Shown here in pieces: positions 1-64,000 of a stretch of DNA of 64,000 nucleotides. Each line of letters starts with the position of its first letter. The first letter of the stretch is position 1. The notes beneath the pieces were generated by a model. It was given only the letters and a program-made list of their open reading frames with translations, did not search any database and was not told where the DNA came from. Origin of the DNA: Amycolatopsis echigonensis (GTDB lineage: Bacteria; Actinomycetota; Actinomycetes; Mycobacteriales; Pseudonocardiaceae); the NCBI RefSeq assembly GCF_014174495.1, contig NZ_JACJHR010000011.1:1-64000 (forward strand), in the 5' to 3' direction. The position numbers and the translations under genes were made by a program.

Positions 1-468
1 GTCGACGCCCAGGACTTCCATCGCGTCGATCTCTTCACGGATGCGGCGGGCACCGAGGTCCGCAGTGATCGCGGTGCCCATCACGCCGGCCACGACCATC
101 GCGTTGATCCAGGGCGCGAACTCGCGGACGCTCGCCATGATGAAGAACGAGCCAAGCCGTTCGGGGATACCGAAAAGGGAGAAGATGTTCCCGCCCTGCA
201 GCCCCGGAGCCCCAAGGCCGAAGGCCGTGGTCGAGATGATCATCGGGATCCAGCACAGCTTCAGCGTCTGGAACATCTGCTCACGAACTTCGCCCCAGTA
301 GCCAACAGGGTGCCGGAGGGCGGAGTAGAGCACGTCGCCCATCAGCCACACCATTTCGCCGGCCTGCTCCAGCGGACGCGCGACCGCGGAACCCAGGCCT
401 GATCGCCGGCTCGCCTTCCGGCGCTGCCGGCCTTTCGCCTTGGGCGGTGCCGCTGCGTGCGTCGTCAT
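1..468 (-). CDS. MlaE/YrbE-family lipid ABC permease (3'-truncated by window edge)
   Basis: Only the first 156 codons are in the window; the gene continues past base 1. The ATG at 468 is preceded by AGGAGTGCACCG, a good ribosome binding site. The product is the membrane permease of an Mce/Mla-type lipid importer, which works with an ATPase and with exported Mce proteins in the cell envelope. Visible features are a basic tail (KGRQRRKASRR, residues 12-22), the family segment RHPVGYWGEV near residue 55, a hydrophobic helix around 73-86 and the conserved core TADLGARRIREEIDAMEVLG, which is diagnostic for MlaE/YrbE. In actinobacteria this gene normally opens an mce operon (yrbEA-yrbEB-mceA-F), so the rest of such an operon is expected just outside the window. 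The family call is secure; the substrate is unknown. Confidence 0.9.
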   Translation of the reverse strand, partial: MTTHAAAPPKAKGRQRRKASRRSGLGSAVARPLEQAGEMVWLMGDVLYSALRHPVGYWGEVREQMFQTLKLCWIPMIISTTAFGLGAPGLQGGNIFSLFGIPERLGSFFIMASVREFAPWINAMVVAGVMGTAITADLGARRIREEIDAMEVLGVD

Positions 469-485
469 CGGTGCACTCCTTGGTC

Positions 486-513
486 GACTTCGAGTCTTGG
501 TGGACTTCGAGTC
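486..513. repeat. Direct repeat GACTTCGAGTC x2 upstream of the permease gene
   Basis: The 11-mer GACTTCGAGTC occurs at 486-496 and again at 503-513, a start-to-start distance of 17 bp, just upstream of the permease start at 468. Each copy contains the shorter inverted pair GACT/AGTC. This spacing and place fit a repressor-binding site in the permease promoter. No regulator gene lies next to it. Confidence 0.4.
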
Positions 514-614
514 AGTTCTGTCCGGCGGGACTCACCTGGGAAACGAGTCTCGCGCGATTCCGCCACGCTAGGATCGTCGAATCCTGCTTGGAAGCCACAG
601 AACCGTTGCCATCA

Positions 615-1037
615 CTACGAATCTCCGGATTTTTCCACTCCGCTCATGCGTCCGCGAAAAAAGCCGGACGCGCCGCCGACCACCACAGCCGTAGCCGCCG
701 TCAGCCCGATCTGGAGAGGATCGCGGCCCGCTGGTACGAGCAAGGACAACGGAAGCGCGAGCAGATAGCTGCACAGCGCGGCTAGCGCGCCGTGTACCAC
801 GGGAAGGCTGGCGTTGCCGATTCGCCTTGAAGCAACGAAGAACGCGACCACAGCGACAAGCGGAAGCCACACATAACCCAGGACCGGTACCAAGGCCACG
901 ACCAGTGGCTGGACCAACCCGCCGATGAGGAGAACGCTGAACCCGGTCGAAGCGCCCCGGACCGCCTCGGGCGCGTCGATCCGGTCCACCCAGGACTGCC
1001 GGTCCGGACCGGCGGCGTTGTCACGAGCACGCGTCAT
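615..1037 (-). CDS. Small four-helix membrane protein of unknown function
   Basis: 140 residues from ATG at 1037, with an AAGGCGGGAT-type ribosome binding site upstream. After a polar N-terminus (MTRARDNAAGPDRQ) the protein has about four hydrophobic segments: GFSVLLIGGLVQPLVVALV, LGYVWLPLVAVVAFFVA, a stretch around HGALAALCSYLLALPLSLLV, and a final one around GLTAATAVVVGGASGF. It ends in a short polar tail. I do not recognise a named family. The same frame is open far upstream, but only this part has membrane-protein composition and a usable start. It lies between the YrbE permease and an unrelated small gene, so context gives little. Confidence 0.65.
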   Translation of the reverse strand: MTRARDNAAGPDRQSWVDRIDAPEAVRGASTGFSVLLIGGLVQPLVVALVPVLGYVWLPLVAVVAFFVASRRIGNASLPVVHGALAALCSYLLALPLSLLVPAGRDPLQIGLTAATAVVVGGASGFFRGRMSGVEKSGDS

Positions 1038-1050
1038 GGAGATCCCGCCT

Positions 1051-1734
1051 TTACGCTGGCCCACCCCGACCTGGACGACGTCCTGCCGGACGTGCTCGGT
1101 AGCGACGGATTTCGAGTTGCGCACCCGCGGGAGGCATTCCGCTCGCGGCCGCGCCGGTGTCGCGGCGCTGAGCGCGGAGGATCGGACGGCGATTCGCGGC
1201 GATCGTCCACACCGGGCGAAAGCCGATTGGCGTTCCACGGCTGAGCCAGGCATCGTAGGCCGACGGACAGTACGCCGAGCACGGGTTCCCGGCGTCGCTG
1301 TTCCCGGAGTTCGACAATGAACACTGCGGAAGTATGTCCGGCCAACGCTGGTCCATATGGGCCAACGACGGCACCCGAGGGCCAACTTCAATCTCGGCCG
1401 AACGGGCCGAAGTTCTCCGGCGGTACCGCCTCGACCAACAGGCCGAAACGACGGCCGCGATGTCGCGGACCGCGTCGCCCTCGTCGGCCACGGCGTGCCA
1501 GGCCGTTGCGCCGCAACCGGACAGCGTGGCGAGCCGGCGCCGGACGAACTCCAGTTGCGCGTCCCGGGAAGAGAACGCCCGAGAACCGCGCTGCCAGTCG
1601 TCCACAGCCTTGCCGTCCTGGTCGGCGTGTTCCAGCCCCACTTCCCAGTCCCGTCGATACGGGTTGCGTTCGTTGTCCACCGAGATGCTGTAGGTGTGCC
1701 CCTGGTGCTCACTGGTGTAGACGGTGGCGTCCAT
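1051..1734 (-). CDS. Hypothetical protein; 3' part probably degraded
   Basis: ATG at 1734 has GGAGA nine bases upstream. The first ~100 residues read like a real soluble protein (MDATVYTSEHQGHTYSISVD, then RDWEVGLEHADQDGKAVDDW and RDAQLEFVRRRLATLSG). It resembles small actinobacterial proteins that begin with a short beta-rich segment, but I cannot name a family. After about residue 105 the composition turns to Arg/Ser/Pro noise, and no other frame gives a convincing continuation. The gene has therefore probably lost its 3' end by a frameshift or by recombination near 1420. The stop at 1051 is simply the end of the open frame, so the true C-terminus is uncertain. Confidence 0.4.
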   Translation of the reverse strand: MDATVYTSEHQGHTYSISVDNERNPYRRDWEVGLEHADQDGKAVDDWQRGSRAFSSRDAQLEFVRRRLATLSGCGATAWHAVADEGDAVRDIAAVVSACWSRRYRRRTSARSAEIEVGPRVPSLAHMDQRWPDILPQCSLSNSGNSDAGNPCSAYCPSAYDAWLSRGTPIGFRPVWTIAANRRPILRAQRRDTGAAASGMPPAGAQLEIRRYRARPAGRRPGRGGPA

Positions 1735-2069
1735 GGCATGAGTCTCCGTAGTAGTAGTTCGGTTGTGGTGTAAGGAATCATGCTCGCTGGCGAGGCGGGT
1801 CGAGCAGTTTGGTGACGGCGGTGACTGCGGCGAGTCCGGGGGCCACGGCCGATCACACCCCGCACTGGCACACCCAGCGCGACCTGCTGCACACCATCAG
1901 CTGCTGCGTGAACTGGCCGAAGCCTGAGTCGGAAAACACCGCTCCTACGCCCATCGCCCCGACCCCGGCCGATGAACGACTCCCCGCTGTTGCGTCGCTA
2001 CGTTCGGAACCCGCCGGTCAGTTACCGGCGTTGAACAGGCTGGTCACCGATCCGTCAGAGAAGACTTCG
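1735..2069. other. Intergenic region with no gene found
   Basis: About 335 bases between the hypothetical gene and the 3' end of the PRPP synthetase gene. It carries the upstream region of the minus-strand gene starting at 1734. Short open frames here have no plausible start or composition. I see no convincing terminator hairpin for the gene that ends at 2070. Confidence 0.5.
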
Positions 2070-3041
2070 TCAATAGCGCGAGTCAGCAGGGGGGGCGATG
2101 GATTGCACGCTGAGCTGGGTGAAGTGCTTGTCGTCTGGAATGGGGAGGGTGTCGGTGAGGACGACTTCCCGGATTCCGCTAGAACTCAGGCGCGCAGCGG
2201 CGTTACCCGAAAGCACGCCGTGGGTGGCAGCGGCAATGACGCCAGCGGCACCTGCGGCGTTCAGGAGTCGGGCGGCGCCGACCATCGTGGTCGCGGTGTC
2301 GATCATGTCGTCCACGACTACACACAGCCGGTTTGCGACGTCGCCGACGAGCTGGCCGGTGTCGGGATGTTCGGCGTGGAGGGATTTCCGGTGCTGGATG
2401 AACGCGATGGGTTGCCCGCCGAGAAGGTCGGCCCAGGTTTCGGCGAGCTTGACGCGTCCGGCGTCTGGAGCGACCACGGTGATGGCCGAGTCCTGGTAGC
2501 GCCGCCGGACGTGCTCGGCGAGCAGTGGTTGCGCCAGGAGGTGGTCGACGGGGCCGTCGAAGAACCCTTGGGCTTGGGGTGTGTGCAGGTCGACGGTGAT
2601 GATGCGATGGGCGCCGGCGGTGGTGAGCAGGTCGGCGACGAGCCGGGCGGAGATGGGTTCTCGTCCTCGGTGTTTCTTGTCTTGGCGGGCGTAGGGGTAG
2701 AAGGGCCAGATCACGGTGATGCGTTTCGCGCTGGCTCGTTTGAGCGCGTCGATCATGATCAGCTGTTCCATGAGCGCCGTGTTGAGCGGTCCGGTCGCGG
2801 TGTGCAGGACGAAGGCGTCACAGCCGCGAACGGACTTGTCGAAGCGCACGAAGGTCTCGCCGTTGGCGAAGGTGTGCGCGGTCTGCGGGGTTACCGACGC
2901 GCCCAGTTCGTCCGCGATGTGCTGAGCCAGGGCGGGGTGAGCGCCGCCGGCGAAGAACATGAGCCGCTTGGTCACCTCTCCCGGCAACCTGTTGCCCGGA
3001 GCGACGCCAGTGGCGATCGGGGTCGGTGTGGCGGCTCTCAT
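2070..3041 (-). CDS. prs: Divergent ribose-phosphate pyrophosphokinase (PRPP synthetase)
   Basis: 323 residues, the usual length for class I PRPP synthetase, which makes 5-phosphoribosyl pyrophosphate from ribose 5-phosphate and ATP. ATG at 3041 has GGAGA upstream. Recognisable family landmarks are FANGETFVRFDKSVRG near residue 60, the ATP-site stretch WPFYPYARQDKKHRGREPIS, DLHTPQAQGFFDGPVDHLLA, and the PRPP loop VVVDDMIDTATTM. It differs from housekeeping enzymes: the PRPP loop normally reads DDMIDTGGT, and the flexible-loop DKRR is replaced by IQHRK. It is last in a minus-strand set with PEP carboxykinase, 94 bases upstream. It is therefore probably a second copy with a specialised role, the core prs gene lying elsewhere. 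Activity needs testing. Confidence 0.9.
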   Translation of the reverse strand: MRAATPTPIATGVAPGNRLPGEVTKRLMFFAGGAHPALAQHIADELGASVTPQTAHTFANGETFVRFDKSVRGCDAFVLHTATGPLNTALMEQLIMIDALKRASAKRITVIWPFYPYARQDKKHRGREPISARLVADLLTTAGAHRIITVDLHTPQAQGFFDGPVDHLLAQPLLAEHVRRRYQDSAITVVAPDAGRVKLAETWADLLGGQPIAFIQHRKSLHAEHPDTGQLVGDVANRLCVVVDDMIDTATTMVGAARLLNAAGAAGVIAAATHGVLSGNAAARLSSSGIREVVLTDTLPIPDDKHFTQLSVQSIAPPADSRY

Positions 3042-3135
3042 CCGTTGTCTCCAGTAGACGCGTGGCAGGTGGTGGAACCGCGGGCGGAGCCGAGCGGGGA
3101 GCCGCCGACGGCTCCGCCCGCGGGATCGTGGGGCG

Positions 3136-4971
3136 TTATGCCAGGCGCCGGGTCAGCGCGTCGAACTCCTCGCGCAGGGCCGTGGGCAGCTTGTCGCCGA
3201 CGGTGGCGAACCAGTCGCGGATCAGGTCGAGTTCGGCTGACCACTCGGCCGGGTCGATAGTGAGGGCCTCGTCGACATCGGCGGGGTTGATGTCCAGGCC
3301 GGTCAGGTCGAGGTCGCCAGCCGTCGGCACGGCCCCCAGCGGCGTGTCGGTCGCGTCGGCGGTTCCCTCGATGCGACCGAGGATCCAGGCGAGGACTCGT
3401 GAGTTCTCCCGGAACCCTGGCCACAGGAATCGGCCGTCCTCGCCGCGGCGGAACCAGTTGACTCCGAAGATCCGCGAGAGTTTCGCAGGATCAGCACGCT
3501 CGCCGAGGCTCAGCCAGTGGGCGAAGTAGTCGCCGACGTGGTAGCCGGTGAAGGGCAGCATGGCCATCGGGTCCCGGCGCACCACCCCGACCTCGCCGGT
3601 GGCGGCAGCGGTGGTTTCCGAGGAGAGGGTGGCGCCCAGGAACACGCCGTGCTGCCAGTGCCGGGACTCGGTCACCAGCGGGATGGTGGAGGCGCGGCGA
3701 CCGCCGAACAGGATCGCCGAGATCGGCACCCCGGCGGGATCGTCCCATTCCGGGGCGATGCTCGGGCACTGCTGGATGGGGGTGCAGAACCGGGAGTTGG
3801 GGTGGGCAGCGGGCTCGGTGGAGTCGGGGTGCCAGTCGCGGCCCTGCCAGTCGGTGAGGTGCTCCGGCGCGGTGTCGGTCATGCCTTCCCACCAGACGTC
3901 GCCGGTGTCGGTGAGCGCGACGTTGGTGAAGATCGTGTTGCCCTGCTCGACCATCCGCATCGCGACCGGGTTGGTGCGGTAGCCGGTGCCGGGGGCGACG
4001 CCGAAGAACCCGAATTCGGGGTTCACGGCGTAGAGGCGGCCGTCGTCGCCGAAGCGCATCCAGGCGATGTCGTCGCCGAGGGTCTCGGCTTTCCAGCCGG
4101 GCAGGGTCGGTTGCAGCATGGCGAGGTTCGTTTTGCCGCAGGCGCTGGGGAACGCGGCGGCGACGTAGTGGACCGCGCCTGCAGGTGAGGTGAGTTTGAG
4201 GATGAGCATGTGCTCGGCGAGCCAGCCTTCGTCGCGGGCCATGACCGACGCGATCCGCAGAGCGTAGCTTTTCTTGCCCAGCAAGGAGTTCCCGCCGTAG
4301 CCGGAGCCGTAGCTCCAGATGGTGCGGTCCTCGGGGAAGTGCGTGATGTATTTGACGTCGCTGCACGGCCACGCCACATCGGCCTGGCCGGGCTTGAGCG
4401 GGGCGCCGACCGAGTGCAGGGCCTTCACGAAGTCGGCGTCCTCACCGAACTTCTCCAGCGCCATGGCGCCCATGCGGGTCATCAGCCGCATGGAGACGGC
4501 GACGTAGGCGGAATCGGTGATCTCCACGCCGAGTTTCGGGTTCTCCTCGGCGAGGGGGCCCATGCAGAACGGGAGCACATACATCGTGCGTCCGCTCATG
4601 CTGCCCCGGTAGAGCTCGGTCATGATGATGTTCATGTCGACCGGGTCCATCCAATTGTTGGTGGGCCCGGCGTCGTCGGCGTTCTCGGAGCAGATGTACG
4701 TGCGGTCCTCGGCCCGCGCGACGTCGCGCGGGTCCGATGTGGCGAGGAAGGAGTGGGGTTTCTGCGGGACGCGGACCAGCGTGCCGGCCTCGACCAGCGA
4801 GATCGTCAGGCGGCGCCATTCGTCGTCGGAGCCGTCGCACCACACCACCTTCTCGGGCGTGGTGAGTTCGGCGACTTCGTGCACCCACGCCAGCAGAGCG
4901 TGATGGGTGGTGGGTGCGTGATCCAGTCCAGGGATGGCACCGGCTGGGCGGTTGTCCGTCGAGGTGGTCAT
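3136..4971 (-). CDS. pckG: Phosphoenolpyruvate carboxykinase (GTP)
   Basis: 611 residues, typical for GTP-dependent PEPCK, which interconverts oxaloacetate + GTP and phosphoenolpyruvate + CO2 in the cytosol. The start at 4971 gives [20 protein letters not shown] and has AGGAAG upstream; the open frame extends further but without family sequence. The P-loop FPSACGKTN (about residues 274-282) contains the hyper-reactive cysteine, here Cys278. Metal and substrate regions are visible in [20 protein letters not shown] (201-220) and [14 protein letters not shown] (221-234). All catalytic landmarks look intact. The malic-enzyme-like gene lies 35 bases upstream and the PRPP synthetase follows, suggesting a PEP-oxaloacetate-pyruvate node unit next to the complex-I-like operon. 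Confidence 0.97.
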
Positions 4972-5006
4972 GGTGCCGCTTCCTGTGTTGCGGTTCCCGG
5001 TGTTGG

Positions 5007-5828
5007 TCAGCGGGAGGGTTGGGTGTGAAAGACGCTGGTTACCGCGTCGGTGACGAGGCGGGTCACGGCGATGCCTTTGACGAAGGGCACGGACCTGCCC
5101 GACGGTGGGATGTCGGTGAGGGCGATGGCGCACGCGCGGAGAATCTCGACGTCGAAGGCCAGGCCGGGTGCGTACACGGCGGCTCCCAGGAGCCCGGCCG
5201 CCGCGTACGGTGCCGCGCCGGTGTCCTCGCGGGTGATCACGGTGAGCCCGCCGAGCCGCCTGGTCGCGCTGGAGGGCAGCTCCCCGATGAGGTCGATCAC
5301 GAGGTCGGCGCCGAAGACGATGTTGTGCAAGGGAAAGATCGTGGCGTCGGAGGAGTTCCAGGTGGTGATGTCGTCGACCCCGGTGGCCATGAGCAGCGAG
5401 GTGAGGACAGGCAGGTCCCGCGCTCCGGCAAGGACCACCCTGCTGCCGTGGGCTCGCCGCCCCGCCTTGGCCAGCGAGTCCACTGCCGCGGCGGCCAGGG
5501 CGATCGCGGTGACGTCCTCGTCGGTCAATAGCGGACGCGCGTGGCTGTCCTGCAGCTCCCGCTGCACCTCGCGGGCCCGCGCAGGGGCCACCCGGGTCAG
5601 CAGGACCGCGCCGATATCGGCGGGCAACGCCCGGATGCCTGCCGCGAGGCCGGCCGCGTCGGAGGCGAGGATGACGGTCGGCCGGACGGGAACGCGGGCC
5701 AGGCCACTGATCAGCTCAGCGCCGTCACGTAGCGTCGCTGTCAGGTCGGTGCCGCTGGGCAGGGCGCTGCCATCGGACACGATCGCCACCCGCTGGGCCT
5801 TGGAGTCCGCAGAAGAAGCCGACGTCAT
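5007..5828 (-). CDS. Malic-enzyme-like NAD(P)-binding protein, short form
   Basis: 273 residues, much shorter than a malic enzyme (about 400 or more). The middle holds a dinucleotide-binding pattern ([22 protein letters not shown], first 20 residues diagnostic) followed by [20 protein letters not shown], the layout of the malic enzyme NAD domain. The C-terminus ([22 protein letters not shown], then [11 protein letters not shown]) resembles the end of bacterial malic enzymes. The N-terminal catalytic domain with the metal-binding acids and tyrosine is missing, so decarboxylation of malate is unlikely. The Rossmann glycines are also altered (AGARDL). The gene starts five bases after the 68-residue gene and precedes PEPCK, so it is probably co-translated and may bind or sense a nucleotide. 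Homology is inferred from layout, not from a search. Confidence 0.65.
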
Positions 5829-5833
5829 GGTTG

Positions 5834-6040
5834 CTATCCCCTGGCCTCTGTTGTGGTCAGTTCCGCGGGGTCGATCCAGTCGGTGGTGTCGATGCCATGG
5901 CGTTCGGCCAGGTCGAGCAGATCCTTGATGCGGGCGATGTGCAGGTAGATCTCGTAGTCGTGCCCGGCTTCCCGAGCGGTGGCCAGCTTTTGCTGCGCGC
6001 CCTGGACGCGACCTCGCAGCACTGTCACGAACTCACTCAT
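5834..6040 (-). CDS. Small 68-residue protein, first gene of the malic-like/PEPCK unit
   Basis: ATG at 6040 has AGAAAAGG upstream and gives MSEFVTVLRGRVQGAQQKLA; the longer open frame upstream runs through the AT-rich promoter region and is not credible. The protein is largely helical and charged, with AREAGHDYEIYLHIARIKDL and a C-terminal GIDTTDWIDPAEL. No family is recognised. It is separated from the malic-like gene by five bases, so the two are probably translationally coupled. Its helical character fits a small adaptor or regulatory subunit, but that is a guess. Confidence 0.7.
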   Translation of the reverse strand: MSEFVTVLRGRVQGAQQKLATAREAGHDYEIYLHIARIKDLLDLAERHGIDTTDWIDPAELTTTEARG

Positions 6041-6099
6041 CGTCTTCGCCTTTTCTCCGTCCCGACGCCCACGCGGGCGAGCCCGTACCCCGTCCACGC

Positions 6100-6165
6100 C
6101 GACTTCTCTATCGTCTATGCAGTTAAAGAAGTATGCAAGTCTTAACTTATGCGAGAATGCACACA
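6100..6165 (-). promoter_or_regulatory. AT-rich promoter region with inverted half-sites
   Basis: A sharply AT-richer stretch lies between the end of the large complex subunit gene (6204) and the 68-residue gene (start 6040), in the right place to be the promoter of the four-gene metabolic unit. It contains AGTTAA (6121-6126) and its inverse TTAACT (6142-6147), and GCAAGT (6135-6140) facing ACTTATGC (6145-6152). The GCAAGT/ACTT half-sites resemble the arms of the palindrome in front of the arsR-type gene at 15383. No exact -10/-35 pair is convincing. Confidence 0.4.
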
Positions 6166-6203
6166 CCGTGCGTACGTCGACACGCCACGCACGGTGAGTG
6201 CGT

Positions 6204-7733
6204 CTACAGGTCGTTACCTGCGTAGGAGAGGTTGAAGCTCTTATTGGTCAGCGGGAAGTCCGGGACGATCGTGTCGGCCAGCGCGACCGGCAGGGCGGGC
6301 CAGTTGAAGAAGCTGGGGTCCACGATTTTCACCCGCGACAGCGTCCCGTCAGTGGTGATCTCCACGCGGTGCACGATGGTGCCGCGCCAGCCCTCGGTGA
6401 TGCCCACCCCTGAGCGTGCGGCACCGCTGAGCCGGCCGAGACCCGAGGTGAAGGACGCGAGCCCGTCGTCGATCTCGCCCGCCAGGTAGGTGATCGCCCT
6501 GATCGATTGGGCGATCTCCTCGGCGCGCACCAGGAACCGCGACAGCACGTCACCCTCGGTGCGGACGTGCTCGACGCGGGGAAACGCCCCGTCCAGGAAC
6601 GGATGGTCATGGCGGGCGTCGACGGTCAGGCCGCTGGCGCGGGCCACATACCCCAGGGTGCCCAGGTCCGTGGCCTGCGTGGTGGTGAGGATCGCGGTGC
6701 CGGTGAACCGGTCGGCGACAACGCTGTTGCCCAGGGCGAGGTCGACGATCTCGGCGACGTCGGCGCCGATCGCGGCCAGCTGATCGGGGTCGGGCAGGGT
6801 GTGGACGCGCGTGCCGCCGGGCCGGATCGCGCCGCGCAGCAGCCGGTGCCCGGTGACGTCGTCGTTGATCCGCAGCAGTTGTTCGCGGACGCGCTGGGCG
6901 TGGGTGTTGAGGATGGCGTGGCCGACGTCGTTGCACAGCGCGCCGAGATCGGTGACGTGGTTGTAGAGCCGTTCCAGCTCCAGCAGGATCGCCCGCAGCC
7001 GGTTGGCGTCCTCGGAGACCGGGATGCCGCATGCGTCTTCGACGGCGTGGCAGAACGCGAGGGTGTGCCCGACGGCGGCGTCACCGCTGACGCGTTCGGC
7101 GAGGTCGAGCGCCTGCTCGGGGCGGCGTCCCTGAAACAGCTTCTCCAGTCCTTTGTGGACGAACCAGAGGCGGGCTTTGAGGTTGAGGATGGTCTCGCCG
7201 ACGACGGAGAAGCGGAAGTGGCCGGGTTCGATCATCCCGGCGTGCACCGGGCCGACCGGGATCTCGTAGACGCCGTCTCCTTCGACGGTGCGGAACGGGT
7301 ACGGGCCGTCGACGTCGCCGAACTCGGGGGGTTCGCCAGCGTCGCTCAGCATCGGGTACCAGCCAGCCGGCCAGTGGAAGTGGCGGACCAGACGACGGGG
7401 CAGCGGGTGGTCGGTGGGCACGATGCCGAACAGGTCGCGCATCTCGCGTTCGAACCGCCCAGCCGCGAAGGACAACCCGGCCAGGCTGGGCACCCGCGGG
7501 TCGGCGGGATCGAGCCGGACGTGTAGTTCGACGCGCCGCTCCGGGCCGGTCGCGGTGAACAGGTACACCGCTCGCAGCGTGTCGCCGTCGTCGTGTCCGG
7601 CGACCAGCGCGAGGCGGTGTCCGTGCTCGAGTAACGCCTGCGCCCGCTCCGGTAGCTCGGCGGCGGCGATGGTGCGGGCAGTGCGGCGATATCCGGCCGC
7701 GCTGCTGAACGACGACGACGGCGCGCTGGTCAT
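6204..7733 (-). CDS. hycE: Large subunit (NuoC-NuoD/HyfG-like) of hydrogenase-related complex, no Ni-Fe ligands
   Basis: 509 residues from ATG at 7733, overlapping the HyfF-like stop by four bases (ATGA). An N-terminal NuoC-like domain (GRFEREMRDLFGIVPTDHPL near 105) is fused to a NuoD/large-subunit domain, as in HyfG/HycE. In a hydrogenase the first Ni-Fe CxxC lies in the stretch that here reads RVSGDAAVGHTLAFCHAVED (about 212), with no CxxC pair. The C-terminal CxxC motif is also absent: the protein ends SFNLSYAGNDL. It therefore cannot carry a Ni-Fe centre. Size and order match M. tuberculosis Rv0087 (hycE). It should sit on the cytoplasmic side, bound to the NuoB-like subunit, but its substrate is unknown. 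Confidence 0.92.
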   Translation of the reverse strand: MTSAPSSSFSSAAGYRRTARTIAAAELPERAQALLEHGHRLALVAGHDDGDTLRAVYLFTATGPERRVELHVRLDPADPRVPSLAGLSFAAGRFEREMRDLFGIVPTDHPLPRRLVRHFHWPAGWYPMLSDAGEPPEFGDVDGPYPFRTVEGDGVYEIPVGPVHAGMIEPGHFRFSVVGETILNLKARLWFVHKGLEKLFQGRRPEQALDLAERVSGDAAVGHTLAFCHAVEDACGIPVSEDANRLRAILLELERLYNHVTDLGALCNDVGHAILNTHAQRVREQLLRINDDVTGHRLLRGAIRPGGTRVHTLPDPDQLAAIGADVAEIVDLALGNSVVADRFTGTAILTTTQATDLGTLGYVARASGLTVDARHDHPFLDGAFPRVEHVRTEGDVLSRFLVRAEEIAQSIRAITYLAGEIDDGLASFTSGLGRLSGAARSGVGITEGWRGTIVHRVEITTDGTLSRVKIVDPSFFNWPALPVALADTIVPDFPLTNKSFNLSYAGNDL

Positions 7734-9211
7734 GGTGCCCCCGTGACGGCGGTAGCGGCGGTGTGCAACAACGAGGTCAGCGGTCCAGCGGCGATACCGA
7801 GGGCCGCACATGCCACCAGCCCGGCCGTCAAGACGACGGCGACCGTGATCGGCAGCGGCCGGGTAGCGGTGGCCGCGCCCGGCCCGTCCGGCGGTGCGCC
7901 CAGCAGCATCCGGCTGGTGTGCCCGATCAGGGCAGCGGCGATCACCAGCACCACGAGCAGCGCGGCAGCGGTCACCCAGCCGAGCCCCGCCGCGAAACCG
8001 GACCGGGCGATGCCCAGTTCACTGGCGAAGATGCTGAACGGCGGCAGCCCGATCAACGCGAGGACCCCGAATCCCAGACACCCGGCCAGCACGGGTTGCC
8101 GCGCGGCCAGCCCGCGGACACCGTCGATACGACTGGTGCCGGTGGTCTGCAGCAGCCGCCCGGCACCGAGGAACAGCACCGCCTTGGCCAGGCCGTGACC
8201 GAGGACGTGCAGCAGGGCAGCGGCCAGTGCCAGTGGGCTGCCGACGGCGGCGCCGAGGGCGACCAGGCCGAGGTGTTCGATGCTGGAGTAGGCCAGCATC
8301 CGCTTGTAGTCCCGCTGCGCCAACAGGAGCGACGCCGCCACCGCGAGGGACGCCAAGGCCATGACGATCAGCACGGCGCGGGTGAACCCGGTGCCCAGCG
8401 CGGCGTCGGCGATGACCTTGACCCGCAGGATCGCGTAAAACGCCACCGACAGCAGCACCCCGGACATCAGCGCCGACACGGGCGCCGGGGCTTGGCTGTG
8501 CGCGTCGGGCAGCCACGCGTGCAGCGGTGTGAGTCCGGCCTTGGTGCCGAACCCGAGGATGAGCAGCACCACGGCGATCCGCGTCACGCCCGGGTCGAGG
8601 CTGTGCGCTGTGTGGGCGAGCGCGGCGAGGTCCAGGCCCGGCGTGCCGGGGGCGTGCTGGGCGGCGAAGTTGAGCAGGAACGTGCCCAGCAGGGCGAGCG
8701 CGATGCCGGTGGAGCAGATCACCACGTACTTCCACGCCGCTTCGATCGCGGTCCGGGTGCGTCGTTGCCCGACGAGGAACGCGGTGACGATGGTGGTGGC
8801 TTCGATCGCGACCCACAGCACGCCGAGGTTCGCGGCCAGCACCGCCAGGGCCATCGCGGCGAGGAACACCTGCACCAGGACGCTGTGCCGGGCGGCGGTG
8901 CGTGCGGTTGCCCGGTCCGCGTCGATTTCGCCGCGCAGGTACGCCGGGGTCGCGGCGGTCGCCAGCAGCGCGACCGAGCCGATCACGATCAGCATGAATG
9001 CCGACAACGCGTCGACCCGGATCAGCCCGGCCAGCGCCGTGCGCGGCCCGGACCCCGACACGGCGGCGGCCGTGATAATCGCGGCAGCCAGCACGAGGGC
9101 GGAGGAGCCGGCGCTGATCCATCGGGTGGCTGGTCGCCACCCGCCCAGCAGGTACACCGCGGCACCGAGGAGTGGCACGACGATCGGGGCGAGGACCAAG
9201 GCGGTGTTCAT
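7730..9211 (-). CDS. hycQ: HyfF/NuoN-like proton-antiporter-type membrane subunit
   Basis: 493 residues with about 14 hydrophobic segments, belonging to the antiporter-like subunits shared by complex I and Mrp. Conserved ion-path features are visible: the glutamate in VAIEATTIVTAFL, lysine in FGTKAGLTPLHAWLPDAHSQ, histidines in that loop and in LLHVLGHGLAKAVLF. ATG at 9211 has a strong GGAGG four bases upstream and gives a length close to M. tuberculosis Rv0086 (hycQ). A second in-frame ATG at 9244 overlaps the previous stop (ATGA) and would add 11 residues. The role is coupling redox chemistry to proton or cation movement across the membrane. Confidence 0.9.
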   Translation of the reverse strand: MNTALVLAPIVVPLLGAAVYLLGGWRPATRWISAGSSALVLAAAIITAAAVSGSGPRTALAGLIRVDALSAFMLIVIGSVALLATAATPAYLRGEIDADRATARTAARHSVLVQVFLAAMALAVLAANLGVLWVAIEATTIVTAFLVGQRRTRTAIEAAWKYVVICSTGIALALLGTFLLNFAAQHAPGTPGLDLAALAHTAHSLDPGVTRIAVVLLILGFGTKAGLTPLHAWLPDAHSQAPAPVSALMSGVLLSVAFYAILRVKVIADAALGTGFTRAVLIVMALASLAVAASLLLAQRDYKRMLAYSSIEHLGLVALGAAVGSPLALAAALLHVLGHGLAKAVLFLGAGRLLQTTGTSRIDGVRGLAARQPVLAGCLGFGVLALIGLPPFSIFASELGIARSGFAAGLGWVTAAALLVVLVIAAALIGHTSRMLLGAPPDGPGAATATRPLPITVAVVLTAGLVACAALGIAAGPLTSLLHTAATAVTGAP

Positions 9212-9240
9212 ACCGCCTCCGGGAGAAAGTACGGCGGCGG

Positions 9241-9906
9241 TCATGAGTCGCGTAGCTCCCGCAGTTCGTCGAGGTCGGCGGTGCCGAAGGTCTCCCACAT
9301 CCGAGACGCCAGGATCTGCAGCACCAGCACCGCCAGCAGCACGTCGAGGGACACCCCGAGCTCCACGACCAGGCCGGCACCGGAGGTGGTGAGGAACCCG
9401 ACCGCGGTGATCCCGTTGTCCATCAACAAGAACCCGACCAGTTGGGACAGGGCGCGGCGGCGGGTGACGAGCACGAAGAACCCGATCAGCACCACCGTCA
9501 TTCCGACCGGGATCGCCTGCGTCGCCGCCGAGGGCGCCAACGCAATCAGCGGCTGCGACACCGCATAGGCCAGCATCGTCAGCACCGCCACCGACAGCAG
9601 GGACGCGGCCACGTTGACCAGCGGCCGGGTTTCCCGCCGCGCCGCACCGGCCTTCACCAGCGCCCGGCGCAGCAGATACGGCAGGACACCGACCCGCAAC
9701 ACCGCGATCCCGGCCGCGACGAACCCCAGTTCGACCGAGCGTTCGTGCACGGCCAGCACCGCCACCAGGGCCGTCAAGGCCAGTCCCTGAACGGCGAACA
9801 CCCGGATGATGACCGCGAGTTCGCGGCGCCACACGATGAGCACCGCGGTCAGCAGCAGCGCACCACACGCCAGATCCAGCGCTTGCACATACGCGGTGTC
9901 ACTCAC
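9241..9906 (-). CDS. hycP: HyfE/NuoK-like membrane subunit
   Basis: 221 residues, GTG start at 9906 (GTG AGT GAC). Six or so hydrophobic helices are visible, including RRELAVIIRVFAVQGLALTA and GFVAAGIAVLRVGVLPYLLR, then a conserved QLVGFLLMDNGITAVGFL near 155 that corresponds to the NuoK-like part of HyfE, and a charged C-terminus (DLDELRELRDS). Length matches Rv0085 (hycP). An IS110 element has inserted exactly at this start codon: the TCACGA core (TCGTGA on the coding strand) includes the GTG. The current upstream sequence, including GAGGA 9 bases ahead, therefore comes from the insertion element. The coding region is intact, but transcription from the arsR promoter must now cross the element. 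Confidence 0.9.
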   Translation of the reverse strand: MSDTAYVQALDLACGALLLTAVLIVWRRELAVIIRVFAVQGLALTALVAVLAVHERSVELGFVAAGIAVLRVGVLPYLLRRALVKAGAARRETRPLVNVAASLLSVAVLTMLAYAVSQPLIALAPSAATQAIPVGMTVVLIGFFVLVTRRRALSQLVGFLLMDNGITAVGFLTTSGAGLVVELGVSLDVLLAVLVLQILASRMWETFGTADLDELRELRDS

Positions 9907-9908
9907 GA

Positions 9909-10160
9909 AGCCAGTCCTCAGCGGACATTCGACGAAGTCCTTTCATGTCAGTGCTCCATGACCCGTGGCCGGGTCGCTCGGTAGGGGTGAGAATGTGTGG
10001 GTCGTCCGGCGACGTCGTGTGGCCTTGATGCCGGGTGCTCGAATGTCAGTGGGACGCGGGAGCCTGCGGTACCCGGTAGTGCTGCCATGAGCGCGTGATT
10101 CAGACTCGTTGTCGACAGGCTCCTCCGGACGGCGCGACTGCGTCGGAAGGAGCCGAGGCG
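9909..10160 (+). ncRNA. Candidate bridge-RNA region in IS110 left end
   Basis: About 250 bases of non-coding DNA between the inferred left end and the transposase start. In IS110-group elements such as IS621 this position encodes the structured bridge RNA, whose two internal loops pair with target and donor DNA. Local hairpins are visible, for example GTCGTCCGGCGAC near 10002 and a possible pairing of the GGAGCCTGC and GACAGGCTCC segments near 10060 and 10120. I have not folded it, and loop matches to the TCACGA core were not established. Confidence 0.45.
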
Positions 10161-11405
10161 ATGGACGTGGTGATCCAGCGATGCGCGGGGATCGACATCG
10201 GCAAAAAGACGATGGCGGTCACGATCCGGACGCCCGGGCAGGGCAAGCGCCGCAGGACCGAGACGCGCACGTTCGCGACGATGACCGATCAGGTGCTCGC
10301 GCTGCGCGACTGGCTGCTCGGCGAAGGTGTCGAGGTCGCGGGGATGGAAGCGACCGGGGACTACTGGAAACCGGTGTTCTACCTGCTCGAAGACGCGCTG
10401 GAGTGCTGCCTGCTCAATGCCGGGCACCTCAAGGCCGTCCCGGGACGCAAGACCGACGTCAAAGACTCGGAGTGGATCGCCCAGCTGGTCGAGCACGGGC
10501 TGGTCCGCCCGTCGTTCGTCCCGCCGCCCCCGATCCGGGAACTGCGCGACCTGACCCGCTACCGCAAGACCGTCATCGAGGAACGCACCCGCGAAGTGCA
10601 GCGGCTGGAGAAGATCCTCGAAGACGCCGGCATCAAACTCAGCTCGGTCGCCTCCAGCACCGTCAGCGTCTCCGGCCGGGCCATGCTCGCCGCCTTGATC
10701 GACGGGGAGCGGGACCCCGCGGCGCTGGCGAACCTGGCCAAGGGACGCATGCGCCGCAAAACCCCGATCCTGCAGCAGGCGTTGCGCGGACGCTTCGACG
10801 CCCACCACGCCGTCCTCGTGCGGGAAATGCTCGCCCGCATCGACGCCGCCGACGCCACCGTCGCCCGGCTTTGCCACGAGATCGCCGAACGGCTGCGACC
10901 CTTTCAAGAGCAACTCGACCTGCTGATGTCCATCCCCGGCATCGCCCGCCGCAACGCCGAGGTGCTCATCGCCGAAACCGGCGGCGACATGACCGCGTTC
11001 GGTTCCCCCCACCGGCTCGCGGCCTGGGCCGGCCTCGCACCCGGCAACAACGAGTCCGCCGGCAAACACCGGCCCGGACACACCCGCAAGGGCAACAAAT
11101 GGCTCGGCTCCGCACTCGTGGAATCCGCGCACGCCGCCGCCCGCACCAAAAACACCTACCTCGCCGCGCAGTACTGGCGCCTCTCCGGCCGCCGCGGCAA
11201 GAACCGCGCCGCCGTCGCCGTCGCCCACTCCATCCTCGTCATCGCCTACCACCTCCTCGACCGCCACCAGCCCTACCGCGACCTCGGCGGCGACTACTTC
11301 ACCAGCCGACTGCCCGACCACGCCCACGTCCGCCGACTCGTCGCGCAACTCGAACGACTCGGCCAGCACGTCACCCTCACCCCCAACAACCCGGAGGCGG
11401 CTTGA
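10161..11405 (+). CDS. IS110-family transposase (DEDD recombinase)
   Basis: 414 residues from ATG at 10161, preceded by GGAAGGAGCCGAGGCG. The N-terminal RuvC-like DEDD domain shows GIDIGKKTMAV (first Asp near residue 13), MEATGDYWKPV (Glu) and GRKTDVKDSEWIAQLVEHGL (the two Asp). A coiled middle segment follows, then the C-terminal Transposase_20 domain with LLMSIPGIARRNAEVLIAET, AAWAGLAPGNNESAGKHR and the catalytic-serine region near the end. All parts are present, so the enzyme is probably active. It reads against the complex operon it interrupts. The annotated frame is open further upstream, but that would run into the non-coding left end. Confidence 0.93.
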   Translation: MDVVIQRCAGIDIGKKTMAVTIRTPGQGKRRRTETRTFATMTDQVLALRDWLLGEGVEVAGMEATGDYWKPVFYLLEDALECCLLNAGHLKAVPGRKTDVKDSEWIAQLVEHGLVRPSFVPPPPIRELRDLTRYRKTVIEERTREVQRLEKILEDAGIKLSSVASSTVSVSGRAMLAALIDGERDPAALANLAKGRMRRKTPILQQALRGRFDAHHAVLVREMLARIDAADATVARLCHEIAERLRPFQEQLDLLMSIPGIARRNAEVLIAETGGDMTAFGSPHRLAAWAGLAPGNNESAGKHRPGHTRKGNKWLGSALVESAHAAARTKNTYLAAQYWRLSGRRGKNRAAVAVAHSILVIAYHLLDRHQPYRDLGGDYFTSRLPDHAHVRRLVAQLERLGQHVTLTPNNPEAA

Positions 11406-11429
11406 CAGACCAACTCGCCTATTCACGAT

Positions 11430-12377
11430 TCAGGCCAGGAAGAACGACGCGGCGACCGCGAGCAGGGCGAGCAGGAACGACCCCGCGAGGAGTTCGGGAA
11501 CCCGGAACAGGCGCAGCTTCGCCAGGAACACCTCACCGGCGGCCAGTACCGTGCCCAGGACCGCGACCTTCACCACCCACACCAGCACCCCGGCGAGGAT
11601 CGCGAGCGGGGCGGCGGTGGTGGCGATGCCCCAGGGCAGGAACAGGTTCGCCAGCAACCCGAGAAACACCGTCAGCCGCATCGCCGAGGCGAGCTCGACC
11701 AGCGCGAGGTCCGGACCCGCGTATTCGAGGATCATGGCCTCGTGCACCATGGTCAGTTCCAGGTGCGTGGAGGGGTTGTCCACCGGCAGCCGCCCGGTCT
11801 CGGCGACGATCACCACGATCAGCGCGACCGCGGCGAGCAGGCTGGCCGGGGAGATCACCCGCGCCGGGTCGTGCAGGGTCGAGGTGACGATCGAGGCCAG
11901 GTTGGTCGACCCGACCCGCACCGACAGCGCGAAGATCGCCACCAGCAACGTGGGCTCGACCAGCGCGATGATCGTCATCTCGCGGCTGGCGCCCATCCCG
12001 CCGAACGCGGTCCCGGTGTCCAGCCCGGCCAGTGCCAGCGCGACCGTGCCCAGCGCGAGCAGCGCGACCACCGCGAACAGGTCCGCCACCGCGGCCACGG
12101 CGGAGTCGGTGGTCGCGAACGGCGCCACCACCGCGACCACCAGTGTCGTGGCGACCAGCACCAGCGGCGCGAACCGGAAAATCTCACTCGTGCCGCGCGG
12201 GGCGATTCGCTCCTTGCCGAAGAGCTTGCGCAGGTCCCGCCACGGCTGTCCGATCCCTGCGCCGGCGCGGCCTTCCAGCTTGGCCCGGACCTGTCGCATT
12301 ACCCCGGCCAGCACCGGGGACGCGGCCACCACGACGACTGGCTGCAGCACCCCGCCGACGATCCCGAGCGCGCTCAC
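11430..12377 (-). CDS. hycD: HycD/NuoH-like membrane subunit
   Basis: 315 residues, GTG start at 12377 overlapping the stop of the HyfB-like gene (GTGA). This is the NuoH-type subunit that links the peripheral arm to the membrane arm in complex I and group 4 hydrogenases. Visible family sequence includes GAGIGQPWRDLRKLFGKERI near residue 40, then VAETGRLPVDNPSTHLELTM near 195, which contains the charged loop contacting the NuoB/NuoD pair. About eight hydrophobic helices follow the family layout. Length matches Rv0084 (316 aa from memory). The stop is one base from the IS110 core, so the C-terminus is complete. Confidence 0.93.
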   Translation of the reverse strand: MSALGIVGGVLQPVVVVAASPVLAGVMRQVRAKLEGRAGAGIGQPWRDLRKLFGKERIAPRGTSEIFRFAPLVLVATTLVVAVVAPFATTDSAVAAVADLFAVVALLALGTVALALAGLDTGTAFGGMGASREMTIIALVEPTLLVAIFALSVRVGSTNLASIVTSTLHDPARVISPASLLAAVALIVVIVAETGRLPVDNPSTHLELTMVHEAMILEYAGPDLALVELASAMRLTVFLGLLANLFLPWGIATTAAPLAILAGVLVWVVKVAVLGTVLAAGEVFLAKLRLFRVPELLAGSFLLALLAVAASFFLA

Positions 12378-14392
12378 CGGGTCACCGCCAGCAGGACCAG
12401 GACGGCGCACACGGTGTAGAAGCCGTAGCCGAGGTACCGGTGCACGCTCCCGGTCGCCAGCCTGCGTCCCACCCGGCCCCACGCGGACACCGCGGTCAGC
12501 ACAGGCTGGTAGAGGCGGCGTTCGATCCGGTCGGGTACGCGGCGCCGGTACTCCACGGCTTGCACGAGGTAGGCGGATTCGCGGTGGTGCGTGACGTCGA
12601 CGTCGGTTTCGGGCTGCACGACGTCGTCGAACACCCGCTGCAGTGGCTCGGCGAACGAGGTCGCGGTGTATTCCATCCGCGCCGACATCGGCCCGGCGCC
12701 GCAGTCCCACAACCGGGCGGCCCGCCGTGCCCGCCGGGTTGCGACCAGCCGCACCGCCCCGGCCGCCACGAGCACGGCGGCCAGCAGCGCGAGCGTGAGC
12801 ATCAGCGGTGAGAGGGCACCGGTGATCCCGGCCAGCCGCATCGTGACCGCTCCGGTCACCGCCGGCCCCGCCGAGGGCAGCGCCGTGCTGGCAGCCGTGG
12901 CGATACTGGGCAGCACGAGGGCGGGCGCGACCGCCAGGACCGCGCTGACCGCGGCGGCCACTCCCATCCCGGCCAGCATCGTCGGTGGGCTCTCGTGCGC
13001 GTTCTCCGCGGCGGTACTGCGGGGCCGGGCCAGGAACCCGACGCCGAACGCCTTCACGAACGTCGCCACCGCCAGCCCGGCGGTCAAGGCGACCGCCGCG
13101 ACCGCCAGCGGCATCGCGATCGCCGTCGCGACGCCCGATGTGGGCAGGCCGTGGATCAGGGCTTGCAGCAGCAGCCACTCCGACACGAACGCCGTCCCTG
13201 GCGGCAACGCCGACGCCGCCAGCGCGCCCCACCCGAACGCCGCCGTCGTCACCGGCATCGTGGCGCGCAGGCCACCGAGCGCGTCGAGGTCGCGGCTGCC
13301 GGTCGCGTGCAGCACCGACCCGGCCGCGAGGAACAGCAGGGTCTTGAACGCCGCGTGCCCGATCACGTGCAGCAACGCCGCGCTCAACGCCAGCGCCGCC
13401 AGCACGTGGTCACCGGACGCGGCGAACAAGCCGGACGCGCCGACACCGACCAGGACCAGTCCCATGTTCTCCGTCGTGGAGTACCCGAGCAGCCGCTTCA
13501 GATCGGTCCCCATCGCGGCCTGCAGAATCCCGTACACCGCCGAGACCGCGCCGAGCGTGAGCACCAGCAGCCACCACCACCGCGGGCCGCCGCCGAGCAG
13601 GTCGGACCCGATCCGCACGATCCCGTACACCCCGAGGTTCACCATCGCCGCCGACATCAACGCCGACACATGACTCGGCGCCTCCGGATGAGCGCGGGGA
13701 AGCCACGCGTGCAGCGGCACGATCCCGGCCTTCGACGCGAAACCCGCGAACATCAGCACGAAAACCAGCCCCGCGGTCGCGGGCGGCAGGTGCGAGGCGG
13801 CCTCGCGCAGCGCCGGGAACGAGTCGCCGGTGGCGTGCCCGGCCAGCACCAGAAGCCCGATCAGGATGGTCACAAACCCGAGGTGGGTCATCACCGCGTA
13901 CCAGCGGCCCGCCCGCGCCACCTCCGGGCGGCGACGGTGCTCGGCGAGCACCAGCAGCAGCGAGGTGGCCGCCATCAGTTCCCAGCACACCAGCAGCGTG
14001 CCCGCGCTGGAGGCGACCGGCACCAGCAGCATCGCCGCCACGAACACCGGGAACACGGCCTGGAACAGCCGGGAATCGAGGCCGTGCCGGGTGTAGGAGA
14101 TGCCGTACATCCCGGCGGCGACCGCGACGCCACCGGTGACCGCCATGAACAGGCCGCCCAGCCCGTCCATCGTGAACGAGACACCGGACAGGGGCAGCAC
14201 CCCCGGCAGGGCAAGGGAAAACGCCTGACCGGCCATCGCGGCGGCACCCGCCGTCACACCGGCGGCCCCGGCCAACGCCGTACCGACACCCACCACCGCC
14301 GAGCGCACCCGCTGCGGCACGACCAACGCCGCAACGGTGCCGAGCACCCCTACCACCATGGCCGCACCGAAGCCGACAGCAGCGACGTTCAT
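12374..14392 (-). CDS. hyfB: HyfB/NuoL-like proton-antiporter-type membrane subunit
   Basis: 672 residues from ATG at 14392, overlapping the NuoB-like stop by four bases (ATGA). Antiporter-family core is evident: CWELMAATSLLLVLAEHRRR, FASKAGIVPLHAWLPRAHPE, VSALMSAAMVNLGVYGIVRI, GTDLKRLLGYSTTENMGLVL and LLHVIGHAAFKTLLFLAAGS. These carry the conserved Glu, Lys and His residues of the ion channel. A long C-terminal extension (RLWDCGAGPMSARMEYTATS, near residue 560) is typical of HyfB proteins. It corresponds to Rv0083. Two antiporter-like subunits (this and the HyfF-like one) imply at least two ion-translocating channels in the complex. Confidence 0.93.
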   Translation of the reverse strand: MNVAAVGFGAAMVVGVLGTVAALVVPQRVRSAVVGVGTALAGAAGVTAGAAAMAGQAFSLALPGVLPLSGVSFTMDGLGGLFMAVTGGVAVAAGMYGISYTRHGLDSRLFQAVFPVFVAAMLLVPVASSAGTLLVCWELMAATSLLLVLAEHRRRPEVARAGRWYAVMTHLGFVTILIGLLVLAGHATGDSFPALREAASHLPPATAGLVFVLMFAGFASKAGIVPLHAWLPRAHPEAPSHVSALMSAAMVNLGVYGIVRIGSDLLGGGPRWWWLLVLTLGAVSAVYGILQAAMGTDLKRLLGYSTTENMGLVLVGVGASGLFAASGDHVLAALALSAALLHVIGHAAFKTLLFLAAGSVLHATGSRDLDALGGLRATMPVTTAAFGWGALAASALPPGTAFVSEWLLLQALIHGLPTSGVATAIAMPLAVAAVALTAGLAVATFVKAFGVGFLARPRSTAAENAHESPPTMLAGMGVAAAVSAVLAVAPALVLPSIATAASTALPSAGPAVTGAVTMRLAGITGALSPLMLTLALLAAVLVAAGAVRLVATRRARRAARLWDCGAGPMSARMEYTATSFAEPLQRVFDDVVQPETDVDVTHHRESAYLVQAVEYRRRVPDRIERRLYQPVLTAVSAWGRVGRRLATGSVHRYLGYGFYTVCAVLVLLAVTR

Positions 14393-14874
14393 CGACCGGT
14401 CAGCTTCCGCAATCCCTCGACAATCGCCTCCGGCCGCGGCGGGCATCCCGCGATCTCCAGATCCACCGGCACCACGTCCGACACCGCACCGGCCAGCCCG
14501 TAAGCCCCAGCGAACGCGCCGCAGTTCCGGGCGCAATCCCCGACCGCGACCGCGAGCCGGGGCGCGGGGGTCGCCTCGTAGGTGCGCCGCAACGGTGCCG
14601 CCATGTTCCGCGTCACCGGCCCCGTCACCAGCAACGCATCCGCGTGGCGCGGCGAGGCGACCAGGCGCGCGCCATAGCGTTCGGCGTCGTAGACCGGCCC
14701 GAACGCCGACCCGATCTCCACCTCGCACCCGTTGCACGAGCCGGCGTCCACGTGCCGCACCTGCACCGAACCGCCCAGTGCAGCGGCGGCCGCGGGCATG
14801 TCACCGCTCGGTCGAGGTGGCGCGGGCTCGGCCACCCGGCCGGTCCGGCGGATCTTGCGCCACAAGCTCAGCAC
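14389..14874 (-). CDS. NuoB-like iron-sulfur subunit of hydrogenase-related complex
   Basis: 161 residues. GTG at 14874 is chosen because CAGGAG lies six bases upstream and the resulting length matches Rv0082; an ATG 26 codons later would cut off the conserved amphipathic start (VLSLWRKIRRTGR). The four cysteines for the N2-type [4Fe-4S] cluster are all present: SCNGCE near residue 45, GDCARNC near 113 and AGCPPRPE near 143. The electron-transfer part of the complex is therefore intact even though the partner large subunit has no Ni-Fe site. It would sit between that subunit and the NuoH-like subunit. Confidence 0.92.
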   Translation of the reverse strand: MLSLWRKIRRTGRVAEPAPPRPSGDMPAAAAALGGSVQVRHVDAGSCNGCEVEIGSAFGPVYDAERYGARLVASPRHADALLVTGPVTRNMAAPLRRTYEATPAPRLAVAVGDCARNCGAFAGAYGLAGAVSDVVPVDLEIAGCPPRPEAIVEGLRKLTGR

Positions 14875-14980
14875 ACGCTGCTCCTGACTGTCGTTCTCAA
14901 GAAGGGTGCGGTCCAGTCCGCCTGGGCGACTGAGCAGAGGACCAGGCGCAGTGGACCGCGGCTCATGCGCTCCGCGAGTC

Positions 14981-15337
14981 CTACGTCGGCGGAGGCGGCC
15001 CTGCCGACCCGGCCGGAGCGCGCAGGTCGTCGAGCAGCTCGATCTGCCCGGTGAGCACACCGGTCAGGATCTGCCGCGCGACCCGCAGCAGCTCCGCGAC
15101 GTGCGGGCTGGTCAGCGAGTAGTAGACAGTGGAGCCTTCCTTGCGGGTCACGACCAGCCCGGCGCGGCGCAGCACGGCCAGCTGCTGGGACAGGTTCGCC
15201 GCTTCGATCCCCACCTCGGGCAGCATTTCCGCCACGGCATGTTCGCGTTCGCTCAGCAGCTCCAGCACCCGGATCCGCGCGGGGTGGCCCAGGGTCTTGA
15301 AGAACTCGGCCTTCGCTTGGTAGAGGGGTCTGCTCAC
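14981..15337 (-). CDS. ArsR-family repressor heading the complex operon (Rv0081-like)
   Basis: 118 residues, ATG at 15337 with AGGAGGAGCGTCCG upstream. A compact winged-helix protein: KAEFFKTLGHPARIRVLELL is the ArsR/SmtB start, IEAANLSQQLAVLRRAGLVV the recognition helix, and GSTVYYSLTSPHVAELLRVA the wing and dimer helix. There is no ELCVCDL-type metal-binding motif, so it is unlikely to be a classical metal sensor. Sequence and position match M. tuberculosis Rv0081, a hypoxia-linked regulator that controls its own operon, as I recall. The gap to the NuoB-like gene is about 100 bases. Its likely operator is the palindrome at 15383. Confidence 0.93.
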   Translation of the reverse strand: MSRPLYQAKAEFFKTLGHPARIRVLELLSEREHAVAEMLPEVGIEAANLSQQLAVLRRAGLVVTRKEGSTVYYSLTSPHVAELLRVARQILTGVLTGQIELLDDLRAPAGSAGPPPPT

Positions 15338-15646
15338 GGACGCTCCTCCTCACGCACGCGCCACCACGGCATCATGTTCAACACTTGCTAACCTTAGCAA
15401 GTCTGAAATCCTATTGTGCACTGAGTGGACCGCATCGAGAGGCACGAGATGCGCCAACCGACCGTCGCCGACGTCGTGACCAGGGCCGTCGTGTTGCGGG
15501 GCATGACGTTGGTGTCGGTGCCTCCCGTCGTTGTCGGGGCTGCTTTCCACCCGGTCCAGTCGTCTCACCGGACCCGGCTGCCCCCAGCTCCTACCGCTCC
15601 GCTGCGACGGACCGGCGGCGCGGGCCTCACACCCGCACACGGATCA
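15338..15646. other. Regulatory and anonymous DNA between regulator and intron remnant
   Basis: About 310 bases. The left part holds the regulator's promoter and palindrome. The rest has no supportable gene; a short plus-strand frame from about 15450 (MRQPTVADVVTRAVV) looks like the first residues of a CBS-domain protein but is not followed by one. Confidence 0.4.
15383..15402. promoter_or_regulatory. Perfect 20-bp palindrome, probable ArsR-type operator
   Basis: ACTTGCTAA, CC, TTAGCAAGT: two exact nine-base arms around two bases, 46 bases upstream of the regulator start. It is the only long perfect palindrome in this intergenic region and sits in an AT-richer patch, as expected for an autoregulatory operator overlapping the promoter. 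Confidence 0.7.
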
Positions 15647-16130
15647 GTGAGGTCGGCTCGGAGCGCCGTGCCCGCGTTGCCGCGGGTGGGTTTCTCCGAG
15701 CCGCCTCCCGAACCCGGCGTGCCAGTTGTCCCGGCACCGGGCTCTCCACAAGTCCCGGCGGGATCGTGTTGGTCTCATGCGACGCTCGGCCATGGCGACG
15801 GGATGCGCGCGCCCCGGTAGTAGTAGCGCTTCGCGCGTACCCTGGCGGGGTCGAACAGCCCAATATCGCCATCGGCGGGCCAGATGCCGTAGCGTCGACG
15901 CAGTTGCTTCCATGGGGTGCGTCGATGCTTGCGTTTCTGCCACCGGACGATCTCCTTCCACAAGTATGACCGTAGGTAGCTGAAGGTCGCGTTCGAGCAT
16001 CCGTACTTGAAGTACGCGGTCCAGCCCCGCAGCATCCGGTTGAGCTGGAGCAGCAGGACTGCGAGCGTTTGGTTCGTGTTCTTCCGGCAGGTCGTCTTGA
16101 TCTTGGCCATGACGGCAGCGAGCGCCTTCT
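15647..16130 (-). mobile_element. 3' remnant of a group II intron (maturase X domain, domains V and VI)
   Basis: On the minus strand a maturase C-terminus is followed by RNA-domain sequence. Domain V matches at 15710-15744 (minus): it begins GAGCCCGGTGCC and ends GCACGCCGGGTTC, with an 8-bp basal stem. Domain VI follows at about 15655-15705 with GGCTCGGAG pairing to CTCCGAGCC around an inner CCCGCG-GCAA-CGCGGG hairpin. The likely 3' end is near 15647 (GACCTCAC). The 5' intron and the reverse transcriptase domain are gone, so it cannot splice or move alone. Confidence 0.75.
15775..16130 (-). pseudogene. Group II intron maturase fragment (X/GIIM domain only)
   Basis: Reads AKKALAAVMAKIKTTCRKNT, then QLNRMLRGWTAYFKYGCSNA, YLWKEIVRWQKRKHRRTPW and RYYYRGARIPSPW before the stop, the characteristic C-terminal maturase domain of intron-encoded proteins. 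All reverse transcriptase motifs, including YADD, are missing because the frame joins recombinase sequence near 16130. An internal ATG at 16110 exists, but the piece is a remnant and not a gene of its own. Confidence 0.75.
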
Positions 16131-16382
16131 TGGCCGGGTAGACGCGACGAACTCGCCGATGTCTTCCAGCCGCACCTCCCGCCAGTCCACGCCGCGACCG
16201 TCGAGGAAGGCGAACCAGTCCTTCAAGTCATGGGCGTAAGCCTTGATCGTGTTCGGGGACCGCTCGATGTCGGTCAGATAGGCCAGATACCGCTCGATCG
16301 GGCCGACCGGGGCGTCGTCATCGCCCAGAACGGTCCACGACTCCAGCGGCGAGGCGGGTGAAACGACCCGCTGAACAAGCAT
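16131..16382 (-). pseudogene. Tyrosine recombinase fragment (N-terminal core-binding domain)
   Basis: Starts at ATG 16382 with a perfect GGAGGAG six bases upstream. The visible part is the SAM-like core-binding domain of XerC/Tn554-TnpA-type recombinases: PIERYLAYLTDIERSPNTIK, then AYAHDLKDWFAFLDGRGVDW and REVRLEDIGEFVAS. After about 83 residues the sequence switches abruptly to group II intron maturase. The catalytic domain with the Arg-His-Arg-Tyr residues is absent from the window. This was probably the integrase of a mobile element, later broken by deletion. Confidence 0.75.
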
Positions 16383-16492
16383 TGCTCCTCCGGAAGATCC
16401 GCGTGATGGACGGCGGCAGATAAGCACGTCCAGCACGCAGTCGCCCGGCTCTCACCTCCTCGTGTCCAACATGGACGACACAGGCCAGCGGG

Positions 16493-16640
16493 CTCAAGAT
16501 AACGATCGCGTTCGTGGTGCACACCACCGTGCGGATTTCCTTGTCAAACTGGAGAAACGGCACGAACTCGGCCCACGCGTTCTCCCACAGCCTGATGATC
16601 GCCGGGTAGCGGGCCTCCCACTTCTCGCCGAAGGCGGCCA
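16493..16640 (-). pseudogene. IS256-family transposase fragment
   Basis: About 48 codons on the minus strand read LAAFGEKWEARYPAIIRLWE, then NAWAEFVPFLQFDKEIRTVV and CTTNAI, a hallmark of the C-terminal part of Mutator/IS256 transposases. In full proteins the text continues ESINARIRR, but here it breaks down immediately. Both ends are lost. It abuts the methyltransferase remnant at about 16641, so the IS insertion or a later deletion probably removed that gene's 5' half. Confidence 0.75.
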
Positions 16641-16641
16641 G

Positions 16642-17358
16642 TGGGGGCTCTCCCAGCTGGCACCCGGCGGGCGGCTGGTGATACCCCTGCGGATTCGCGG
16701 AAGCGTGTCGCGCTCGATCGCGTTTGAGCGGGACCCCGACGGTGGCTGGCGCAGCGCCGAACACGCGATGTGCGGCTTCGTCCCGCTGCGCGGCGGCATC
16801 GCCGACGACCCCCGCAGCCGGATCGACCTGACCGGCGACAACACCGTCACCCTCCAATCCCACCAGGACCAGCCCTTCGCCCCCGAACGGCTGACCGGCG
16901 TGCTCGACCAGCCCCGCAGCGAGATGTGGACCGGGGTCACTTTCGCCCGGATGGAATCGTTGGAGTGGATGTACCTCTGGCTCACCTGCGCGCTACCCGG
17001 CGGCCTGCGCAGCATGCCCGCGGAGCAGACCGCGATCGACTCCGGCCGCATCACCCCGATGTTCCGCACCGGGATGGCCGTACCCGGCGACGGCGAGTTG
17101 GCCTACCTCGCCAAACGTCCCGGCGGCCACGACAGCGACGGCCACGAACTCACCGAAACCGGCGTCATCGGGCACGGCCCCCACGGTGGCGAACTGGCGG
17201 CCCGCGTCGCCGACGAGATCCGAACCTGGCACCGGGACTTCCGGCACCGGGACGTCCGGTTCGAGATCCCCGCCGACGGCACCGACACCTCCGACCCCAC
17301 GCGCGGCCGGTTCTTCCTCGACCGCCCCCATCACCCCATCACCGTCGTCTGGCAGTAA
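16642..17358 (+). pseudogene. 5'-truncated FxLD-system/PCMT-type methyltransferase
   Basis: About 238 codons without a usable start. The reading begins WGLSQLAPGGRLVIPLRIRG, the end of a Rossmann methyltransferase core of the protein-L-isoaspartate methyltransferase superfamily, and continues with AFERDPDGGWRSAEHAMCGF, as in the methyltransferases of FxLD-type RiPP systems. The C-terminal domain appears intact up to TAA at 17358. The SAM-binding N-terminal half is missing, replaced by IS256 sequence. No FxLD precursor peptide is visible nearby. The subfamily is from memory of the C-terminal sequence and less certain than the superfamily. Confidence 0.6.
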
Positions 17359-17547
17359 GCCGAACCAGTGGTGGTGTTCGACCACGCGGGGCGACTACCG
17401 GACACACGAGAAGGCCGGGGCGGCGCGTTCCTGATCGCCGCTCCGGTCCCCTCGCCCTTCCCGTCAGGCCGATGCCCGCACGAGTTGGCGTGAGGCTTGC
17501 CCGATCACCCGTTGGTGTCCGCACCGTGGCTGGCTACGGTCGTTGAC

Positions 17548-18183
17548 GTGACCGAAACCGAAGCTGGTGCTCGCCACAAGCCCAGTGCGCTGGAACTGAT
17601 CGCGGAGTGCGTCGCACGGCTGCGGATGACCGAGCCTGCGGACACGCCGGCCGTGCTTCTGGCGGCGTGGCACGGGTTCGGCACCGCCGAGGCCGCCGGC
17701 CGCATGCTGCGCTGCGACAACGACGAGGACGCCGTGCTCGCGCGCAACGCGACGCCGGTGTTCGAGGCCGTCGCCGTGCTGATGCGGCGAGCACCGTCGA
17801 TGCCCTACACCGACTTCGTGGTGGAGAACATCAGCGGCCTGGTCCCCGATGGCTACCAGCCGACGAGCAACGCCGACCAACTCGACGACCCACTCGCGGT
17901 CCCCGACATGTCGCCGGCTGGGAGTGTTCGCAGCGGCATTCTCGCGCTCGCGCTCGAACTGAACACCCTGCTGCCCGAAGCAGCCGAGAACGCCACCGCA
18001 CCGGACGACCGCGTCGCGTGCGAGCACGGAACCAGACTGGCCTACGAGCTGTCGAACTGCTGGGAGGGCAAGCTCACCTCCTACATGAATGGCGGGCGGG
18101 ATCTCATTGGCGACCGTCGAACCCAACCGGTAGGCGCGAAACCCAAGCAGGGAAAGAAAAAGCGCAAGCCGAAGCGGAAATGA
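17548..18183 (+). CDS. Hypothetical protein with basic C-terminal tail, paired with NYN gene
   Basis: 211 residues if GTG 17548 is the start; a TTG at 17497 with GTGAGG ahead is the alternative and adds 17 residues. The body is helical and acidic (ALELIAECVARLRMTEPADT, AVLMRRAPSMPYTDFVVENI), and the last 20 residues are extremely basic (KPKQGKKKRKPKRK), which suggests binding to RNA or DNA. No family recognised. The stop is seven bases before the NYN-domain gene, so the two are very likely co-translated. This pairing is the main clue to function. Confidence 0.65.
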   Translation: MTETEAGARHKPSALELIAECVARLRMTEPADTPAVLLAAWHGFGTAEAAGRMLRCDNDEDAVLARNATPVFEAVAVLMRRAPSMPYTDFVVENISGLVPDGYQPTSNADQLDDPLAVPDMSPAGSVRSGILALALELNTLLPEAAENATAPDDRVACEHGTRLAYELSNCWEGKLTSYMNGGRDLIGDRRTQPVGAKPKQGKKKRKPKRK

Positions 18184-18190
18184 TCTGAGC

Positions 18191-18835
18191 ATGTTGCCGA
18201 CAGATCGGGTCGTGCTGGTCGATCTGGAAAACGTGGTGGGGTTTCGGCCCAAGCGACGAACCTTGCGCAGCCGGATGACCGCGCTGCTCGACGCCGCCGG
18301 GCCGTGGCACCACGCCGTCGCCGCCTACGCCTGCATCGAGGACGCCGACGACGCCACCGCCTCCACCCTGGCGGCGCTCGGCGTCGCACCCCTGCGCGTC
18401 ACGCCCGGACCCGACGCCGCCGAACTCGCCCTGCTCGCGCACGCGCGGCGGATGCAGGCCGACGGCTGCACCCGCTTCACCGTCTGCTCCGGCGATCACG
18501 CCTTCGCCGTACTCGGCGACGCCGACGCCTCGACTCTCGAAGTCCTTGTCTGGCAAGGACAACCGGTCGCCGCCGGCCTCGCGGCAGCCGCCGACCACGT
18601 GCACCGACTCCCTCGGCTGGGCGAAGGCGACATCCCGGTTCGGCCCGAGAACACCGGCAACCTCGGGCGCCTCACGCAGCGCCGCGCCACATCCCGCTCG
18701 AAGCGACAGCCTCAACTGCCGTGGGACGGGCTTGTCACAGGATTCGCCACCGGCATCGGCATCGTCCTCGGTGCACGGCTCGGCAGCCTGCTCTGGCCCG
18801 GCGCCGCCGTTGACGAACGCCGCGGCCCGCGTTAA
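18191..18835 (+). CDS. NYN/PIN-like nuclease-fold protein with C-terminal membrane anchor
   Basis: 214 residues, ATG at 18191. The N-terminus RVVLVDLENVVGFRP carries the first acidic residue of the NYN (LabA-type, PIN-like) metal site. Further conserved acids appear in GPDAAELALLAHARRMQADG and FTVCSGDHAFAVLGDADAST, giving the usual D...D...D layout of a putative RNase. Near residue 180 a single hydrophobic helix, DGLVTGFATGIGIVLGARLG, suggests a membrane-anchored protein with its catalytic domain in the cytoplasm. It is coupled to the preceding basic-tailed protein. Cleavage of RNA is inferred from the fold only. Confidence 0.75.
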   Translation: MLPTDRVVLVDLENVVGFRPKRRTLRSRMTALLDAAGPWHHAVAAYACIEDADDATASTLAALGVAPLRVTPGPDAAELALLAHARRMQADGCTRFTVCSGDHAFAVLGDADASTLEVLVWQGQPVAAGLAAAADHVHRLPRLGEGDIPVRPENTGNLGRLTQRRATSRSKRQPQLPWDGLVTGFATGIGIVLGARLGSLLWPGAAVDERRGPR

Positions 18836-18852
18836 CCGAAAGTGTCAGGGCG

Positions 18853-19116
18853 TCAGTCAACGAGTTTCGTCACCGTGGCGGTGATCCGTCCGTCGTAACC
18901 ATCGACCACGAGGTACCAGCGAGCGTCGTAAGGCACATCGAGGATCGTGGGGCTGCTTTCCCAGTAACCGCCGTGGTATTCGTACTCCTCGCCGTCGAGG
19001 TAAGCCTGGTACTCCTCGACATCCATCAGGCACACCCTGGCAGGAACTCCGCGCAATTCGACCTCGACGGACGTGGCACCCACGCACGGGCCGAGATCCC
19101 AATACAGGTGTTCCAT
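18853..19116 (-). CDS. DUF1883-family protein
   Basis: 87 residues, ATG at 19116 with AAAGGATGG upstream. The sequence MEHLYWDLGPCVGATSVEVE, LMDVEEYQAYLDGEEYEYHG and DARWYLVVDGYDGRITATV follows the DUF1883 pattern, a small beta-rich domain found alone or fused to TIR domains. Here it is the free-standing form. It is convergent with the NYN gene (17 bases apart) and lies downstream of the AlbA_2-like gene on the same strand. Function unknown. Confidence 0.75.
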   Translation of the reverse strand: MEHLYWDLGPCVGATSVEVELRGVPARVCLMDVEEYQAYLDGEEYEYHGGYWESSPTILDVPYDARWYLVVDGYDGRITATVTKLVD

Positions 19117-19224
19117 GCCACCATCCTTTCGCAGCCCGACCGGGCGCGGTGATCACCCGCTTATCCGGGAGGCGTGCGTCCGGGGTTCGGACCGGCGCAT
19201 GCAGGTCCGCGTGCGGATCGAGTG

Positions 19225-20526
19225 TCAGTGCTCGTTCAGGAAGGCCGTCTTGACCAGTTCGGCGGCGTCCACGAGCGGGCCGGCGGGGACGGCCATCTCG
19301 CCCTGGGTTGTCAGGTCGCTGCTGTCTTCGGTGAGCACCCAGGTCACGCGCACGGAGGTGGCCTGCGGGTCGCGGGCCACGAGCACGTAGTCGTCCACTT
19401 CAGTGCGCCACTCCACGTTCGGCCGCAACGACTCCGGTGTGAGCGTTACCTCGGCGTTCGCGCCGCGCTGTGCCCAGTCCACTGGGTAGCCGCGCGGGGT
19501 TATCCGCGAAGCCACCGAATCGAGCACGCTCCAGTGCGAAGTCTCGCGCCCCCGGACCGGCTCGACCAGCCGCGACAAGTCCGCCTCGTCACGCTCGTCG
19601 AAGTCGGCGATCTCGCAGTTGTGGAAGGTCAGGACGATTTCCGGTCTGGCGACGAACCGGTCCCGGCTGACCACGCGCACTCCCACACCGTCGAGGGCTA
19701 CGCCGAACAAGTGTGCACGGCCTGCCTCGATGTGCGTCGGGCGCGCTTGCCTCCATGCGTCCAGCCGCGCGGCCCGATCCTCGGTCGTCGGCGTCACCGT
19801 GTCGCCGAACAGTCCCGGTGGGACATAGCCAGGCAGCGGCGACGTCTTCTCCTTCGACGGCGGCTCGAGGTATTGCTGCTCTTCGAGGTCATACAGCCGG
19901 TCGAGGATCTCCGCGACCCGGTCCACCCGGCTGATGGAGCCGAGGAGGTCGATGTCGAGGGTGATCGGAGGCCGCGGGACACCGCGAGCCCGGTCGGTCA
20001 GCGCCATGATCTCGCCGGCGTTCGCGGTCCTGGTGTTGCTGTGATCGCGAACGTAGATCGCGCCATCGGCCAGCTGGTCTTCTCCGGGCACGCCGTACGC
20101 CTTGTGGCAGGGGTAGATCGGTTGCCCGTCCTCGGGTGGCAGCCCGATGACGAATAGCACCTCCCGATCGCCGTCCGCGCTGATCCGGCCGAACTCGAAG
20201 CCGGGGAACGTCGCACCCAGGTAGGGCCGGAGCCGGTCCGCGAGCTCGTGGGGCTCCGCACCGCGAGCGACACCACCCGCCTCGCCTTGCTGCGCGCCGA
20301 TCACCAGCACGGCGTAGCCCTTGAAGTGCCGGGCCGCATCCTCGGGCAGCCGGTTCGCGCAGGCCAGGAGAAACTTGGCGATCTTCACCAGCCCCGGCTT
20401 CGAGGCGATGTCCACGGTGCTCTTGGCTTCGAGATAGCTCGTCTCCGCCGCATCACCATTCGCGACGACGTGATTCAGAACGGACCGCAGAATGCGCTCG
20501 CCCAGCGGTACGACATTCGTATCCAC
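19225..20526 (-). CDS. AlbA_2/Schlafen-like putative nucleic-acid-binding protein
   Basis: 433 residues, GTG at 20526 with GGAGG seven bases upstream. The first third resembles the AlbA_2 (Schlafen-type divergent AAA/DNA-binding) domain: ETSYLEAKSTVDIASKPGLV, FLLACANRLPEDAARHFKGY and LRPYLGATFPGFEFGRISAD, followed by YVRDHSNTRTANAGEIMALT, a typical end of this domain. The remainder (residues 190-433) has no recognised family and is mixed alpha/beta with many charged residues. Such proteins are common in genomic islands and near defence genes, and this one lies within 260 bases of the tRNA scar. A defence role is only an inference. Confidence 0.65.
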   Translation of the reverse strand: MDTNVVPLGERILRSVLNHVVANGDAAETSYLEAKSTVDIASKPGLVKIAKFLLACANRLPEDAARHFKGYAVLVIGAQQGEAGGVARGAEPHELADRLRPYLGATFPGFEFGRISADGDREVLFVIGLPPEDGQPIYPCHKAYGVPGEDQLADGAIYVRDHSNTRTANAGEIMALTDRARGVPRPPITLDIDLLGSISRVDRVAEILDRLYDLEEQQYLEPPSKEKTSPLPGYVPPGLFGDTVTPTTEDRAARLDAWRQARPTHIEAGRAHLFGVALDGVGVRVVSRDRFVARPEIVLTFHNCEIADFDERDEADLSRLVEPVRGRETSHWSVLDSVASRITPRGYPVDWAQRGANAEVTLTPESLRPNVEWRTEVDDYVLVARDPQATSVRVTWVLTEDSSDLTTQGEMAVPAGPLVDAAELVKTAFLNEH

Positions 20527-21057
20527 CCATCAACCTCCACACGCCTGCCTTCGTCCGTTCGGTCAGACGGTAATGCCAGACATCGAACCCCCGCGCGAAC
20601 GAGGCAAAACCCCAGGTCAACCCGTGTCGCGGACCCGCTTGAGCACAGCAGGAAGAACGGAGACATAACGGAGCCCAGACTGCCCGTTAGCAACCGCAAA
20701 CATGATCTTGAAGTCGCCAAAACCGCAGGTAGAAGCCCTGCAATCGAAGCCCGTTTCAAGATCGCCGCGATCGAACCCGCGGGCTTTTAATCCGTAGGTT
20801 CTGGGTTCGAGCCCCAGGCGGCCCACCACTCCTTCCCGGTCAGCGGCTTGTCGGTCGCGGCCGAGCGAGATCGGCTCCCCGGTTTATCCCCGGATTTGCG
20901 GGCCAGCTGGATCCCGTCAGTGTCCGAAGAGATCCGGTGAATTCCGGTCAGTCGCCGTCGCGTTGCTTGACAGCGCCCCGCGGACAGCATCTTCCCCCAC
21001 AACGCACGAACGGCACGCGACATCGACGTCGCGTGCCGGGGCAGGTCGCGGGAAGCT
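20527..21057. other. Intergenic region flanking the tRNA fragment
   Basis: No gene is supported here apart from the tRNA fragment at 20779-20828. Minus-strand frames that begin MVGRLGLEPRTYGLKARGF are the familiar artefact of translating a tRNA 3' end backwards. Confidence 0.6.
20779..20828 (+). other. 3' half of tRNA-Lys(UUU), probable attachment-site scar
   Basis: GCGGG-CTTTTAA-TCCGT is an anticodon arm with anticodon TTT. It is followed by a T arm (CTGGG-TTCGAGC-CCCAG), the 3' acceptor strand GCGGCCC, discriminator A and CCA. The 5' half is absent: no D arm and no GGGCCGC acceptor partner occurs in the preceding 80 bases. A lone tRNA 3' end is the usual att copy left at the far end of an element integrated in a tRNA gene. 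In that geometry the element lies to the left, with the intact tRNA-Lys beyond base 1. Confidence 0.75.
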
Positions 21058-21390
21058 TCAGTCCTCTGCGCGGAGTTCCGCGTTGAGGCGCTGGGCTTCG
21101 TGGAGCTGGTCTTCGAGGGTGACGATGCGGCAAGCGGCTTCCACGGCGGTGCCCTGGTCCACCAGTTCCCGTACGCGGGTGGCCAGGCGCAGCTGGTGCC
21201 GGCTGTAGCGGCGGTGTCCGCCTGGCGAACGCTGCGGCGTGATCAGGCCGGCTTCGTCGAGGCTGCGCAGGAAGTTCTGGCTGGTGCCGAGCATGTCGGC
21301 GGCCCGGCCCATGGTGTAGGCGGGGTAGTGCTCGTCGTCGAACTTGTCGGCCCCGTTGGGCGTGGCCGGTCCTTCTTGGTCAGGGATCAT
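21058..21390 (-). CDS. MerR-like regulator 1 (HspR-type helix-turn-helix protein)
   Basis: 110 residues, ATG at 21390 with GGAGGTGG upstream. The N-terminal winged helix-turn-helix reads YPAYTMGRAADMLGTSQNFL, RSLDEAGLITPQRSPGGHRR and YSRHQLRLATRVRELVDQGT, a standard MerR DNA-binding domain. A short coiled coil follows (VTLEDQLHEAQRLNAELRAE) for dimerisation. There is no effector domain and no conserved cysteine pair. It shares layout and about half of its residues with the second regulator at 22108-22425. A 15-bp hairpin lies directly upstream of its ribosome binding site. Confidence 0.88.
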   Translation of the reverse strand: MIPDQEGPATPNGADKFDDEHYPAYTMGRAADMLGTSQNFLRSLDEAGLITPQRSPGGHRRYSRHQLRLATRVRELVDQGTAVEAACRIVTLEDQLHEAQRLNAELRAED

Positions 21391-21408
21391 TCCACCTCCA
21401 CGTCAGAA

Positions 21409-21443
21409 AGGACCCCGGGTGCCTGTGCGGCACCCGGGGTCCT
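21409..21443 (-). terminator. 15-bp perfect hairpin in the leader of MerR-like gene 1
   Basis: AGGACCCCGGGTGCC and GGCACCCGGGGTCCT are exact inverted arms around TGTGC. On the minus strand the stem is followed by TTTCT, then GGAGGTGG and the start codon. It can act as an intrinsic terminator for upstream minus-strand transcripts or as an attenuator in this gene's own leader. Confidence 0.65.
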
Positions 21444-22107
21444 CAAGGGTTGGGTTTCACCATTGTCAACCGGCGCGAAGGCCGGCTTCCTGCACCCGCG
21501 TCCGGCATACGGCCGGGTGTTGCGGGGATCGCTCATTCGTGACCGAGAACCACCTCCGAACTCGATGGGACTGCGGCACCCGCGCGGCGCTTTCCGGCCG
21601 CTGCGGGCGATCCAATGATGTTCCCTTTCCCTTTCTTCCGGTTTTCTCCTGCTGGGTACTGCGTTTTCACTTCCTGCGAACGCCACCGCCGGGGAACCCC
21701 TTCACCTGATCGGTCCCAGCACGCTGACGCCGCTGGTCACTGCCCGGAGCCCGTTCACTGATCGGCCCCGGCCACCTGACCGGTCCTGCACTTGCACTTC
21801 AACTACCACTGAACTTCGCGGGCGCACTCGCTCCGCCCGCGTCTTGCACTTCTCGCCCCCGGGGCCGGTACTTCCGAAACAACTTGATGCACAACCCGGC
21901 CCCGGGGTTACTGCTCCCGGTCACCGGACGGAACCCGTTTTACTGATCGGCTCCGCACCGCCTGACCGGCTCATCTCACTTCGCGGGCAGTTACGTCATC
22001 TCCCGCGCCTGATTGACGTTGTCTTTCTCGGTACGACCAGAAGACTACACACAGCCGCGACCGAATGTCTACTCCGGTCAGCATAGATTTTCTTCGGCGC
22101 GTCGGGG
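21444..22107. other. Non-coding region with long hairpin and degenerate direct repeats
   Basis: About 660 bases without a credible gene. It contains an exact 12-bp inverted pair, CCCCGGGGCCGG at 21857-21868 and CCGGCCCCGGGG at 21896-21907. It also holds a degenerate direct repeat of about 40 bases at 21746-21785 and 21930-21972, sharing CCCGTT, ACTGATCGG, CTCCG or CCCCG, and CCTGACCGG. A weaker third copy starts near 21700. Phrases such as CACTTCGCGGGC recur. Codon structure is absent in all frames. Confidence 0.6.
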
Positions 22108-22425
22108 TCAGCGGCCGGCGTCGTCCAGCCGGCGGCGAAGGTCGGCGATTTCCTGCTTGGCGTCGGCGAGTTCGTCCTCCAGGCCCACGATGCGGTCCGC
22201 CGCGGCGAGGGTGTGTCCGGTGTCGAGCTGTTCTCGCAGACGAGCGATGAAGGCCAGCTGACGGCGGGAGTATCGCCGGTGCCCGCCGCCGGACCGCTGC
22301 GGGCGCACCACGTCGGCGCTGTCCAGGCTGCGCAGGAAGGCTTGCTGGACGTCGAGAAGTTCGGCGGCCTGCCCCGTGGTGAAGGCCGGGTAGTCCTCGT
22401 CGTCGAGCTTGCCGAGGTCAGTCAT
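22108..22425 (-). CDS. MerR-like regulator 2 (paralogue of regulator 1)
   Basis: 105 residues, ATG at 22425 with GGAGCG upstream. DNA-binding domain YPAFTTGQAAELLDVQQAFL, RSLDSADVVRPQRSGGGHRR, YSRRQLAFIARLREQLDTGH, then a coiled coil VGLEDELADAKQEIADLRRR. It is clearly paralogous to the regulator at 21058-21390, both lacking effector domains. It is divergent from the small gene at 22579 and about 0.9 kb from the Hsp20 gene. MerR/HspR-type proteins often repress heat-shock genes, so control of that cluster is plausible. Confidence 0.88.
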   Translation of the reverse strand: MTDLGKLDDEDYPAFTTGQAAELLDVQQAFLRSLDSADVVRPQRSGGGHRRYSRRQLAFIARLREQLDTGHTLAAADRIVGLEDELADAKQEIADLRRRLDDAGR

Positions 22426-22487
22426 GGGCGCTCCTTCGCTCGACGGGGACGCCGGTCGGCATCACCCACATTATCTACGTTGCGTGC

Positions 22488-22516
22488 TTGACACAATCTC
22501 CAGTGCGGGCTATAAG
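22488..22516 (+). promoter_or_regulatory. Consensus-like promoter (TTGACA, 17 bp, TATAAG)
   Basis: TTGACA at 22488-22493 and TATAAG at 22511-22516 with a 17-base spacer, unusually close to the housekeeping sigma consensus for this GC-rich genome. The start codon at 22579 lies 63 bases downstream. The -35 is embedded in CTTGAC (22487) and the -10 is followed by TTCAAG, giving an inverted CTTGA...TCAAG pair that the adjacent MerR-like regulator might recognise. Confidence 0.7.
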
Positions 22517-22578
22517 TTCAAGCAGAAGCTGTGAATGGCTGGTAGGCCCATCGAGAGATGGTCTGGGAGTGATTCACG

Positions 22579-22869
22579 ATGCCGGAGGCCACCGAACGGA
22601 CAGCCGGCACGGCGTTCGCCGAGCTGGTCTGCGCGGACCCGGAGTGGGCACGCGCGGAATTCGACGCGATCGTGGCCGCGAACTTCCCCGCCGTTCCTCC
22701 TCGCGACAGGCCGCGGCCCCCGGAACCGGTTCCGGCGCGCCGCCCCAGCGGAATTCGGGCGGTGCGGGAGACCCCGGAGAGGTCGAGCGAGCGGTTGCTG
22801 GCGGCGCGACGGTGGCGTGGGGCCAGGTCTCCTCCGCTGTTTGCTCGCGATGGTGCTGCTGTGCAATGA
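22579..22869 (+). CDS. Small hypothetical protein downstream of consensus promoter
   Basis: 96 residues, ATG at 22579 with GGGAGTG upstream. The first 45 residues look genuine (TAFAELVCADPEWARAEFDA, IVAANFP) and resemble small proteins found near heat-shock and gas-vesicle-like genes in related actinobacteria. The second half is Pro/Arg-rich and low in complexity (RPRPPEPVPARRP), so the C-terminus may have drifted. Divergent from MerR-like regulator 2. Function unknown. Confidence 0.6.
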   Translation: MPEATERTAGTAFAELVCADPEWARAEFDAIVAANFPAVPPRDRPRPPEPVPARRPSGIRAVRETPERSSERLLAARRWRGARSPPLFARDGAAVQ

Positions 22870-23315
22870 AACGACGGCGCGAACGGGGAGGTGATACACC
22901 GTCGCGTTCGAATCGGAGCTGGACGTCGGCAGCGCGCGGCAATGACTGGGCCGCAGCAGGACCGGGGCGTTGCGCACCAAGGCCCGCCCCCGCGTCTCGT
23001 GGCGAAGCGATGCGAGCCCGCCGCGCCTCCGCCGTCCGGCGGTGATCGCGCGACACCCAGCCGTGCTTGTCCGAGGCCGGACGCGAGAGTTGCTCGGTTC
23101 TCGGCAGACGCGGATCCGACACCGCGCTCCGGCCCCGCCGTCCCCGGTCTGCCCGGGATCGGCGGGGCCGTGCGTTTCCCGGGCGGTCAAGGCGACGGCC
23201 GCCCCGCGTTCAACCGAAAGTGTGCCGTCGAGAACAGGTTTATCGACTGGGAGCAGTGTGACGGGACGCGGATACCGCTGCGGCCCGCGATGACAAGCGG
23301 AGCAGGAGGTAGTCA
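22870..23315. other. Intergenic region upstream of Hsp20 gene
   Basis: About 446 bases; open frames here are of shadow type (Arg/Pro/Ala only) and lack ribosome binding sites. I see no clear promoter or CIRCE-like inverted repeat. Confidence 0.4.
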
Positions 23316-23753
23316 GTGGTCATGTTGATGCGCACAGACCCGTTCCGGGAGCTGGACCGGCTGTCTCAGCAGCTCTTCGGCACGGACGGCACCGCCACCC
23401 GCCCGGCGGCGATGCCGATGGACGCGTACCGCTCCGGGGACGACTACATCGTCAAGTTCGATTTGCCCGGGGTGCCGGCGGACGCGATCGACGTGGACGT
23501 GGAACGCAACGTGCTCACCGTGAAGGCCGAACGCGGCCCGGATTACGGCGAGAACGACGACGTGCAGGTCGCCGAGCGTCCCCGCGGCACGTTCAGCAGG
23601 CAGTTGTTCCTCGGCGAAACGCTGGACGCCGAGCACGTGGAGGCCAGCTGCGAAGCCGGTGTGCTGACCTTGCGGATCCCGGTGGCGGAGCGGGCCAAGC
23701 CGCGCAAGATCAGCATCTCCGGCGGAGAGGAGCGCAAGAAGATCAACGCCTGA
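23316..23753 (+). CDS. Hsp20/alpha-crystallin small heat-shock protein
   Basis: 145 residues; GTG at 23316 is chosen because AGGAGGTAGTCA lies directly before it. The small chaperone holds unfolding proteins for refolding by Hsp70. The alpha-crystallin domain runs from about residue 35 to 135: [60 protein letters not shown] and [20 protein letters not shown]. The IxI-like C-terminal tail is ISIS. It starts a plus-strand set that ends in a J-domain gene. Confidence 0.95.
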
Positions 23754-23859
23754 ACCCCCATCCCTGCCGCGCGGCCCCGCCGTCGACGACCATGCCTGGC
23801 CCGTCAAGGCGGGGCCACGTCCTTGGACGCGGCCCCGGACACGCACTGGAGGTACCGAG

Positions 23860-24054
23860 ATGGCGTGGGACATCCCGGAAAACGACGCGGCGGACCAGCA
23901 GCACGAAATCGAACCTCCCGACTGGGCGGACGACGCGGCGGCCGTCGAACAGGCAGTGGACGGCGTGGCCGCCGATCCGGTCGACGTGGCCGAGCAGCAG
24001 CGGCCGGTCCCGCCCGACGATCCCGTTCCCGAGGCCAGCACCCAGCACCAGTGA
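23860..24054 (+). CDS. Small acidic protein
   Basis: 64 residues, ATG at 23860 with GGAGG eight bases upstream. Strongly acidic and Pro/Gln-rich (MAWDIPENDAADQQHEIEPP, then DWADDAAAVEQAVDGVAADP), with no hydrophobic core, so probably disordered. No family recognised. It lies between the Hsp20 gene and the helical-protein gene on the same strand, which suggests a stress-linked role. Confidence 0.65.
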   Translation: MAWDIPENDAADQQHEIEPPDWADDAAAVEQAVDGVAADPVDVAEQQRPVPPDDPVPEASTQHQ

Positions 24055-24073
24055 CGAAGGTGGTGAACCCCAA

Positions 24074-24478
24074 ATGGCGCGCCCGCGGCGATCTCCCCGG
24101 CCCGGGCACTTCCTGGACGCGGCCTCCCGGTCCCTCGCTCAGGCCACCCGGCAGTTGCTGGACGCCGCGGCCGGCGGGGTGACCCACGACCATCTGCGGC
24201 AGGTCGGGTGGTACCTGGTGCAGCTGACCGGCGGGTTGGCCGAGCTGACGGCGACCGCCGCGGTGCGGCTGGACGAACACGCGCGGATCCGGTTGTTGCG
24301 CACTCAGGAAGGCGGCGACCCGACCGAAAACCTGACGCGGGCGGCCCGGCTGCTGACCGAGCTGCGCCAGGCGCTCGATCGGGCGGACGAGGCGGCCCGC
24401 GACTACTACGCGTGCCTCAGCCGCCTGGTCGTCGACGCCGATCCGTCCCTCACCGGTAAAGAACCGCGCAGGGGGTGA
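24074..24478 (+). CDS. Small helical protein of unknown function
   Basis: 134 residues, ATG at 24074 with AAGGTGGTG upstream. Almost wholly helical: HFLDAASRSLAQATRQLLDA, GWYLVQLTGGLAELTATAAV and LTRAARLLTELRQALDRADE are regular amphipathic helices with a hydrophobic repeat. It may form a helical bundle. Between it and the J-domain start are only three bases, so the two are probably translated together. No named family. Confidence 0.65.
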   Translation: MARPRRSPRPGHFLDAASRSLAQATRQLLDAAAGGVTHDHLRQVGWYLVQLTGGLAELTATAAVRLDEHARIRLLRTQEGGDPTENLTRAARLLTELRQALDRADEAARDYYACLSRLVVDADPSLTGKEPRRG

Positions 24479-24481
24479 GCG

Positions 24482-24826
24482 GTGCCGGAGCCTCGCAGCG
24501 ACCCGTACGCCGTGCTGGGCCTCACCTCGGCAGCCAGCCAGCGGGACATCACGCTCGCGTACCGACGCCTGGTGCGGGAGCTTCACCCGGACGCTTCCGG
24601 AGGAGACGCCGAACGGCTGGCCGCGGTGATCGCCGCGTACCGGTTGTTGCGCACTGCCGCGAAGACCGACCGTGAGCGCACGCGGGAGTCGCCGTCCGGC
24701 ACCGCCGTGCCCGTCCGGGTCCACCGCGATGACGTCCACCGCGATGACACTGCGTCCGCCGCCCGGCAGGAACCCGACCTGCGCGTTGGACCGGTGCGGT
24801 ATCAGCCTGGTCCGCGCAGGCGCTGA
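24482..24826 (+). CDS. J-domain (DnaJ-like) protein
   Basis: 114 residues, GTG at 24482. The J domain covers residues 7-60: DPYAVLGLTSAASQRDITLA, YRRLVRELHPDASGGDAERL, AAVIAAYRLL. The HPD tripeptide needed to stimulate Hsp70 ATPase is present. After the J domain there is only a disordered basic tail with RDDVHRDD; the Gly/Phe, zinc and substrate-binding regions of DnaJ are missing. It is probably a specialised co-chaperone delivering clients of the preceding Hsp20 cluster to DnaK. Confidence 0.9.
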   Translation: MPEPRSDPYAVLGLTSAASQRDITLAYRRLVRELHPDASGGDAERLAAVIAAYRLLRTAAKTDRERTRESPSGTAVPVRVHRDDVHRDDTASAARQEPDLRVGPVRYQPGPRRR

Positions 24827-24831
24827 CTGTC

Positions 24832-25797
24832 CTAAATGGACTTCGTACTGATGTCCTGAAGAGTGCGCGACGGAAGCTCGCCGTACGCAGCGCGGTAGTG
24901 GGCAGTGAAAACGCTGGGCCGCGTATAACCCCAACGCGCCGCAACCTGGGTGACAGTCGTCTGCCCCGGAGCAGCAGCCTTTAGCTCCGCCCGCGCATGG
25001 TCGAGACGGACGCGCCGCAGATAAGCCATCGGCGTCAGGTCGAGGTGCCTTCGAAACGCCAGCTGCACGGCCCGCGAGGACACTCCAGCCGCCTGGGCCA
25101 GGTCGGCGGCGGTGAGATCCCGATGGGGATTGGCTTCGATGAACGCGATCGCGCGGCGCAAAGCCTGGGGATGCGCGTCGAGATCGGAGCCGGCGCGCTC
25201 CTCCGACGCGGTCGTGGGAAACGCCGTGAGCACGGCGGCGGCGAGGTGCTGGGTCGCGGTGCTGACCAGCAGCGGATGCTCGCCGATGTCCGGAGCGGAG
25301 AGGACTTGATCCCGCAGGTAGGTGATGGCGTTGCGCAGGTGCTCGGCACCCGCGGCCGACACCGGGATGTGGTCGAGCAGCTTGACCGGCTTTTCGGTGC
25401 CCGCGACGCGGGTCAGGACGGCCGGGTCGAGCATGGTGATGCTGTAGCGGGCCCGGCAGATCCGGCCCGAGTACGGGCGGTCGGGCGGGGCGAAGGAGAA
25501 CAGGTCGCCGGGGGCGAAGTCGGCGGATTCGGTCCACCCGGCGACCCGGTGGTCCTCGATGGTTCCGGCTTCGATGTCGCAGAGGCAGATCCGGCCCAGC
25601 GGGTCGACGTCGTAGCTCATGTCGAAGTGCAGGTCGAGCTCGTCGGCGCTGACGGTCTCCGTGGCGACCCGGGTGATGCGGGCGCCCGCGTCGCGGCTGC
25701 CGCTGCCGATCCGCATCGGGGCGTAGGAATAGCAGAGGAATTCCTCGGTGCGGTCCAGGTCGTCGCTGTCGAACACCACGTGTCCTGGGGTGGACAT
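24832..25797 (-). CDS. AraC-family transcriptional regulator
   Basis: 321 residues from ATG at 25797; the frame stays open upstream but lacks family sequence. The N-terminal half is a cupin-like sensing domain typical of AraC_binding_2 regulators (EEFLCYSYAPMRIGSGSRDA, FAPGDLFSFAPPDRPYSGRI). The C-terminal two-helix-turn-helix region is complete: DLTAADLAQAAGVSSRAVQL, AFRRHLDLTPMAYLRRVRLD, HARAELKAAAPGQTTVTQVA, then RWGYTRPSVFTAHYRAAYGE. Its stop is five bases from the J-domain gene stop. The target is unknown. Confidence 0.93.
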   Translation of the reverse strand: MSTPGHVVFDSDDLDRTEEFLCYSYAPMRIGSGSRDAGARITRVATETVSADELDLHFDMSYDVDPLGRICLCDIEAGTIEDHRVAGWTESADFAPGDLFSFAPPDRPYSGRICRARYSITMLDPAVLTRVAGTEKPVKLLDHIPVSAAGAEHLRNAITYLRDQVLSAPDIGEHPLLVSTATQHLAAAVLTAFPTTASEERAGSDLDAHPQALRRAIAFIEANPHRDLTAADLAQAAGVSSRAVQLAFRRHLDLTPMAYLRRVRLDHARAELKAAAPGQTTVTQVAARWGYTRPSVFTAHYRAAYGELPSRTLQDISTKSI

Positions 25798-25901
25798 ACG
25801 CCGGTTCGTCCTCCGTCCCACGCCGGCAGCAAGAACCCCGGCGGGTCCTTCGGCGTCGTCCAAGGACCTCCGACGTCGTCTGTCGCGGGGCAGCGCCCCG
25901 G

Positions 25902-26300
25902 TTACCCGCGCGAGCCGGGTGCCAAACCGCTCAACTCGGCGCAGGCGTCGTCGATGCTGGCGGCGAGGTGGAGCAGGACGTCGACCCGGGTGACGCTCAG
26001 CGGCCGCAGCACGGCGCGGTTGCCGCCGGTCACCACGATCAGCCGGCGCCCTTTGGCGCGAGCGGCGCGGTGGGTGCCGAGCATCAGCGACATCCCGACG
26101 ACGGCCATGAAGTCCAGTCCGGTGCAGTCGAGCACGATGTCGCGGCCGGTCCGCAGCTGAGTGTCCAGCACGTCGGCGAGGTCGTCGGCGGTGGCGAGAT
26201 CGAGCGCACCGCTCAGCCGTACCAGCACGAGGGAGCCCACGGCCCCGCTCCGGATCGCCAGGCCGCCGGGGCGCAGCGGCCGTTCGGTTGTCTCGGACAT
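25902..26300 (-). CDS. STAS-domain protein (anti-sigma-factor-antagonist-like), phospho-Ser missing
   Basis: 132 residues, ATG at 26300 with AGGAAGAG upstream. STAS fold: SLVLVRLSGALDLATADDLA, LRTGRDIVLDCTGLDFMAVV, GMSLMLGTHRAARAKGRRLI, VVTGGNRAVLRPLSVTRVDV. In SpoIIAA/RsbV the phosphorylated serine lies in a DSSG motif; here that place reads AVVG, so normal switching by an anti-sigma kinase is unlikely. It may be a constitutive antagonist or act differently. The neighbour 105 bases downstream is the AraC gene. Confidence 0.85.
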   Translation of the reverse strand: MSETTERPLRPGGLAIRSGAVGSLVLVRLSGALDLATADDLADVLDTQLRTGRDIVLDCTGLDFMAVVGMSLMLGTHRAARAKGRRLIVVTGGNRAVLRPLSVTRVDVLLHLAASIDDACAELSGLAPGSRG

Positions 26301-26693
26301 CAGCGGGTCTCTTCCTGTCGTCTGTGTGGCCTACGCCGCGAGGGGCATCGCTTCCCGAAGGCACCGCTGAATCTCACTGCTCGGTTGCCGACCTCTCGAA
26401 TCCGGATTGACCGGGGGTTGTCTCCACCGTGCAGGGCTCGTCGGAAACGGTCTAGCGGCGGAACCGAACCCCGGCTACCCGGAAAACGAACCGATCAGCT
26501 GGACAGCGTCCGACGAAGCCCAGCCGGGTCGGTTCGGGGCACCGCGAGCGGCGCGGGCAGCTGGCAGCCGCTCTCGTACGCCGCGGCGAAGCGTTCGTCG
26601 CCGAGGGCCGTCGGCAGCTGCTGCTGAGCGGGCGAACCTGCAGGTCAGTCCGGTCGTGGGCATCGCGCAACCGGGTTGCGCCTGGTCGCCTGG
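26301..26693. other. Intergenic region with no gene found
   Basis: About 390 bases between the STAS gene start and the stop of the SDR gene. It should contain the STAS promoter. No frame has convincing composition and start, and no strong hairpin was seen. Confidence 0.45.
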
Positions 26694-27533
26694 CTACCGC
26701 CGAGTTCCTTGCTGTGCCTCGAGATTCGCCCGATACGCCGTGCGCTCCGGGCGGTCCGAGTGCAGAGCGCGGTCGTCGCGGACCAGCCGCCGGACCCGGT
26801 TGAGGACCGGCTCGGGGGTGACCCCCGCAGCCGTGGCGAGCAGGCCGACATAGCCGGGGACAGCGATTTCGGCGCGGCGGTTGTGCACTGAATCGACAAC
26901 CGCCTTGGCGACGTCTTCCGGCTGCACCTTGGGGATCGGCCGCATGTCCAGGCCGGAGGCGAGCGCGGTGTCGACGGCCGACGGCAGTACGGCGGTGATG
27001 CTGACGCCCGCGTCCGCGAACTCCAGGCGGGTCGCGGCCGTCAGCCCCACGACGGCGAACTTGGTCGCGTTGTAGACGGCCAGCCCCTTGACCGGGAACT
27101 TGCCTGCCAGCGAGGCGACGTTGACAACGTGGCCGAAACCGCGTTCGACCATGCCGGGCAGGGCGAGCTTCATGCCGTTGAGGACGCCGCCGAGGTTGAC
27201 GTCGATCTGCAGCCGGTCGGTGGCGTCGGCGAGTTCGAGGAACCCGCCGTTCGGCATGAGGCCGGCGTTGTTCACCAGCACGTGCAACGGTCCGTGGGCC
27301 TTCTCGGCCGCGGCGAGGAAAGACGCGAACGAGTCGCGGTCGGCGACGTCGAGGTGGTGAGCGGTGCCGCCGACCAGCTCGGCGGTTTCCTCGGCAGCCG
27401 CCTGGTTGAGGTCCCCGATCGCGACGCGCGCTCCCTTGCGCGCGAAGAACTTCGCGACCGCACGGCCGATTCCGGCACCCCCACCGGTGATCGCGACGGA
27501 CGCGCCGTCGAGGTCGATCTTGGGGTAGGTCAT
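26694..27533 (-). CDS. Short-chain dehydrogenase/reductase
   Basis: 279 residues, ATG at 27533 overlapping the patatin-like stop (ATGA). Classical SDR: cofactor loop TGGGAGIG (residues 16-23), acidic residue after beta-2 in AIGDLNQAAAEE (favouring NAD), NNAGLMPNGG, and the catalytic Tyr/Lys in VYNATKFAVVG with Ser in NVASLAGKF. The C-terminal part (ALHSDRPERTAYRANLEAQQ) is longer than the minimal fold. Translational coupling to the patatin-like gene suggests they act on a related lipid or alcohol substrate. Confidence 0.93.
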   Translation of the reverse strand: MTYPKIDLDGASVAITGGGAGIGRAVAKFFARKGARVAIGDLNQAAAEETAELVGGTAHHLDVADRDSFASFLAAAEKAHGPLHVLVNNAGLMPNGGFLELADATDRLQIDVNLGGVLNGMKLALPGMVERGFGHVVNVASLAGKFPVKGLAVYNATKFAVVGLTAATRLEFADAGVSITAVLPSAVDTALASGLDMRPIPKVQPEDVAKAVVDSVHNRRAEIAVPGYVGLLATAAGVTPEPVLNRVRRLVRDDRALHSDRPERTAYRANLEAQQGTRR

Positions 27534-28453
27534 GGGGTCGCTCCTTCTTCGATGGCGGTGCGGACCCGCGCCGGGGTCACCGCGCGGAGCACGGCGGCGC
27601 GGCGGCGCAGGTCCATGAAATTCGGCCCCATGACGTCCAATTCGGCCTGCCCGGGTTCGATCCGGAGCACCCGGACACCGGCGGCGCGGAGTTGCTTCAC
27701 CTCGGCGTCGACGCGCCGGGTCATCGCACGTCGGGCCAGTCGTTCGACCCGCGCGAAACCGCGGCCGGATGCACCCCCGGAGGTGGACATCGGCGGAATG
27801 ACCACGACCTCCTCGACGCCAGTCGCGAGAACGAGATCGGCGGACGTCGGCGAGACGGTGCCGCCGTCGACGTACCTGCGGCCGTCGATGGCCACCGGCG
27901 GAAACCATCCCGGAATCGCCCAGGACGCGGCAATCGCCGTGCCGAGCTGAGTTCGGCGCGAATTCCCGAACGCGACCCGCTCCCCCGTGCGGATATCTGC
28001 CCCGACGAGCCAGGTCCGCGGATGGTCCACCCAGCCGTCAGCGTTGGCCAACGCGGTGCCGAGATCGCGCAGCCATCCAGCGTCGCCGCGCCCCCTCGGC
28101 ACGACACCAGCCAGCCCGGCCAGCACATCGACGCGACCCCGCAATGCCGCGGCAGTGAGGCCGAGACCAGGCCAAACCGGTGTCGGCAAGGGCGGCAGCA
28201 TGCCCGGATGCTGAGCGAGATGGCGCCGGACCCGTTCGTCGGCGGGTTCTCCGAGCAGCGCGGCCATGATCTCGCCGACCCCGATGCCCGAGCCGAGAAA
28301 CGCCGCCATCTCCGCGCCCGCCGAGGTGCCGACCAGGACGTCGGCCTCGCGCGAGTCCCATCCCCACTGCTCCTCGACCGCGGCGAGGACGGCTGCGGTC
28401 CAGGCGAAGCCGAGGGTGCCGCCACAACCGAGCACCAGTGCGCGTTGGGTCAT
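27530..28453 (-). CDS. Patatin-like phospholipase
   Basis: 307 residues, ATG at 28453. Patatin hallmarks are complete: glycine-rich oxyanion loop GCGGTLGFAW near the start, nucleophile elbow GTSAG with Ser44, and the catalytic Asp in YVDGGTVSP. No signal peptide, so the enzyme is cytoplasmic or membrane-associated and would hydrolyse acyl esters of lipids. It forms a two-gene operon with the SDR. Upstream at 28463-28562 is only a short gap to the LysR gene stop. Confidence 0.93.
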   Translation of the reverse strand: MTQRALVLGCGGTLGFAWTAAVLAAVEEQWGWDSREADVLVGTSAGAEMAAFLGSGIGVGEIMAALLGEPADERVRRHLAQHPGMLPPLPTPVWPGLGLTAAALRGRVDVLAGLAGVVPRGRGDAGWLRDLGTALANADGWVDHPRTWLVGADIRTGERVAFGNSRRTQLGTAIAASWAIPGWFPPVAIDGRRYVDGGTVSPTSADLVLATGVEEVVVIPPMSTSGGASGRGFARVERLARRAMTRRVDAEVKQLRAAGVRVLRIEPGQAELDVMGPNFMDLRRRAAVLRAVTPARVRTAIEEGATP

Positions 28454-28562
28454 CGGCCACCTCTGCGGAATCGCGTGTCAGTGGCGGAACCGTATGTCAT
28501 TTCTGCGAGCAGGGCAACCGGCTCAGACGGGCACCGGAGTTCGAGAGCGACCAGCCGCGGAT

Positions 28563-29462
28563 CTAGTACACGTTTTCCTGAACCGCCTGCGCCTCGGCCA
28601 CCGCCCGCAATTCCCGTACCAGTTCGCGCACCGCGAGGGATTGCGCACCGGCATAGGTGGCGACGTACCCGACCCGCCGGCTGGGCGGGTCGGCGATCGG
28701 GGTGACCGTGACTCCCGGCGCGGCGGCGGCGAGCGTGAGCTTCGGCAGGATCGCCATCCCGATCCCTTGCGCCACCATGGAAAGGACCACCCCGTCGTCG
28801 GCGACCTCCATCTTCGCCGCGGGCAGCCAGTCCTGCCGGGCCCACCAGGATCGGGTGTAGGAGGAGCAGTTTTCCGGCCAGTCGAGCAGCGGCAGAGCAC
28901 GCGGATCGGCCTGGTTTCCCGGGTTGACGAGGAAATACGGCTCCCGGAACAGTTCTCCGGCGACCAATCCGGCCGGCGGGGGTTCGTCTTCGCTGAGGGT
29001 CGCGATGGCGACGTCCGCGCGTCCGTCGGCGACCTCGCCCGCCGTGCCGCGGCCTAGTTCGGGGACGACCAGCACCTGCGGGCGCAGGCCGGAATGCTTG
29101 GCGGTCAAGCGTTCCAGCGCCGCGGGCAGGAGATGCGCGGCGGCACTGCGGAAAGCCGCGATCCGCAGCGGGCCGGTGAGCGTTCCGGCTGCCGCGCCTC
29201 GAGCTTCGGCGCGGAGGACGTCGAGCTGACGCAGGATCAGCCGGGCGTGCACGAGCGCGCGAGCACCGGCCGCGGTCGGGCGGGCACCGGTTCGGCCGCG
29301 CTCGAAAAGGACGGCGCCGACCTTGCGTTCGCAGGTCCGGACGGCGTGCGAGATCGCGGACTGAGTGAGGCTCAGCTCGGCGGCAGCGGCGGTGAAACTG
29401 CCGGCGCGCTCCACCGCGAGCAGCAGGCGCAGCTCGCCCGGAGTGAGGTCGACAGCATCCAT
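28563..29462 (-). CDS. LysR-family transcriptional regulator
   Basis: 299 residues, ATG at 29462. N-terminal helix-turn-helix ELRLLLAVERAGSFTAAAAE, LSLTQSAISHAVRTCERKVG, LFERGRTGARPTAAGARALV, then a periplasmic-binding-like effector domain (TLTGPLRIAAFRSAAAHLLP, VAQGIGMAILPKLTLAAAAP). It is divergent from the NADP-dependent oxidoreductase at 29587, the common arrangement in which a LysR protein controls its neighbour and itself. A CATGA...TTCATG inverted pair lies between. Confidence 0.95.
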   Translation of the reverse strand: MDAVDLTPGELRLLLAVERAGSFTAAAAELSLTQSAISHAVRTCERKVGAVLFERGRTGARPTAAGARALVHARLILRQLDVLRAEARGAAAGTLTGPLRIAAFRSAAAHLLPAALERLTAKHSGLRPQVLVVPELGRGTAGEVADGRADVAIATLSEDEPPPAGLVAGELFREPYFLVNPGNQADPRALPLLDWPENCSSYTRSWWARQDWLPAAKMEVADDGVVLSMVAQGIGMAILPKLTLAAAAPGVTVTPIADPPSRRVGYVATYAGAQSLAVRELVRELRAVAEAQAVQENVY

Positions 29463-29482
29463 GCGGCCAGCCTAGCCAGCAC

Positions 29483-29499
29483 CATGAGCGAGATTCATG
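29483..29499. promoter_or_regulatory. Inverted repeat between LysR gene and oxidoreductase gene
   Basis: CATGA (29483-29487) and TTCATG (29494-29499) form an inverted pair with a T-N11-A-like layout, in the right place for a LysR-type binding site serving the divergent promoters. Confidence 0.45.
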
Positions 29500-29586
29500 G
29501 ATTGGCTCGGTCCATCGATCCGGCGGTCTGCCGCAGGCGGCTTCGACGCGCTTGAGTTGCTGGGCAGAGCCAACTAAGGAGATCCC

Positions 29587-30576
29587 GTGTCCCTGACCGC
29601 CGTCCGCCAGGTCCGCCGCCCCGAGGGCGCGCCGAGCGCCGCCGATTTCGAGTTCGTCACCCAGCCGCTGCCGGATCTCGCCGGCGGACAGGTGCTGGTC
29701 GAAAACCGTTACCTGTCGGTCGATCCGTACATGCGCGAGTTCATGGAATGGGGCGGCTGGGAACGCGGCGCGGGTCTGGAAGGGCGCTCGCTCGGCGAGG
29801 TGGTCGAGTCGAAAGAGCCGACTCTTCCGGTCGGCACCACGGTGTTCCACCGGCACGGCTGGGCTACCCACGCCGTCCTCACCGCCGCCGACGTCCGGAC
29901 GATCACCCCGGCGGACGGCGTTCCGCTGAGTGCTTACCTGGGCATTCTCGGCGGGACCGGTCTCACCGCGTACGTCGGCCTGACCCGGATCGCGCAGATC
30001 CGTCCCGGCGACGACGTGTTCATCTCCGCGGCCGCCGGCGCGGTGGGCAGCGCGGCCGGGCAGATCGCCCGGTTGCTCGGCGCGGGACGGATCGTCGGCA
30101 GTGCCGGGTCAGCGGCGAAGGTCGAGCATCTGACCCGCGACCTCGGGTTCGATGCCGCCTTCGACTACCACGACGGTCCGGTCGCGGACCTGCTCCCGAA
30201 AGCGGCTCCGGACGGAATCGACGTGTACTTCGACAACGTCGGCGGCGATCACCTCGCCGCCGCGATCGACGTTCTGCGCGAGCACGGCCGGGTCGCCTGG
30301 TGCGGTTCGGTCGCGCAGTACAACAGCCTGCGCACGCCGCCGAGCGCGCCCCACAACCTGTACGACGTGGTCGGGAAAAGCCTTCGGATCGAAGGGTTTC
30401 TGGTGCGCAATCACCTCGACGCGTGCGAAGAACTCGAGGAATTCCTGATTCCGCACATCCGCGGCGGGCAGGTGCGCGTCAATGAGACTGTGGCAGAAGG
30501 GTTTTCCAGCATCGTGGACGCGTTCATCGGGATGCTGCGCGGAGAGAACGTCGGGAAAATGCTGGTCCGGGTCTGA
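29587..30576 (+). CDS. NADP-dependent medium-chain oxidoreductase (2-alkenal/prostaglandin reductase type)
   Basis: 329 residues, GTG at 29587 with AAGGAGATCCC directly upstream. It belongs to the zinc-free MDR subfamily that reduces enones or alkenals: VENRYLSVDPYMREFMEWGG is the family's substrate-site motif, GILGGTGLTAYVGLTRIAQI and ISAAAGAVGSAAGQIARLLG the nucleotide fold, and DVYFDNVGGDHLAAAIDVLR a conserved segment. There are no zinc-ligand cysteines. A role in detoxifying reactive carbonyls under control of the divergent LysR is likely. Confidence 0.93.
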   Translation: MSLTAVRQVRRPEGAPSAADFEFVTQPLPDLAGGQVLVENRYLSVDPYMREFMEWGGWERGAGLEGRSLGEVVESKEPTLPVGTTVFHRHGWATHAVLTAADVRTITPADGVPLSAYLGILGGTGLTAYVGLTRIAQIRPGDDVFISAAAGAVGSAAGQIARLLGAGRIVGSAGSAAKVEHLTRDLGFDAAFDYHDGPVADLLPKAAPDGIDVYFDNVGGDHLAAAIDVLREHGRVAWCGSVAQYNSLRTPPSAPHNLYDVVGKSLRIEGFLVRNHLDACEELEEFLIPHIRGGQVRVNETVAEGFSSIVDAFIGMLRGENVGKMLVRV

Positions 30577-30579
30577 CCG

Positions 30580-30609
30580 CCGGGAGGGAGCCGCGAAGCC
30601 CCCTCCCGG
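30580..30609. terminator. Bidirectional hairpin between convergent genes
   Basis: CCGGGAGGG (30580-30588) and CCCTCCCGG (30601-30609) are exact nine-base arms with a 12-base loop, between the oxidoreductase stop and the coiled-coil gene stop. There is no T-tract, as is common in actinobacterial terminators. Confidence 0.65.
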
Positions 30610-30618
30610 GGCAGAACC

Positions 30619-31023
30619 TCAATCACGCCAACGGTTGTTGAGGAAGGCGTCGTCGTCCTCGTCGTCTTCCGCCGGACGCGGGCGACGCGTCGGACGGCGC
30701 GGAGCCTCGGTCCGCAGAGCGGGCTGGTTCGGCGTCACCGCGAACGGGGACGCCGAGCCCGGCTCGTTGCCGAACTCGTCGGAATCGAACGCCGAGGGCG
30801 GTTCGGTGCTCGGCCGGTCCGTGCTCCACCCGGACTTGGTCTTGCGCTTCCCCAGTTCCCGCCGATGCTGGACGTACCGTTCGGCCGCCTGCACCTGCTT
30901 GGTCATGTACTCCTGGGACTGCGCCTTGAGCTCCTCGGCCTTCTGCTCGCGCAGCGCCCGGCGGTCGGCCTGCTCCCGGACCAGCGCGTCCAGTTCGGCC
31001 TTCATCGCGGCGGTTTCGCTCAT
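30619..31023 (-). CDS. Coiled-coil protein, last gene of the first T7SS-substrate operon
   Basis: 134 residues, ATG at 31023. The N-terminal 65 residues are a highly charged helix likely to form a coiled coil (KAELDALVREQADRRALREQ, KAEELKAQSQEYMTKQVQAA). The C-terminal half is disordered and ends with an acidic cluster and DDDAFLNNRWRD. No family recognised. It follows the 1,062-residue Gly-rich gene by nine bases, so it belongs to the same transcription unit and may be a chaperone or partner for that protein. Confidence 0.8.
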   Translation of the reverse strand: MSETAAMKAELDALVREQADRRALREQKAEELKAQSQEYMTKQVQAAERYVQHRRELGKRKTKSGWSTDRPSTEPPSAFDSDEFGNEPGSASPFAVTPNQPALRTEAPRRPTRRPRPAEDDEDDDAFLNNRWRD

Positions 31024-31032
31024 GCGTCGCTC

Positions 31033-34000
31033 CTACCTGGTCCGGATGATCGGCGCGTCGTCGTCATCGTCGAGGGAACCGGTGATCCGGCTGGCGGGCT
31101 CGGCCAGGTTGTCGAAGACCGCACCCTCCACGCGGTATGCGGAACGCCGCTCGGTGTCGCCACCGCCGCCACCGCCGCCGTGTCCGCCGCCCATCGAGCC
31201 CATGCCGGGCATCCCGGAACCGCCGGACCCCGACTGGCCGGATCCGCCGGAATGGTCGCCTGCCGGTGCTCCCGGCTGCGAGAACCCGCCGCCGGACTGG
31301 GTGCCGGACACCGGCGTGCTGTCGGACACGGGGCCACCGTGCAGCGGAGCGCTCGGAGCACCCGCGGGCACGCCCGAGTGCGCAATCTCCGGACCGGGAC
31401 CACCCGGCATGGCATGACCCGGCGCCCCGCTCGGGACGCCGTGGTGCAGCGGCTGGACCGGGTGCTGTCCCGAACCGCCGAGCGAATCGCCCCCGTGCGA
31501 GGTCCCGGGACCACCTCCTGGGTGCCCGCCGAACGGGTCGCCGGTGTGCGAGATCTCCGGACCTGGTCCGCCCTCCATCGGATGCACCGATGCGGGGTGG
31601 CTGCTGCTCGGCGAGGCACCGCCGCGCCCGGGACCGTCTGGTCCCTGGTGGTCACCGGCGTGCTTGCCGGGACCGTCGTCGCCGTGCTGGGGACCGTCTC
31701 CCGCGTGGTGCCTCCCGGTGCTGTCGCCAGGCATCCGCGGGCCGTGGTCCACCGCGTGCGCGCCCTGCGGCTTGTCCTCCTCGCCGAGCGTGTACGTCGT
31801 CGGGTTGCCCTTGCCGTCGTCGACCGTGACGACGGTCGGCCCGTTCGGTCCGTCCGGACGCTCGGCGGTGATCTTCAGGTCGCCGTCGCGGAGGTGGATC
31901 TTGCCGTCCGGACCGGGGTGGTGGACGTCGGCGCCATGCTGTCCGTCGGGCGCGGACTTGTCGTCGGACCAGTCGATCTTGAAGTCCTTGACCTGCCCGG
32001 AACCCTCGCCGATCTTGATGTCCATCTTGCCGTCGTGGTCCGGCTCGGACATCTCGAACGTCTTATTGCCCTGCTTGACCTTCAGGACCTCCCGGTCGTC
32101 TTCGTCGGGCTTCCCGTCATCGGGCTTGCCATCGTGGTCCTTGTCCGCGCCTGGCTTGCCGTCTTCGCCGCCGGGGCCGCCGTCGGCGGGGTCGGTCTTG
32201 ATCGGCGGACCGTCCACCGGACCGCCGCCCGGGGAACCGCCGCCGCCCTTGTCGCCAGGGGTCTTGTCGCCAGCGATCTTGTCGTCCGGGCCCTTGCCGT
32301 CGCCGCCGGTCGAACCGGGTTCGCCGCCGCCCGGTCCGCCGAGGGGGGCGCCGCCGTGACTGCCCTGCGCGTCCTTCTTCAGCGACTCCATTGCGGCCTC
32401 GGCCTTTTGCTTGGCCTCCGCCTGAGCCTTTTGCTTGGCCTCCGCCTGAGCCTTTTGCTTGGCCTCTTGTTCGGCCTTCTGCCGGGCCTCTTCCTCGGAC
32501 TGGGCCTGGTCCTGCCCGCCGCCGGAACCACCCGGGCCCGAACCGCCGGGGCCGGAGCCAGACCCGCCGGAGCCGCCGCCGGGATCGGTCTTGATCGGCG
32601 GACCGTCGACCGGACCGCCGCCGCCCGTCCCGCCACCGGAACCTCCGCCCGAGCCCCCGCCGAGCGGACCGCCGCCCGGTGCATCGGACGGGACGTCGAG
32701 GTCGGGAACCTTCGCGCCGCCACCGCCGGACCCGCTGCCCGAGCCCGACCCTCCGCCGGTGCCGCCCCCGTAACCACCGCCGGAACCACCGGGATGGTCG
32801 CCCTGCGGCGTGTCCGAACCGGATCCGCCGCCAACTCCCCCACCAGTGCCGCCACCGGTTTCCCCACCGGTCCCGCCGCCAGAACCACCGCCGTAACCGC
32901 CGCCAGAACCGTCCTGGCCACCGCCGTAGCCGCCACCAGAACCCTGACCGCCACCGCCGGGCCCGCCACCGCCAGGACCCTGCCCCCCGCCGCCAGGACC
33001 ACCGGAACCGCCCGAGGCGCCAGCCCCGCCGTCCGCGGCGCCCTCGAACTTGTTCTTGATCTTGCCCATCTCTTTGTCGAGCGCGTCGTAGGCCTTGTCG
33101 ATGAGGTCCTTGGCGTCCTTGCAGGCCTTCTCGAACCCCAGGTAGATGGTGTCCCACATGTCGGGGTTGAACTGGTTCATGATCCACTGCTTGGCGAGGT
33201 CCTTGCCGTGGCTCTGGATCTCGTCGTCGTCGCAGCAGCCCTGGTCGTTGAGGGTGTCGACCAGGTTGGTGCCGAAGTTGTAGTCCATCCAGCCGGCGAT
33301 CTGGGCCAGGTCGTTGACGCTGCCGTGCTCGCCGTTGGCCACCGCGATGACCTTCTGCGCCATCGTGTAGTCGGCCTTGCCGACCTCATCGCGGTACAGA
33401 GCGATGACCTGGTCGGCCTTCCCCTTGCACAGGTCGAAGAGCGTCTTCGTGGTGTGCAGCGTCGCTTCGCTGGCGTGGCTGAGGTCGTCCCCCAGTTTCG
33501 CGGCCTTCTTCTGGATGCTCTCGTTGTACCGGTCCGACGCCGCGTCGGCGCCCGCTCCGGTCCAGGTCTGGAACAGCGTGCCCAGTTCGGTTCCGGTGTC
33601 GGTCAGCGTCGACTTCACGGTTTCCGAGCCGTGCTTGAAATGCATGGCGTCGTTGATGAAACCCTCGAAGCTGATCCCGCGCTGCTCGTCGAACGGGCCG
33701 CGGATGTCCTTGTCGAGGTCGAGCTTGCGCGTGTTCCCCTTGCAGTCGTCGGGGATCTTCTCGAGCAGGCCGCCGAAGGTCTCGAACACCCGCAGCGCGG
33801 CCGCCGCGGGGTCGAAGAGTTCGTCGGACGTCTTCGTGCCGGTGGCCGCGGCGTCCACGCCTTCGCCGGGTGCGGGCGGCTGCAACTTGTCGAGCTCGTC
33901 CTTGCCCTTGTCGACTGCCTTTTTCTTCTCGTCCTGGTTGTAGCTGTTCTGCTGGCCCTTCTGCCTGGCCTCTTCGTAGACCTGCTCGAGCGACGGGCCG

Positions 34001-34221
34001 CCGACCGGTGCCGCGAACGGATTGCCGGGGATGGGGGTGAACGTCCGCCCGTACGCGTTGATGTATTTTTCGACGTCCGCGCCCTCGTCGCCCTCGGGCT
34101 TCGGGTGCTCGTTCACCCACGCCCGGAGCAGCTCGTCCTTCATCCCCGCCGGCACTGCCGAGTTGTCGAGCAGCTTCTTGACATCCGCCCACGTCTTGGG
34201 CTGCTGCTGGTTGTCCGCCAT
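31033..34221 (-). CDS. Large WXG-like Gly-rich protein, probable type VII secretion substrate
   Basis: 1,062 residues; ATG at 34221 shares one base with the previous stop (TGATG). Residues 1-140 are charged. A helical WXG100-like region around 190-260 contains LGTLFQTWTGAGADAASDRY, where WTG replaces WXG. From about 400 to 690 the chain is Gly-rich with Ser, Gln, Tyr and Pro, interrupted near 585-607 by KQKAQAEA repeats. Then come an Asp-rich DKDHDGKPDDG motif that could bind calcium (about 694), a compact beta-like module of 100 residues (VLKVKQGNKTFEMSEPDHDG to VVTVDDGKGNPTTYTLGEED) and a His/Gly-rich tail. It looks like a secreted cell-surface protein. Operon partners are the EspC-like, ACP and acyl-AMP ligase genes. 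Confidence 0.85.
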   Translation of the reverse strand: MADNQQQPKTWADVKKLLDNSAVPAGMKDELLRAWVNEHPKPEGDEGADVEKYINAYGRTFTPIPGNPFAAPVGGPSLEQVYEEARQKGQQNSYNQDEKKKAVDKGKDELDKLQPPAPGEGVDAAATGTKTSDELFDPAAAALRVFETFGGLLEKIPDDCKGNTRKLDLDKDIRGPFDEQRGISFEGFINDAMHFKHGSETVKSTLTDTGTELGTLFQTWTGAGADAASDRYNESIQKKAAKLGDDLSHASEATLHTTKTLFDLCKGKADQVIALYRDEVGKADYTMAQKVIAVANGEHGSVNDLAQIAGWMDYNFGTNLVDTLNDQGCCDDDEIQSHGKDLAKQWIMNQFNPDMWDTIYLGFEKACKDAKDLIDKAYDALDKEMGKIKNKFEGAADGGAGASGGSGGPGGGGQGPGGGGPGGGGQGSGGGYGGGQDGSGGGYGGGSGGGTGGETGGGTGGGVGGGSGSDTPQGDHPGGSGGGYGGGTGGGSGSGSGSGGGGAKVPDLDVPSDAPGGGPLGGGSGGGSGGGTGGGGPVDGPPIKTDPGGGSGGSGSGPGGSGPGGSGGGQDQAQSEEEARQKAEQEAKQKAQAEAKQKAQAEAKQKAEAAMESLKKDAQGSHGGAPLGGPGGGEPGSTGGDGKGPDDKIAGDKTPGDKGGGGSPGGGPVDGPPIKTDPADGGPGGEDGKPGADKDHDGKPDDGKPDEDDREVLKVKQGNKTFEMSEPDHDGKMDIKIGEGSGQVKDFKIDWSDDKSAPDGQHGADVHHPGPDGKIHLRDGDLKITAERPDGPNGPTVVTVDDGKGNPTTYTLGEEDKPQGAHAVDHGPRMPGDSTGRHHAGDGPQHGDDGPGKHAGDHQGPDGPGRGGASPSSSHPASVHPMEGGPGPEISHTGDPFGGHPGGGPGTSHGGDSLGGSGQHPVQPLHHGVPSGAPGHAMPGGPGPEIAHSGVPAGAPSAPLHGGPVSDSTPVSGTQSGGGFSQPGAPAGDHSGGSGQSGSGGSGMPGMGSMGGGHGGGGGGGDTERRSAYRVEGAVFDNLAEPASRITGSLDDDDDAPIIRTR
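32196..32640. repeat. Internal repeats within the Gly-rich gene
   Basis: The coding segment for GPVDGPPIKTDP occurs twice, near 32200 and 32590, sharing more than 20 identical bases. Between them, near 32404-32465, units of about 24 bases encoding KQKAQAEA are tandemly repeated. Such repeats could change copy number and alter the length of this surface protein. Confidence 0.65.
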
Positions 34222-34553
34222 CAGAGGATCCCGTCGACGCCGTTGCCGGTCTTGGTGATGGACCCGGCCTGGTTGTCCTCGTTCTTGTCGTAGGCAGATC
34301 CGGCGGTGCCGATGTTCGTGCCGAACGATTCGAGAGCCTTGCTGTAGCCGGAGACCGCGTCCCACAGCTGCTTGGCGCCCTCGAGGTACTTGTCGGCGTG
34401 CGCCTGGTGCACCCGGCCGAACTTCTCCTTGGTCAGCTCGGAGTTCTCCAGGTCCGGATTGTCGTCAAGCAGTTTTTCCGCCAGGTCACCGATCTTCTTC
34501 GACGCCTTCGACAACGCATCGGTCGTCGCGGTGTACCCGCCCCCACCGCTCAT
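34221..34553 (-). CDS. EspC-like/WXG100-related small secreted protein
   Basis: 110 residues, ATG at 34553 one base after the ACP stop. Mostly helical with the pattern of EspC/WXG100 proteins: YTATTDALSKASKKIGDLAE, LLDDNPDLENSELTKEKFGR, VHQAHADKYLEGAKQLWDAV. The C-terminal YDKNE fits the YxxxD/E export signal of type VII secretion. No WXG tripeptide. It overlaps the start of the Gly-rich gene, so the two are made in step and may be exported as a pair, as EspC/EspA or EsxA/EsxB are. Confidence 0.75.
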   Translation of the reverse strand: MSGGGGYTATTDALSKASKKIGDLAEKLLDDNPDLENSELTKEKFGRVHQAHADKYLEGAKQLWDAVSGYSKALESFGTNIGTAGSAYDKNEDNQAGSITKTGNGVDGIL

Positions 34554-34554
34554 T

Positions 34555-34821
34555 TCAGTGCTTCTCCTCGGCTCGGCAAGCTGTCAGGGCCTCCGCGAGC
34601 ACGTCCGCCACGGATTCCACGTCGGTGAACCGATCGAGCTCGTCCAGACCGATCGACACGTCGTAGTAGATCTCCAGCGCCGCGAGAAGCCGGATCCGGC
34701 CCTTCGAGTCGATGCCGAGCTCCTCGAGCGGAGCGTCGGGTACGACGAGGGCCGGGTCGAGCCGGAAGGTGTCGCTGACGACCTTCGTGACCTCGGCGCA
34801 GTGATCACCCACGGACGCCAC
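34555..34821 (-). CDS. Acyl carrier protein
   Basis: 88 residues if GTG 34821 (AAGG nine bases upstream) is used; GTG 34812 is the alternative. It overlaps the end of the acyl-AMP ligase gene. The phosphopantetheine site is LGIDSKGRIRLLAALEIYYD with Ser in DSKG, in a typical four-helix ACP (EVTKVVSDTFRLDPALVVPD, FTDVESVADVLAEALTA). It would accept the acyl group activated by the upstream ligase. The next gene, one base away, is the EspC-like protein, an unusual partner for an ACP. Confidence 0.88.
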   Translation of the reverse strand: MASVGDHCAEVTKVVSDTFRLDPALVVPDAPLEELGIDSKGRIRLLAALEIYYDVSIGLDELDRFTDVESVADVLAEALTACRAEEKH

Positions 34822-36412
34822 CGTAACGCGCCTTGGCGGCCGACCGGGCGACCTTCCCGCTGGAAGTGCGCGGAAGTCCGCCAGAAGGGACCAGGTGTAC
34901 CGCACGGAGCGTGAGATCGTGCTCTCTCGACACCGCTCGCAGTACTGCCCGGGTCACATCCTTGACCTCGGCTTCCGCGTCCCGAGCCCATTCCGCGACC
35001 ACCATCGCGCCCTCGCCCTGTTCGTCGGCGACGCCGAACGCGGCGACCCGGTCGCGGCGGATCGCCGGGTGTGCCTCGCCCGCCGCCGCCTCGAGGTCCT
35101 GCGGGTGGAAGTTGCGGCCGTCGACGACGATCAGGTCCTTGAGCCTGCCGGTGACGTACAGGTCGCCGCGGTGGAACACGCCGAGGTCTCCGGTGCGCAG
35201 CCAGCCCACAAGCCCGTCGAGGACGCCGCCGAACGCGTCCGCGTCGCCGCGACCCCAATAGCCGGACGCGACGTTCGAGCCGTGCACCCAGATCTCGCCG
35301 ACCTCGCCCTCGGGCTGCTCGTGTCCGTCGTGGACGATCCGGACGAGCTGCCCGACCGGCCGTCCCACCGACATGACCGGCTGCCCGTCCGGCGTTTCGA
35401 CGGCGCGGCCCTGAGCAAGGGCTTCCCGGTCGAGCACCGCGCCGCGCGGCCCTTCTTCCCCCGCGCTCGCGACGTACACCGTGGCCTCGGCCAGCCCGTA
35501 CGACGGCCGATGCGCTTCCGGGCGGAACCCCCGCGGGCCGAACACCTCGTGGAAACGCTCGACCGTGCGCGGCCGGACAGGTTCGGCTCCGTTGAGCGCG
35601 ATCCGGACGTCCGAGAGGTCGAGGTCGTCCTCCGCGCCGACGTCGGCGGCCAGGTCGTACGCGAAATTCGGGGCCGCGGTGAAGACGGCCGGATAGTCCG
35701 AGAGCTGGCGTAGCCACCGCTGCGGCCGGTGCACGAACTCCGCCGGGGACATGAACACCGACCGGCCGCCGACGTAGACGGGCAGGCACAGCAACTGGAT
35801 CAGGCCCATGTCGTGGAAGAACGGAATCCAGCCGACGCAGGTCGTCTGCTCGTCCGAGGCGTACGCCTGGCTGGCCTGCCAGCAGGCCGCGACGATCGCC
35901 CGGTGCGGGATCACCGCGCCCGCCGGCTCGCGCGTCGACCCCGACGTGTACTGCAGGTAGGCCGGGCTTTCCGGATCGACGCGGACCGGGTCGATCCCCG
36001 GCCCGGACAGGTCGTCCACCACGACGAGGTCGCCGGGATCGCTGAACTCGCGCACCTTCGCCGCGGCAGCCGACGACGTCGCCCACACTCGCGCGCCGGA
36101 GTCGGCGAGGACCCCGGAGAGCCGGTCGGCCTGCGCGCGATTTCCGGGCAGCATCAGCGGAACGGCGACCATCCCGGCGGCGAGCGCGCCGAAAAACGCC
36201 AGCGGGTAAGCGAGTTCCTGGCCGGCGAGGATCGCGACGCGCTCGCCCGGCTCCGCGACCCGGCGCAATTCCCCGGCCACGATCCGGACCTTGGCGGCGA
36301 ATTCGGCCCACGTCCACGTGTGCTCGACGCCGTGATGGTGATCTTGGTGGGTGAACAACGGCCGTTCGTCGGCGGCGCGGGCGAACAGCCGGTCCACGAT
36401 CGAGACGCGCAT
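34805..36412 (-). CDS. Fatty-acyl-AMP ligase (FadD/FAAL type)
   Basis: 535 residues, ATG at 36412. ANL-superfamily adenylate-forming enzyme: P-loop YLQYTSGSTREPAGAVIPHR, GWIPFFHDMGLIQLLCLPVY, YGLAEATVYVASAGEEG, GWLRTGDLGVFHRGDLYVTG and LKDLIVVDGRNFHPQDLEAA. The last two, with NFHPQDLE, are characteristic of fatty-acyl-AMP ligases, which hand the acyl group to an ACP and not to CoA. The C-terminal lysine region SGGLPRTSSGKVARSAAKAR is complete. It overlaps the ACP gene. The product probably supplies an acyl chain for a lipid or for modifying the secreted proteins encoded downstream. Confidence 0.92.
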   Translation of the reverse strand: MRVSIVDRLFARAADERPLFTHQDHHHGVEHTWTWAEFAAKVRIVAGELRRVAEPGERVAILAGQELAYPLAFFGALAAGMVAVPLMLPGNRAQADRLSGVLADSGARVWATSSAAAAKVREFSDPGDLVVVDDLSGPGIDPVRVDPESPAYLQYTSGSTREPAGAVIPHRAIVAACWQASQAYASDEQTTCVGWIPFFHDMGLIQLLCLPVYVGGRSVFMSPAEFVHRPQRWLRQLSDYPAVFTAAPNFAYDLAADVGAEDDLDLSDVRIALNGAEPVRPRTVERFHEVFGPRGFRPEAHRPSYGLAEATVYVASAGEEGPRGAVLDREALAQGRAVETPDGQPVMSVGRPVGQLVRIVHDGHEQPEGEVGEIWVHGSNVASGYWGRGDADAFGGVLDGLVGWLRTGDLGVFHRGDLYVTGRLKDLIVVDGRNFHPQDLEAAAGEAHPAIRRDRVAAFGVADEQGEGAMVVAEWARDAEAEVKDVTRAVLRAVSREHDLTLRAVHLVPSGGLPRTSSGKVARSAAKARYGGVRG

Positions 36413-36494
36413 GACCTCGTCGGGCACGCTCGCGGACGTCCGGGACACGCAGCGCAACCTACTCGACCTCGGAACCGTCCCGCGAGCCCGGTAT

Positions 36495-37694
36495 TTACTC
36501 GCGAACCTGGGCGGCTCGGGATTCCAGATAGCGCTTCTCCGCGATACTGGCCGTCGCCTTGGCGGCCAGCCGGTAGTTCTCGTACGCGCCCGGCAGATCC
36601 CCGGCTTTCTCCAGCAGATGCGCCCGCACCGACAGCAACCGGTGGTGCCGCGCCATCCGTTCATCACTGTCCAATGTGGACAATAGCGCGAGTCCGGCCC
36701 GCGGCCCCTCGACCTCGGCGAGCGCGATCGCCCGGTTCAACGTCACCACCGGATTGTGCGCGATCCGTTCCAGGATCAAGTAAAGCGCGTGCACCTGCCG
36801 CCAGTTGGTTTCCTCCGCGGTCGCCGCGTCGGCGTGCGTCGCGGCGATGGCCGCCTGCAGCTGATACGGGCCGAGAGCCGAACCCGCGAGCGACGCTTTC
36901 GCCAGCTCAGTGCCCTCGTCGAGCATGGCGCGGTCCCACGTCGTGCGGTCCTGCTCCGCCAGCGGCACGAGGTCGCCGGACGGTGTCGTGCGCGCCGTTC
37001 GACGAGCGTGGGTCAACAGCATCAACGCGAGCAGACCGGTCACCTCGCTGTCGTCGGGCAGCCGCGCGTGCACCATCCTGACCAGGCGAATCGCCTCGTG
37101 CGCCAGGTCGGCGCGGTGCAGGTCGCTGCCGGAAGACGCGGTGTAGCCCTCGTTGAAAATCAGGTAAAGCACCTGCAGCACGACCTGCAGCCGCCCCGGC
37201 TCTTCCGAACCGGGGAACGAACTGCCCGCCGCCTTGATCCGCTGTTTGGCACGGCTGATCCGGGCAGCCATCGTGCCCTCCGGCACCAAAAACGCGCGGG
37301 CGATCTCGGCCGTGGTCAGACCGCCGACCGCACGCAGGGTCAACGCGGTCTGCGACGCCGGCGTCAGCGTCGGATGGCAGCAGAGGAACAGCAAGTGCAG
37401 TGTGTCGTCGGTGTCCGGCACCTCGGGCGCCGTCTCGACGGCGTTCGCCAGCTCACGCTCGCGGCGTGCCTGATCGCTCCGCAGCTGATCGACATAGCGC
37501 CGGGACGCGACCGTCGACAGCCAGCCGCGCGGATTGTTCGGCACGCCTTCGACCGGCCACTGCTGGGAAGCTGCGAGGACGGCCTCCTGCACCGCGTCCT
37601 CGCAGCCCTCGAATTGGCCGTACCGGCGCACGAGCACGCCGAGAACCTGCGGCACGAGTTCGCGCAGCAGGTCCTCGACGGAGGCGGCGCTCAC
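36495..37694 (-). CDS. ECF-type RNA polymerase sigma factor (ECF42 group)
   Basis: 399 residues, GTG at 37694 overlapping the DGPF gene stop (GTGA). Region 2 (LVRRYGQFEGCEDAVQEAVL, NPRGWLSTVASRRYVDQLRS) and region 4 (QTALTLRAVGGLTTAEIARA, PEGTMAARISRAKQRIKAAG) are followed by a 200-residue TPR-like C-terminal extension (LNRAIALAEVEGPRAGLALL). This architecture plus a DGPF-domain neighbour is the signature of ECF42. There is no anti-sigma gene; in this group the C-terminal extension is thought to control activity. Confidence 0.93.
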   Translation of the reverse strand: MSAASVEDLLRELVPQVLGVLVRRYGQFEGCEDAVQEAVLAASQQWPVEGVPNNPRGWLSTVASRRYVDQLRSDQARRERELANAVETAPEVPDTDDTLHLLFLCCHPTLTPASQTALTLRAVGGLTTAEIARAFLVPEGTMAARISRAKQRIKAAGSSFPGSEEPGRLQVVLQVLYLIFNEGYTASSGSDLHRADLAHEAIRLVRMVHARLPDDSEVTGLLALMLLTHARRTARTTPSGDLVPLAEQDRTTWDRAMLDEGTELAKASLAGSALGPYQLQAAIAATHADAATAEETNWRQVHALYLILERIAHNPVVTLNRAIALAEVEGPRAGLALLSTLDSDERMARHHRLLSVRAHLLEKAGDLPGAYENYRLAAKATASIAEKRYLESRAAQVRE

Positions 37695-38062
37695 GCGTCC
37701 AGTTGCCCTTCCGAGAACATCACCTGGCGCACCTCGACGCCGAGCCCCTCGATCGCGGCGTCCGGGACCTGTGCGGCCAGCTCGATCGCGCGCTCCTTGT
37801 TCTCCACGTCGATCAGGTAGTAACCGCCCAGGAACTCCTTGGACTCGAGGAACGGCCCGTCGGTCACGACCGGTTGCCCGCCTCGCACCGACACGACCGC
37901 GGCCTGCGACGGATCGGCGAGCGCCTGGGCGGCGATCAGCTCGCCGGACTTCTTCGTCGACTCCATGAACGCGGTGACGCCGTTGCCGAGGGCTTCCTTC
38001 TCCTCCTCGGTCAGCGCGTCGAGAACGGACTGGTTGATGTGCAGGCTGATCAGGAACTTCAT
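37691..38062 (-). CDS. DGPF/YCII-domain protein, ECF42 partner
   Basis: 123 residues, ATG at 38062 with GGAGCAAG upstream. MKFLISLHINQSVLDALTEE, then VVTDGPFLESKEFLGGYYLI with the DGPF motif. Genes of this family are nearly always next to ECF42 sigma factors and often belong to their regulon. Function is unknown; the fold is a ferredoxin-like dimer with a possible catalytic His/Asp pocket. Confidence 0.92.
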   Translation of the reverse strand: MKFLISLHINQSVLDALTEEEKEALGNGVTAFMESTKKSGELIAAQALADPSQAAVVSVRGGQPVVTDGPFLESKEFLGGYYLIDVENKERAIELAAQVPDAAIEGLGVEVRQVMFSEGQLDA

Positions 38063-38170
38063 CGTCTTGCTCCTCGTGGTTTCGGGGTCTTTCGCGGAGT
38101 GGTCGGAGGCGCGGGCGGGTTCTGGACATGGACCTTATGTGACGTGCATCACATCTCATTCAGGCGCACT

Positions 38171-38947
38171 ATGAACGGCATGGAGACCGACGCCTGGGCC
38201 GCGTTGGCGAGTCCGTTCGTGGAAGGCGCGTACGCGACCGTCAAGGGCCGAGTTCGCACGTACGTGCTGCATCAGCAGCTCCTGGCGCACCTTCCTCCGC
38301 CGCCGGCCACGGTGCTCGACGTCGGCGGCGGGGCCGGACACCAGTCGTTTCCGTTGGCCCGCATGGGTTACGACGTCGTACTGCTGGACTCATCCGGCGC
38401 GATGCTGGCGAAGGCAGAGCAGCGTCTCGCCTCGGAAACGGCCGAGGTCCGCGAGCGAGTCCGACTGGTACGCGGCCGAGGCGAGGACGCCGTCGTGGCG
38501 GTCGCTGGTCAGAAGTTCGACGCGGTGCTGTGCCACGGCGTGCTGATGTATGTGGACGATCCCGTGCCGATGATCGACGCTCTGTGCGCTTGCGCGGCAC
38601 CGGGCGGGATCGTCTCGGCAATGGCGCTCAACGCCGAGACGTTGGCCGTCCTTCCCGCGCTGGAGGGGCGGTGGAGCGACGCGCTGGCGGCCTTCGACGC
38701 CCACGGCGAGCTGGGCGTCCTCGGCGTTGACACGCGCGCCGACACGGTCGCGGGGCTGTCACAGCTTCTCGTCGGACAGGGAGCCGAACCGCTTGCCTGG
38801 TACGGGGTTTGGCTGTTCGCCGACTGGATGGACCTGGACGCCGACGAGAGCCGGATCGCCGAGATCGCGGAGGTCGAGCTGGAGGCCGCGCGACGAGATC
38901 CGTACCGGCGGCTCAGCCGGGTGTTCCATCTCGTCGCACGCGCCTGA
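38171..38947 (+). CDS. SAM-dependent class I methyltransferase
   Basis: 258 residues from ATG 38171 (ATG 38180 is also possible). Motif I TVLDVGGGAGHQSFPLARMG binds SAM, followed by VVLLDSSGAMLAKAEQRL and the post-motif FDAVLCHGVLMYVDDPVPMI, APGGIVSAMALNAE. It resembles CmoA/SmtA-type small-molecule or tRNA methyltransferases, but the substrate cannot be told. Divergent from the DGPF gene and convergent with the hydrolase gene whose stop is five bases away. Confidence 0.88.
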   Translation: MNGMETDAWAALASPFVEGAYATVKGRVRTYVLHQQLLAHLPPPPATVLDVGGGAGHQSFPLARMGYDVVLLDSSGAMLAKAEQRLASETAEVRERVRLVRGRGEDAVVAVAGQKFDAVLCHGVLMYVDDPVPMIDALCACAAPGGIVSAMALNAETLAVLPALEGRWSDALAAFDAHGELGVLGVDTRADTVAGLSQLLVGQGAEPLAWYGVWLFADWMDLDADESRIAEIAEVELEAARRDPYRRLSRVFHLVARA

Positions 38948-38952
38948 CTGTC

Positions 38953-39699
38953 CTATTCGGACGCGTCCCAGAACTCCGTGAGGACGCGCGCGCCCTGGAA
39001 CGGGTCCTGCGTCATCCACCAGTGGCCGAGCCCTTCCAGCACCGCGACCTTCGCCCCGGCCCGCGCGGCCGCACGGCGGCGTTGCTCGTCCGTGCCGACG
39101 AAGTGGTCCTCAGTCGCCAGCACGACGAGCCCCGGACGCTCCGCCGCGCGTTCGAGATCCCGGCCGAACTCCGCGATCGCCGGCTGCGCCGCGGACCGGT
39201 ACAGCGGGAGCACCGCGCGCGCCATGTCGTCGTTCATCCCCTCGGCGACCTTGGCGGCCACCGACTCGTGCATTCCGCCCAGCACCAGGCGCTCCGCCCG
39301 CTTTTCCACCGGCGCGCCGAACATCGCCGCGACGGATTCCTCGCCGACACCCGGTTTCTGCCACCCCTGTGCGAGGTCGTGCCACACGTAATCCGGGTCG
39401 AACGCGCCGGCTGTGTCGCTGGCCCAGCTGCGCACCAGCTCCGGACGAGCCATGACGGCGTTGAGCACGTGCGCGCCGCCCCAGTCGTGGCCGACCAGGT
39501 CGACCGGTTCGGGGAACTTCTCCAGCTCGGCGATCAACCAGTCGCGGTATTCGACAGCCTTCGCACCGAACCCGTCCGGCAGCGGAGCACCGAACCCGGG
39601 CGGGGACAGGCACACGGTCGACCGGTCGCCCAGCTCGGCAAGCAGGCGTTCCCACACCGCGGCGGTTTCCGGATTGCCGTGGACGAACACTGCGGTCAT
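38953..39699 (-). CDS. Alpha/beta hydrolase with Asp nucleophile (epoxide-hydrolase/dehalogenase type)
   Basis: 248 residues, ATG at 39699 with GGAGGAAGTCCG upstream. VFVHGNPETAAVW holds the oxyanion HGNP; the nucleophile elbow is GHDWGG with Asp72 in place of the usual Ser, the hallmark of epoxide hydrolases and haloalkane dehalogenases. LVVLATEDHFVG and GLGHWWMTQDPFQG give the acid and histidine. It is short, with a small cap domain. The divergent TetR regulator at 39779 and its operator probably control it. Confidence 0.9.
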   Translation of the reverse strand: MTAVFVHGNPETAAVWERLLAELGDRSTVCLSPPGFGAPLPDGFGAKAVEYRDWLIAELEKFPEPVDLVGHDWGGAHVLNAVMARPELVRSWASDTAGAFDPDYVWHDLAQGWQKPGVGEESVAAMFGAPVEKRAERLVLGGMHESVAAKVAEGMNDDMARAVLPLYRSAAQPAIAEFGRDLERAAERPGLVVLATEDHFVGTDEQRRRAAARAGAKVAVLEGLGHWWMTQDPFQGARVLTEFWDASE

Positions 39700-39736
39700 C
39701 GGACTTCCTCCCTCTCGTCGCTGCCACTCTACGTAC

Positions 39737-39762
39737 ACTTGCTTGTCGGCTGACAAGTAAGT
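39737..39762. promoter_or_regulatory. TetR-type operator between hydrolase and tetR gene
   Basis: ACTTGCTTGTC, GGCT, GACAAGTAAGT: 11-base arms with one mismatch, centred in the 79-base gap between the divergent genes. This fits an operator that silences both promoters. Confidence 0.75.
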
Positions 39763-39778
39763 TGTAGGGTTTCTGCAC

Positions 39779-40378
39779 ATGACCCCGGCCCGCCGCACCC
39801 AGCAGGAACGCCGCGACCAGGCATCGGCCGCTTTGCTCAAAGCCGCCGCCGAACTGGTCGTCGAGGAAGGGGTGCGCGCCGTGACCCTGGCGCGTGTCGG
39901 CGAGCGCGCCGGGTACAGCCGCGGCCTGGTCACCCACCACTTCGGCGGCAAACAGGCGTTGCTGGAACACCTCGCCCGCACCACGCAGACCGGTTTCGTC
40001 CCCGGCCTGGACGCTCTGCCGCCCGGCCTCGACCGGCTGCTGCGGCTGATCGACGGCTACCTCGCCCAGCTCAGCGAACCGGACGTGCTGAGCCGGGCTT
40101 TCCTGGTGCTGTGGGCGGAATCGATGACCGCGCCCGACCTGGCCCCGATCTTCCGCGAACGCGACCACGCCTTCCGCGACGACCTGCGGCAGGAGATCGT
40201 CGCAGGCATCGCCGAGGGCACCGTCCGCGCCGATGTCGACCCGGACCAGATCGCCGTGGCCGTCGTCGGGCAGCTTCGCGGGATCGCACTGCAGTGCGTG
40301 CTCGACCCGAAGGCGGTAGAGCTGGCCGGGCTGCGCCGGTGCGCTGGAGAGGCGTGGAAACGGGCGCTGTCCTTCTGA
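39779..40378 (+). CDS. TetR-family repressor
   Basis: 199 residues, ATG at 39779. N-terminal helix-turn-helix ALLKAAAELVVEEGVRAVTL, ARVGERAGYSRGLVTHHFGG, KQALLEHLARTTQTGF; the rest is the all-helical ligand domain. Divergent from the epoxide-hydrolase-like gene, with a palindromic operator between, so it is probably a local repressor of that gene induced by its substrate. Confidence 0.95.
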   Translation: MTPARRTQQERRDQASAALLKAAAELVVEEGVRAVTLARVGERAGYSRGLVTHHFGGKQALLEHLARTTQTGFVPGLDALPPGLDRLLRLIDGYLAQLSEPDVLSRAFLVLWAESMTAPDLAPIFRERDHAFRDDLRQEIVAGIAEGTVRADVDPDQIAVAVVGQLRGIALQCVLDPKAVELAGLRRCAGEAWKRALSF

Positions 40379-40531
40379 ACTGCGCATTCTTTTATTTCCA
40401 TAGAAATTGCGTCTAGAGCATTAATGTCTAGCCGACTTCCACATTTCGGAGAACGTCACACAGGCAGTGAGTGATCAGCTACTTTGTTAGCTGTCTGCAT
40501 TTGATGACACCGAGCATGGGGAGGGCTTCGC

Positions 40532-40942
40532 GTGTGGGAGGACGTCGAGTTCTCGATCTTGCACCCTGCTGATCCCGCGCCCGCGAAGAACGGGTTTTCG
40601 CTGGACATCGATGTGGCCAAGCAGGTTCTCCAGGAGCTGCTCGGCTATCAGGACAGGTTGGGGCTCATGAAGCGCAAAGTTTCCACCGTGTGCAGCATGA
40701 AGCCGCCGTCGAAGGATCCTTCGACGATGGCGATGCACGTCGCCATGGTCGGTGACGGCCGCGGAAAACTGGGTGCGTTTTCCTATGGCGGCGGGCACAT
40801 CGACTTGCAGCTGGATTACGTCACCGAGCTGATCGACCGGATCCGGAAAGCACTGGCCGCGATCGGCCAGAGCGACCAGGACCAGGCGGCAGCCGTCGAG
40901 AAAACCCATCCCGGCACCGGCTCTCGAGGAAACTTCGGATGA
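40532..40942 (+). CDS. Small T7SS-cluster protein of unknown function
   Basis: 136 residues, GTG at 40532 with GGGGAGGG six bases upstream. Helical N-terminal region FSLDIDVAKQVLQELLGYQD then RLGLMKRKVSTVCSMKPPSK and a second helix pair near DLQLDYVTELIDRIRKALAA. Similar small proteins precede DUF3558 lipoproteins and WXG/PPE-like genes in related genomes. The stop overlaps the lipoprotein start (ATGA), so it is the first gene of a three-gene unit. It may be an EsxA/PE-type partner. Confidence 0.75.
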   Translation: MWEDVEFSILHPADPAPAKNGFSLDIDVAKQVLQELLGYQDRLGLMKRKVSTVCSMKPPSKDPSTMAMHVAMVGDGRGKLGAFSYGGGHIDLQLDYVTELIDRIRKALAAIGQSDQDQAAAVEKTHPGTGSRGNFG

Positions 40943-41547
40943 ACCTGCGCACGATCGTCGGAGTGCTCGCTCTCGCCGCACTGGCCGCTGGTTGCTCGAC
41001 ACCTGACAACGGCCCCGCGACGAGTTCGGCACCGGCCACCGCTCCGTCGGCCCAGTCGCTGCCTTACGGCGGAGCGCCGAAGGTCGAGAACCCGCTCCCC
41101 GACACCGTGTTCTCCGACGGCCCCTGCCAAGCGCTCACCCCGGACCAGCTCACTTTCCAGCTCGGCTCGGCGGTGCCCGGGAAGCCGGACAATTCCGCGG
41201 TCCCCAGCTGCGACTGGATCAGCCCGGACACCCACGCCCGGATCGGCTTGTCCTTCTTCGGCAAGGACAACGACGGGCTCAGCAACGTCTACGCCAACGT
41301 CCGGCCGCAGATGAAACGCTTCGACGTGCTCCCGCCCATCCAAGGCTTCCCCGCCGTCGCCTACAGCACCCAGCCCGGGCCCATCACGAACTCGTGCGAT
41401 GTCAACGTCGGGGTCACCGACCGGCTCTCCTTCATGGTGGAAGCGGCGCCCGGGGAGACCAAGCTCAACAAGATCGACCCGTGCCCGCTCGCGGTCTCCG
41501 TCGCGGGCAACGTGATCACCACGTTGAAGCAGAAAGCCGGCCGGTGA
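40939..41547 (+). CDS. DUF3558-family lipoprotein
   Basis: 202 residues, ATG at 40939. Lipoprotein signal peptide MNLRTIVGVLALAALAAGC with lipobox LAAGC and Cys19 as the lipidated residue. After a Thr/Ser/Ala/Pro linker the globular domain contains four cysteines (GPCQALTPDQL, SCDWISPDTHARIGLSF, TNSCDVNVGVTDRLSF, KIDPCPLAVSVAGNV), as in DUF3558 proteins. It would be anchored on the outer face of the cytoplasmic membrane. Members of this family recur in type VII secretion loci. The stop is one base before the next start. Confidence 0.9.
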   Translation: MNLRTIVGVLALAALAAGCSTPDNGPATSSAPATAPSAQSLPYGGAPKVENPLPDTVFSDGPCQALTPDQLTFQLGSAVPGKPDNSAVPSCDWISPDTHARIGLSFFGKDNDGLSNVYANVRPQMKRFDVLPPIQGFPAVAYSTQPGPITNSCDVNVGVTDRLSFMVEAAPGETKLNKIDPCPLAVSVAGNVITTLKQKAGR

Positions 41548-41548
41548 C

Positions 41549-42832
41549 ATGAAATTCTGGGAGCCGATCAAGCAATACCTGGACCAGCACCAGGAACTGA
41601 CGGTGCCGATCGAGGACATCGTCAAGGAGGTGCAGGCCTCGGATCCCAGCAGCTGGCACACGGGCGCGACCTACGCTCGCGAGGTGGCCAGCGAGCTGGA
41701 AGCGATCAGCCAGGACATGTCCGGGACGCTGACGAAGCTCGAATCCTCGTGGACCGGCCAAGGCGCGGATCTCGTCGCCGAACGGCTGCGCAAGGTTCGC
41801 GCCTCGGCGATCGACGCGCATCAGGCCTTCGCGGCCAACGAGAACACCCACTCCACCGGCATCGCCATGCATGAGAATCTGCGGAATCAGCTGACGTCGA
41901 TCCCGCCCGCACCCACCGGCAGCCCGACGCCCGCGATGGGGTTGATGAACGCGGACGTCCTCTCCAAGCTCATCGAGCACGACACGGCGCAGCAGAAAAA
42001 CCTTGATACGTACGAGAAATTCACCTCGGACAGCCAGGGCAACACGCAGCAGCTGGAGGTCGACTACGGCAAAATCGGCACGTACGACGGCGGCGACGTG
42101 ACCATCCAGCAGCACCCCTCCACCGAGGCGAAACCCCAGCCCGGACCGGCTGCTCCCGTCTCACAGCATCATTCACCGGGTGGGACTAGCTATCATTCAC
42201 CGGCCGGAACTAGCTCGACCTTCAATCCGGGAACTGCGCCCACCGGCGCTTCCCCGCACAGCTATTCAACCCCGAACACCGTGCCTGACACGGGAAATGA
42301 CCACACCAGCACGTCCGCGTACACCCCGCCGCCGGCTTCCGGGTCGAACGTGGATACCTCGTGGCGCGGTGGAACGAGGACACCCGCGGCATCCGGTCCT
42401 GGGAACGAATTCGGCATCACGCCAATCAGCGGCCTCGGCGACGGACGTCTCGGCGGTATCTCAGAACGCCTCGGAGGCTCCGGACGCTACGGCAGCGGCT
42501 ACGGCAGTGAAGGCGGTTCCGGACGCACCGGCACCGGCACCGGCTCCGGCAAATCCGGTGGCAGTTCCGGCCGTTTAGGCGGCGAGGCAGGTCCACGTTC
42601 CGGCGCGGGTGCGAGCGAAGGCGCGGCGTCCCGAGTCACCGCGGAACGTGGTACGCCCGGCGGAAAAGGCCTGTCCGGTGCGGCGGCACCCGGAGGTCAA
42701 CGGGGCAAGAAAGAAGAAGACGAAGAGCATGAACGCAAGTACGTTCTTGACGTAGACCTCTTCGCCGACGATGGCACCGCCGTCGACCCGGAAACCGGCA
42801 TGCGTCCGACGCCGCCGACTCTCGGGGCATAA
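41549..42832 (+). CDS. PPE/WXG-like protein with Gly/Ser-rich tail, probable T7SS substrate
   Basis: 427 residues, ATG at 41549. Residues 1-180 are a helical bundle (IKQYLDQHQELTVPIEDIVK, YAREVASELEAISQDMSGTL, LESSWTGQGADLVAERLRKV) with WTG in the turn, as in WXG100/PPE proteins. From 190 to 370 it is Thr/Ser/Pro- then Gly-rich and probably disordered. A conserved acidic end, RKYVLDVDLFADDGTAVDPE, closes the protein; such endings recur in large actinobacterial WXG proteins. Probably exported with a partner encoded by the 40532 gene. No EccC/EccB/EccD core gene is in the window. Confidence 0.85.
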   Translation: MKFWEPIKQYLDQHQELTVPIEDIVKEVQASDPSSWHTGATYAREVASELEAISQDMSGTLTKLESSWTGQGADLVAERLRKVRASAIDAHQAFAANENTHSTGIAMHENLRNQLTSIPPAPTGSPTPAMGLMNADVLSKLIEHDTAQQKNLDTYEKFTSDSQGNTQQLEVDYGKIGTYDGGDVTIQQHPSTEAKPQPGPAAPVSQHHSPGGTSYHSPAGTSSTFNPGTAPTGASPHSYSTPNTVPDTGNDHTSTSAYTPPPASGSNVDTSWRGGTRTPAASGPGNEFGITPISGLGDGRLGGISERLGGSGRYGSGYGSEGGSGRTGTGTGSGKSGGSSGRLGGEAGPRSGAGASEGAASRVTAERGTPGGKGLSGAAAPGGQRGKKEEDEEHERKYVLDVDLFADDGTAVDPETGMRPTPPTLGA

Positions 42833-43318
42833 GGACCGCTGCCACAACGACCCTCGATCGGCCGGATCAACTCGCAACGACCACCAGAGTGCTGGTCAGC
42901 AGGCAGGCCTCGATGGCCCGGTCCCGCCTCGCCGCCCGTCAAGCGGCGAGACGGAACTCCCCCTCACCCGGCACTCCCCTCCCAGCATCGCTCCCCCGAA
43001 GCGCTGCCCCGACGGCTTGTCCCCTCAAGCGTCGCCCCTCTGACACGGTTCCCTGACCGGACCCGCCGCAAGCGCCGCCCATTGAGCGGTTCTCGCGGGA
43101 GAGTTGGCTTTCCGCAGCATCCGCCCCTCAAACGGACCTGCCTCGAGCACCCAATCTCCGAGACGCCGCCTCTACAGCAACGGCCCGCGCAGTGCTCCCC
43201 TCACCACGCTGCCGCCGCCCTCAAGCACTGCCCCAACACCGTCAACCCTCCGGCAGCTCGGCTTCCCGAGCGGCACGACCCCTCAGACGTGCCGCCCGCA
43301 AACCGCGCCTCCGCCGCA
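42833..43318. repeat. Non-coding stretch of degenerate G-rich motif (TTGAGGGG on minus strand)
   Basis: About 486 bases with no gene. On the minus strand the core GCTTGAGGGG and variants (GAGGGG, TTGAGGGC, GTGAGGGG) recur at irregular spacings of roughly 15-35 bases with GCnGCG between them, as in GACGCTTGAGGGGAC near 43030 and CGTTTGAGGGGCGG near 43128. Plus-strand counterparts are CCCCTCAAGC, CCCCTCAAAC, CCCTCAAGCA and CCCCTCAGAC. Confidence 0.5.
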
Positions 43319-43873
43319 TCAGACCGCGAACGCCGCGGCCTTCCGCGCCCGCACGGCCCGGTTAGCGCCAGGCAGCCACTGCACGACGAGGACCGCCAGC
43401 AGGCTCAGCACTGCGATGGCGTCGAAGGCGTTCAGCAGCGCCGGGTTGAGGTCGATCAGATCGCGCAGGCCCAGGCCGATGCCGAAGACCGCGAATACCG
43501 TCAGCACCACCCGGGCCCAGTTGCGGGCGGCGAGCACCATCATGGCCGACACCAGCGTCACCAGGCCGAGGACCAACCAGATCGCCGCGCGGGCGGTGAA
43601 CGACGGCATGGCGATTCGGGTCAGGTCGTCGGCCGTCAGCAGGCCGCTCGAGGCCAGTTCTCGACCTTCGGCCCGCAGGTACTCCTGAACGGCGGGGCGA
43701 ACCAAACCCTCGCCCCGCACGAGCACCGTCGCACCCCACAGCAGCCCGCTGAGCGCACCGAGCAATCCCAGCCCTCCGCCGATGGCCAGGGTGCGCGAGC
43801 GGCGCGCGCCGGGGGAACTGAACGAACTCACTTCTGTCGAACTCCTTGGATCAGCAATCGAATCAAGCGTCAC
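43319..43873 (-). CDS. Small integral membrane protein of unknown function
   Basis: 184 residues, ATG at 43873. Cytoplasmic N-terminus, then four hydrophobic helices: SRTLAIGGGLGLLGALSGLL, AAIWLVLGLVTLVSAMMVLA, WARVVLTVFAVFGIGLGLRD, FDAIAVLSLLAVLVVQWLPG, and a basic end (RAVRARKAAAFAV). An amphipathic loop containing EGLVRPAVQEYLRAEGRELA joins the first two. No family recognised. Divergent from the LysR-like gene at 44015. Confidence 0.8.
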   Translation of the reverse strand: MTLDSIADPRSSTEVSSFSSPGARRSRTLAIGGGLGLLGALSGLLWGATVLVRGEGLVRPAVQEYLRAEGRELASSGLLTADDLTRIAMPSFTARAAIWLVLGLVTLVSAMMVLAARNWARVVLTVFAVFGIGLGLRDLIDLNPALLNAFDAIAVLSLLAVLVVQWLPGANRAVRARKAAAFAV

Positions 43874-44014
43874 GGAGTTTCCCGCCGACGCCGTGCGCCG
43901 TCCACTGGTTCGAGGATATTATCTGCAGATTTTTTAAACTGGCCCCGAGATCAGGAAGGCCGCGTTAGGCTCTCCGTCGTCCGAGAAGAGAATGCAGAAG
44001 GCGAGTCCTGCCAG

Positions 44015-45061
44015 ATGTCCGCACCCAGCCCGTTCCGGTCGCCGTCGTTCAACGTGCTCAGCAGGCTCCTGCGCTCCTCGCCCGCTCTGCTCGACACGAC
44101 GTTCGACCAGTTGCGCACGCTGATCACGGTCGCGGAAACCGGAACCGCCCTCGCCGCGGCCCGTACGCTCGGCCGCGACCAGTCCAGTGTGCAAAAACAA
44201 CTCGACACTCTCAACCGCAATTTCTCGGAATTGTGCGGCGAACCATTATTGCACCGCCAGGGACGCGGTCGCCACGTTCTTTTCACCGAAACCGGCCGCG
44301 CGGTCGCGCAGCAAGCTCGCCGCACGCTCACCGAATGGCTGGACACCATTCACGAATGCCGTCGCGAACTCGGCGGAACGCTCACCGTCGGCGCGACTCG
44401 CTACACCCTCGGCAGCCTTGCCCACGCCGGCGATCTCGTGGCCGAGCAGTTCCGCGCCCGCGACATCGAGCTCAACGTGGTGCACGTGCGCACCAAAGAC
44501 CTGATCGACCGCCTGCTGGCCAAGGACGTCGACCTGGTGTGCGGCAGCGTCGTCACGACCAGCGCGCTCGACTCCGTCGACGTGCTCGAATGGCGGCGCG
44601 GCGGACTCGCCATCGTGACCAATATGGACACTCCGAAACCCGGGGAGTCCGTGGCCACCAGCCAATTGCCGACGCTTCCGCTCGTCGTGCCCAGCGGCGG
44701 CGTGATCAACGACTTCATGCGCGGCTGGTTCGGCTCCGACTACCGCAACCGGCTCGACATCGTCGCCGAGATCGACTCCGCGCAATACGGATTCGAACTG
44801 CTCCGCTCGGGCCTGGTCCGCGGATGCATGCTCGTCACCCAGCGGCTCGGCGAGGCCGCGGGCGAAAACCGCCTGCACGCCGCCTCCGGATTGCGCACCA
44901 TCGGGCTCGTCGACGACATCGAGCCGAAACTCGAACTGCTCGTCGGCGTGTTCGCCCGGCGCGGCGAACGATCCTCGTACCCGGACAGCCATCCGCTCAA
45001 CCTGCTGTGGAACGCGCTGCAGCAGGCCGGGGAGGCTTCCTGGCTCGAGGTCGGCCGCTGA
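44015..45061 (+). CDS. LysR-like transcriptional regulator
   Basis: 348 residues, ATG at 44015; the frame is open far upstream only because of composition. Helix-turn-helix DTTFDQLRTLITVAETGTAL, AAARTLGRDQSSVQKQLDTL, NRNFSELCGEPLLHRQGRGR, then a substrate-binding-like domain (GGTLTVGATRYTLGSLAHAG, VPSGGVINDFMRGWFGSDYR). It has an extra 25-residue N-terminal arm and a longer DNA-binding segment than most LysR proteins. The regulated gene may be the divergent membrane protein. Confidence 0.88.
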   Translation: MSAPSPFRSPSFNVLSRLLRSSPALLDTTFDQLRTLITVAETGTALAAARTLGRDQSSVQKQLDTLNRNFSELCGEPLLHRQGRGRHVLFTETGRAVAQQARRTLTEWLDTIHECRRELGGTLTVGATRYTLGSLAHAGDLVAEQFRARDIELNVVHVRTKDLIDRLLAKDVDLVCGSVVTTSALDSVDVLEWRRGGLAIVTNMDTPKPGESVATSQLPTLPLVVPSGGVINDFMRGWFGSDYRNRLDIVAEIDSAQYGFELLRSGLVRGCMLVTQRLGEAAGENRLHAASGLRTIGLVDDIEPKLELLVGVFARRGERSSYPDSHPLNLLWNALQQAGEASWLEVGR

Positions 45062-45083
45062 CCCGGCAACGGGCGGGAAAACC

Positions 45084-45449
45084 TCAGCCGACCTCCTCGA
45101 TCTCTACCCGGTCCGGATAGAACGCGACGTGCCCCTTGATCGCGGCCACCGCGTCGTACGGGGCCTCGTAAACCCACACCGCGTTCTCGCCGTCCGGCAC
45201 CGCGGCGAGGCTGTAGTACGAAGCGTCGCCCTTGTACGGGCAGTGCGTGCGGTGGTCGGTGGGCGACAGCATCGCCAGGTCGACATCCTCCAGCGGGATG
45301 TACTGCACCGGCGGGTAACTGGCCTCGCGCAGCACCTGCGCGCGGGTGGTGTCGGCGATGGTCTTCTCGCCTGCCTTGACCACCACGCGCGCGGGGTTCG
45401 GCTCAACGGTGATCGGGTGGTCCGGCCCCGGGATCAGCTTGTCGGGCAT
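45084..45449 (-). CDS. DUF427-domain protein
   Basis: 121 residues, ATG at 45449 with GGAGGAGAACC upstream. Matches the DUF427 family: GPDHPITVEPNPARVVVKAG, YIPLEDVDLAMLSPTDHRTH, CPYKGDASYYSLAA, VWVYEAPYDAVAAIKGHVAF and YPDRVEIEE. The conserved THCPYKGxASY motif suggests a small-molecule or metal site. Function unknown. It lies 23 bases from the LysR stop (convergent). Confidence 0.93.
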   Translation of the reverse strand: MPDKLIPGPDHPITVEPNPARVVVKAGEKTIADTTRAQVLREASYPPVQYIPLEDVDLAMLSPTDHRTHCPYKGDASYYSLAAVPDGENAVWVYEAPYDAVAAIKGHVAFYPDRVEIEEVG

Positions 45450-45544
45450 GGTTCTCCTCCTCCGCGCAACGGAAGCGGTGCGCACTCCCAACACTAGGCC
45501 GGACCACCGACAAAATCAGACGTCGGCGCTTTCCGACCAGCCGG

Positions 45545-46315
45545 TCAGACCCCGGCGACCTGCGAGATCCAGCTCCGGTACCGCGTGATGTTGGTGTAGG
45601 CGGTGCTGCTCTGCCGGTCGCTGGTCGACGCGACTCCCACCTGCCGTCCGGACGCGAACATCGGGCCGCCCGAGTCGCCGCCCGCGGTGATGCCGTCGCC
45701 GTACGTGGCACACACCGCGACGCCGCCCTCGTAGTCGCTGCACTGCGGCGTGGTCACCCGAACGTTGGCCACTTTCAGGTACCGCGACTGGCAGTTGATC
45801 TCCGAACCGCACCGGCTCGTCGCGCCCCAGCCGTACACCTGCACGGTCTGCCCGGCGCGGACGTCGGTCGAGGTGCCGAGCGGCGAGTACGTCGCGTTCA
45901 CCGAGGTGGACAGCCGGACGATCGCCAGGTCAGCGGCACCGGGATAGCGCGTGATCGCGGCACCGGTGGCCATCGTGCCACCGCTGCTTTGGTCGAGGCT
46001 GCCGATGCGGAAGGTGTACGTCCCGCTGGAGGCGACGCAGTGCTTCGCGGTGAGGATGTACTGCGGAGCGATGATCGTGGCCGTGCAGTTCTGCTGCCCG
46101 TTCACGAACAGCCGCGCGGCCCACGGGGCGTTGGACGCGTAGCCGCCGCCGATGATCGCCGGCGTCGAGGACGGCCCGCTCGAAGCTGCGGCCTGTCCGG
46201 CGAATCCGGCTAGGCCGAGCGCGGTAGCGAGCAAGCAAACAGGTGCGCAAACGCATGGTCTCTCGTTTCTGCGGCTTCGTCGCCGCGGTTCCGGTGGGGA
46301 CGGGCCCTCGATCAT
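45545..46315 (-). CDS. Secreted trypsin-like serine protease (S1 family)
   Basis: 256 residues from ATG 46315. The mature part starts near IIGGGYASNAPWAARLFVNG; the catalytic triad is His in YILTAKHCVASS, Asp in GAADLAIVRLSTSV and Ser in TAGGDSGGPMFASG. Cysteines suggest three disulfides. The signal sequence is awkward: in this frame it is preceded by a very basic region (PEPRRRSRRNERP) and then CLLATALGLAGFAGQAAA. A neater start, MRLRTCLLA at 46256, lies in another frame, so a recent frameshift at the signal peptide is possible. If so, the gene would be inactive. Confidence 0.85.
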   Translation of the reverse strand: MIEGPSPPEPRRRSRRNERPCVCAPVCLLATALGLAGFAGQAAASSGPSSTPAIIGGGYASNAPWAARLFVNGQQNCTATIIAPQYILTAKHCVASSGTYTFRIGSLDQSSGGTMATGAAITRYPGAADLAIVRLSTSVNATYSPLGTSTDVRAGQTVQVYGWGATSRCGSEINCQSRYLKVANVRVTTPQCSDYEGGVAVCATYGDGITAGGDSGGPMFASGRQVGVASTSDRQSSTAYTNITRYRSWISQVAGV

Positions 46316-46412
46316 CAAGGCCGCGCCCGCGGACCAGAACCGGCGAAAGTAGCCGGGGACCACCTGTTCTTCCGCCGCCACCGCCGCTACGGACAGTTCC
46401 GCGTACTGTTCC

Positions 46413-46814
46413 TCAGCCGGCGGCCCGGGTCCGGCGCAGCCAGTACAGGCCGATCACCGGGAGCACCAGCGGGATGAAGAGGTACCCCTCCCCGTAGACC
46501 GACCACACCGTGGCGTCCGGGAACGCCTGCCGGTCGAAAATGCTGAAGGTGCCGACAGTCAGCACGCCCAGCAGTTCGACCGTGCACGCGGCGAGCGCGA
46601 TCCGCCACCACGTCCGGCCGCCGCGGGCGAGTGCGATCGTGGCCAGGATGTAGATCACCGCGGCGAAGGCCGACAGGACGTACGCCAGCGGCGCCTCGTG
46701 GAATTTCGTGCCGATCTGGACGCCCGCCCGCGACGTCGCGGCGAGCGCGAAGATGGCGTACACCGCGACCAGGATCCGCCCGGGACCGGTGGCCGTCTTA
46801 CGCGCTTGCTCCAC
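46413..46814 (-). CDS. Four-helix membrane protein of unknown function (downstream partner)
   Basis: 133 residues, GTG at 46814, overlapping the preceding gene by 17 bases. Helices: RILVAVYAIFALAATSRAGV, APLAYVLSAFAAVIYILATI, WWRIALAACTVELLGVLTVG and YLFIPLVLPVIGLYWLRRTR. The stretch TFSIFDRQAFPDATVWSVYG is conserved in appearance, but I cannot name the family. The tight overlap means the two membrane proteins are made together and may form one complex. Confidence 0.8.
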   Translation of the reverse strand: MEQARKTATGPGRILVAVYAIFALAATSRAGVQIGTKFHEAPLAYVLSAFAAVIYILATIALARGGRTWWRIALAACTVELLGVLTVGTFSIFDRQAFPDATVWSVYGEGYLFIPLVLPVIGLYWLRRTRAAG

Positions 46815-47163
46815 TCCACACCTCGTTCAGTCGCAGCACCATCACCGGAATGGCCAGGCAGGCGATGCCGAGCACGACCGTGCTCGACCGGCTCTGCTCG
46901 GCCAGCGCCCACGCCGCGCCGACCGGCAGCACGACGAGGCAGCCGATCAGGTAGGCGAGGTAGGTCGCGAGGCTGCCCGGATGGTGGCCGGTCGCGAGCA
47001 GCACGATCCCGATCACGAGCTGGGCGACCAGCAGCACCTCGATCACGCCGAGCGCGACGAGCAGCGGGGTGTCCGGGAGCTTCTTGCGCGCCGCCTGGAC
47101 GAAACTCCACAGTGCGACGAGCAGCGCGCACCCAGCGACCGCTATCGCGAACCCGACGATCAC
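46798..47163 (-). CDS. Four-helix membrane protein of unknown function (upstream partner)
   Basis: 121 residues, ATG at 47163 with AGGAGGAACGGGTG upstream. Helices: MIVGFAIAVAGCALLVALWS, LLVALGVIEVLLVAQLVIGI, LATYLAYLIGCLVVLPVGAA and TVVLGIACLAIPVMVLRLNE. First gene of a two-gene unit with the overlapping 46413-46814 gene. Divergent from the lanthipeptide-synthetase-like gene. Confidence 0.8.
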   Translation of the reverse strand: MIVGFAIAVAGCALLVALWSFVQAARKKLPDTPLLVALGVIEVLLVAQLVIGIVLLATGHHPGSLATYLAYLIGCLVVLPVGAAWALAEQSRSSTVVLGIACLAIPVMVLRLNEVWSGASA

Positions 47164-47481
47164 CCGTTCCTCCTTCTGCCCGCCGGGGTCAAAGTACCCG
47201 CTTCGCCCACCGACCCGGACGGGCGAGGGTCGGACGGCGTGGCCGGGGCCACTTTCACCGGAACGGGTCGCTGGCGTTCCGTCAATTCCCGAACGCCACG
47301 GAAATCCCGCTCGACCGGGCGACGGGGAATCACCCTCGGTTCGCCAACGCCGGATTTATCCTCGCCCCGCCCGGGTCCGCCGAACGCTGAAATGGCGGAT
47401 TGGCGCGGCGGCGAAGCTGTGCGGGAATGGTTTCCGTCGCCGGAGCACCGGAGAAGCGAACACGCGGAAGGATCCACTTTC
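47164..47481. other. Divergent intergenic region upstream of the LanKC-like gene
   Basis: About 318 bases. It should hold promoters in both directions. I looked for a short lanthipeptide precursor gene (30-60 residues, Ser/Thr/Cys-rich C-terminus with ribosome binding site) on both strands and found none. Confidence 0.5.
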
Positions 47482-49929
47482 ATGAACGTCCGGCACGAGG
47501 CATTCTGCCTCGCCGACCCGTGGTTCTTCGACCGCCGACGGGAAATGTCCGCCGACGACCTGGCCGCCCCGTCCTATAGTCCACAATGGACAGTAGAGGA
47601 AACCCCGCACTGGCGCTTCCTCCGCCCGTCTGGCACCGCCTTGCCGGAACAAGGCTGGGCAGTAGAGGTTTCCGCCGCCCCGGGCAATGTCGACCGGGTA
47701 CTGGACCGCGTCCGCGAGTACTGCCGGACCCGGCGGCTGCATCACCGGCATCTGCGTTCCCGGTCGATTTTCCTCGACCGCAATGCCGAATATCCGACGA
47801 CTGGCGGAACCGGTGCGCTCGCCACTATTTATCCGCCCGACAATAACGCGCTCGAGCGGACCCTCGACGACCTTTCCGAACTCCTCGCCGGCGAACCCGG
47901 CCCGGATATCGACGGAGCGCTCCGCTGCGGAGAATGCCCGGTTCACGTGCATTACGGCGGATTCGCCGAACTGTGGACCGAACGCGGCGGCGCCCGCGTG
48001 CCCGCGCTGCGCAGGCCGAGCAGCGCGCTGGAACCCGCGCCGCCTGGCCCGGACTTCTCCGTGCCGAACTGGGTCCGGATTCCCGACTGCGTCGCGGAGT
48101 ACACCGACGCGCCGATCCCGCCGAATCCGGTCGCCGAGGTACTCCGCCGAGCCCACGGCGCCGCCGTCTACCTGGCCGAACGCGGCGGCGAGCGGGTGGT
48201 CGTCGAGGAGGCCTGGCCGTTCACCGGACTGGACGGCAACGGCGTCGACGCGGTCGCGCGGCTGGAGCGCAAAAACGACCTCTTCGCACGGCTCGCCGGA
48301 ATCCCCGGCATCCCGAAAACCCACGCGTACCTCTCCGGACAGCGGCATTACCTCGTGCGGGAGCACCGGCCCGGCCTGCCGTTGGACGTCTGGCTCGCCC
48401 GGCACTACCCGCTCACCCGCCGAGACTGTCCCGAAGCCGACCTGGCCGCCTACCGCGGACAGGCGCTGTCCGTGCTCGCGCAGGTCGACCGCATCGTCGC
48501 GGAAGCGGCCGAACGCGGCGTCGTCCTCGAAAACCCGCGCGACATCCTGGTCGACAGCTCCGGCACGGTGTCGCTGATCGGCTTCGACCGCGACGAGACC
48601 GCCCTGCGACTGCGCCTCTTCCTCCCGCTGGCCCCGCTCTATCGCCTGGTGCCCGAACGCCTCCGCTGGGCCGCCGAGCTCACCGAACGGCGGTTCTCGC
48701 TGCCCGCCGGCTACGCCGACCGCATCGCGCCCCCCACCGAGCCCGCGCACACCGAACTCGACGAACCTCGTCCCGATTGGACGCTGGTGCGCAAGCAGAT
48801 CGCCGAAGCCCTGCTCGCCTGCGCGACCCCGGATCGCCAGGATCGCCTCTTCCCTGGCGACATCGAGCAGTTCCGCGTCGGCGGCGCGACCTTCGGCACC
48901 GGCGCGGCAGGCGTGTTGCACTCGCTGCACGTCGCGGGCGTCGGCCGCTTCCCCGAGCACGAGCAGTGGCTGCTCGACGCGATCGACGGGCACCAGCCCA
49001 GTCGCGCGGGTTTCTACGACGGCAGCCACGGAATCGCTTACGTGCTGGAGGAATTCGGCTACCGGAAGGCCGCGGGCGACCTCCTCGCCGCCTCGCGCGC
49101 GCTGGTGGACCAGACCGTCGGCCACGATCTCGCGAGCGGGCTGGCCGGCGTCGGCCTGACCCGGCTGCACTTCGCCGCGACCCGCGGCGACAACGAGTTC
49201 GGCAGGCAGGCGCTGAACATCGGCATCCGGCTCGCCGAGGCGCTCGACACCGCGGAACCGCCGGGCGCTTCGGCGCGGGCCGGGCTCTTGCACGGCTGGT
49301 CCGGCCCGGCGCTGCTGTTCCTGCGGCTCTACGAGCGCACCGGCGAACCGGCCTGGCTGTCGTTCGCCGACCAGGCGCTCGAACGGGATCTGGAGGAATG
49401 CGTCCCGGCGCCGGACGGCTCGCTGGCGGTCCGCGACGGCGACCGAGGTTCGCAGCGAGGCGCGGGAATCGGCAGCGCCGGAATCCTGATCGTCACCGAA
49501 CAGCTGGCGCGGTACCGCTTCGACGCGAAGGCCGCGCGCAGCCTGTCCGCACTGCGCGTCGCGTGCCGAGGAGAGTTCGCGCTCCATCCCGGCCTGTTGA
49601 ACGGCCGCTGCGGGCTCGCCGCCGGACTCGCGTTCAGCAGCGCGCCGGACCGGCGCGCCCAGGACGCGATCGACCGGCACCTGACGCGGCTTTCCTGGTA
49701 CGCAGTCCCGTTTCGCGGCGGTCTTGCCTTCCCGGGCAGTCACCTGCTACGACTGTCCGCCGACGTCGCCACCGGCGGCGCCGGAGTCCTGCGCACTCTT
49801 TCCGCGCTTCAGGACGGCACCGAACTGCTCCCGTTCCTCGGCCCGACGCCGCGGGTCAGCCATGAGTCCACTGTGGACGTCAGTGTCGACATGTCCATTA
49901 GCCGACAGTTCCGCCACGCGGAACCATGA
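47482..49929 (+). CDS. Class III lanthipeptide synthetase-like protein (LanKC) with degraded kinase site
   Basis: 815 residues, ATG at 47482 with GGAAGGA upstream. LanKC layout: N-terminal lyase-like region (RSRSIFLDRNAEYPTTGGTG, LATIYPPDNNALERTLDDLS, ECPVHVHYGGFAELWTERGG), protein-kinase-like domain about 205-440, LanC-like cyclase from about 470 (FGTGAAGVLHSLHVAGVGRF, LLHGWSGPALLFLRLYERTG, HPGLLNGRCGLAAGLAFSSA). In active enzymes the catalytic loop reads like GDLHPxN and the metal loop IDFE; here the equivalents at about 346-369 are VVLENPRDILVDSSGTVSLI and GFD, so both key aspartates appear changed. LanC zinc ligands are absent, as usual for class III. No precursor, transporter or protease lies beside it. 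It may be a pseudoenzyme or act on a peptide encoded elsewhere. Confidence 0.8.
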   Translation: MNVRHEAFCLADPWFFDRRREMSADDLAAPSYSPQWTVEETPHWRFLRPSGTALPEQGWAVEVSAAPGNVDRVLDRVREYCRTRRLHHRHLRSRSIFLDRNAEYPTTGGTGALATIYPPDNNALERTLDDLSELLAGEPGPDIDGALRCGECPVHVHYGGFAELWTERGGARVPALRRPSSALEPAPPGPDFSVPNWVRIPDCVAEYTDAPIPPNPVAEVLRRAHGAAVYLAERGGERVVVEEAWPFTGLDGNGVDAVARLERKNDLFARLAGIPGIPKTHAYLSGQRHYLVREHRPGLPLDVWLARHYPLTRRDCPEADLAAYRGQALSVLAQVDRIVAEAAERGVVLENPRDILVDSSGTVSLIGFDRDETALRLRLFLPLAPLYRLVPERLRWAAELTERRFSLPAGYADRIAPPTEPAHTELDEPRPDWTLVRKQIAEALLACATPDRQDRLFPGDIEQFRVGGATFGTGAAGVLHSLHVAGVGRFPEHEQWLLDAIDGHQPSRAGFYDGSHGIAYVLEEFGYRKAAGDLLAASRALVDQTVGHDLASGLAGVGLTRLHFAATRGDNEFGRQALNIGIRLAEALDTAEPPGASARAGLLHGWSGPALLFLRLYERTGEPAWLSFADQALERDLEECVPAPDGSLAVRDGDRGSQRGAGIGSAGILIVTEQLARYRFDAKAARSLSALRVACRGEFALHPGLLNGRCGLAAGLAFSSAPDRRAQDAIDRHLTRLSWYAVPFRGGLAFPGSHLLRLSADVATGGAGVLRTLSALQDGTELLPFLGPTPRVSHESTVDVSVDMSISRQFRHAEP

Positions 49930-50254
49930 CTGAGTGTCCGGACACTTTTTGAATCACTCATTCAGCCCAGCCCATGGGTCCGGCATCCGCAGCCGGGGCC
50001 CGTGCCTCGGCAAATGCCGGGGAACCTCGCCGCTACGGTCGGTAACCGCCGCCGCGGCGGGCCGCAGCGCCTCGTTCAGCGGAACCACAAGGCCCCCGTT
50101 CGTGATAGAAACCGGGGCTGTTCCGTTCGGTGGGCCTACGAAGGGTGTATCCGAGATTTCCGTGACGAGGACCACTCGCACCCCACTGGCGTGTCCGCTT
50201 CCCCGGCCGTGTCCGCACTCTCGCCGAGGGTGACCCAGGAGTTCGTGAATCATC
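49930..50254. other. Intergenic region upstream of conservon, with palindrome
   Basis: About 325 bases without a gene. A 14-base perfect palindrome AGTGTCCGGACACT (49933-49946), followed by TTTT, lies just after the LanKC stop, nested in an outer inverted pair TGAGTG (49931) and CACTCA (49955). It may be a terminator for the LanKC gene. The right end should contain the conservon promoter. Confidence 0.5.
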
Positions 50255-52624
50255 GTGGAGAACAAGGACGATCCCGGCAAGGCGTACGACAAGTCGATCC
50301 GGAAGAGGCTGACCCGGACGGTCCTGATCCCCAGCATCACTCTGCTCGTGCTGTGGGCGGTGCTGGCGACGGCCTTCTTCATCAACGGCTTGTACGTGCG
50401 GCTCGTCGCGGGCTCAGTGCGTGACGTTTCGATCCCCGCGCTCACCGCGCTGTCGTCGCTGCAGCAGGAACGGCAGCTCGCCCTGCAGTACCTCGACAGC
50501 CCCAGCTCCGGTCCGCAGCAGCTGCAGCAACAGGAGCAGGACAGCGACGGCAAGCTGAAGGGCCTGCAGGAAGCCTTCGCGGCCACCATTTCCAGCGCTC
50601 CGGACGAGATCGCCAGCAAGGTCACCGCGCTGAAGGCGCAGCTCGACCAGCTGCCGGTGCTCCGCTCGCAGGTCAACTTCCGCAGCATCAACCGCGCACA
50701 GGTCAACGCCTACTACAACGGCGTCCTCGACTCCGCGGCCACGCTGTTCGACACGCAGGCGCGCATCGTCCCCGACGCGACCGCGGTGCAGGGCGCGATC
50801 TCGGCGACCTCGCTTTTCCGGGCAGGCGACCTGATGTCGCGCGAGACGTCGCTGGTGTCGGCCGCGTTCTCCAGCGGCACCTTCGCGCCGGACGACTTCG
50901 TCCAGTTCTCCCAGCTGGTCGGCTACTACCGCACGCAGCTGGCGCAGATCTCGCCGTTCCTCGAGCCGGCGGTGCGCCAGCACTACCAGCAGCTCTCGAC
51001 GAGCGACGCCTGGAAACGGCTCAACGCCGCCGAGGACTCGCTGATCAAGCACGGTCCGTGGACCAGCAGCGACCAGAACAGCGTGCCGGTCTCGGCGGGC
51101 GATTGGCACGCGCTGACCGCGCAGGTGGCCCAAGGTCTGAACCAGCTCACCATCGAACAGGCCGACCAGGTCTCCGCCGCCGCGATCGACTCCGGGAACG
51201 CGCAGCTGCGCAACGCCATCATCGGCAGCATCGTGGCCCTGCTCGCCTCGCTGGCCGCGATCATCGTCGCGGTGCGGGTGTCGCGGTCGCTCGTCGACCG
51301 GACCCTGATGACGCGCCTCGAGCGGCTGCGGAACGACTCGCTCGACCTGGCGCGCAACCGGCTGCCGAACATCGTCCGCAGGCTCAAGAGCGGCGACCCG
51401 GTGGACATCGAGGCCGAGCTGCCGAAGCTGGACCACGGCCGGGACGAGATCGGCCAGGTGGCCGAAGCGTTCAACACCGCGCAGCTCACCGCGGTCAACG
51501 CGGCGGCGAGCGAGGCGAAGGCGCGAAGCGGTGTGCACAACGTGTTCCTCGGCATCGCCCACCGCAACCAGGTGCTGGTGCACCGGCAGCTGCAGATCTT
51601 GGACGAAATGGAAAGCCGCGAAGAGAACTCGACTCAGCTGGCGTCGCTGTTCCAGCTGGACCACCTCGCCGCGCGGGCCCGGCGGACCACCGAGAACCTG
51701 ATCATCCTCGGCGGCAAGCAGCCCGGACGGCGCTGGCGCAAACCGGTTTCGCTGATGGAGGTGCTGCGCGCGGCCGTCTCGGAAACCGAGCAGTACTCGC
51801 GGGTGCAGGTCGAGCAGGTGCCGGACGTGGCGATCGTCGGCAGCGCGGTCGCGGACACCATTCACCTCGTCGCCGAACTGGTCGACAACGCGACGTCGTT
51901 CTCCCCGCCCGGTTCGCAGGTCGAGGTGACCAGCCGGATGGTCGCGCGCGGCGTCGTGGTCGACGTGTCCGACCAGGGGCTGGGCATGAAGGAAGGCGTG
52001 CGCGAGTGGGCTAACGCGATGATGGCCGACGCGCCCGAATTCGACGCGATGGCGCTGCGCGCGGACTCCAGCCTCGGCCTGTTCGTGGTCGCGCGGCTGG
52101 CTTCCCGGCTGGGCATCACGGTCACCTTCGACCCGTCGCGGTACGGCGGCACCCGGGCGACCGTGCTGATCCCGTCGAACCACCTTGCCGACGCGAACGC
52201 GCCCGAACCGGCGGACGAAACCCCGGCGCTCGCCCAGGTCGGCGCGCCGGCGCAGGAAAGCGCCGCACAGCAACCCGCTCCGGAAGCGCCGCAGCCGACG
52301 CCGCGGCCGTACCCGGCCCGTCCGCTTCCGACGCCGAATCCGCGGACCCCGGAGCCGTATCCGCCGTCCGCGGGCCAGATCCCGGACGTCCCGGCCGCGC
52401 CGCGCGTCCCCGCTGCCTCGGAGCCCGACCTCAGCGGGCTGCAGGGAGACGACCGGCCCCGGCTCCCGCGCCGGCAGCCGCAGCAGAACCTCGTCGCCCA
52501 GCTCCAGGACGACCCCACCGCCGAGGACATCGACGTCACCAACGCGGGCGAGACCACCGCGCGGACGCTGATGGCCTTCCACAAGGGCACCCGCCGGGCG
52601 CGAGGCGGGCAAAATGACTCATAA
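50255..52624 (+). CDS. cvnA: Conservon sensor histidine-kinase-like protein CvnA
   Basis: 789 residues, GTG at 50255. Short cytoplasmic N-terminus, transmembrane helix at about 24-46, a large extracellular helical sensor domain with nitrate/nitrite-sensor-like character, a second helix near 320-343 (IIGSIVALLASLAAIIVAVR), a HAMP-like segment, then a kinase core. The region FLGIAHRNQVLVHRQLQILD (about 430) replaces the canonical H box; VAELVDNATSFSPPGSQVEV is the ATP-binding N box and DVSDQGLGMKEGV the G1 box. The C-terminal 140 residues are Pro-rich and disordered. First gene of the four-gene conservon, which in Streptomyces acts as a GPCR-like signalling complex. Confidence 0.93.
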   Translation: MENKDDPGKAYDKSIRKRLTRTVLIPSITLLVLWAVLATAFFINGLYVRLVAGSVRDVSIPALTALSSLQQERQLALQYLDSPSSGPQQLQQQEQDSDGKLKGLQEAFAATISSAPDEIASKVTALKAQLDQLPVLRSQVNFRSINRAQVNAYYNGVLDSAATLFDTQARIVPDATAVQGAISATSLFRAGDLMSRETSLVSAAFSSGTFAPDDFVQFSQLVGYYRTQLAQISPFLEPAVRQHYQQLSTSDAWKRLNAAEDSLIKHGPWTSSDQNSVPVSAGDWHALTAQVAQGLNQLTIEQADQVSAAAIDSGNAQLRNAIIGSIVALLASLAAIIVAVRVSRSLVDRTLMTRLERLRNDSLDLARNRLPNIVRRLKSGDPVDIEAELPKLDHGRDEIGQVAEAFNTAQLTAVNAAASEAKARSGVHNVFLGIAHRNQVLVHRQLQILDEMESREENSTQLASLFQLDHLAARARRTTENLIILGGKQPGRRWRKPVSLMEVLRAAVSETEQYSRVQVEQVPDVAIVGSAVADTIHLVAELVDNATSFSPPGSQVEVTSRMVARGVVVDVSDQGLGMKEGVREWANAMMADAPEFDAMALRADSSLGLFVVARLASRLGITVTFDPSRYGGTRATVLIPSNHLADANAPEPADETPALAQVGAPAQESAAQQPAPEAPQPTPRPYPARPLPTPNPRTPEPYPPSAGQIPDVPAAPRVPAASEPDLSGLQGDDRPRLPRRQPQQNLVAQLQDDPTAEDIDVTNAGETTARTLMAFHKGTRRARGGQNDS

Positions 52625-52666
52625 CGACCGAACACCTCACCACACCGAAAGTCAGGGTCTGTCCGC

Positions 52667-53092
52667 ATGAACGAGTACGGGAATTCCACCCCTGATCTCA
52701 ACTGGCTGCTCGACGACGTGGTCAACCGCGTCGTCGGCGCGCAGAACGCCATCGTGCTGTCCGCCGACGGCCTGCTGCTCGGCAAGTCGTCCGGGATGAG
52801 CAAGGACGACTCGGACCAGCTCTCGGCCATCGCGTCGAGCCTGCAGAGCCTCGCCAAAGGGGTGAGCAGGCAGTTCAACCGCGGGCCGGTGCTGCAGAAC
52901 ATGATCGAGATGGAGCGCGGGTACCTCTTCGTGTCGGCCGCCGGGCAGGGCGCGTGCCTCGCGGTGCTCGCCGGCGCGGACATCGACGTCGAAATGATCG
53001 CGTACGAGATGAACCGACTGGTCAAGCGCGTCGGCGACTACCTGGCGTCGGCGCCGCGCGAGGCCGCGAACCTGCTGCGGGAGGCGACATGA
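52667..53092 (+). CDS. cvnB: Roadblock/LC7-domain protein CvnB
   Basis: 141 residues, ATG at 52667. Roadblock/LC7 fold: LNWLLDDVVNRVVGAQNAIV, LSADGLLLGKSSGMSKDDSD, QLSAIASSLQSLAKGVSRQF, RGYLFVSAAGQGACLAVLAG, and DIDVEMIAYEMNRLVKRVGD. In conservons CvnB is thought to regulate the small GTPase CvnD, like bacterial MglB. The stop overlaps the cvnC start. Confidence 0.95.
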   Translation: MNEYGNSTPDLNWLLDDVVNRVVGAQNAIVLSADGLLLGKSSGMSKDDSDQLSAIASSLQSLAKGVSRQFNRGPVLQNMIEMERGYLFVSAAGQGACLAVLAGADIDVEMIAYEMNRLVKRVGDYLASAPREAANLLREAT

Positions 53093-53454
53093 GCGACGAC
53101 GGCTGGTACGACGAGGCCGCCGGGCCGCTGGTCCGGCCGTACACGATCACCAGCGGACGGACCCCGTCCGACCACCAGCTCGACCTCTCCACCCAGGTGA
53201 TGACCCTCCAGCAGGGATCGGACCCGGTCGGGCTCGGCCCGGAGCACCTCGCGATCACACAGATGTGCCGCAGACCCTTGTCGGTGGCCGAGATCGCGGT
53301 GTACGTGAAGCTGCCGCTCGGCGTCGTGCGCGTGCTGTGCGGCGACCTGATCGACCGCGGCCTCGTCATCACCCGCGCCCCGTCCCGTCAGCCGGCCCAG
53401 GCGCCGGACCACGAAACTCTCCAGGCGGTTCTCGATGGCCTCATCAAGCTCTGA
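53089..53454 (+). CDS. cvnC: DUF742 protein CvnC
   Basis: 121 residues, ATG at 53089 in an ATGA overlap with cvnB. DUF742: GPLVRPYTITSGRTPSDHQL, LDLSTQVMTLQQGSDPVGLG, PEHLAITQMCRRPLSVAEIA, VYVKLPLGVVRVLCGDLIDR, GLVITRAP. The last part is a winged-helix-like domain. Third component of the conservon, with unknown biochemical role. Its end overlaps cvnD by 20 bases. Confidence 0.95.
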   Translation: MSDDGWYDEAAGPLVRPYTITSGRTPSDHQLDLSTQVMTLQQGSDPVGLGPEHLAITQMCRRPLSVAEIAVYVKLPLGVVRVLCGDLIDRGLVITRAPSRQPAQAPDHETLQAVLDGLIKL

Positions 53455-54022
53455 AGACGCCGCGGCGTCGGTGCCGACCCCGGTCAAGATCATCGTCGCC
53501 GGCGGGTTCGGCGCCGGGAAGACCACCATGGTCGCCTCGGTCAGCGAAATCCCGCCGCTGTCCACCGAGGAGGTGCTCACCGAGGCGAGCACCGGCGTCG
53601 ACGACCTTTCCGGTGTGGAGCACAAGAAGACCACCACGGTCGCGCTCGACTTCGGCCGGATCACCATCTCGCCGCGGCACGTGCTGTACCTGTTCGGCAC
53701 CCCGGGCCAGGAACGGTTCTGGTTCATGTGGGACGACCTGGCGCGCGGTGCGATCGGCACCGTCGTGCTGGTCGACACTCGCCGGCTGGAGACCAGCTTC
53801 GCGGCGGTCGATTTCTTCGAGCGGCGGAAGATCCCGTTCGTCGTGGCGGTGAACTGCTTCGACAACGCGCCGCGCTACACCCCCGACGAGATCCGCGAGG
53901 CGCTCGTGGTGCCCGACGGCGTGCCGATCGTCATGTGCGACGCGCGGCAGCGGGATTCGAGCAAGATCGCGCTCATCCGGCTGGTGAAGCACGCGATGAC
54001 GGTGGTTCCGCAGCCCGCCTGA
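53435..54022 (+). CDS. cvnD: Small GTPase CvnD
   Basis: 195 residues, ATG at 53435. P-loop GGFGAGKTT at residues 23-31, switch-II GTPGQERFWF with the Gln used in hydrolysis, and NCFD in place of NKxD for base recognition. This is the conservon Ras-like GTPase. The order cvnA-B-C-D with overlapping starts is complete and shows no breaks. No cytochrome P450 gene follows, unlike in some conservons. Confidence 0.95.
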   Translation: MASSSSEDAAASVPTPVKIIVAGGFGAGKTTMVASVSEIPPLSTEEVLTEASTGVDDLSGVEHKKTTTVALDFGRITISPRHVLYLFGTPGQERFWFMWDDLARGAIGTVVLVDTRRLETSFAAVDFFERRKIPFVVAVNCFDNAPRYTPDEIREALVVPDGVPIVMCDARQRDSSKIALIRLVKHAMTVVPQPA

Positions 54023-54040
54023 CCTGGGGTTCCGGCCCAG

Positions 54041-54072
54041 CGAGGGGGTTCCCGGCGCGGGGAGCCCCCTCG
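54041..54072. terminator. Bidirectional hairpin between cvnD and tnaA
   Basis: CGAGGGGG (54041-54048) and CCCCCTCG (54065-54072) are exact arms around a GC-rich loop that can itself pair. It lies between the convergent stops at 54022 and 54090. Confidence 0.7.
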
Positions 54073-54089
54073 TTCGCTTTCCGCTGTCC

Positions 54090-55463
54090 TCAGTGGACCG
54101 GGGCCATCCGGAGATTGAAGTGCCGCAGGATCTTCGGCGCTTCGACGATCCGGTAGCCGGGCACCTGCTCGGGGTTTTTCGCGATGTCGCCGAGGATTTC
54201 CGCTACGTAGTCGTAGTGGCCCTGGGTGTACACGCGCCGCGGCAGCGCCATCCGGACCAGTTCGAACGGGGCCGGGGTGATCAGCTCGTTCTGCTCGTCG
54301 AGCGTGCCGAGGTAGAGCGAACCCAGTTCCACACAACGGATTCCGCCCGCCAGGTACAGCTCGCAGGCCAGCGAATGCCCCGGGAACCGCGACGCGGTCA
54401 GATGCGGCAGCAGGCGGCCCGCGTTGAGGTAGAGCGCGTGGATGCCCGGCGGCTGCACGATGTCCACCCCGGCCTCGTTGGCCTGCCTCGCGAGCCGGGC
54501 CGCCTCGCCCGCGCGCGCGGCGAGGTAGTGCGGATCGACGACTTCCTGCAGGCCCTTGGCGACGCGGTCGAGGTCGTGCGCCGCGAGCCCGCCGTAGGTG
54601 CGGAAGCCTTCGGTGGCGATCAGGTTGGTCTCGCAGCGCTGGGCGAAGTCGGGGGCGGTCAGGCCGATGAACGCGCCCATCGGCGCGATGCCGTCCTTCT
54701 TCAGGCTCGCGACACAGCCGTCGACCAGGCCGAACGCTTCTCGGGCGACCTCGCGCGGCGTCTTGTCCGCGTAACCCGCCTCGCGCTGGATGACCAGCCA
54801 GGCGTTCTCGGCGAACCGTGCGGCGTCAAGGAAGACCGGCACGCCGTGCGCCCGCGCGAGCTTCGCCGCCGCGGCCAGGTTGGCCATCGAGACCGGCTGC
54901 CCGCCGCCGCCGTTGTTGGTGATGGTGAGCAGCACCTGGCCGACGCGAGCGCCGTCCGGGCCGCTCAGCAGGCGTTCGAGGGCGTCGAGGTCGATGTTGC
55001 CCTTGAACGGTTCGAGGCTGTCGAGGTCGCCGAACTCCGCACAGGGCAGGTCGATCGCCTCCGCGCCGAGCAGTTCGACGTTCGCGCGGGTGGTGTCGAA
55101 ATGCGTGTTGCTGACCGAGATCCGGCCGCTCTCCAGCACGCTGGAGAACAGCACACGCTCGGCGGCGCGGCCCTGGTGCACCGGCAGGAGGTGCGGATAT
55201 CCGGTGAGGTCGCGCAGCGCGTCGCGGAAGCGGTAGAACGAGTCCGACCCGGCGTAGGAGCGGTCGGCGGCGGCCGCGGCGGCCTCCTGCGCGGTCGAGA
55301 CCGCGCCGGTGCCGGAGTCGGTGAGCAGATCGATGCTGACCTTGTTCGCGGGCAGGTTGAAAGCGTTGTAGCCCGCCGCGGCGAGCGCCTGCTCCCGTTC
55401 GGCGCGAGTGGTGACCGGGATTTCGGCGACGACTTGGGAGCGGTACGGCGGGAAGGTCCGCAT
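54090..55463 (-). CDS. tnaA: Tryptophanase (tryptophan indole-lyase)
   Basis: 457 residues, ATG at 55463 with GGAGGAAAACCCTG upstream. Beta-eliminating lyase of the tryptophanase/tyrosine phenol-lyase family, PLP-dependent, releasing indole (or phenol) from the amino acid. Family landmarks are VSIDLLTDSGTGAVSTAQEA, YAGSDSFYRFRDALRDLTGY, VHQGRAAERVLFS, TITNNGGGGQPVSMANLAAA, FLDAARFAENAW and the PLP lysine in CVASLKKDGIAPMGAF. Tryptophan specificity is inferred from the neighbour, an indole prenyltransferase, 44 bases upstream in the same direction. Such pairs make prenylated indole derivatives in Streptomyces. Confidence 0.92.
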   Translation of the reverse strand: MRTFPPYRSQVVAEIPVTTRAEREQALAAAGYNAFNLPANKVSIDLLTDSGTGAVSTAQEAAAAAADRSYAGSDSFYRFRDALRDLTGYPHLLPVHQGRAAERVLFSSVLESGRISVSNTHFDTTRANVELLGAEAIDLPCAEFGDLDSLEPFKGNIDLDALERLLSGPDGARVGQVLLTITNNGGGGQPVSMANLAAAAKLARAHGVPVFLDAARFAENAWLVIQREAGYADKTPREVAREAFGLVDGCVASLKKDGIAPMGAFIGLTAPDFAQRCETNLIATEGFRTYGGLAAHDLDRVAKGLQEVVDPHYLAARAGEAARLARQANEAGVDIVQPPGIHALYLNAGRLLPHLTASRFPGHSLACELYLAGGIRCVELGSLYLGTLDEQNELITPAPFELVRMALPRRVYTQGHYDYVAEILGDIAKNPEQVPGYRIVEAPKILRHFNLRMAPVH

Positions 55464-55507
55464 CAGGGTTTTCCTCCAGTTGTGGGTGACAGCCGAAAAC
55501 TACCGCG

Positions 55508-56605
55508 TCAGGTCATCCGGCCGAGCACCGGCCGCTTTCTCGGCGGCGCTACCGCATACGCTTCGGAGGACAGGTACACCGTGATTCCGGAACCGAACTC
55601 GCCCATTCTCAGCGACACGTGCGCGATCAGTCCGACACCGTCGCGCAGCGGTCGTTTCGAAACCGCTGCCAGCGCTTTGTCCAGTTTTGTCGGGTCGAAG
55701 TCGTACTGTGCGAGAATGGCGTGCACGCGGGCTCGCGCCACCTCGTCGTCCGGCACGTAACTGCGAATAGGAAGATAAAGACTGTAGTTTCCCGGAGCCC
55801 CGCCCATGCCTTCGACAAAGGAATAACTGGAAACCAGCGGGCGGCCTTCGAAGGGACCTTTTCCGCCGCCGAGCACGGCGAGGAATTCCCGGATCAGCAT
55901 CGGGTCCGTGCCCGGCACCAGCTCGGCCGCGCGCACCGCGTCCTCCGCCTCGGCGGCGTCGTGCGAGACGTACACCTTGACCCGGGACAGCGGGTCGTCG
56001 TCGAGGTCGAGCGCGAAGAAGGTGAAGTTGTCGCGTTCGCCGCGACGCAGCGCGTGCTCGACCACCGGGTCGAACGCCTCGCCGAGGTTCAGCCGCCGGA
56101 ACCCCTCGCTGACCAGGGAATCCGCCATGGTCGGCCCGCTGATCTGCGGGTTCAGGTACACCTTGATCTTCGGCGCGGAGCCGTTGCGGAAGATCAGCGA
56201 GTACCACAGCGTGAACGGCCCGCGGCGCTCCTCGTGCGGGAGGAAGAGGTCGGACACCGCGTCGAGCCGGTCGGTGACCAGGCCGTACTCGCCGGCCACC
56301 TGCGCGAGGAACGAGCGCGGGTCCGGGGCCCCGACGGTCTCGCCGAGAACCCGTACCACACATTCGCCATTGGCGTCGAAGGCGACCGAGAATTCCACGG
56401 GCGTGGTGTCGTCCGCCACATTGCACGGGAACTGCGCCGGACCGCCGACGGTCAATTCCCCGGACTCGCCGAGCAACAACCGGAGAAGTTCCAGGTGCCG
56501 GCGTTCTTCCGGATCGAATCCGACCGCGCGGCACAGCCGGTCGAGTTGACCACCGGCATGGGTGTACATCGACAAGTCGACCATCGGCACACTCGCTCCG
56601 ACCAT
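55508..56605 (-). CDS. DMATS-family indole prenyltransferase
   Basis: 365 residues, ATG at 56605. ABBA/DMATS aromatic prenyltransferase, which transfers dimethylallyl from DMAPP to the indole ring. Recognisable segments are VEFSVAFDANGECVVRVLGE, FTLWYSLIFRNGSAPKIKVY, LNPQISGPTMADSLVSEGFR, FTFFALDLDDDPLSRVKVYV, NYSLYLPIRSYVPDDEVARA and GLIAHVSLRMGEFGSGITVY. Alternating Arg/Lys/Tyr residues in these strands bind the diphosphate. It is the first gene of an operon with tnaA. No flavin monooxygenase is adjacent, so the pathway may be shorter or completed elsewhere. Regiospecificity (C5, C6 or other) cannot be told. Confidence 0.92.
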   Translation of the reverse strand: MVGASVPMVDLSMYTHAGGQLDRLCRAVGFDPEERRHLELLRLLLGESGELTVGGPAQFPCNVADDTTPVEFSVAFDANGECVVRVLGETVGAPDPRSFLAQVAGEYGLVTDRLDAVSDLFLPHEERRGPFTLWYSLIFRNGSAPKIKVYLNPQISGPTMADSLVSEGFRRLNLGEAFDPVVEHALRRGERDNFTFFALDLDDDPLSRVKVYVSHDAAEAEDAVRAAELVPGTDPMLIREFLAVLGGGKGPFEGRPLVSSYSFVEGMGGAPGNYSLYLPIRSYVPDDEVARARVHAILAQYDFDPTKLDKALAAVSKRPLRDGVGLIAHVSLRMGEFGSGITVYLSSEAYAVAPPRKRPVLGRMT

Positions 56606-56935
56606 GGCGCTGTATTCACCGTTTCATTCGTGCGTTCGGCCCCGCGAAGCATCCGCCGTTCGGCGGAGCGGGCGCTCCCGGGCCGCCGAGAAGATTAATC
56701 CCCGGAATGCCGATCACCATACCTCTGACGGAGCGACAACACCGACCGGAAACCGTGCCTGAGTGTGCTGATCAACACCGGAATTCACCTGAATTCCGCA
56801 TCGACAGGAACGGATTCTGCGGCTACTTGAGCCGCCATGTGGGCTATCCCACTGCTGCTGGCGGACGGTGTCTCGTGCACCCGATGCGGCGGCTTCGCGG
56901 CGAAAATTGTCGGTGGCGGGTGAGACGCTCGTCTC
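56606..56935. promoter_or_regulatory. Divergent intergenic region with three consecutive palindromes
   Basis: About 330 bases between the prenyltransferase and DUF664 starts. Within 75 bases lie GGAATTC-N4-GAATTCC (56780-56797), GCGGCT-N5-AGCCGC (56819-56835) and GTGGG-N4-CCCAC (56839-56852), all with exact arms. Nearer the prenyltransferase is CCGCCG-TT-CGGCGG. No gene is seen. These could be operators or RNA hairpins in the leader of the DUF664 gene. Confidence 0.5.
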
Positions 56936-57475
56936 ATGACCCAGATCCCGAAGCATCTGTCCAAGGTCGCCGAGAGCGACCGCCCGCCGATCCCCCGCGT
57001 CGCCGGCGAACGCGAGACGCTCCTCGCCTACCTGGAGTGGCACCGGGAAACCCTCGCGCTGAAGTGTGCGGGCTTGAGCCAGGAAGCCGTGTCGACGCGC
57101 GCGGTACCGCCGTCCACGATGTCGCTCCACGGCCTGGTCCGGCACCTGGCGGGCTGCGAACGATGGTGGTTCCGCATCCAGTTCGCCGGCGAGGACGTCC
57201 CGCTGCTGCACTACTCGGACGACGACCCGGACGAGGACTTCGACCGTCTGGACGGGGATTTCGGCGAGGCACTGGCGTTGTGGCGCGCGGAGTGCGACCG
57301 CAGCCGGGAAATCGTGGCGGCCGCGGCGTCGCTGGACGCGCAGGGGATCGGGAAGACCACGGGAGAGCCGTTCTCGCTGCGGTGGATGCTGCTGTCGATG
57401 ATCGCGGAGTACGCGCGCCACCTCGGCCATGCGGACCTGCTGAGGGAGGTGACGGACGGGGCGACAGGGCGGTGA
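56936..57475 (+). CDS. DinB/DUF664-family protein (mycothiol-dependent enzyme superfamily)
   Basis: 179 residues, ATG at 56936. DUF664/DinB four-helix bundle: RETLLAYLEWHRETLALKCA, PSTMSLHGLVRHLAGCERWW, FRIQFAGEDVPLLHYSDDDP and RWMLLSMIAEYARHLGHADL. The histidines in LHGLVRHLAG and ARHLGHADLLRE form the typical metal site. Proteins of this group use mycothiol or related thiols in detoxification in actinobacteria. Substrate unknown. Confidence 0.92.
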   Translation: MTQIPKHLSKVAESDRPPIPRVAGERETLLAYLEWHRETLALKCAGLSQEAVSTRAVPPSTMSLHGLVRHLAGCERWWFRIQFAGEDVPLLHYSDDDPDEDFDRLDGDFGEALALWRAECDRSREIVAAAASLDAQGIGKTTGEPFSLRWMLLSMIAEYARHLGHADLLREVTDGATGR

Positions 57476-57725
57476 GGAGTGTCTGTCGGCCGTGGACTCG
57501 GAGGTGATGCGGTGGAGAATCCGGCTGCCGGGTTTGGCGAGAGGCGAGGCGATAGGTGCTTGGAGCTGGTCGAGGATCGGCCGACGTTTGGCTGAGGTGG
57601 TCGGCACGGCGGTTGCGCTGCCCGACCACGTGCCTGGCCTCAATGGACCGATCTGTCGCGCATGAGGCCCGGCTGCTCGCCCGTCGCGAGGGGGGTGGCC
57701 GCAGAGCCCGCGTCCGCGACGAATC
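57476..57725. other. Intergenic region upstream of the tandem repeat
   Basis: About 250 bases (370 including the repeat) between DUF664 and the PcaB-like gene. No gene with credible start or composition was seen. Confidence 0.4.
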
Positions 57726-57846
57726 GGACCAGCGGCCTTCCCGCCTCACCGCACTCGGCGTGCGGCGGACCAGCAGCCTTCCCGCCGACCGCGCCGCGCG
57801 TGCGGCGGACCAGCGGCCTTCCCGCCTCACCGCACTTGGCGTGCGA
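57726..57846. repeat. Three tandem ~40-bp repeats upstream of pcaB-like gene
   Basis: Units at 57726-57766, 57767-57806 and 57807-57846. Each begins GGACCAGC, continues GCCTTCCCGCC, and ends GTGCG. Units 1 and 3 differ at only a few bases (CTCGGC versus CTTGGC); unit 2 has diverged in the middle. The last unit runs into the lyase start codon. Confidence 0.75.
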
Positions 57847-59213
57847 TGCTGGACGGCATGATCGCCGATCCTGACTCCGGCCTGCTCTCCCCGGTGCGCG
57901 CCGGAACCCCGGCCGAAGCGGTGACTGGCGACCGGGCGTTCGCGGTCGCTCTGCTGGAAGCGGAGGCCGCACTCGCGCGGGCGCAGGCGCGGCTTGGCAC
58001 GGTTCCGGCCGAGGCAGCTGAGCGCATCACCACTGCCGCGCGGCTGCTGGGCGAGGGCGAACTCGACGTCGTCGAACTGGCGCGCGACGCACGGGCGACC
58101 GGAAACCCGGTGGTCAGCCTGGTGCGCACGCTGTCCGCCAAGATCCCGGACGTCGCCGATTACGTGCACCGCGGCTCGACCAGCCAGGACATCGTCGACA
58201 CGGCGATGATGCTCGTCGCGCACGACGTCCAGCGGCTGATCAGCGCGGACCTGGCGGCGATCGCGCACGCCCTCGCTGAGCTGGCGCGCGCTCACCGCGA
58301 CACGGTCATGCCGGGACGCACCCTTACCGCGCACGCGGTCCCGACGACGTTCGGCCTGAAAGCGGCGATCTGGCGGCAAGGCGTCCAGGAAGCCTCCCGA
58401 CGGATCGCGGAGCTGCGGCTGCCGGTATCGCTTGGCGGAGCGGCCGGAACGTTGGCCGCGTACGTCCAGTACGGCGACGGCAAGGACGACTATGCGGAAC
58501 GGCTAGTCGCTGCCTTCGCTGAGGAAACCGGTTTGACCGCGCCGATTCTGCCGTGGCATGCGGATCGCACCCCGGTTGCTGAGCTGGTTTCCGCGTTGGC
58601 TGGGGTGACGACAGCGTTGGGCAAGATCGCGGTGGACGTTCAGGTCTTGGCGCGCACCGAGATGGGCGAAGTGACCGAGGCGACCGGCGGTGGGTCTTCG
58701 GCGATGCCGCACAAGCAGAACCCGGTGCGGTCAGCGTTGATCCGGTCGGCCGCGCTGCAGGTGCCCGTGCTCGCGGCCGGGGTTACGCAGTCCGGCTTGG
58801 CGGAAGATGAGCGCTCGGCGGGTGTCTGGCAGGCCGAGTGGCAGCTGCTGCGCGAATGCCTGCGCTTGACCGGCGGGGCCACGCATACGGCTTCGGATTT
58901 GGTGCAGGGACTGGATATTCACACGGACCGGATGCGGGAGAACCTCGCGCTGACCAACGGGTTGATTGTCTCGGAACGGCTGTCGGCGGCGCTGGCGCCA
59001 AGAATGGGCAAGGCTCGCGCGAAAGACTTGCTGGGCACCGCTTCCCGGCGTGCGATCGAGGAAAACCGTCCGCTTTCCGAGATCCTGGCGGACACGCCGG
59101 AAATTACCGCCGTCGTCGACGCTGCGACGCTCGCCGATCTCCTAGACCCGGCGCAGTACGTCGGCGCAGCGGGGCGACTGGTCGACCGGGCATTGGAAAA
59201 TCCCGCGGAATAA
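57846..59213 (+). CDS. pcaB: 3-carboxy-cis,cis-muconate cycloisomerase-like lyase (PcaB family)
   Basis: 455 residues from ATG 57846; ATG 57858 (MIADPDSGLLSPVRAGTPAE) is equally likely and avoids overlap with the tandem repeat. Fumarase/aspartase superfamily: GSTSQDIVDTAMMLVAHDVQ, GRTLTAHAVPTTFGLKAAIW, and the signature GGGSSAMPHKQNPVRS with the catalytic serine loop. PcaB proteins act in the protocatechuate branch of the beta-ketoadipate pathway. No other pca genes are near, so an unrelated lyase role is possible. Confidence 0.88.
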   Translation: MLDGMIADPDSGLLSPVRAGTPAEAVTGDRAFAVALLEAEAALARAQARLGTVPAEAAERITTAARLLGEGELDVVELARDARATGNPVVSLVRTLSAKIPDVADYVHRGSTSQDIVDTAMMLVAHDVQRLISADLAAIAHALAELARAHRDTVMPGRTLTAHAVPTTFGLKAAIWRQGVQEASRRIAELRLPVSLGGAAGTLAAYVQYGDGKDDYAERLVAAFAEETGLTAPILPWHADRTPVAELVSALAGVTTALGKIAVDVQVLARTEMGEVTEATGGGSSAMPHKQNPVRSALIRSAALQVPVLAAGVTQSGLAEDERSAGVWQAEWQLLRECLRLTGGATHTASDLVQGLDIHTDRMRENLALTNGLIVSERLSAALAPRMGKARAKDLLGTASRRAIEENRPLSEILADTPEITAVVDAATLADLLDPAQYVGAAGRLVDRALENPAE

Positions 59214-59219
59214 GCACAA

Positions 59220-59265
59220 GCGGGACCGCTGCCAGAGGAAATTTGGCTCTGGCAAGCGATCCCGC
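59220..59265. terminator. Long bidirectional terminator hairpin
   Basis: GCGGGA-CGCT-GCCAGAG pairs with CTCTGGC-AGCG-TCCCGC with two small bulges, around a nine-base AT-rich loop. It lies between the convergent PcaB-like and DUF4383 genes (stops 59213 and 59292). Confidence 0.8.
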
Positions 59266-59291
59266 CGCGCGATTACGCCACTGTGGACTGA

Positions 59292-59822
59292 TCAGTGGGC
59301 CAAGCCGTGCCCGCCGGTATCGCGACGAGGCGGCTGAACGGTCCGGTCGACCTCGACGGGTTCCTCGTCCTCGGGAAGCAGAACCCCGTGCCGCGCAGGG
59401 AGAACTGCCGTCAGCAGACCAAGAACCGCGATGCCGAGGTGCAGCCAGTTGTCCGCGTCGGCGAGGTTGAGCGGGTTGCCCAGGCCGGACACCGGATTGA
59501 CCGTGATCGTCCCGGCCAGCATCAGACCCCAGACGAACAGCGCGCCGTACCCGATGAAGAGCAGCCAGCCGAACGTCCGTGCCCCGCCGGAACGCAGGGC
59601 GAGCAGCAGACCGATCACACCGGTCCCCACGTGGACGATGTTGTTGAGCGGATTGGCGGAAAACCGCCACAAAGTGACCCCGTGTCCGGTGAAATCGCCG
59701 AACCCGGACTTCACGAGCCCGATAATGCCGTAGGCGAGAAACAGGACTCCGAGCAGAACGGCCAGCACCTGGGCGGGCTGCAGCCCTTCCACCCGAACGC
59801 GGGCCCGATGCGCACGAACCAT
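59292..59822 (-). CDS. DUF4383 membrane protein
   Basis: 176 residues from ATG 59822, with a GGAAGGAC-type site upstream. Four helices with the DUF4383 pattern: QVLAVLLGVLFLAYGIIGLV, NPLNNIVHVGTGVIGLLLAL, GARTFGWLLFIGYGALFVWG and NLADADNWLHLGIAVLGLLT. The conserved N-x-x-HxG and NWLH features are present. The cytoplasmic C-terminus is polar. Function unknown; common in actinobacterial chromosomes. Confidence 0.88.
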   Translation of the reverse strand: MVRAHRARVRVEGLQPAQVLAVLLGVLFLAYGIIGLVKSGFGDFTGHGVTLWRFSANPLNNIVHVGTGVIGLLLALRSGGARTFGWLLFIGYGALFVWGLMLAGTITVNPVSGLGNPLNLADADNWLHLGIAVLGLLTAVLPARHGVLLPEDEEPVEVDRTVQPPRRDTGGHGLAH

Positions 59823-60050
59823 GACTCCAGTCCTTCCCGTACCGAGATGACGGTGGGTCAACCCTGAAGGAATACCCCCGCTCAAACTGGGCCGAAACCC
59901 GAATCCCACCGCCGCGAACCCGCCCACCGGGCACAATCGGCCACACAGGACGGGCTGCCGGGGTTGCTGGGGCTGCTGAGCCAAGAGATGGCCGAGTGAG
60001 GCTCCCACCGCGTCGGCTCAGCTATCCGGAGAAATTCACCCGGCCCTGGC

Positions 60051-60497
60051 TCAGACCAGCGCGGCAACCAGCAGAGCGAAGGCGGCGATGATGACCGCGA
60101 CGCGCACGTAGTGGTAGCGGTCCCAGCGGTTCATCTGCTCTTTCCAGTCCGCCGGCCGGTTCTCCGGCGTCCACGTCTTGCCGCGGTTGTTGATCGGGAC
60201 GAGCAGCAGGATCGACATCACGACGCTCGCCACCAGCAGCCCGGAGCCGATGACGACGAGGCCGGTGCCCGGCCGGCCCCACGCGGCGATCGCCCAGATC
60301 GCGCTCAGGACGAGCGACCCGATGTACCAGAACGGCATGAGCGCGCCGAGCATCCGGCCCCCGTGCGCGCGGCCTTGCTGATTGCTGTCGTCCGGGAGCC
60401 CGTTGAGGATCGGATTGATGACGAAGGCGACCGAAAACTCCACCCCCACCATCACGCCGACGACCACGATGGTGCAGACCGCGAGTGCGCTGAGCAT
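60051..60497 (-). CDS. DUF1772 membrane protein (anthrone-oxygenase-like)
   Basis: 148 residues, ATG at 60497 with GGAAGGTCATC upstream. Four helices in the DUF1772 pattern: SALAVCTIVVVGVMVGVEFS, FWYIGSLVLSAIWAIAAWGR, VVIGSGLLVASVVMSILLLV, and a last one near RVAVIIAAFALLVAALV. The polar motifs VINPIL, PINNRGKTW and DRYHYVR are conserved in the family and may form an active site; some relatives oxidise anthrones. Divergent from the TetR gene at 60588, which probably represses it. Confidence 0.9.
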   Translation of the reverse strand: MLSALAVCTIVVVGVMVGVEFSVAFVINPILNGLPDDSNQQGRAHGGRMLGALMPFWYIGSLVLSAIWAIAAWGRPGTGLVVIGSGLLVASVVMSILLLVPINNRGKTWTPENRPADWKEQMNRWDRYHYVRVAVIIAAFALLVAALV

Positions 60498-60514
60498 GAT
60501 GACCTTCCCAAGTC

Positions 60515-60578
60515 CTAGCGTTGCTAGCTGTTGAATCGATGCTAGCTCTACTGCCGCTCGGTTGTCTAGCAGTGCTAG
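60515..60578. promoter_or_regulatory. Two identical-pattern operators CTAGC-N3-GCTAG
   Basis: CTAGC-GTT-GCTAG at 60515-60527 and CTAGC-AGT-GCTAG at 60566-60578, with a further GCTAGC at 60541. Centres are 51 bases apart, about five helical turns, between the divergent DUF1772 and TetR genes. Very likely binding sites of that TetR protein. Confidence 0.8.
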
Positions 60579-60587
60579 AGTCAGCTC

Positions 60588-61166
60588 ATGTCGGTACACA
60601 CACGCAAGCAGCGCGAACAGGCGGAACGCGAGCGCCTCATCGTGGCGACGGCCCGCGAACTCGCCGAACACCAGGGCTGGGACGCGGTCACCACCCGACG
60701 GCTCGCCGAGCGCATCGAGTACAGCCAGCCCGTCCTCTACAGCCATTTCCGCGGCAAACGGGAGATCATCGGCGCGGTCGCGCTCGACGGTGCCGCCGAA
60801 CTGGCCGCGGCGGTGCGAGCCGCGACCCGCGGCGTGGACGGCCCACGCGCCCGTGCCGCCGCCCTCGCCCGCGCGTACCTCGACTTCGCCGAGCACCACC
60901 CCGCGGTCTACGACGCCATTTTCCAGCTCGACGGCGGCCTCGCGTTCGCCCAGGACGACACCCCGGAACCGCTGAAGGACGCCTTCGCCGCACTGCTGGA
61001 AACCCTCGGCGAGGTGGCCGGAGAAGGAGTCCATCCAGGACTGTTCACCGAGCTGTTCTGGGCGTCCCTGCACGGAATCGCGACGCTGACCCGAGCGGGA
61101 CGGCTGCCGCGGGAATTCGCCGAACAGCGGATCGAACTGCTGGTGGAACGGCTCGTCGTGGCCTGA
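60588..61166 (+). CDS. TetR-family repressor with partner DUF1772 gene
   Basis: 192 residues, ATG at 60588. Helix-turn-helix RERLIVATARELAEHQGWDA, VTTRRLAERIEYSQPVLYSH, FRGKREIIGAVALDGAAELA, then a TetR_C_33-like ligand domain (LARAYLDFAEHHPAVYDAIF, LFTELFWASLHGIATLTRAG). The start is nine bases after the second CTAGC-N3-GCTAG site, so autoregulation is expected. Confidence 0.95.
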   Translation: MSVHTRKQREQAERERLIVATARELAEHQGWDAVTTRRLAERIEYSQPVLYSHFRGKREIIGAVALDGAAELAAAVRAATRGVDGPRARAAALARAYLDFAEHHPAVYDAIFQLDGGLAFAQDDTPEPLKDAFAALLETLGEVAGEGVHPGLFTELFWASLHGIATLTRAGRLPREFAEQRIELLVERLVVA

Positions 61167-61306
61167 TCCACCCGGCCGAGCCGGAACGAACCCTGCCTGC
61201 TTGCCCGCGGCCCTCCCGACCGTCACGCGTACAGGCCGGTACCGACGACACCGCCCAAACTCAGGTCACCGAAGTGGTCAGGCGCTTTCCCGGCATCGAC
61301 TGAACG

Positions 61307-62524
61307 TCACTGGTCCACCGCGGTCAGTCCGCCCCGCGCACCCGTGCTCGGCAACGGCCACGGCTTCACTCCGCCGGTCACGTCGGCCCGCGGTCCGGGC
61401 GCTGACGGACCGGGAATCCGCTGCCCGATCCACGTCAGGACATCCGGCAGCTGCGCCTTGAACGTGTTCATGTTGTGCCCGGCGTCCGGAATCCGCCACG
61501 TCGTGAACTGCACCGGAGCCTGCGCGGCGGCCCGCATCTGGTCGACCGCACGGGTTTCGTTCTGTTCCTTCTCCCCGGAGATCGCGAGGAGTTCCAGCGG
61601 GGCCGGATGCAGCCGGACGTTGATCTTGACGTTGTTCGCGTCGTCGATGTCCTTGCGGCCGCGGAAAAGGTTCTCGGTCTCACCGTCCACTTGCGCCTTC
61701 TCGTAGCCGCTCACGCTCGCCGCCTGCGCGTACCACTGCGGATGCCGCGTCACGAGATTCAGCGCGCAATAGCCGCCGGACGACCAGCCCGCGATCGTCC
61801 ACGCCCGGCGGTCCGGATTGATGCCGAGGCGCTGGATTCCCCATTCGCGGACGTCCGCGGACAGGTAGGTGTCGTTGGGGCTTCCGTTGACCTCGTCGAC
61901 GCATTCGGTGTCGTGCCCGATTTTCGGCGTTCCGGTCGGATCCGGGATCAGCACGATCACCGGCGGCAGCAGATGCTTCGAGATCGCCGCGTCCAGCTGT
62001 TCGGGCAGGTGGTACCCGATCGGGGCGGTGGTGACCTCCGGGCCGGACGGGTAGTTCGGGATCCAGATGATCGCCGGGAACCGCATCGCCTTGTACGGAT
62101 GCTGGAAGTATTGCGGCGGAAGGTAAACCGTGACGTCGCGGGTGAGGCCGGTGCGCCGCCCGGTCACCGTCACGTGCGCGATGGTCCCCTTGCCGACCCG
62201 CGCGTGCGCCACCCCGAGGTCGCGCGCCCGGGCGAGGTCGACGCCGTTGTCGCCGCCCTCGACGTCGATGCCCTCGGCGGCGAACGCGCCGGTCCCGAGC
62301 AGCGAGCCGAGCGTCGGGAAGAATCCGCCGATCATGTTGCCGGTCAAGCCAAGGGTGACGACGACGAGACACAGTGCGATCAGGACCGTGGCGCTGCGGC
62401 CAATTTGCTTGCGCTTGCGCCATTTGTCCCAAAACCACGGGACCGAGAGGACCGCCAGGAGTGCGAGCACGCCGACCACCGCGAGCCCGACGGGCGAATC
62501 CAACCTGATCTCGCTCAGGTGCAC
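61307..62524 (-). CDS. Membrane-anchored esterase/mycolyltransferase-like alpha/beta hydrolase
   Basis: 405 residues; GTG at 62524 is chosen because GGAGG lies seven bases upstream, while the longer frame lacks this. N-terminal membrane helices (SPVGLAVVGVLALLAVLSVP, ATVLIALCLVVVTLGLTGNM) precede an extracellular esterase-D/Ag85-like domain. The nucleophile elbow is WTIAGWSSGGYCALNLVTRH; the acid/His region includes GHNMNTFKAQLPDVLTWIGQ. The GTGAFAAEGIDVEGG linker separates the anchor. Possible role in cell-envelope lipid or ester turnover. Confidence 0.88.
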   Translation of the reverse strand: MHLSEIRLDSPVGLAVVGVLALLAVLSVPWFWDKWRKRKQIGRSATVLIALCLVVVTLGLTGNMIGGFFPTLGSLLGTGAFAAEGIDVEGGDNGVDLARARDLGVAHARVGKGTIAHVTVTGRRTGLTRDVTVYLPPQYFQHPYKAMRFPAIIWIPNYPSGPEVTTAPIGYHLPEQLDAAISKHLLPPVIVLIPDPTGTPKIGHDTECVDEVNGSPNDTYLSADVREWGIQRLGINPDRRAWTIAGWSSGGYCALNLVTRHPQWYAQAASVSGYEKAQVDGETENLFRGRKDIDDANNVKINVRLHPAPLELLAISGEKEQNETRAVDQMRAAAQAPVQFTTWRIPDAGHNMNTFKAQLPDVLTWIGQRIPGPSAPGPRADVTGGVKPWPLPSTGARGGLTAVDQ

Positions 62525-62681
62525 GGGAGAACCTCCAGGACCGATCGCGTGCCCGGACGGCGGGACTCGCTGCTCTAAATACGTTTGAGGGGCCATTCGC
62601 GTTGTGATCACGTGACGCCTGTCACGCTGGAATGGCCCCTCCGACGTCCTCGGTCCCTAGCGATTGCCCGTTAGTTCCCGA

Positions 62682-63644
62682 TTAGTTGCCGAATGCGCCG
62701 CGCAACACCGTGATCGCTTGGGTGATCGCCGCCTCCGCCGCGTGCGTTTCACGGAGCGCGTTCACCATCACGAAGTCGTGAATGATGCCCTGGTACCGAA
62801 CCGCGGTCACAGGCACCCCCGCCTGTCGCAGCTTCGCGGCGTACGCCTCGCCTTCATCGCGAAGAACGTCCGCCTCGCCGGTGATCACGAGCGCCGGCGG
62901 CAGTCCGGCGAGTTGCTCCACGGTCGCGCGAAGCGGCGAAGCGGTGATCTCGGCGCGCTGTGCCTCATCAGTCGTGTACTGGTCCCAGAACCACTTCATG
63001 CCTTCACGGCTGAGGAAGTAGCCCTCGGCGAACTTCGTGTACGACTCGGTGTCGAAGGATGCGTCAGTGACCGGGTAGAACAGCACCTGCTGAAGGAACT
63101 TCACGTCCCCGCGCTCCTTGGCCATCAGTGTCAGAGCCGCGGTCATGTTGCCGCCGACGGAGTCGCCCGCGATCGCGATTCGCGTGGTGTCGAGCCCCTT
63201 GTCCGCACCGTGCTGGACGACCCACTTCACGGCGGCATAGTTCTCTTCGATCGCGACGGGGTAACGAACTTCGGGCGAACGGCTGTATTCCGGAAAAACA
63301 ACTGCCGCACCCGTTCCGGCGGCGAGTTCGCGGACGAGCCGTTCGTGCGTGTGGAAATCGCCGAAGACCCAACCGGCCCCATGGACGTAGACAAGCACCG
63401 GAAGCGGCCCGGTGACACCTCGCGGCTTCACGATCCGGACTTCGACGTCGCCGTTCGGTCCACCCGGGACAGTCAGCGTCTCGATGTCGGCGGGGGCGAG
63501 TTCGACTTCGCCGTCCTGGACGCCGTCGACCGCTTTGCGGCCCTCGGCGGGCGGGAGCTGGAAAAGGTACGGAGGCTGGTCGGTGGCCTCGGCGAACGCC
63601 TGGGCGGCCGGCTCGAGGACGAGGTTCTGCGGGTTCGCGGTCAT
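62682..63644 (-). CDS. HSL-type alpha/beta hydrolase (lipase/esterase)
   Basis: 320 residues, ATG at 63644 with GGAGGAAGCC upstream. Hormone-sensitive-lipase family: oxyanion motif VYVHGAGWVFGDFHTHERLV (HGGGW variant), nucleophile in IAIAGDSVGGNMTAALTLMA, catalytic Asp in LVITGEADVLRDEGEAYAAK and His in GIIHDFVMVNALRETHAAEA. Divergent from the OhrR/MarR gene at 63805, which may regulate it. Confidence 0.95.
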   Translation of the reverse strand: MTANPQNLVLEPAAQAFAEATDQPPYLFQLPPAEGRKAVDGVQDGEVELAPADIETLTVPGGPNGDVEVRIVKPRGVTGPLPVLVYVHGAGWVFGDFHTHERLVRELAAGTGAAVVFPEYSRSPEVRYPVAIEENYAAVKWVVQHGADKGLDTTRIAIAGDSVGGNMTAALTLMAKERGDVKFLQQVLFYPVTDASFDTESYTKFAEGYFLSREGMKWFWDQYTTDEAQRAEITASPLRATVEQLAGLPPALVITGEADVLRDEGEAYAAKLRQAGVPVTAVRYQGIIHDFVMVNALRETHAAEAAITQAITVLRGAFGN

Positions 63645-63685
63645 GGCTTCCTCCGGTATCGGATCGGACAGGATGAACATAGCTC

Positions 63686-63698
63686 GCAACTTAATTGC
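63686..63698. promoter_or_regulatory. Inverted repeat in the hydrolase/OhrR intergenic region
   Basis: GCAA-N5-TTGC (GCAACTTAATTGC) within an AT-richer stretch, followed by CACAACTTGATTAG. The place and AT-rich centre fit a MarR/OhrR operator, but the match to a known OhrR box is only partial. Confidence 0.4.
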
Positions 63699-63804
63699 GC
63701 ACAACTTGATTAGGCTCAATGAGATCTAGAGCACTTGAGTTGCCCTTCCCAGCCAGTCGAGAGAGGATGGAGAGCTGGCGCACGAACCCCGAGGGAGGCC
63801 ACCG

Positions 63805-64000
63805 ATGACCAGCCCAGACACCGGAGAAACCGGCTCGCTGCTGCTTGACGACCAGCTGTGCTTCGGCCTGTACTCGGCCTCCCGGGCAGTCACCGCGCTC
63901 TACCGCGTGCTGCTCGAACCGCTCGACCTGACCTACCCGCAGTACCTCGTGATGCTCGCGCTGTGGCAGCAGGACGAGCAGCAGGTCAAGGAACTCGGCT
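63805..64000 (+). CDS. OhrR/MarR-family regulator (3'-truncated by window edge)
   Basis: 65 codons visible from ATG 63805, with GAGGGAGG upstream. The N-terminus [40 protein letters not shown] matches OhrR organic-peroxide sensors, including the reactive cysteine in QLCFGLYSA and the following tyrosines. The DNA-binding domain begins at [14 protein letters not shown] and continues beyond the window. An ohr peroxidase gene is expected nearby but not seen; the HSL-type hydrolase is the divergent neighbour. Confidence 0.88.

What the first reader, a model, noticed from the sequence alone, without database searches (positions are those of the whole stretch)
6204..15337. Complex-I-like operon whose large subunit has lost the Ni-Fe site but keeps the iron-sulfur path
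The sequence shows a NuoB-like subunit with all four cluster cysteines, two antiporter-like subunits, and HycD- and HyfE-like subunits. The HyfG-like subunit has neither CxxC pair (RVSGDAAVGH near residue 212; C-terminus SFNLSYAGNDL). Order and sizes match M. tuberculosis Rv0081-Rv0087, including the ArsR gene. By knowledge of the family this is an energy-converting-hydrogenase-related (Ehr-type) complex. What it oxidises or reduces is not known; the neighbouring PEPCK/malic-like genes hint at a carboxylic-acid or redox-balance link.
Basis: partly seen in the sequence, partly recalled or inferred. Interest (0 to 1): 0.72.

Follow-up and report, generated by a model that had tools for sequence, protein, structure and literature searches.

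The report
Complex-I-like pump without hydrogen site
A soil actinobacterium carries genes for a membrane complex related to respiratory complex I and to hydrogen-making enzymes, but all four metal-holding cysteines of its large subunit are gone and only one iron-sulfur cluster site is left, so it likely pumps protons by a reaction other than making hydrogen, one that is still unknown.

Summary
Window 6204-15337 (minus strand) encodes ArsR-NuoB-HyfB-HycD-HyfE-HyfF-HyfG. HyfG has S216, A219, S503 and G506 at the four Ni-Fe cysteine sites; none of 81 aligned sequences or of the 120 best database hits has a cysteine there. The C-terminal extension and, from this genome, HypD and HypF are missing. 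This is an Ehr-type complex; its regulator matches Rv0081.

Corrections and additions: (1) the "iron-sulfur path" is one cluster (NuoB), with no NuoI-like subunit found; (2) an IS110 element splits the operon between hycD and hyfE, leaving reading frames intact; (3) D218 and D269 are fixed in this clade, so the old metal site looks rebuilt.

Relatives make the wiring puzzling. A Solirubrobacterales-type clade keeps four cysteines, yet 7 of 9 genomes tested lack HypD and HypF. Another clade keeps the window's pocket motifs but has lost three of four NuoB cluster cysteines. A second complex in the same genome has lost all four and carries a fused ferredoxin.

Best reading: a proton pump, likely fed by a soluble donor through one cluster to an unidentified acceptor. 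Substrate and pumping are untested.

The parts
14981..15337 (-). arsR-family regulator, Rv0081-like, 118 aa, no cysteine
   Evidence: Pfam HTH_5; best solved match 6jmi Rv0081 E 1.2e-36; sequence
15383..15402 (.). palindrome ACTTGCTAA-NN-TTAGCAAGT, candidate operator of the ArsR regulator, 46 bp upstream of its start codon
   Evidence: pattern taken from the window; 48 of 60 upstream regions (window included) hold a copy with 13 or more of 18 positions, about 0.1 expected in shuffles
14389..14874 (-). NuoB/HycG-like small subunit, 161 aa, with the single [4Fe-4S] cluster site
   Evidence: Pfam Oxidored_q6 E 3e-29; MbhJ 6cfw_J E 1.1e-35
14725..14736 (-). C47-x-x-C50 of the cluster (hydrogenase-type spacing)
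14533..14535 (-). C114, third cluster cysteine
   Evidence: 76/76
14443..14445 (-). C144, fourth cluster cysteine
   Evidence: 76/76
12374..14392 (-). HyfB-like antiporter subunit, 672 aa; E138, K221, K350, E405 kept
11430..12377 (-). HycD/NuoH-like membrane anchor, 315 aa; acidic NuoH-like stretch kept
9944..11425 (+). IS110-family insertion element (ends within a few bases); transposase ORF 10161-11405; begins 4 bases after the hycD stop codon and ends about 37 bases before the hyfE start
   Evidence: absent from locus L012, whose large subunit is 90% identical; NF033542 IS110 RNA-guided transposase E 9.5e-81
9241..9906 (-). HyfE-like membrane subunit, 221 aa
   Evidence: NF008556 E 2.2e-27, below its cut-off
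7730..9211 (-). HyfF-like antiporter subunit, 493 aa; E137, K161, K224, H313, E398 kept
6204..7733 (-). HyfG/HycE-like large subunit (NuoC + NuoD), 509 aa, no Ni-Fe ligands, no C-terminal extension
7077..7088 (-). S216-G-D218-A219 in place of the first CxxC
6207..6227 (-). S503-Y-A-G506-N-D-L509, C-terminus in place of the second CxxC
5834..6040 (-). small ORF, relatives near the operon in 10 of 82 records
5007..5828 (-). malic-enzyme-like protein (likeness recalled; no Pfam or NCBIfam hit), near the operon in 15 of 82 records
3136..4971 (-). GTP-dependent PEP carboxykinase, near the operon in 12 of 82 records
   Evidence: NF003253 E 2.4e-293

Best explanation
The window encodes an Ehr-type, complex-I-like membrane complex with no nickel-iron ligands and a single iron-sulfur cluster site; it likely works as a proton pump driven by electrons that a soluble donor is predicted to hand to that cluster and on to an unidentified acceptor in a rebuilt polar pocket. 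Shown: the subunits, the loss of all four ligands, no NuoI-like wire found, conserved residues at and near the old metal site (S216, G217, D218, D269, S503, G506, N507, D508), the kept antiporter Lys/Glu residues, and a conserved palindrome in front of arsR. Inferred: assembly into one complex, that these residues form one pocket, direct docking of a ferredoxin-like donor on NuoB, reduction of a small molecule, and coupling through HycD to the two antiporter subunits. In this genome an IS110 element likely weakens co-transcription of the last three genes with the first three.
For: Four cluster cysteines are kept in 75-76 of 76 rows, with the two-residue spacing of MBH and [NiFe] hydrogenases, where the proximal cluster donates electrons to the active site (PMC7684303, passages). 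Channel residues are kept in HyfF and HyfB. D218 and D269 occur in all 84 window-clade rows and in all 5 rows of the two nearest Cys-less clades tested, but are A (126 of 129) and G (129 of 129) in the four-Cys clade, and are absent from 9 other Cys-less rows; this suggests a pocket rebuilt as the metal was lost. D269 aligns with D325 of E. coli NuoCD; HycE has F. Clade SESG (L103-L105) has the SGD motif with two ferredoxin motifs in one frame with an intact NuoB, an electron entry route in near kin. All seven operon genes are under purifying selection (dN/dS 0.03-0.18 against L012).
Against: No donor was found in or next to the operon. Of the three complex I quinone residues (roles recalled) only the Asp is kept: NuoCD H224 is I168 (81/81) and Y273 is G217 (81/81), so quinone is not a favoured acceptor. 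A near clade (L102, L106, L134, L136, L137) keeps the pocket motifs but has T-C-D-D at the cluster sites, so they can be kept without this cluster. The AlphaFold model leaves the pocket unresolved (pLDDT under 50 at 139-194 and 476-509). DosR-type boxes are not enriched upstream.
Confidence: 0.5

Rival explanations
1. The complex is not electron-driven: a ligand or reaction in the SGD/GND pocket moves the coupling loops and gates proton or cation flow, and the NuoB cluster is structural or a redox sensor.
For: No NuoI-like gene found around the operon (81 loci, 5 of them cut). The pocket motifs are kept in a near clade that lost three of four NuoB cysteines, read in 5 genomes at 69-72% identity in the large subunit. 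The EASG family, with the second complex of this genome, lacks the cluster cysteines in 120 of 120 listed hits. Two of three quinone residues are replaced.
Against: In the window clade the four cluster cysteines are kept in 75-76 of 76 rows, hard to explain without a redox role; one of the five cluster-less loci (L134) has a two-cluster ferredoxin-like gene 1.6 kb away.
Confidence: 0.27
2. It is a donor:menaquinone oxidoreductase that borrows NuoI or the whole electron-input module from the cell's complex I, so that the missing wire is supplied in trans.
For: A full-length NuoD is encoded elsewhere in the genome (C252, E 1.3e-110). The quinone-site Asp is kept.
Against: The quinone His and Tyr are Ile and Gly; NuoB has hydrogenase-type CxxC rather than the tandem cysteines of complex I; no shared interface was tested.
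Confidence: 0.08
3. It is a [NiFe] formate hydrogenlyase or hydrogenase, as records and papers name such loci.
For: Names given by sources ('Ni,Fe-hydrogenase III large subunit', 'formate hydrogenase HycE'). In 200 genomes of the family HypD is commoner with the operon (22 of 31) than without it (59 of 169), Fisher p 2.6e-4.
Against: No Cys at the four sites in 120 of 120 hits; no HycF, HyfH, NuoI or HycI hit in 81 records and HycB only at two distant NarH-like genes; HypD absent from the own genome, HypF only in sub-threshold pieces, 9 of 31 operon-bearing genomes without HypD; no formate dehydrogenase over the cut-off (best 541 of 666 bits).
Confidence: 0.02
4. The copy in this genome is decaying: an IS110 element splits the operon, a group II intron remnant lies just upstream, and T219 is Ala here only among 81 rows.
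Against: All reading frames are open; dN/dS is 0.03-0.18 for the seven operon genes, no higher downstream of the insertion than upstream, though a recent insertion would not show yet; the palindrome is intact.
Confidence: 0.13

Closest known systems
Ehr complexes (energy-converting hydrogenase-related)
   Same: Large subunit of the group 4 hydrogenase/NuoD kind without Ni-Fe ligands; antiporter-like membrane arm; function unknown (passages of PMC6349859; PMC10284858; PMC10432482; PMC5037454)
   Different: Here no NuoI-like subunit found and one cluster site only; clade-specific acids D218 and D269. The subunit make-up of Ehr complexes in other phyla was not compared here
M. tuberculosis Rv0081-Rv0088 locus, published as a predicted formate hydrogenlyase (He et al. 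2011, seen only as a reference)
   Same: ArsR regulator (6jmi, E 1.2e-36); mycobacterial members L043 and L052 lie inside the clade
   Different: M. tuberculosis structural genes not compared here; the IS110 insertion is absent from the locus compared, L012
E. coli formate hydrogenlyase / hydrogenase 4 (Hyc, Hyf)
   Different: No four cysteines, no HycB/HycF, no HycI, no C-terminal extension; HypD and HypF not found in the genome
Respiratory complex I
   Same: NuoB/C/D/H and antiporter-like subunits; quinone-site Asp
   Different: No NuoI or NADH module in the operon, CxxC instead of tandem cysteines in NuoB, Ile and Gly for the quinone His and Tyr
MBS, sulfane sulfur reductase of Pyrococcus furiosus
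   Same: Complex of the same lineage that has lost the Ni-Fe site and uses the NuoB-type cluster (PMC7684303, passages)
   Different: MBS keeps three clusters, two of four Ni-Fe cysteines and a three-cysteine cluster; the window has four cluster cysteines with MBH-like spacing

Membership tests
Ehr complex | group 4/NuoD-type large subunit without the CxxC pairs that hold Ni-Fe | tested here: met
   0 of 120 hits and 0 of 81 aligned rows have Cys at any of the four sites
Ehr complex | antiporter-like membrane subunits with proton-path residues | tested here: met
   (roles of the residues recalled)
Ehr complex | redox reaction coupled to ion transport | not testable with these tools
   needs the purified complex
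[NiFe] hydrogenase group 4a / formate hydrogenlyase | four cysteine ligands | tested here: not met
   S216/A219/S503/G506
[NiFe] hydrogenase group 4a / formate hydrogenlyase | HycB/HycF ferredoxin subunits, HycI protease and C-terminal extension | tested here: not met
   no hit at the operon; extension absent; HycB, HycF/HyfH and HycI present in 6 of 6 group-4a loci of the same phylum
[NiFe] hydrogenase group 4a / formate hydrogenlyase | Hyp maturation system | tested here: not met
   HypD 0 matches in own genome while the control rings in 4 of 14 genomes; HypF below cut-off; HypA, B, C, E not searched
[NiFe] hydrogenase group 4a / formate hydrogenlyase | formate dehydrogenase partner | tested here: inconclusive
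   14 sub-threshold matches in the genome, none over cut-off, none on the window's contig C13
Respiratory complex I | NuoI plus NADH module at the locus | tested here: not met
   NuoI; no such gene among the operon's ORFs
Respiratory complex I | quinone-site His, Tyr and Asp | tested here: not met
   NuoCD H224, Y273, D325 align with I168, G217, D269; roles recalled
MBS (sulfane sulfur reductase) | shortened NuoB loop with three-cysteine cluster | tested here: not met
   C47-x-x-C50 as in MBH, C114, C144
Rv0081-Rv0088-type locus | Rv0081-like regulator in front of the same gene order | tested here: inconclusive
   regulator matches 6jmi; M. tuberculosis structural genes not fetched
IS110 insertion element (10161-11405) | DEDD and Transposase_20 domains | tested here: met

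The most novel reading that the evidence does not exclude
Actinomycetota hold a family of complex-I-like machines in which the hydrogenase site has been turned into a new, metal-free pocket (SGD...SYxGND) and the electron wire is dispensable. One clade keeps the pocket with one cluster (the window), another keeps it with no Ni-Fe, intact NuoB-cluster or ferredoxin site recognised in the operon, and a four-cysteine sister clade mostly works without the Ni-Fe maturation system. The coupling machine of complex I would then be driven by chemistry other than electron transfer to a quinone or proton.
Probability: 0.2. Interest if true: 0.88.

Novelty: new variant of a known kind. Interest (0 to 1): 0.62.

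Why it matters
Loci of this kind, the M. tuberculosis one included, are still written of as hydrogenases or formate hydrogenlyases. The window clade has no ligands for that, and this genome lacks HypD, HypF and, at the operon, the electron wire. The series of relatives (Ni-Fe with Hyp; four cysteines mostly without Hyp; SGD pocket with three, one or no cluster sites) turns 'what do Ehr complexes do' into direct tests and bears on how complex I arose from hydrogenases. That 7 of 9 four-cysteine relatives tested lack HypD and HypF also warns that CxxC pairs alone do not prove a hydrogenase.

Tried and rejected
DosR-type box (consensus recalled) upstream of the operon: 21 of 76 regions have a site of 8 or more of 10 positions, about 31 expected; rejected. 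Formate hydrogenlyase reading: rejected. MBS-like catalytic cluster: not supported by cysteine spacing. Quinone site: I first took H193 for the quinone His; a check showed that NuoCD H224 aligns with I168 and that H193 is a His shared with HycE. That reading is withdrawn: menaquinone is no longer named as first candidate, the borrowed-module rival went from 0.10 to 0.08 and the non-redox rival from 0.25 to 0.27. Modelling of the pocket: the AlphaFold model of HyfG has mean pLDDT 74 but the pocket-bearing segments are under 50; the model of the small subunit of the second kind of complex (P0121, 97% identical to this genome's) is poor (64); neither was used for pocket claims. Ferredoxin motif scan in six frames, operon plus 2 kb: 11 of 81 loci gave a CxxCxxCxxxC string; I judged all to be chance strings of GC-rich DNA from their short frames (20-137 codons) and composition, without a further test; a ferredoxin with another spacing, like that of the second complex, would escape this pattern. 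ORF-based scan: 3 of 82 records with such ORFs, 3-6 kb away; two look like NarH and one like a ferredoxin (recalled, not searched). tblastn with HycF, HyfH, NuoI, HycB and HycI against 81 records (80 loci and L003): HycB hits in 2, at the NarH-like genes, no other hit; it also missed the fused ferredoxin of L003, so its reach is limited. PEPCK link: 12 of 82, kept as a lead only. HypD as a clean marker: weakened, because HypD and the operon co-occur more than expected, perhaps through genome size (not tested). Paper searches (listings, and passages of seven papers); none of the listed papers was seen to describe a cluster-less or NuoI-less Ehr or a Hyp-less four-cysteine clade, but the library lacks most subscription papers and the founding Ehr papers were not read.


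Full report
What is there. The minus strand of window 6204-15337 holds seven operon genes in the order arsR, nuoB, hyfB, hycD, hyfE, hyfF, hyfG. The best database match of the large subunit is the window's own protein, then an Amycolatopsis protein at 90%; the window lies in a 9.66 Mb genome in 302 contigs, rated 100% complete. The six structural genes stand in this order in 75 of the 80 public loci kept (of 191 found), with an arsR hit upstream of nuoB in 61; the other 5 loci are cut by contig ends. The operon is patchy: 31 of 200 genomes of the family match (one of them only in part) and, of 11 sampled in the genus, only this one.

Electron path. NuoB keeps four cluster cysteines (C47, C50, C114, C144) in 75-76 of 76 rows. 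No NuoI/HycF-like gene was found in or beside the operon: an ORF scan found ferredoxin-type motifs in 3 of 82 records, all 3-6 kb away; a six-frame scan of 81 loci gave 11 loci with strings that I judged to be chance ones, without a further test; tblastn with HycF, HyfH and NuoI gave no hit in 81 records. These scans would miss a ferredoxin as divergent as that of the second complex. So one cluster site is what remains at this locus.

Membrane arm. Residues that carry protons in NuoL/M/N (positions recalled) are kept: E137, K161, K224, H313, E398 in HyfF (78 to 80 of 81 rows) and E138, K221, K350, E405 in HyfB (75 to 76 of 77 rows).

Maturation. HypD is absent from the own genome and HypF is found only in sub-threshold pieces. 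Against a simple reading, HypD is commoner in operon-bearing genomes of the family (22 of 31) than in others (59 of 169), Fisher p 2.6e-4, though 9 of 31 do without it.

Relatives. A survey of 396 genomes of the phylum and 33 fetched regions gave a series. (a) Six group-4a loci: four Ni-Fe cysteines, cluster cysteines, HycB, HycF/HyfH and HycI; HypD 6/6 and HypF 6/6. (b) Nine loci of another clade: four cysteines in 8, three in 1 (CDCC); four cluster cysteines; no CxxCxxCxxxC motif with the following P/G/A, no HycI hit, an arsR hit in 8; HypD 2/9 and HypF 2/9. Of 120 listed database hits of this clade, 106 read CCCC, 11 CDCC, 3 CGCC, and 120 end at CxxCxDR; the few with organism names are Solirubrobacterales or Thermoleophilia. 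(c) SESG, three loci: SGD motif, intact cluster and two ferredoxin motifs in one frame with NuoB. (d) SSSG, small subunit read in 5 genomes: SGD[ST], with NKSFNLSYSGNDL in the four of them whose C-terminus is seen, but T-C-D-D at the cluster sites; one of the five has a two-cluster ferredoxin-like gene 1.6 kb away. (e) STSG, the window clade. (f) EASG, with the second complex of this genome. Three more Cys-less kinds (ATSE, SSSE, SD-type) were seen and not pursued. The tree joins (d) and (e) (100/96), with (c) outside them (94/83) and (b) outside all Cys-less clades (93/91); its root is only a midpoint.

The old metal site. Positions fixed in 84 window-clade rows and in the 5 rows of (c) and (d) used, but different in 129 rows of (b), include S216, D218, D269, N501, S503, G506, N507 and L509. 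D218 is A in 126 of 129 and D269 is G in 129 of 129 rows of (b); nine other Cys-less rows have neither Asp. This suggests that two acids came in as the ligands were lost. Of the complex I quinone residues (recalled: His, Tyr, Asp), NuoCD H224 aligns with I168, Y273 with G217 and D325 with D269; HycE has D, G and F there. So the site is neither a hydrogenase site nor a normal quinone site.

The second complex. On contig C124 of the same genome lie HycD, HyfE, a fused HyfF-HyfG frame of 972 aa, a ferredoxin-NuoB fusion and HyfB. Its NuoB part has D135, E138, D202, S232 in place of the four cluster cysteines; in 120 listed hits the first and third are D in 120 each, the second E or D in 111, the fourth S in 115, and the four cysteines of the fused ferredoxin (46, 65, 68, 71) are invariant in 120. 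It is rarer: 6 of 200 genomes of the family. By these sites the two complexes of this genome keep one cluster each, in different places.

Regulation. A palindrome ACTTGCTAAnnTTAGCAAGT lies upstream of arsR in the window (15383-15402); with 13 or more of 18 positions it is in 48 of 60 upstream regions (window included), against about 0.1 in shuffles. The regulator has no cysteine and matches Rv0081. A DosR-type box is not enriched. Clusters of ORFs whose representatives are a GAF-domain kinase, a universal stress protein and a NarL-type regulator lie in the flanks of 18, 8 and 8 of 82 records, which fits a stress or low-oxygen setting but does not prove it.

State of this copy. An IS110 element of about 1.48 kb sits between hycD and hyfE; L012 shows the empty site. 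A group II intron remnant (maturase domain 15775-16110; intron core 15647-15746) lies upstream of arsR. All frames are open, and dN/dS against L012 is 0.03-0.18 on both sides of the insertion; a recent insertion would not yet show in this.

Mechanism. I commit to an electron-driven proton pump with a single cluster, a soluble donor and an unknown acceptor in the rebuilt site (0.5). The chief rival is a non-redox, ligand-driven or gated machine (0.27), which the cluster-less clade (d) makes serious. Formate hydrogenlyase is refuted at sequence level.

Novelty. Ehr complexes are a named class without known function. What I did not find in the paper searches is the NuoI-less single-cluster form, the acids D218/D269, the cluster-less clade and the Hyp-less four-cysteine clade; the library is open-licence only and most papers were seen as listings.

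Noticed in passing
L003 (G000:C124) 9171-16663: Second complex-I-like operon in the same genome: fused HyfF-HyfG, ferredoxin-NuoB fusion with the NuoB cluster cysteines replaced by D/E/D/S (0 of 120 listed hits keep them) while the fused ferredoxin's four cysteines are invariant
   Followed up: partly
L110-L114, L116, L117, L123, L124: Four-cysteine relatives (Solirubrobacterales-type) of which 7 of 9 genomes lack HypD and HypF, so the site likely holds something other than the usual Ni-Fe cofactor
   Followed up: partly
L102, L106, L134, L136, L137: Complexes with the window's pocket motifs but T-C-D-D at the NuoB cluster sites, conserved at 69-72% identity in the large subunit
   Followed up: partly
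window 9944-11425: IS110 (RNA-guided transposase family) element splitting the operon without breaking a gene
   Followed up: yes
window 15647-16436: Group II intron remnant (Rfam RF00029, maturase-specific domain) and an N-terminal integrase fragment just upstream of the operon
   Followed up: partly
window 15383-15402: Perfect palindrome, conserved upstream of arsR in 48 of 60 regions, candidate operator for Rv0081-type regulators
   Followed up: yes
window 5007-5828: Malic-enzyme-like protein without any Pfam or NCBIfam hit, with a higher dN/dS than its neighbours (0.53 against L012)
   Followed up: no
window 21058-21390 and 22108-22425: Two short MerR-type regulators near an HSP20 gene (23316-23753)
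   Followed up: no
L052 10001-12107: The match spans 2107 bases in 'Candidatus Mycobacterium methanotrophicum' against about 1500 in most other loci; cause not looked into
   Followed up: no
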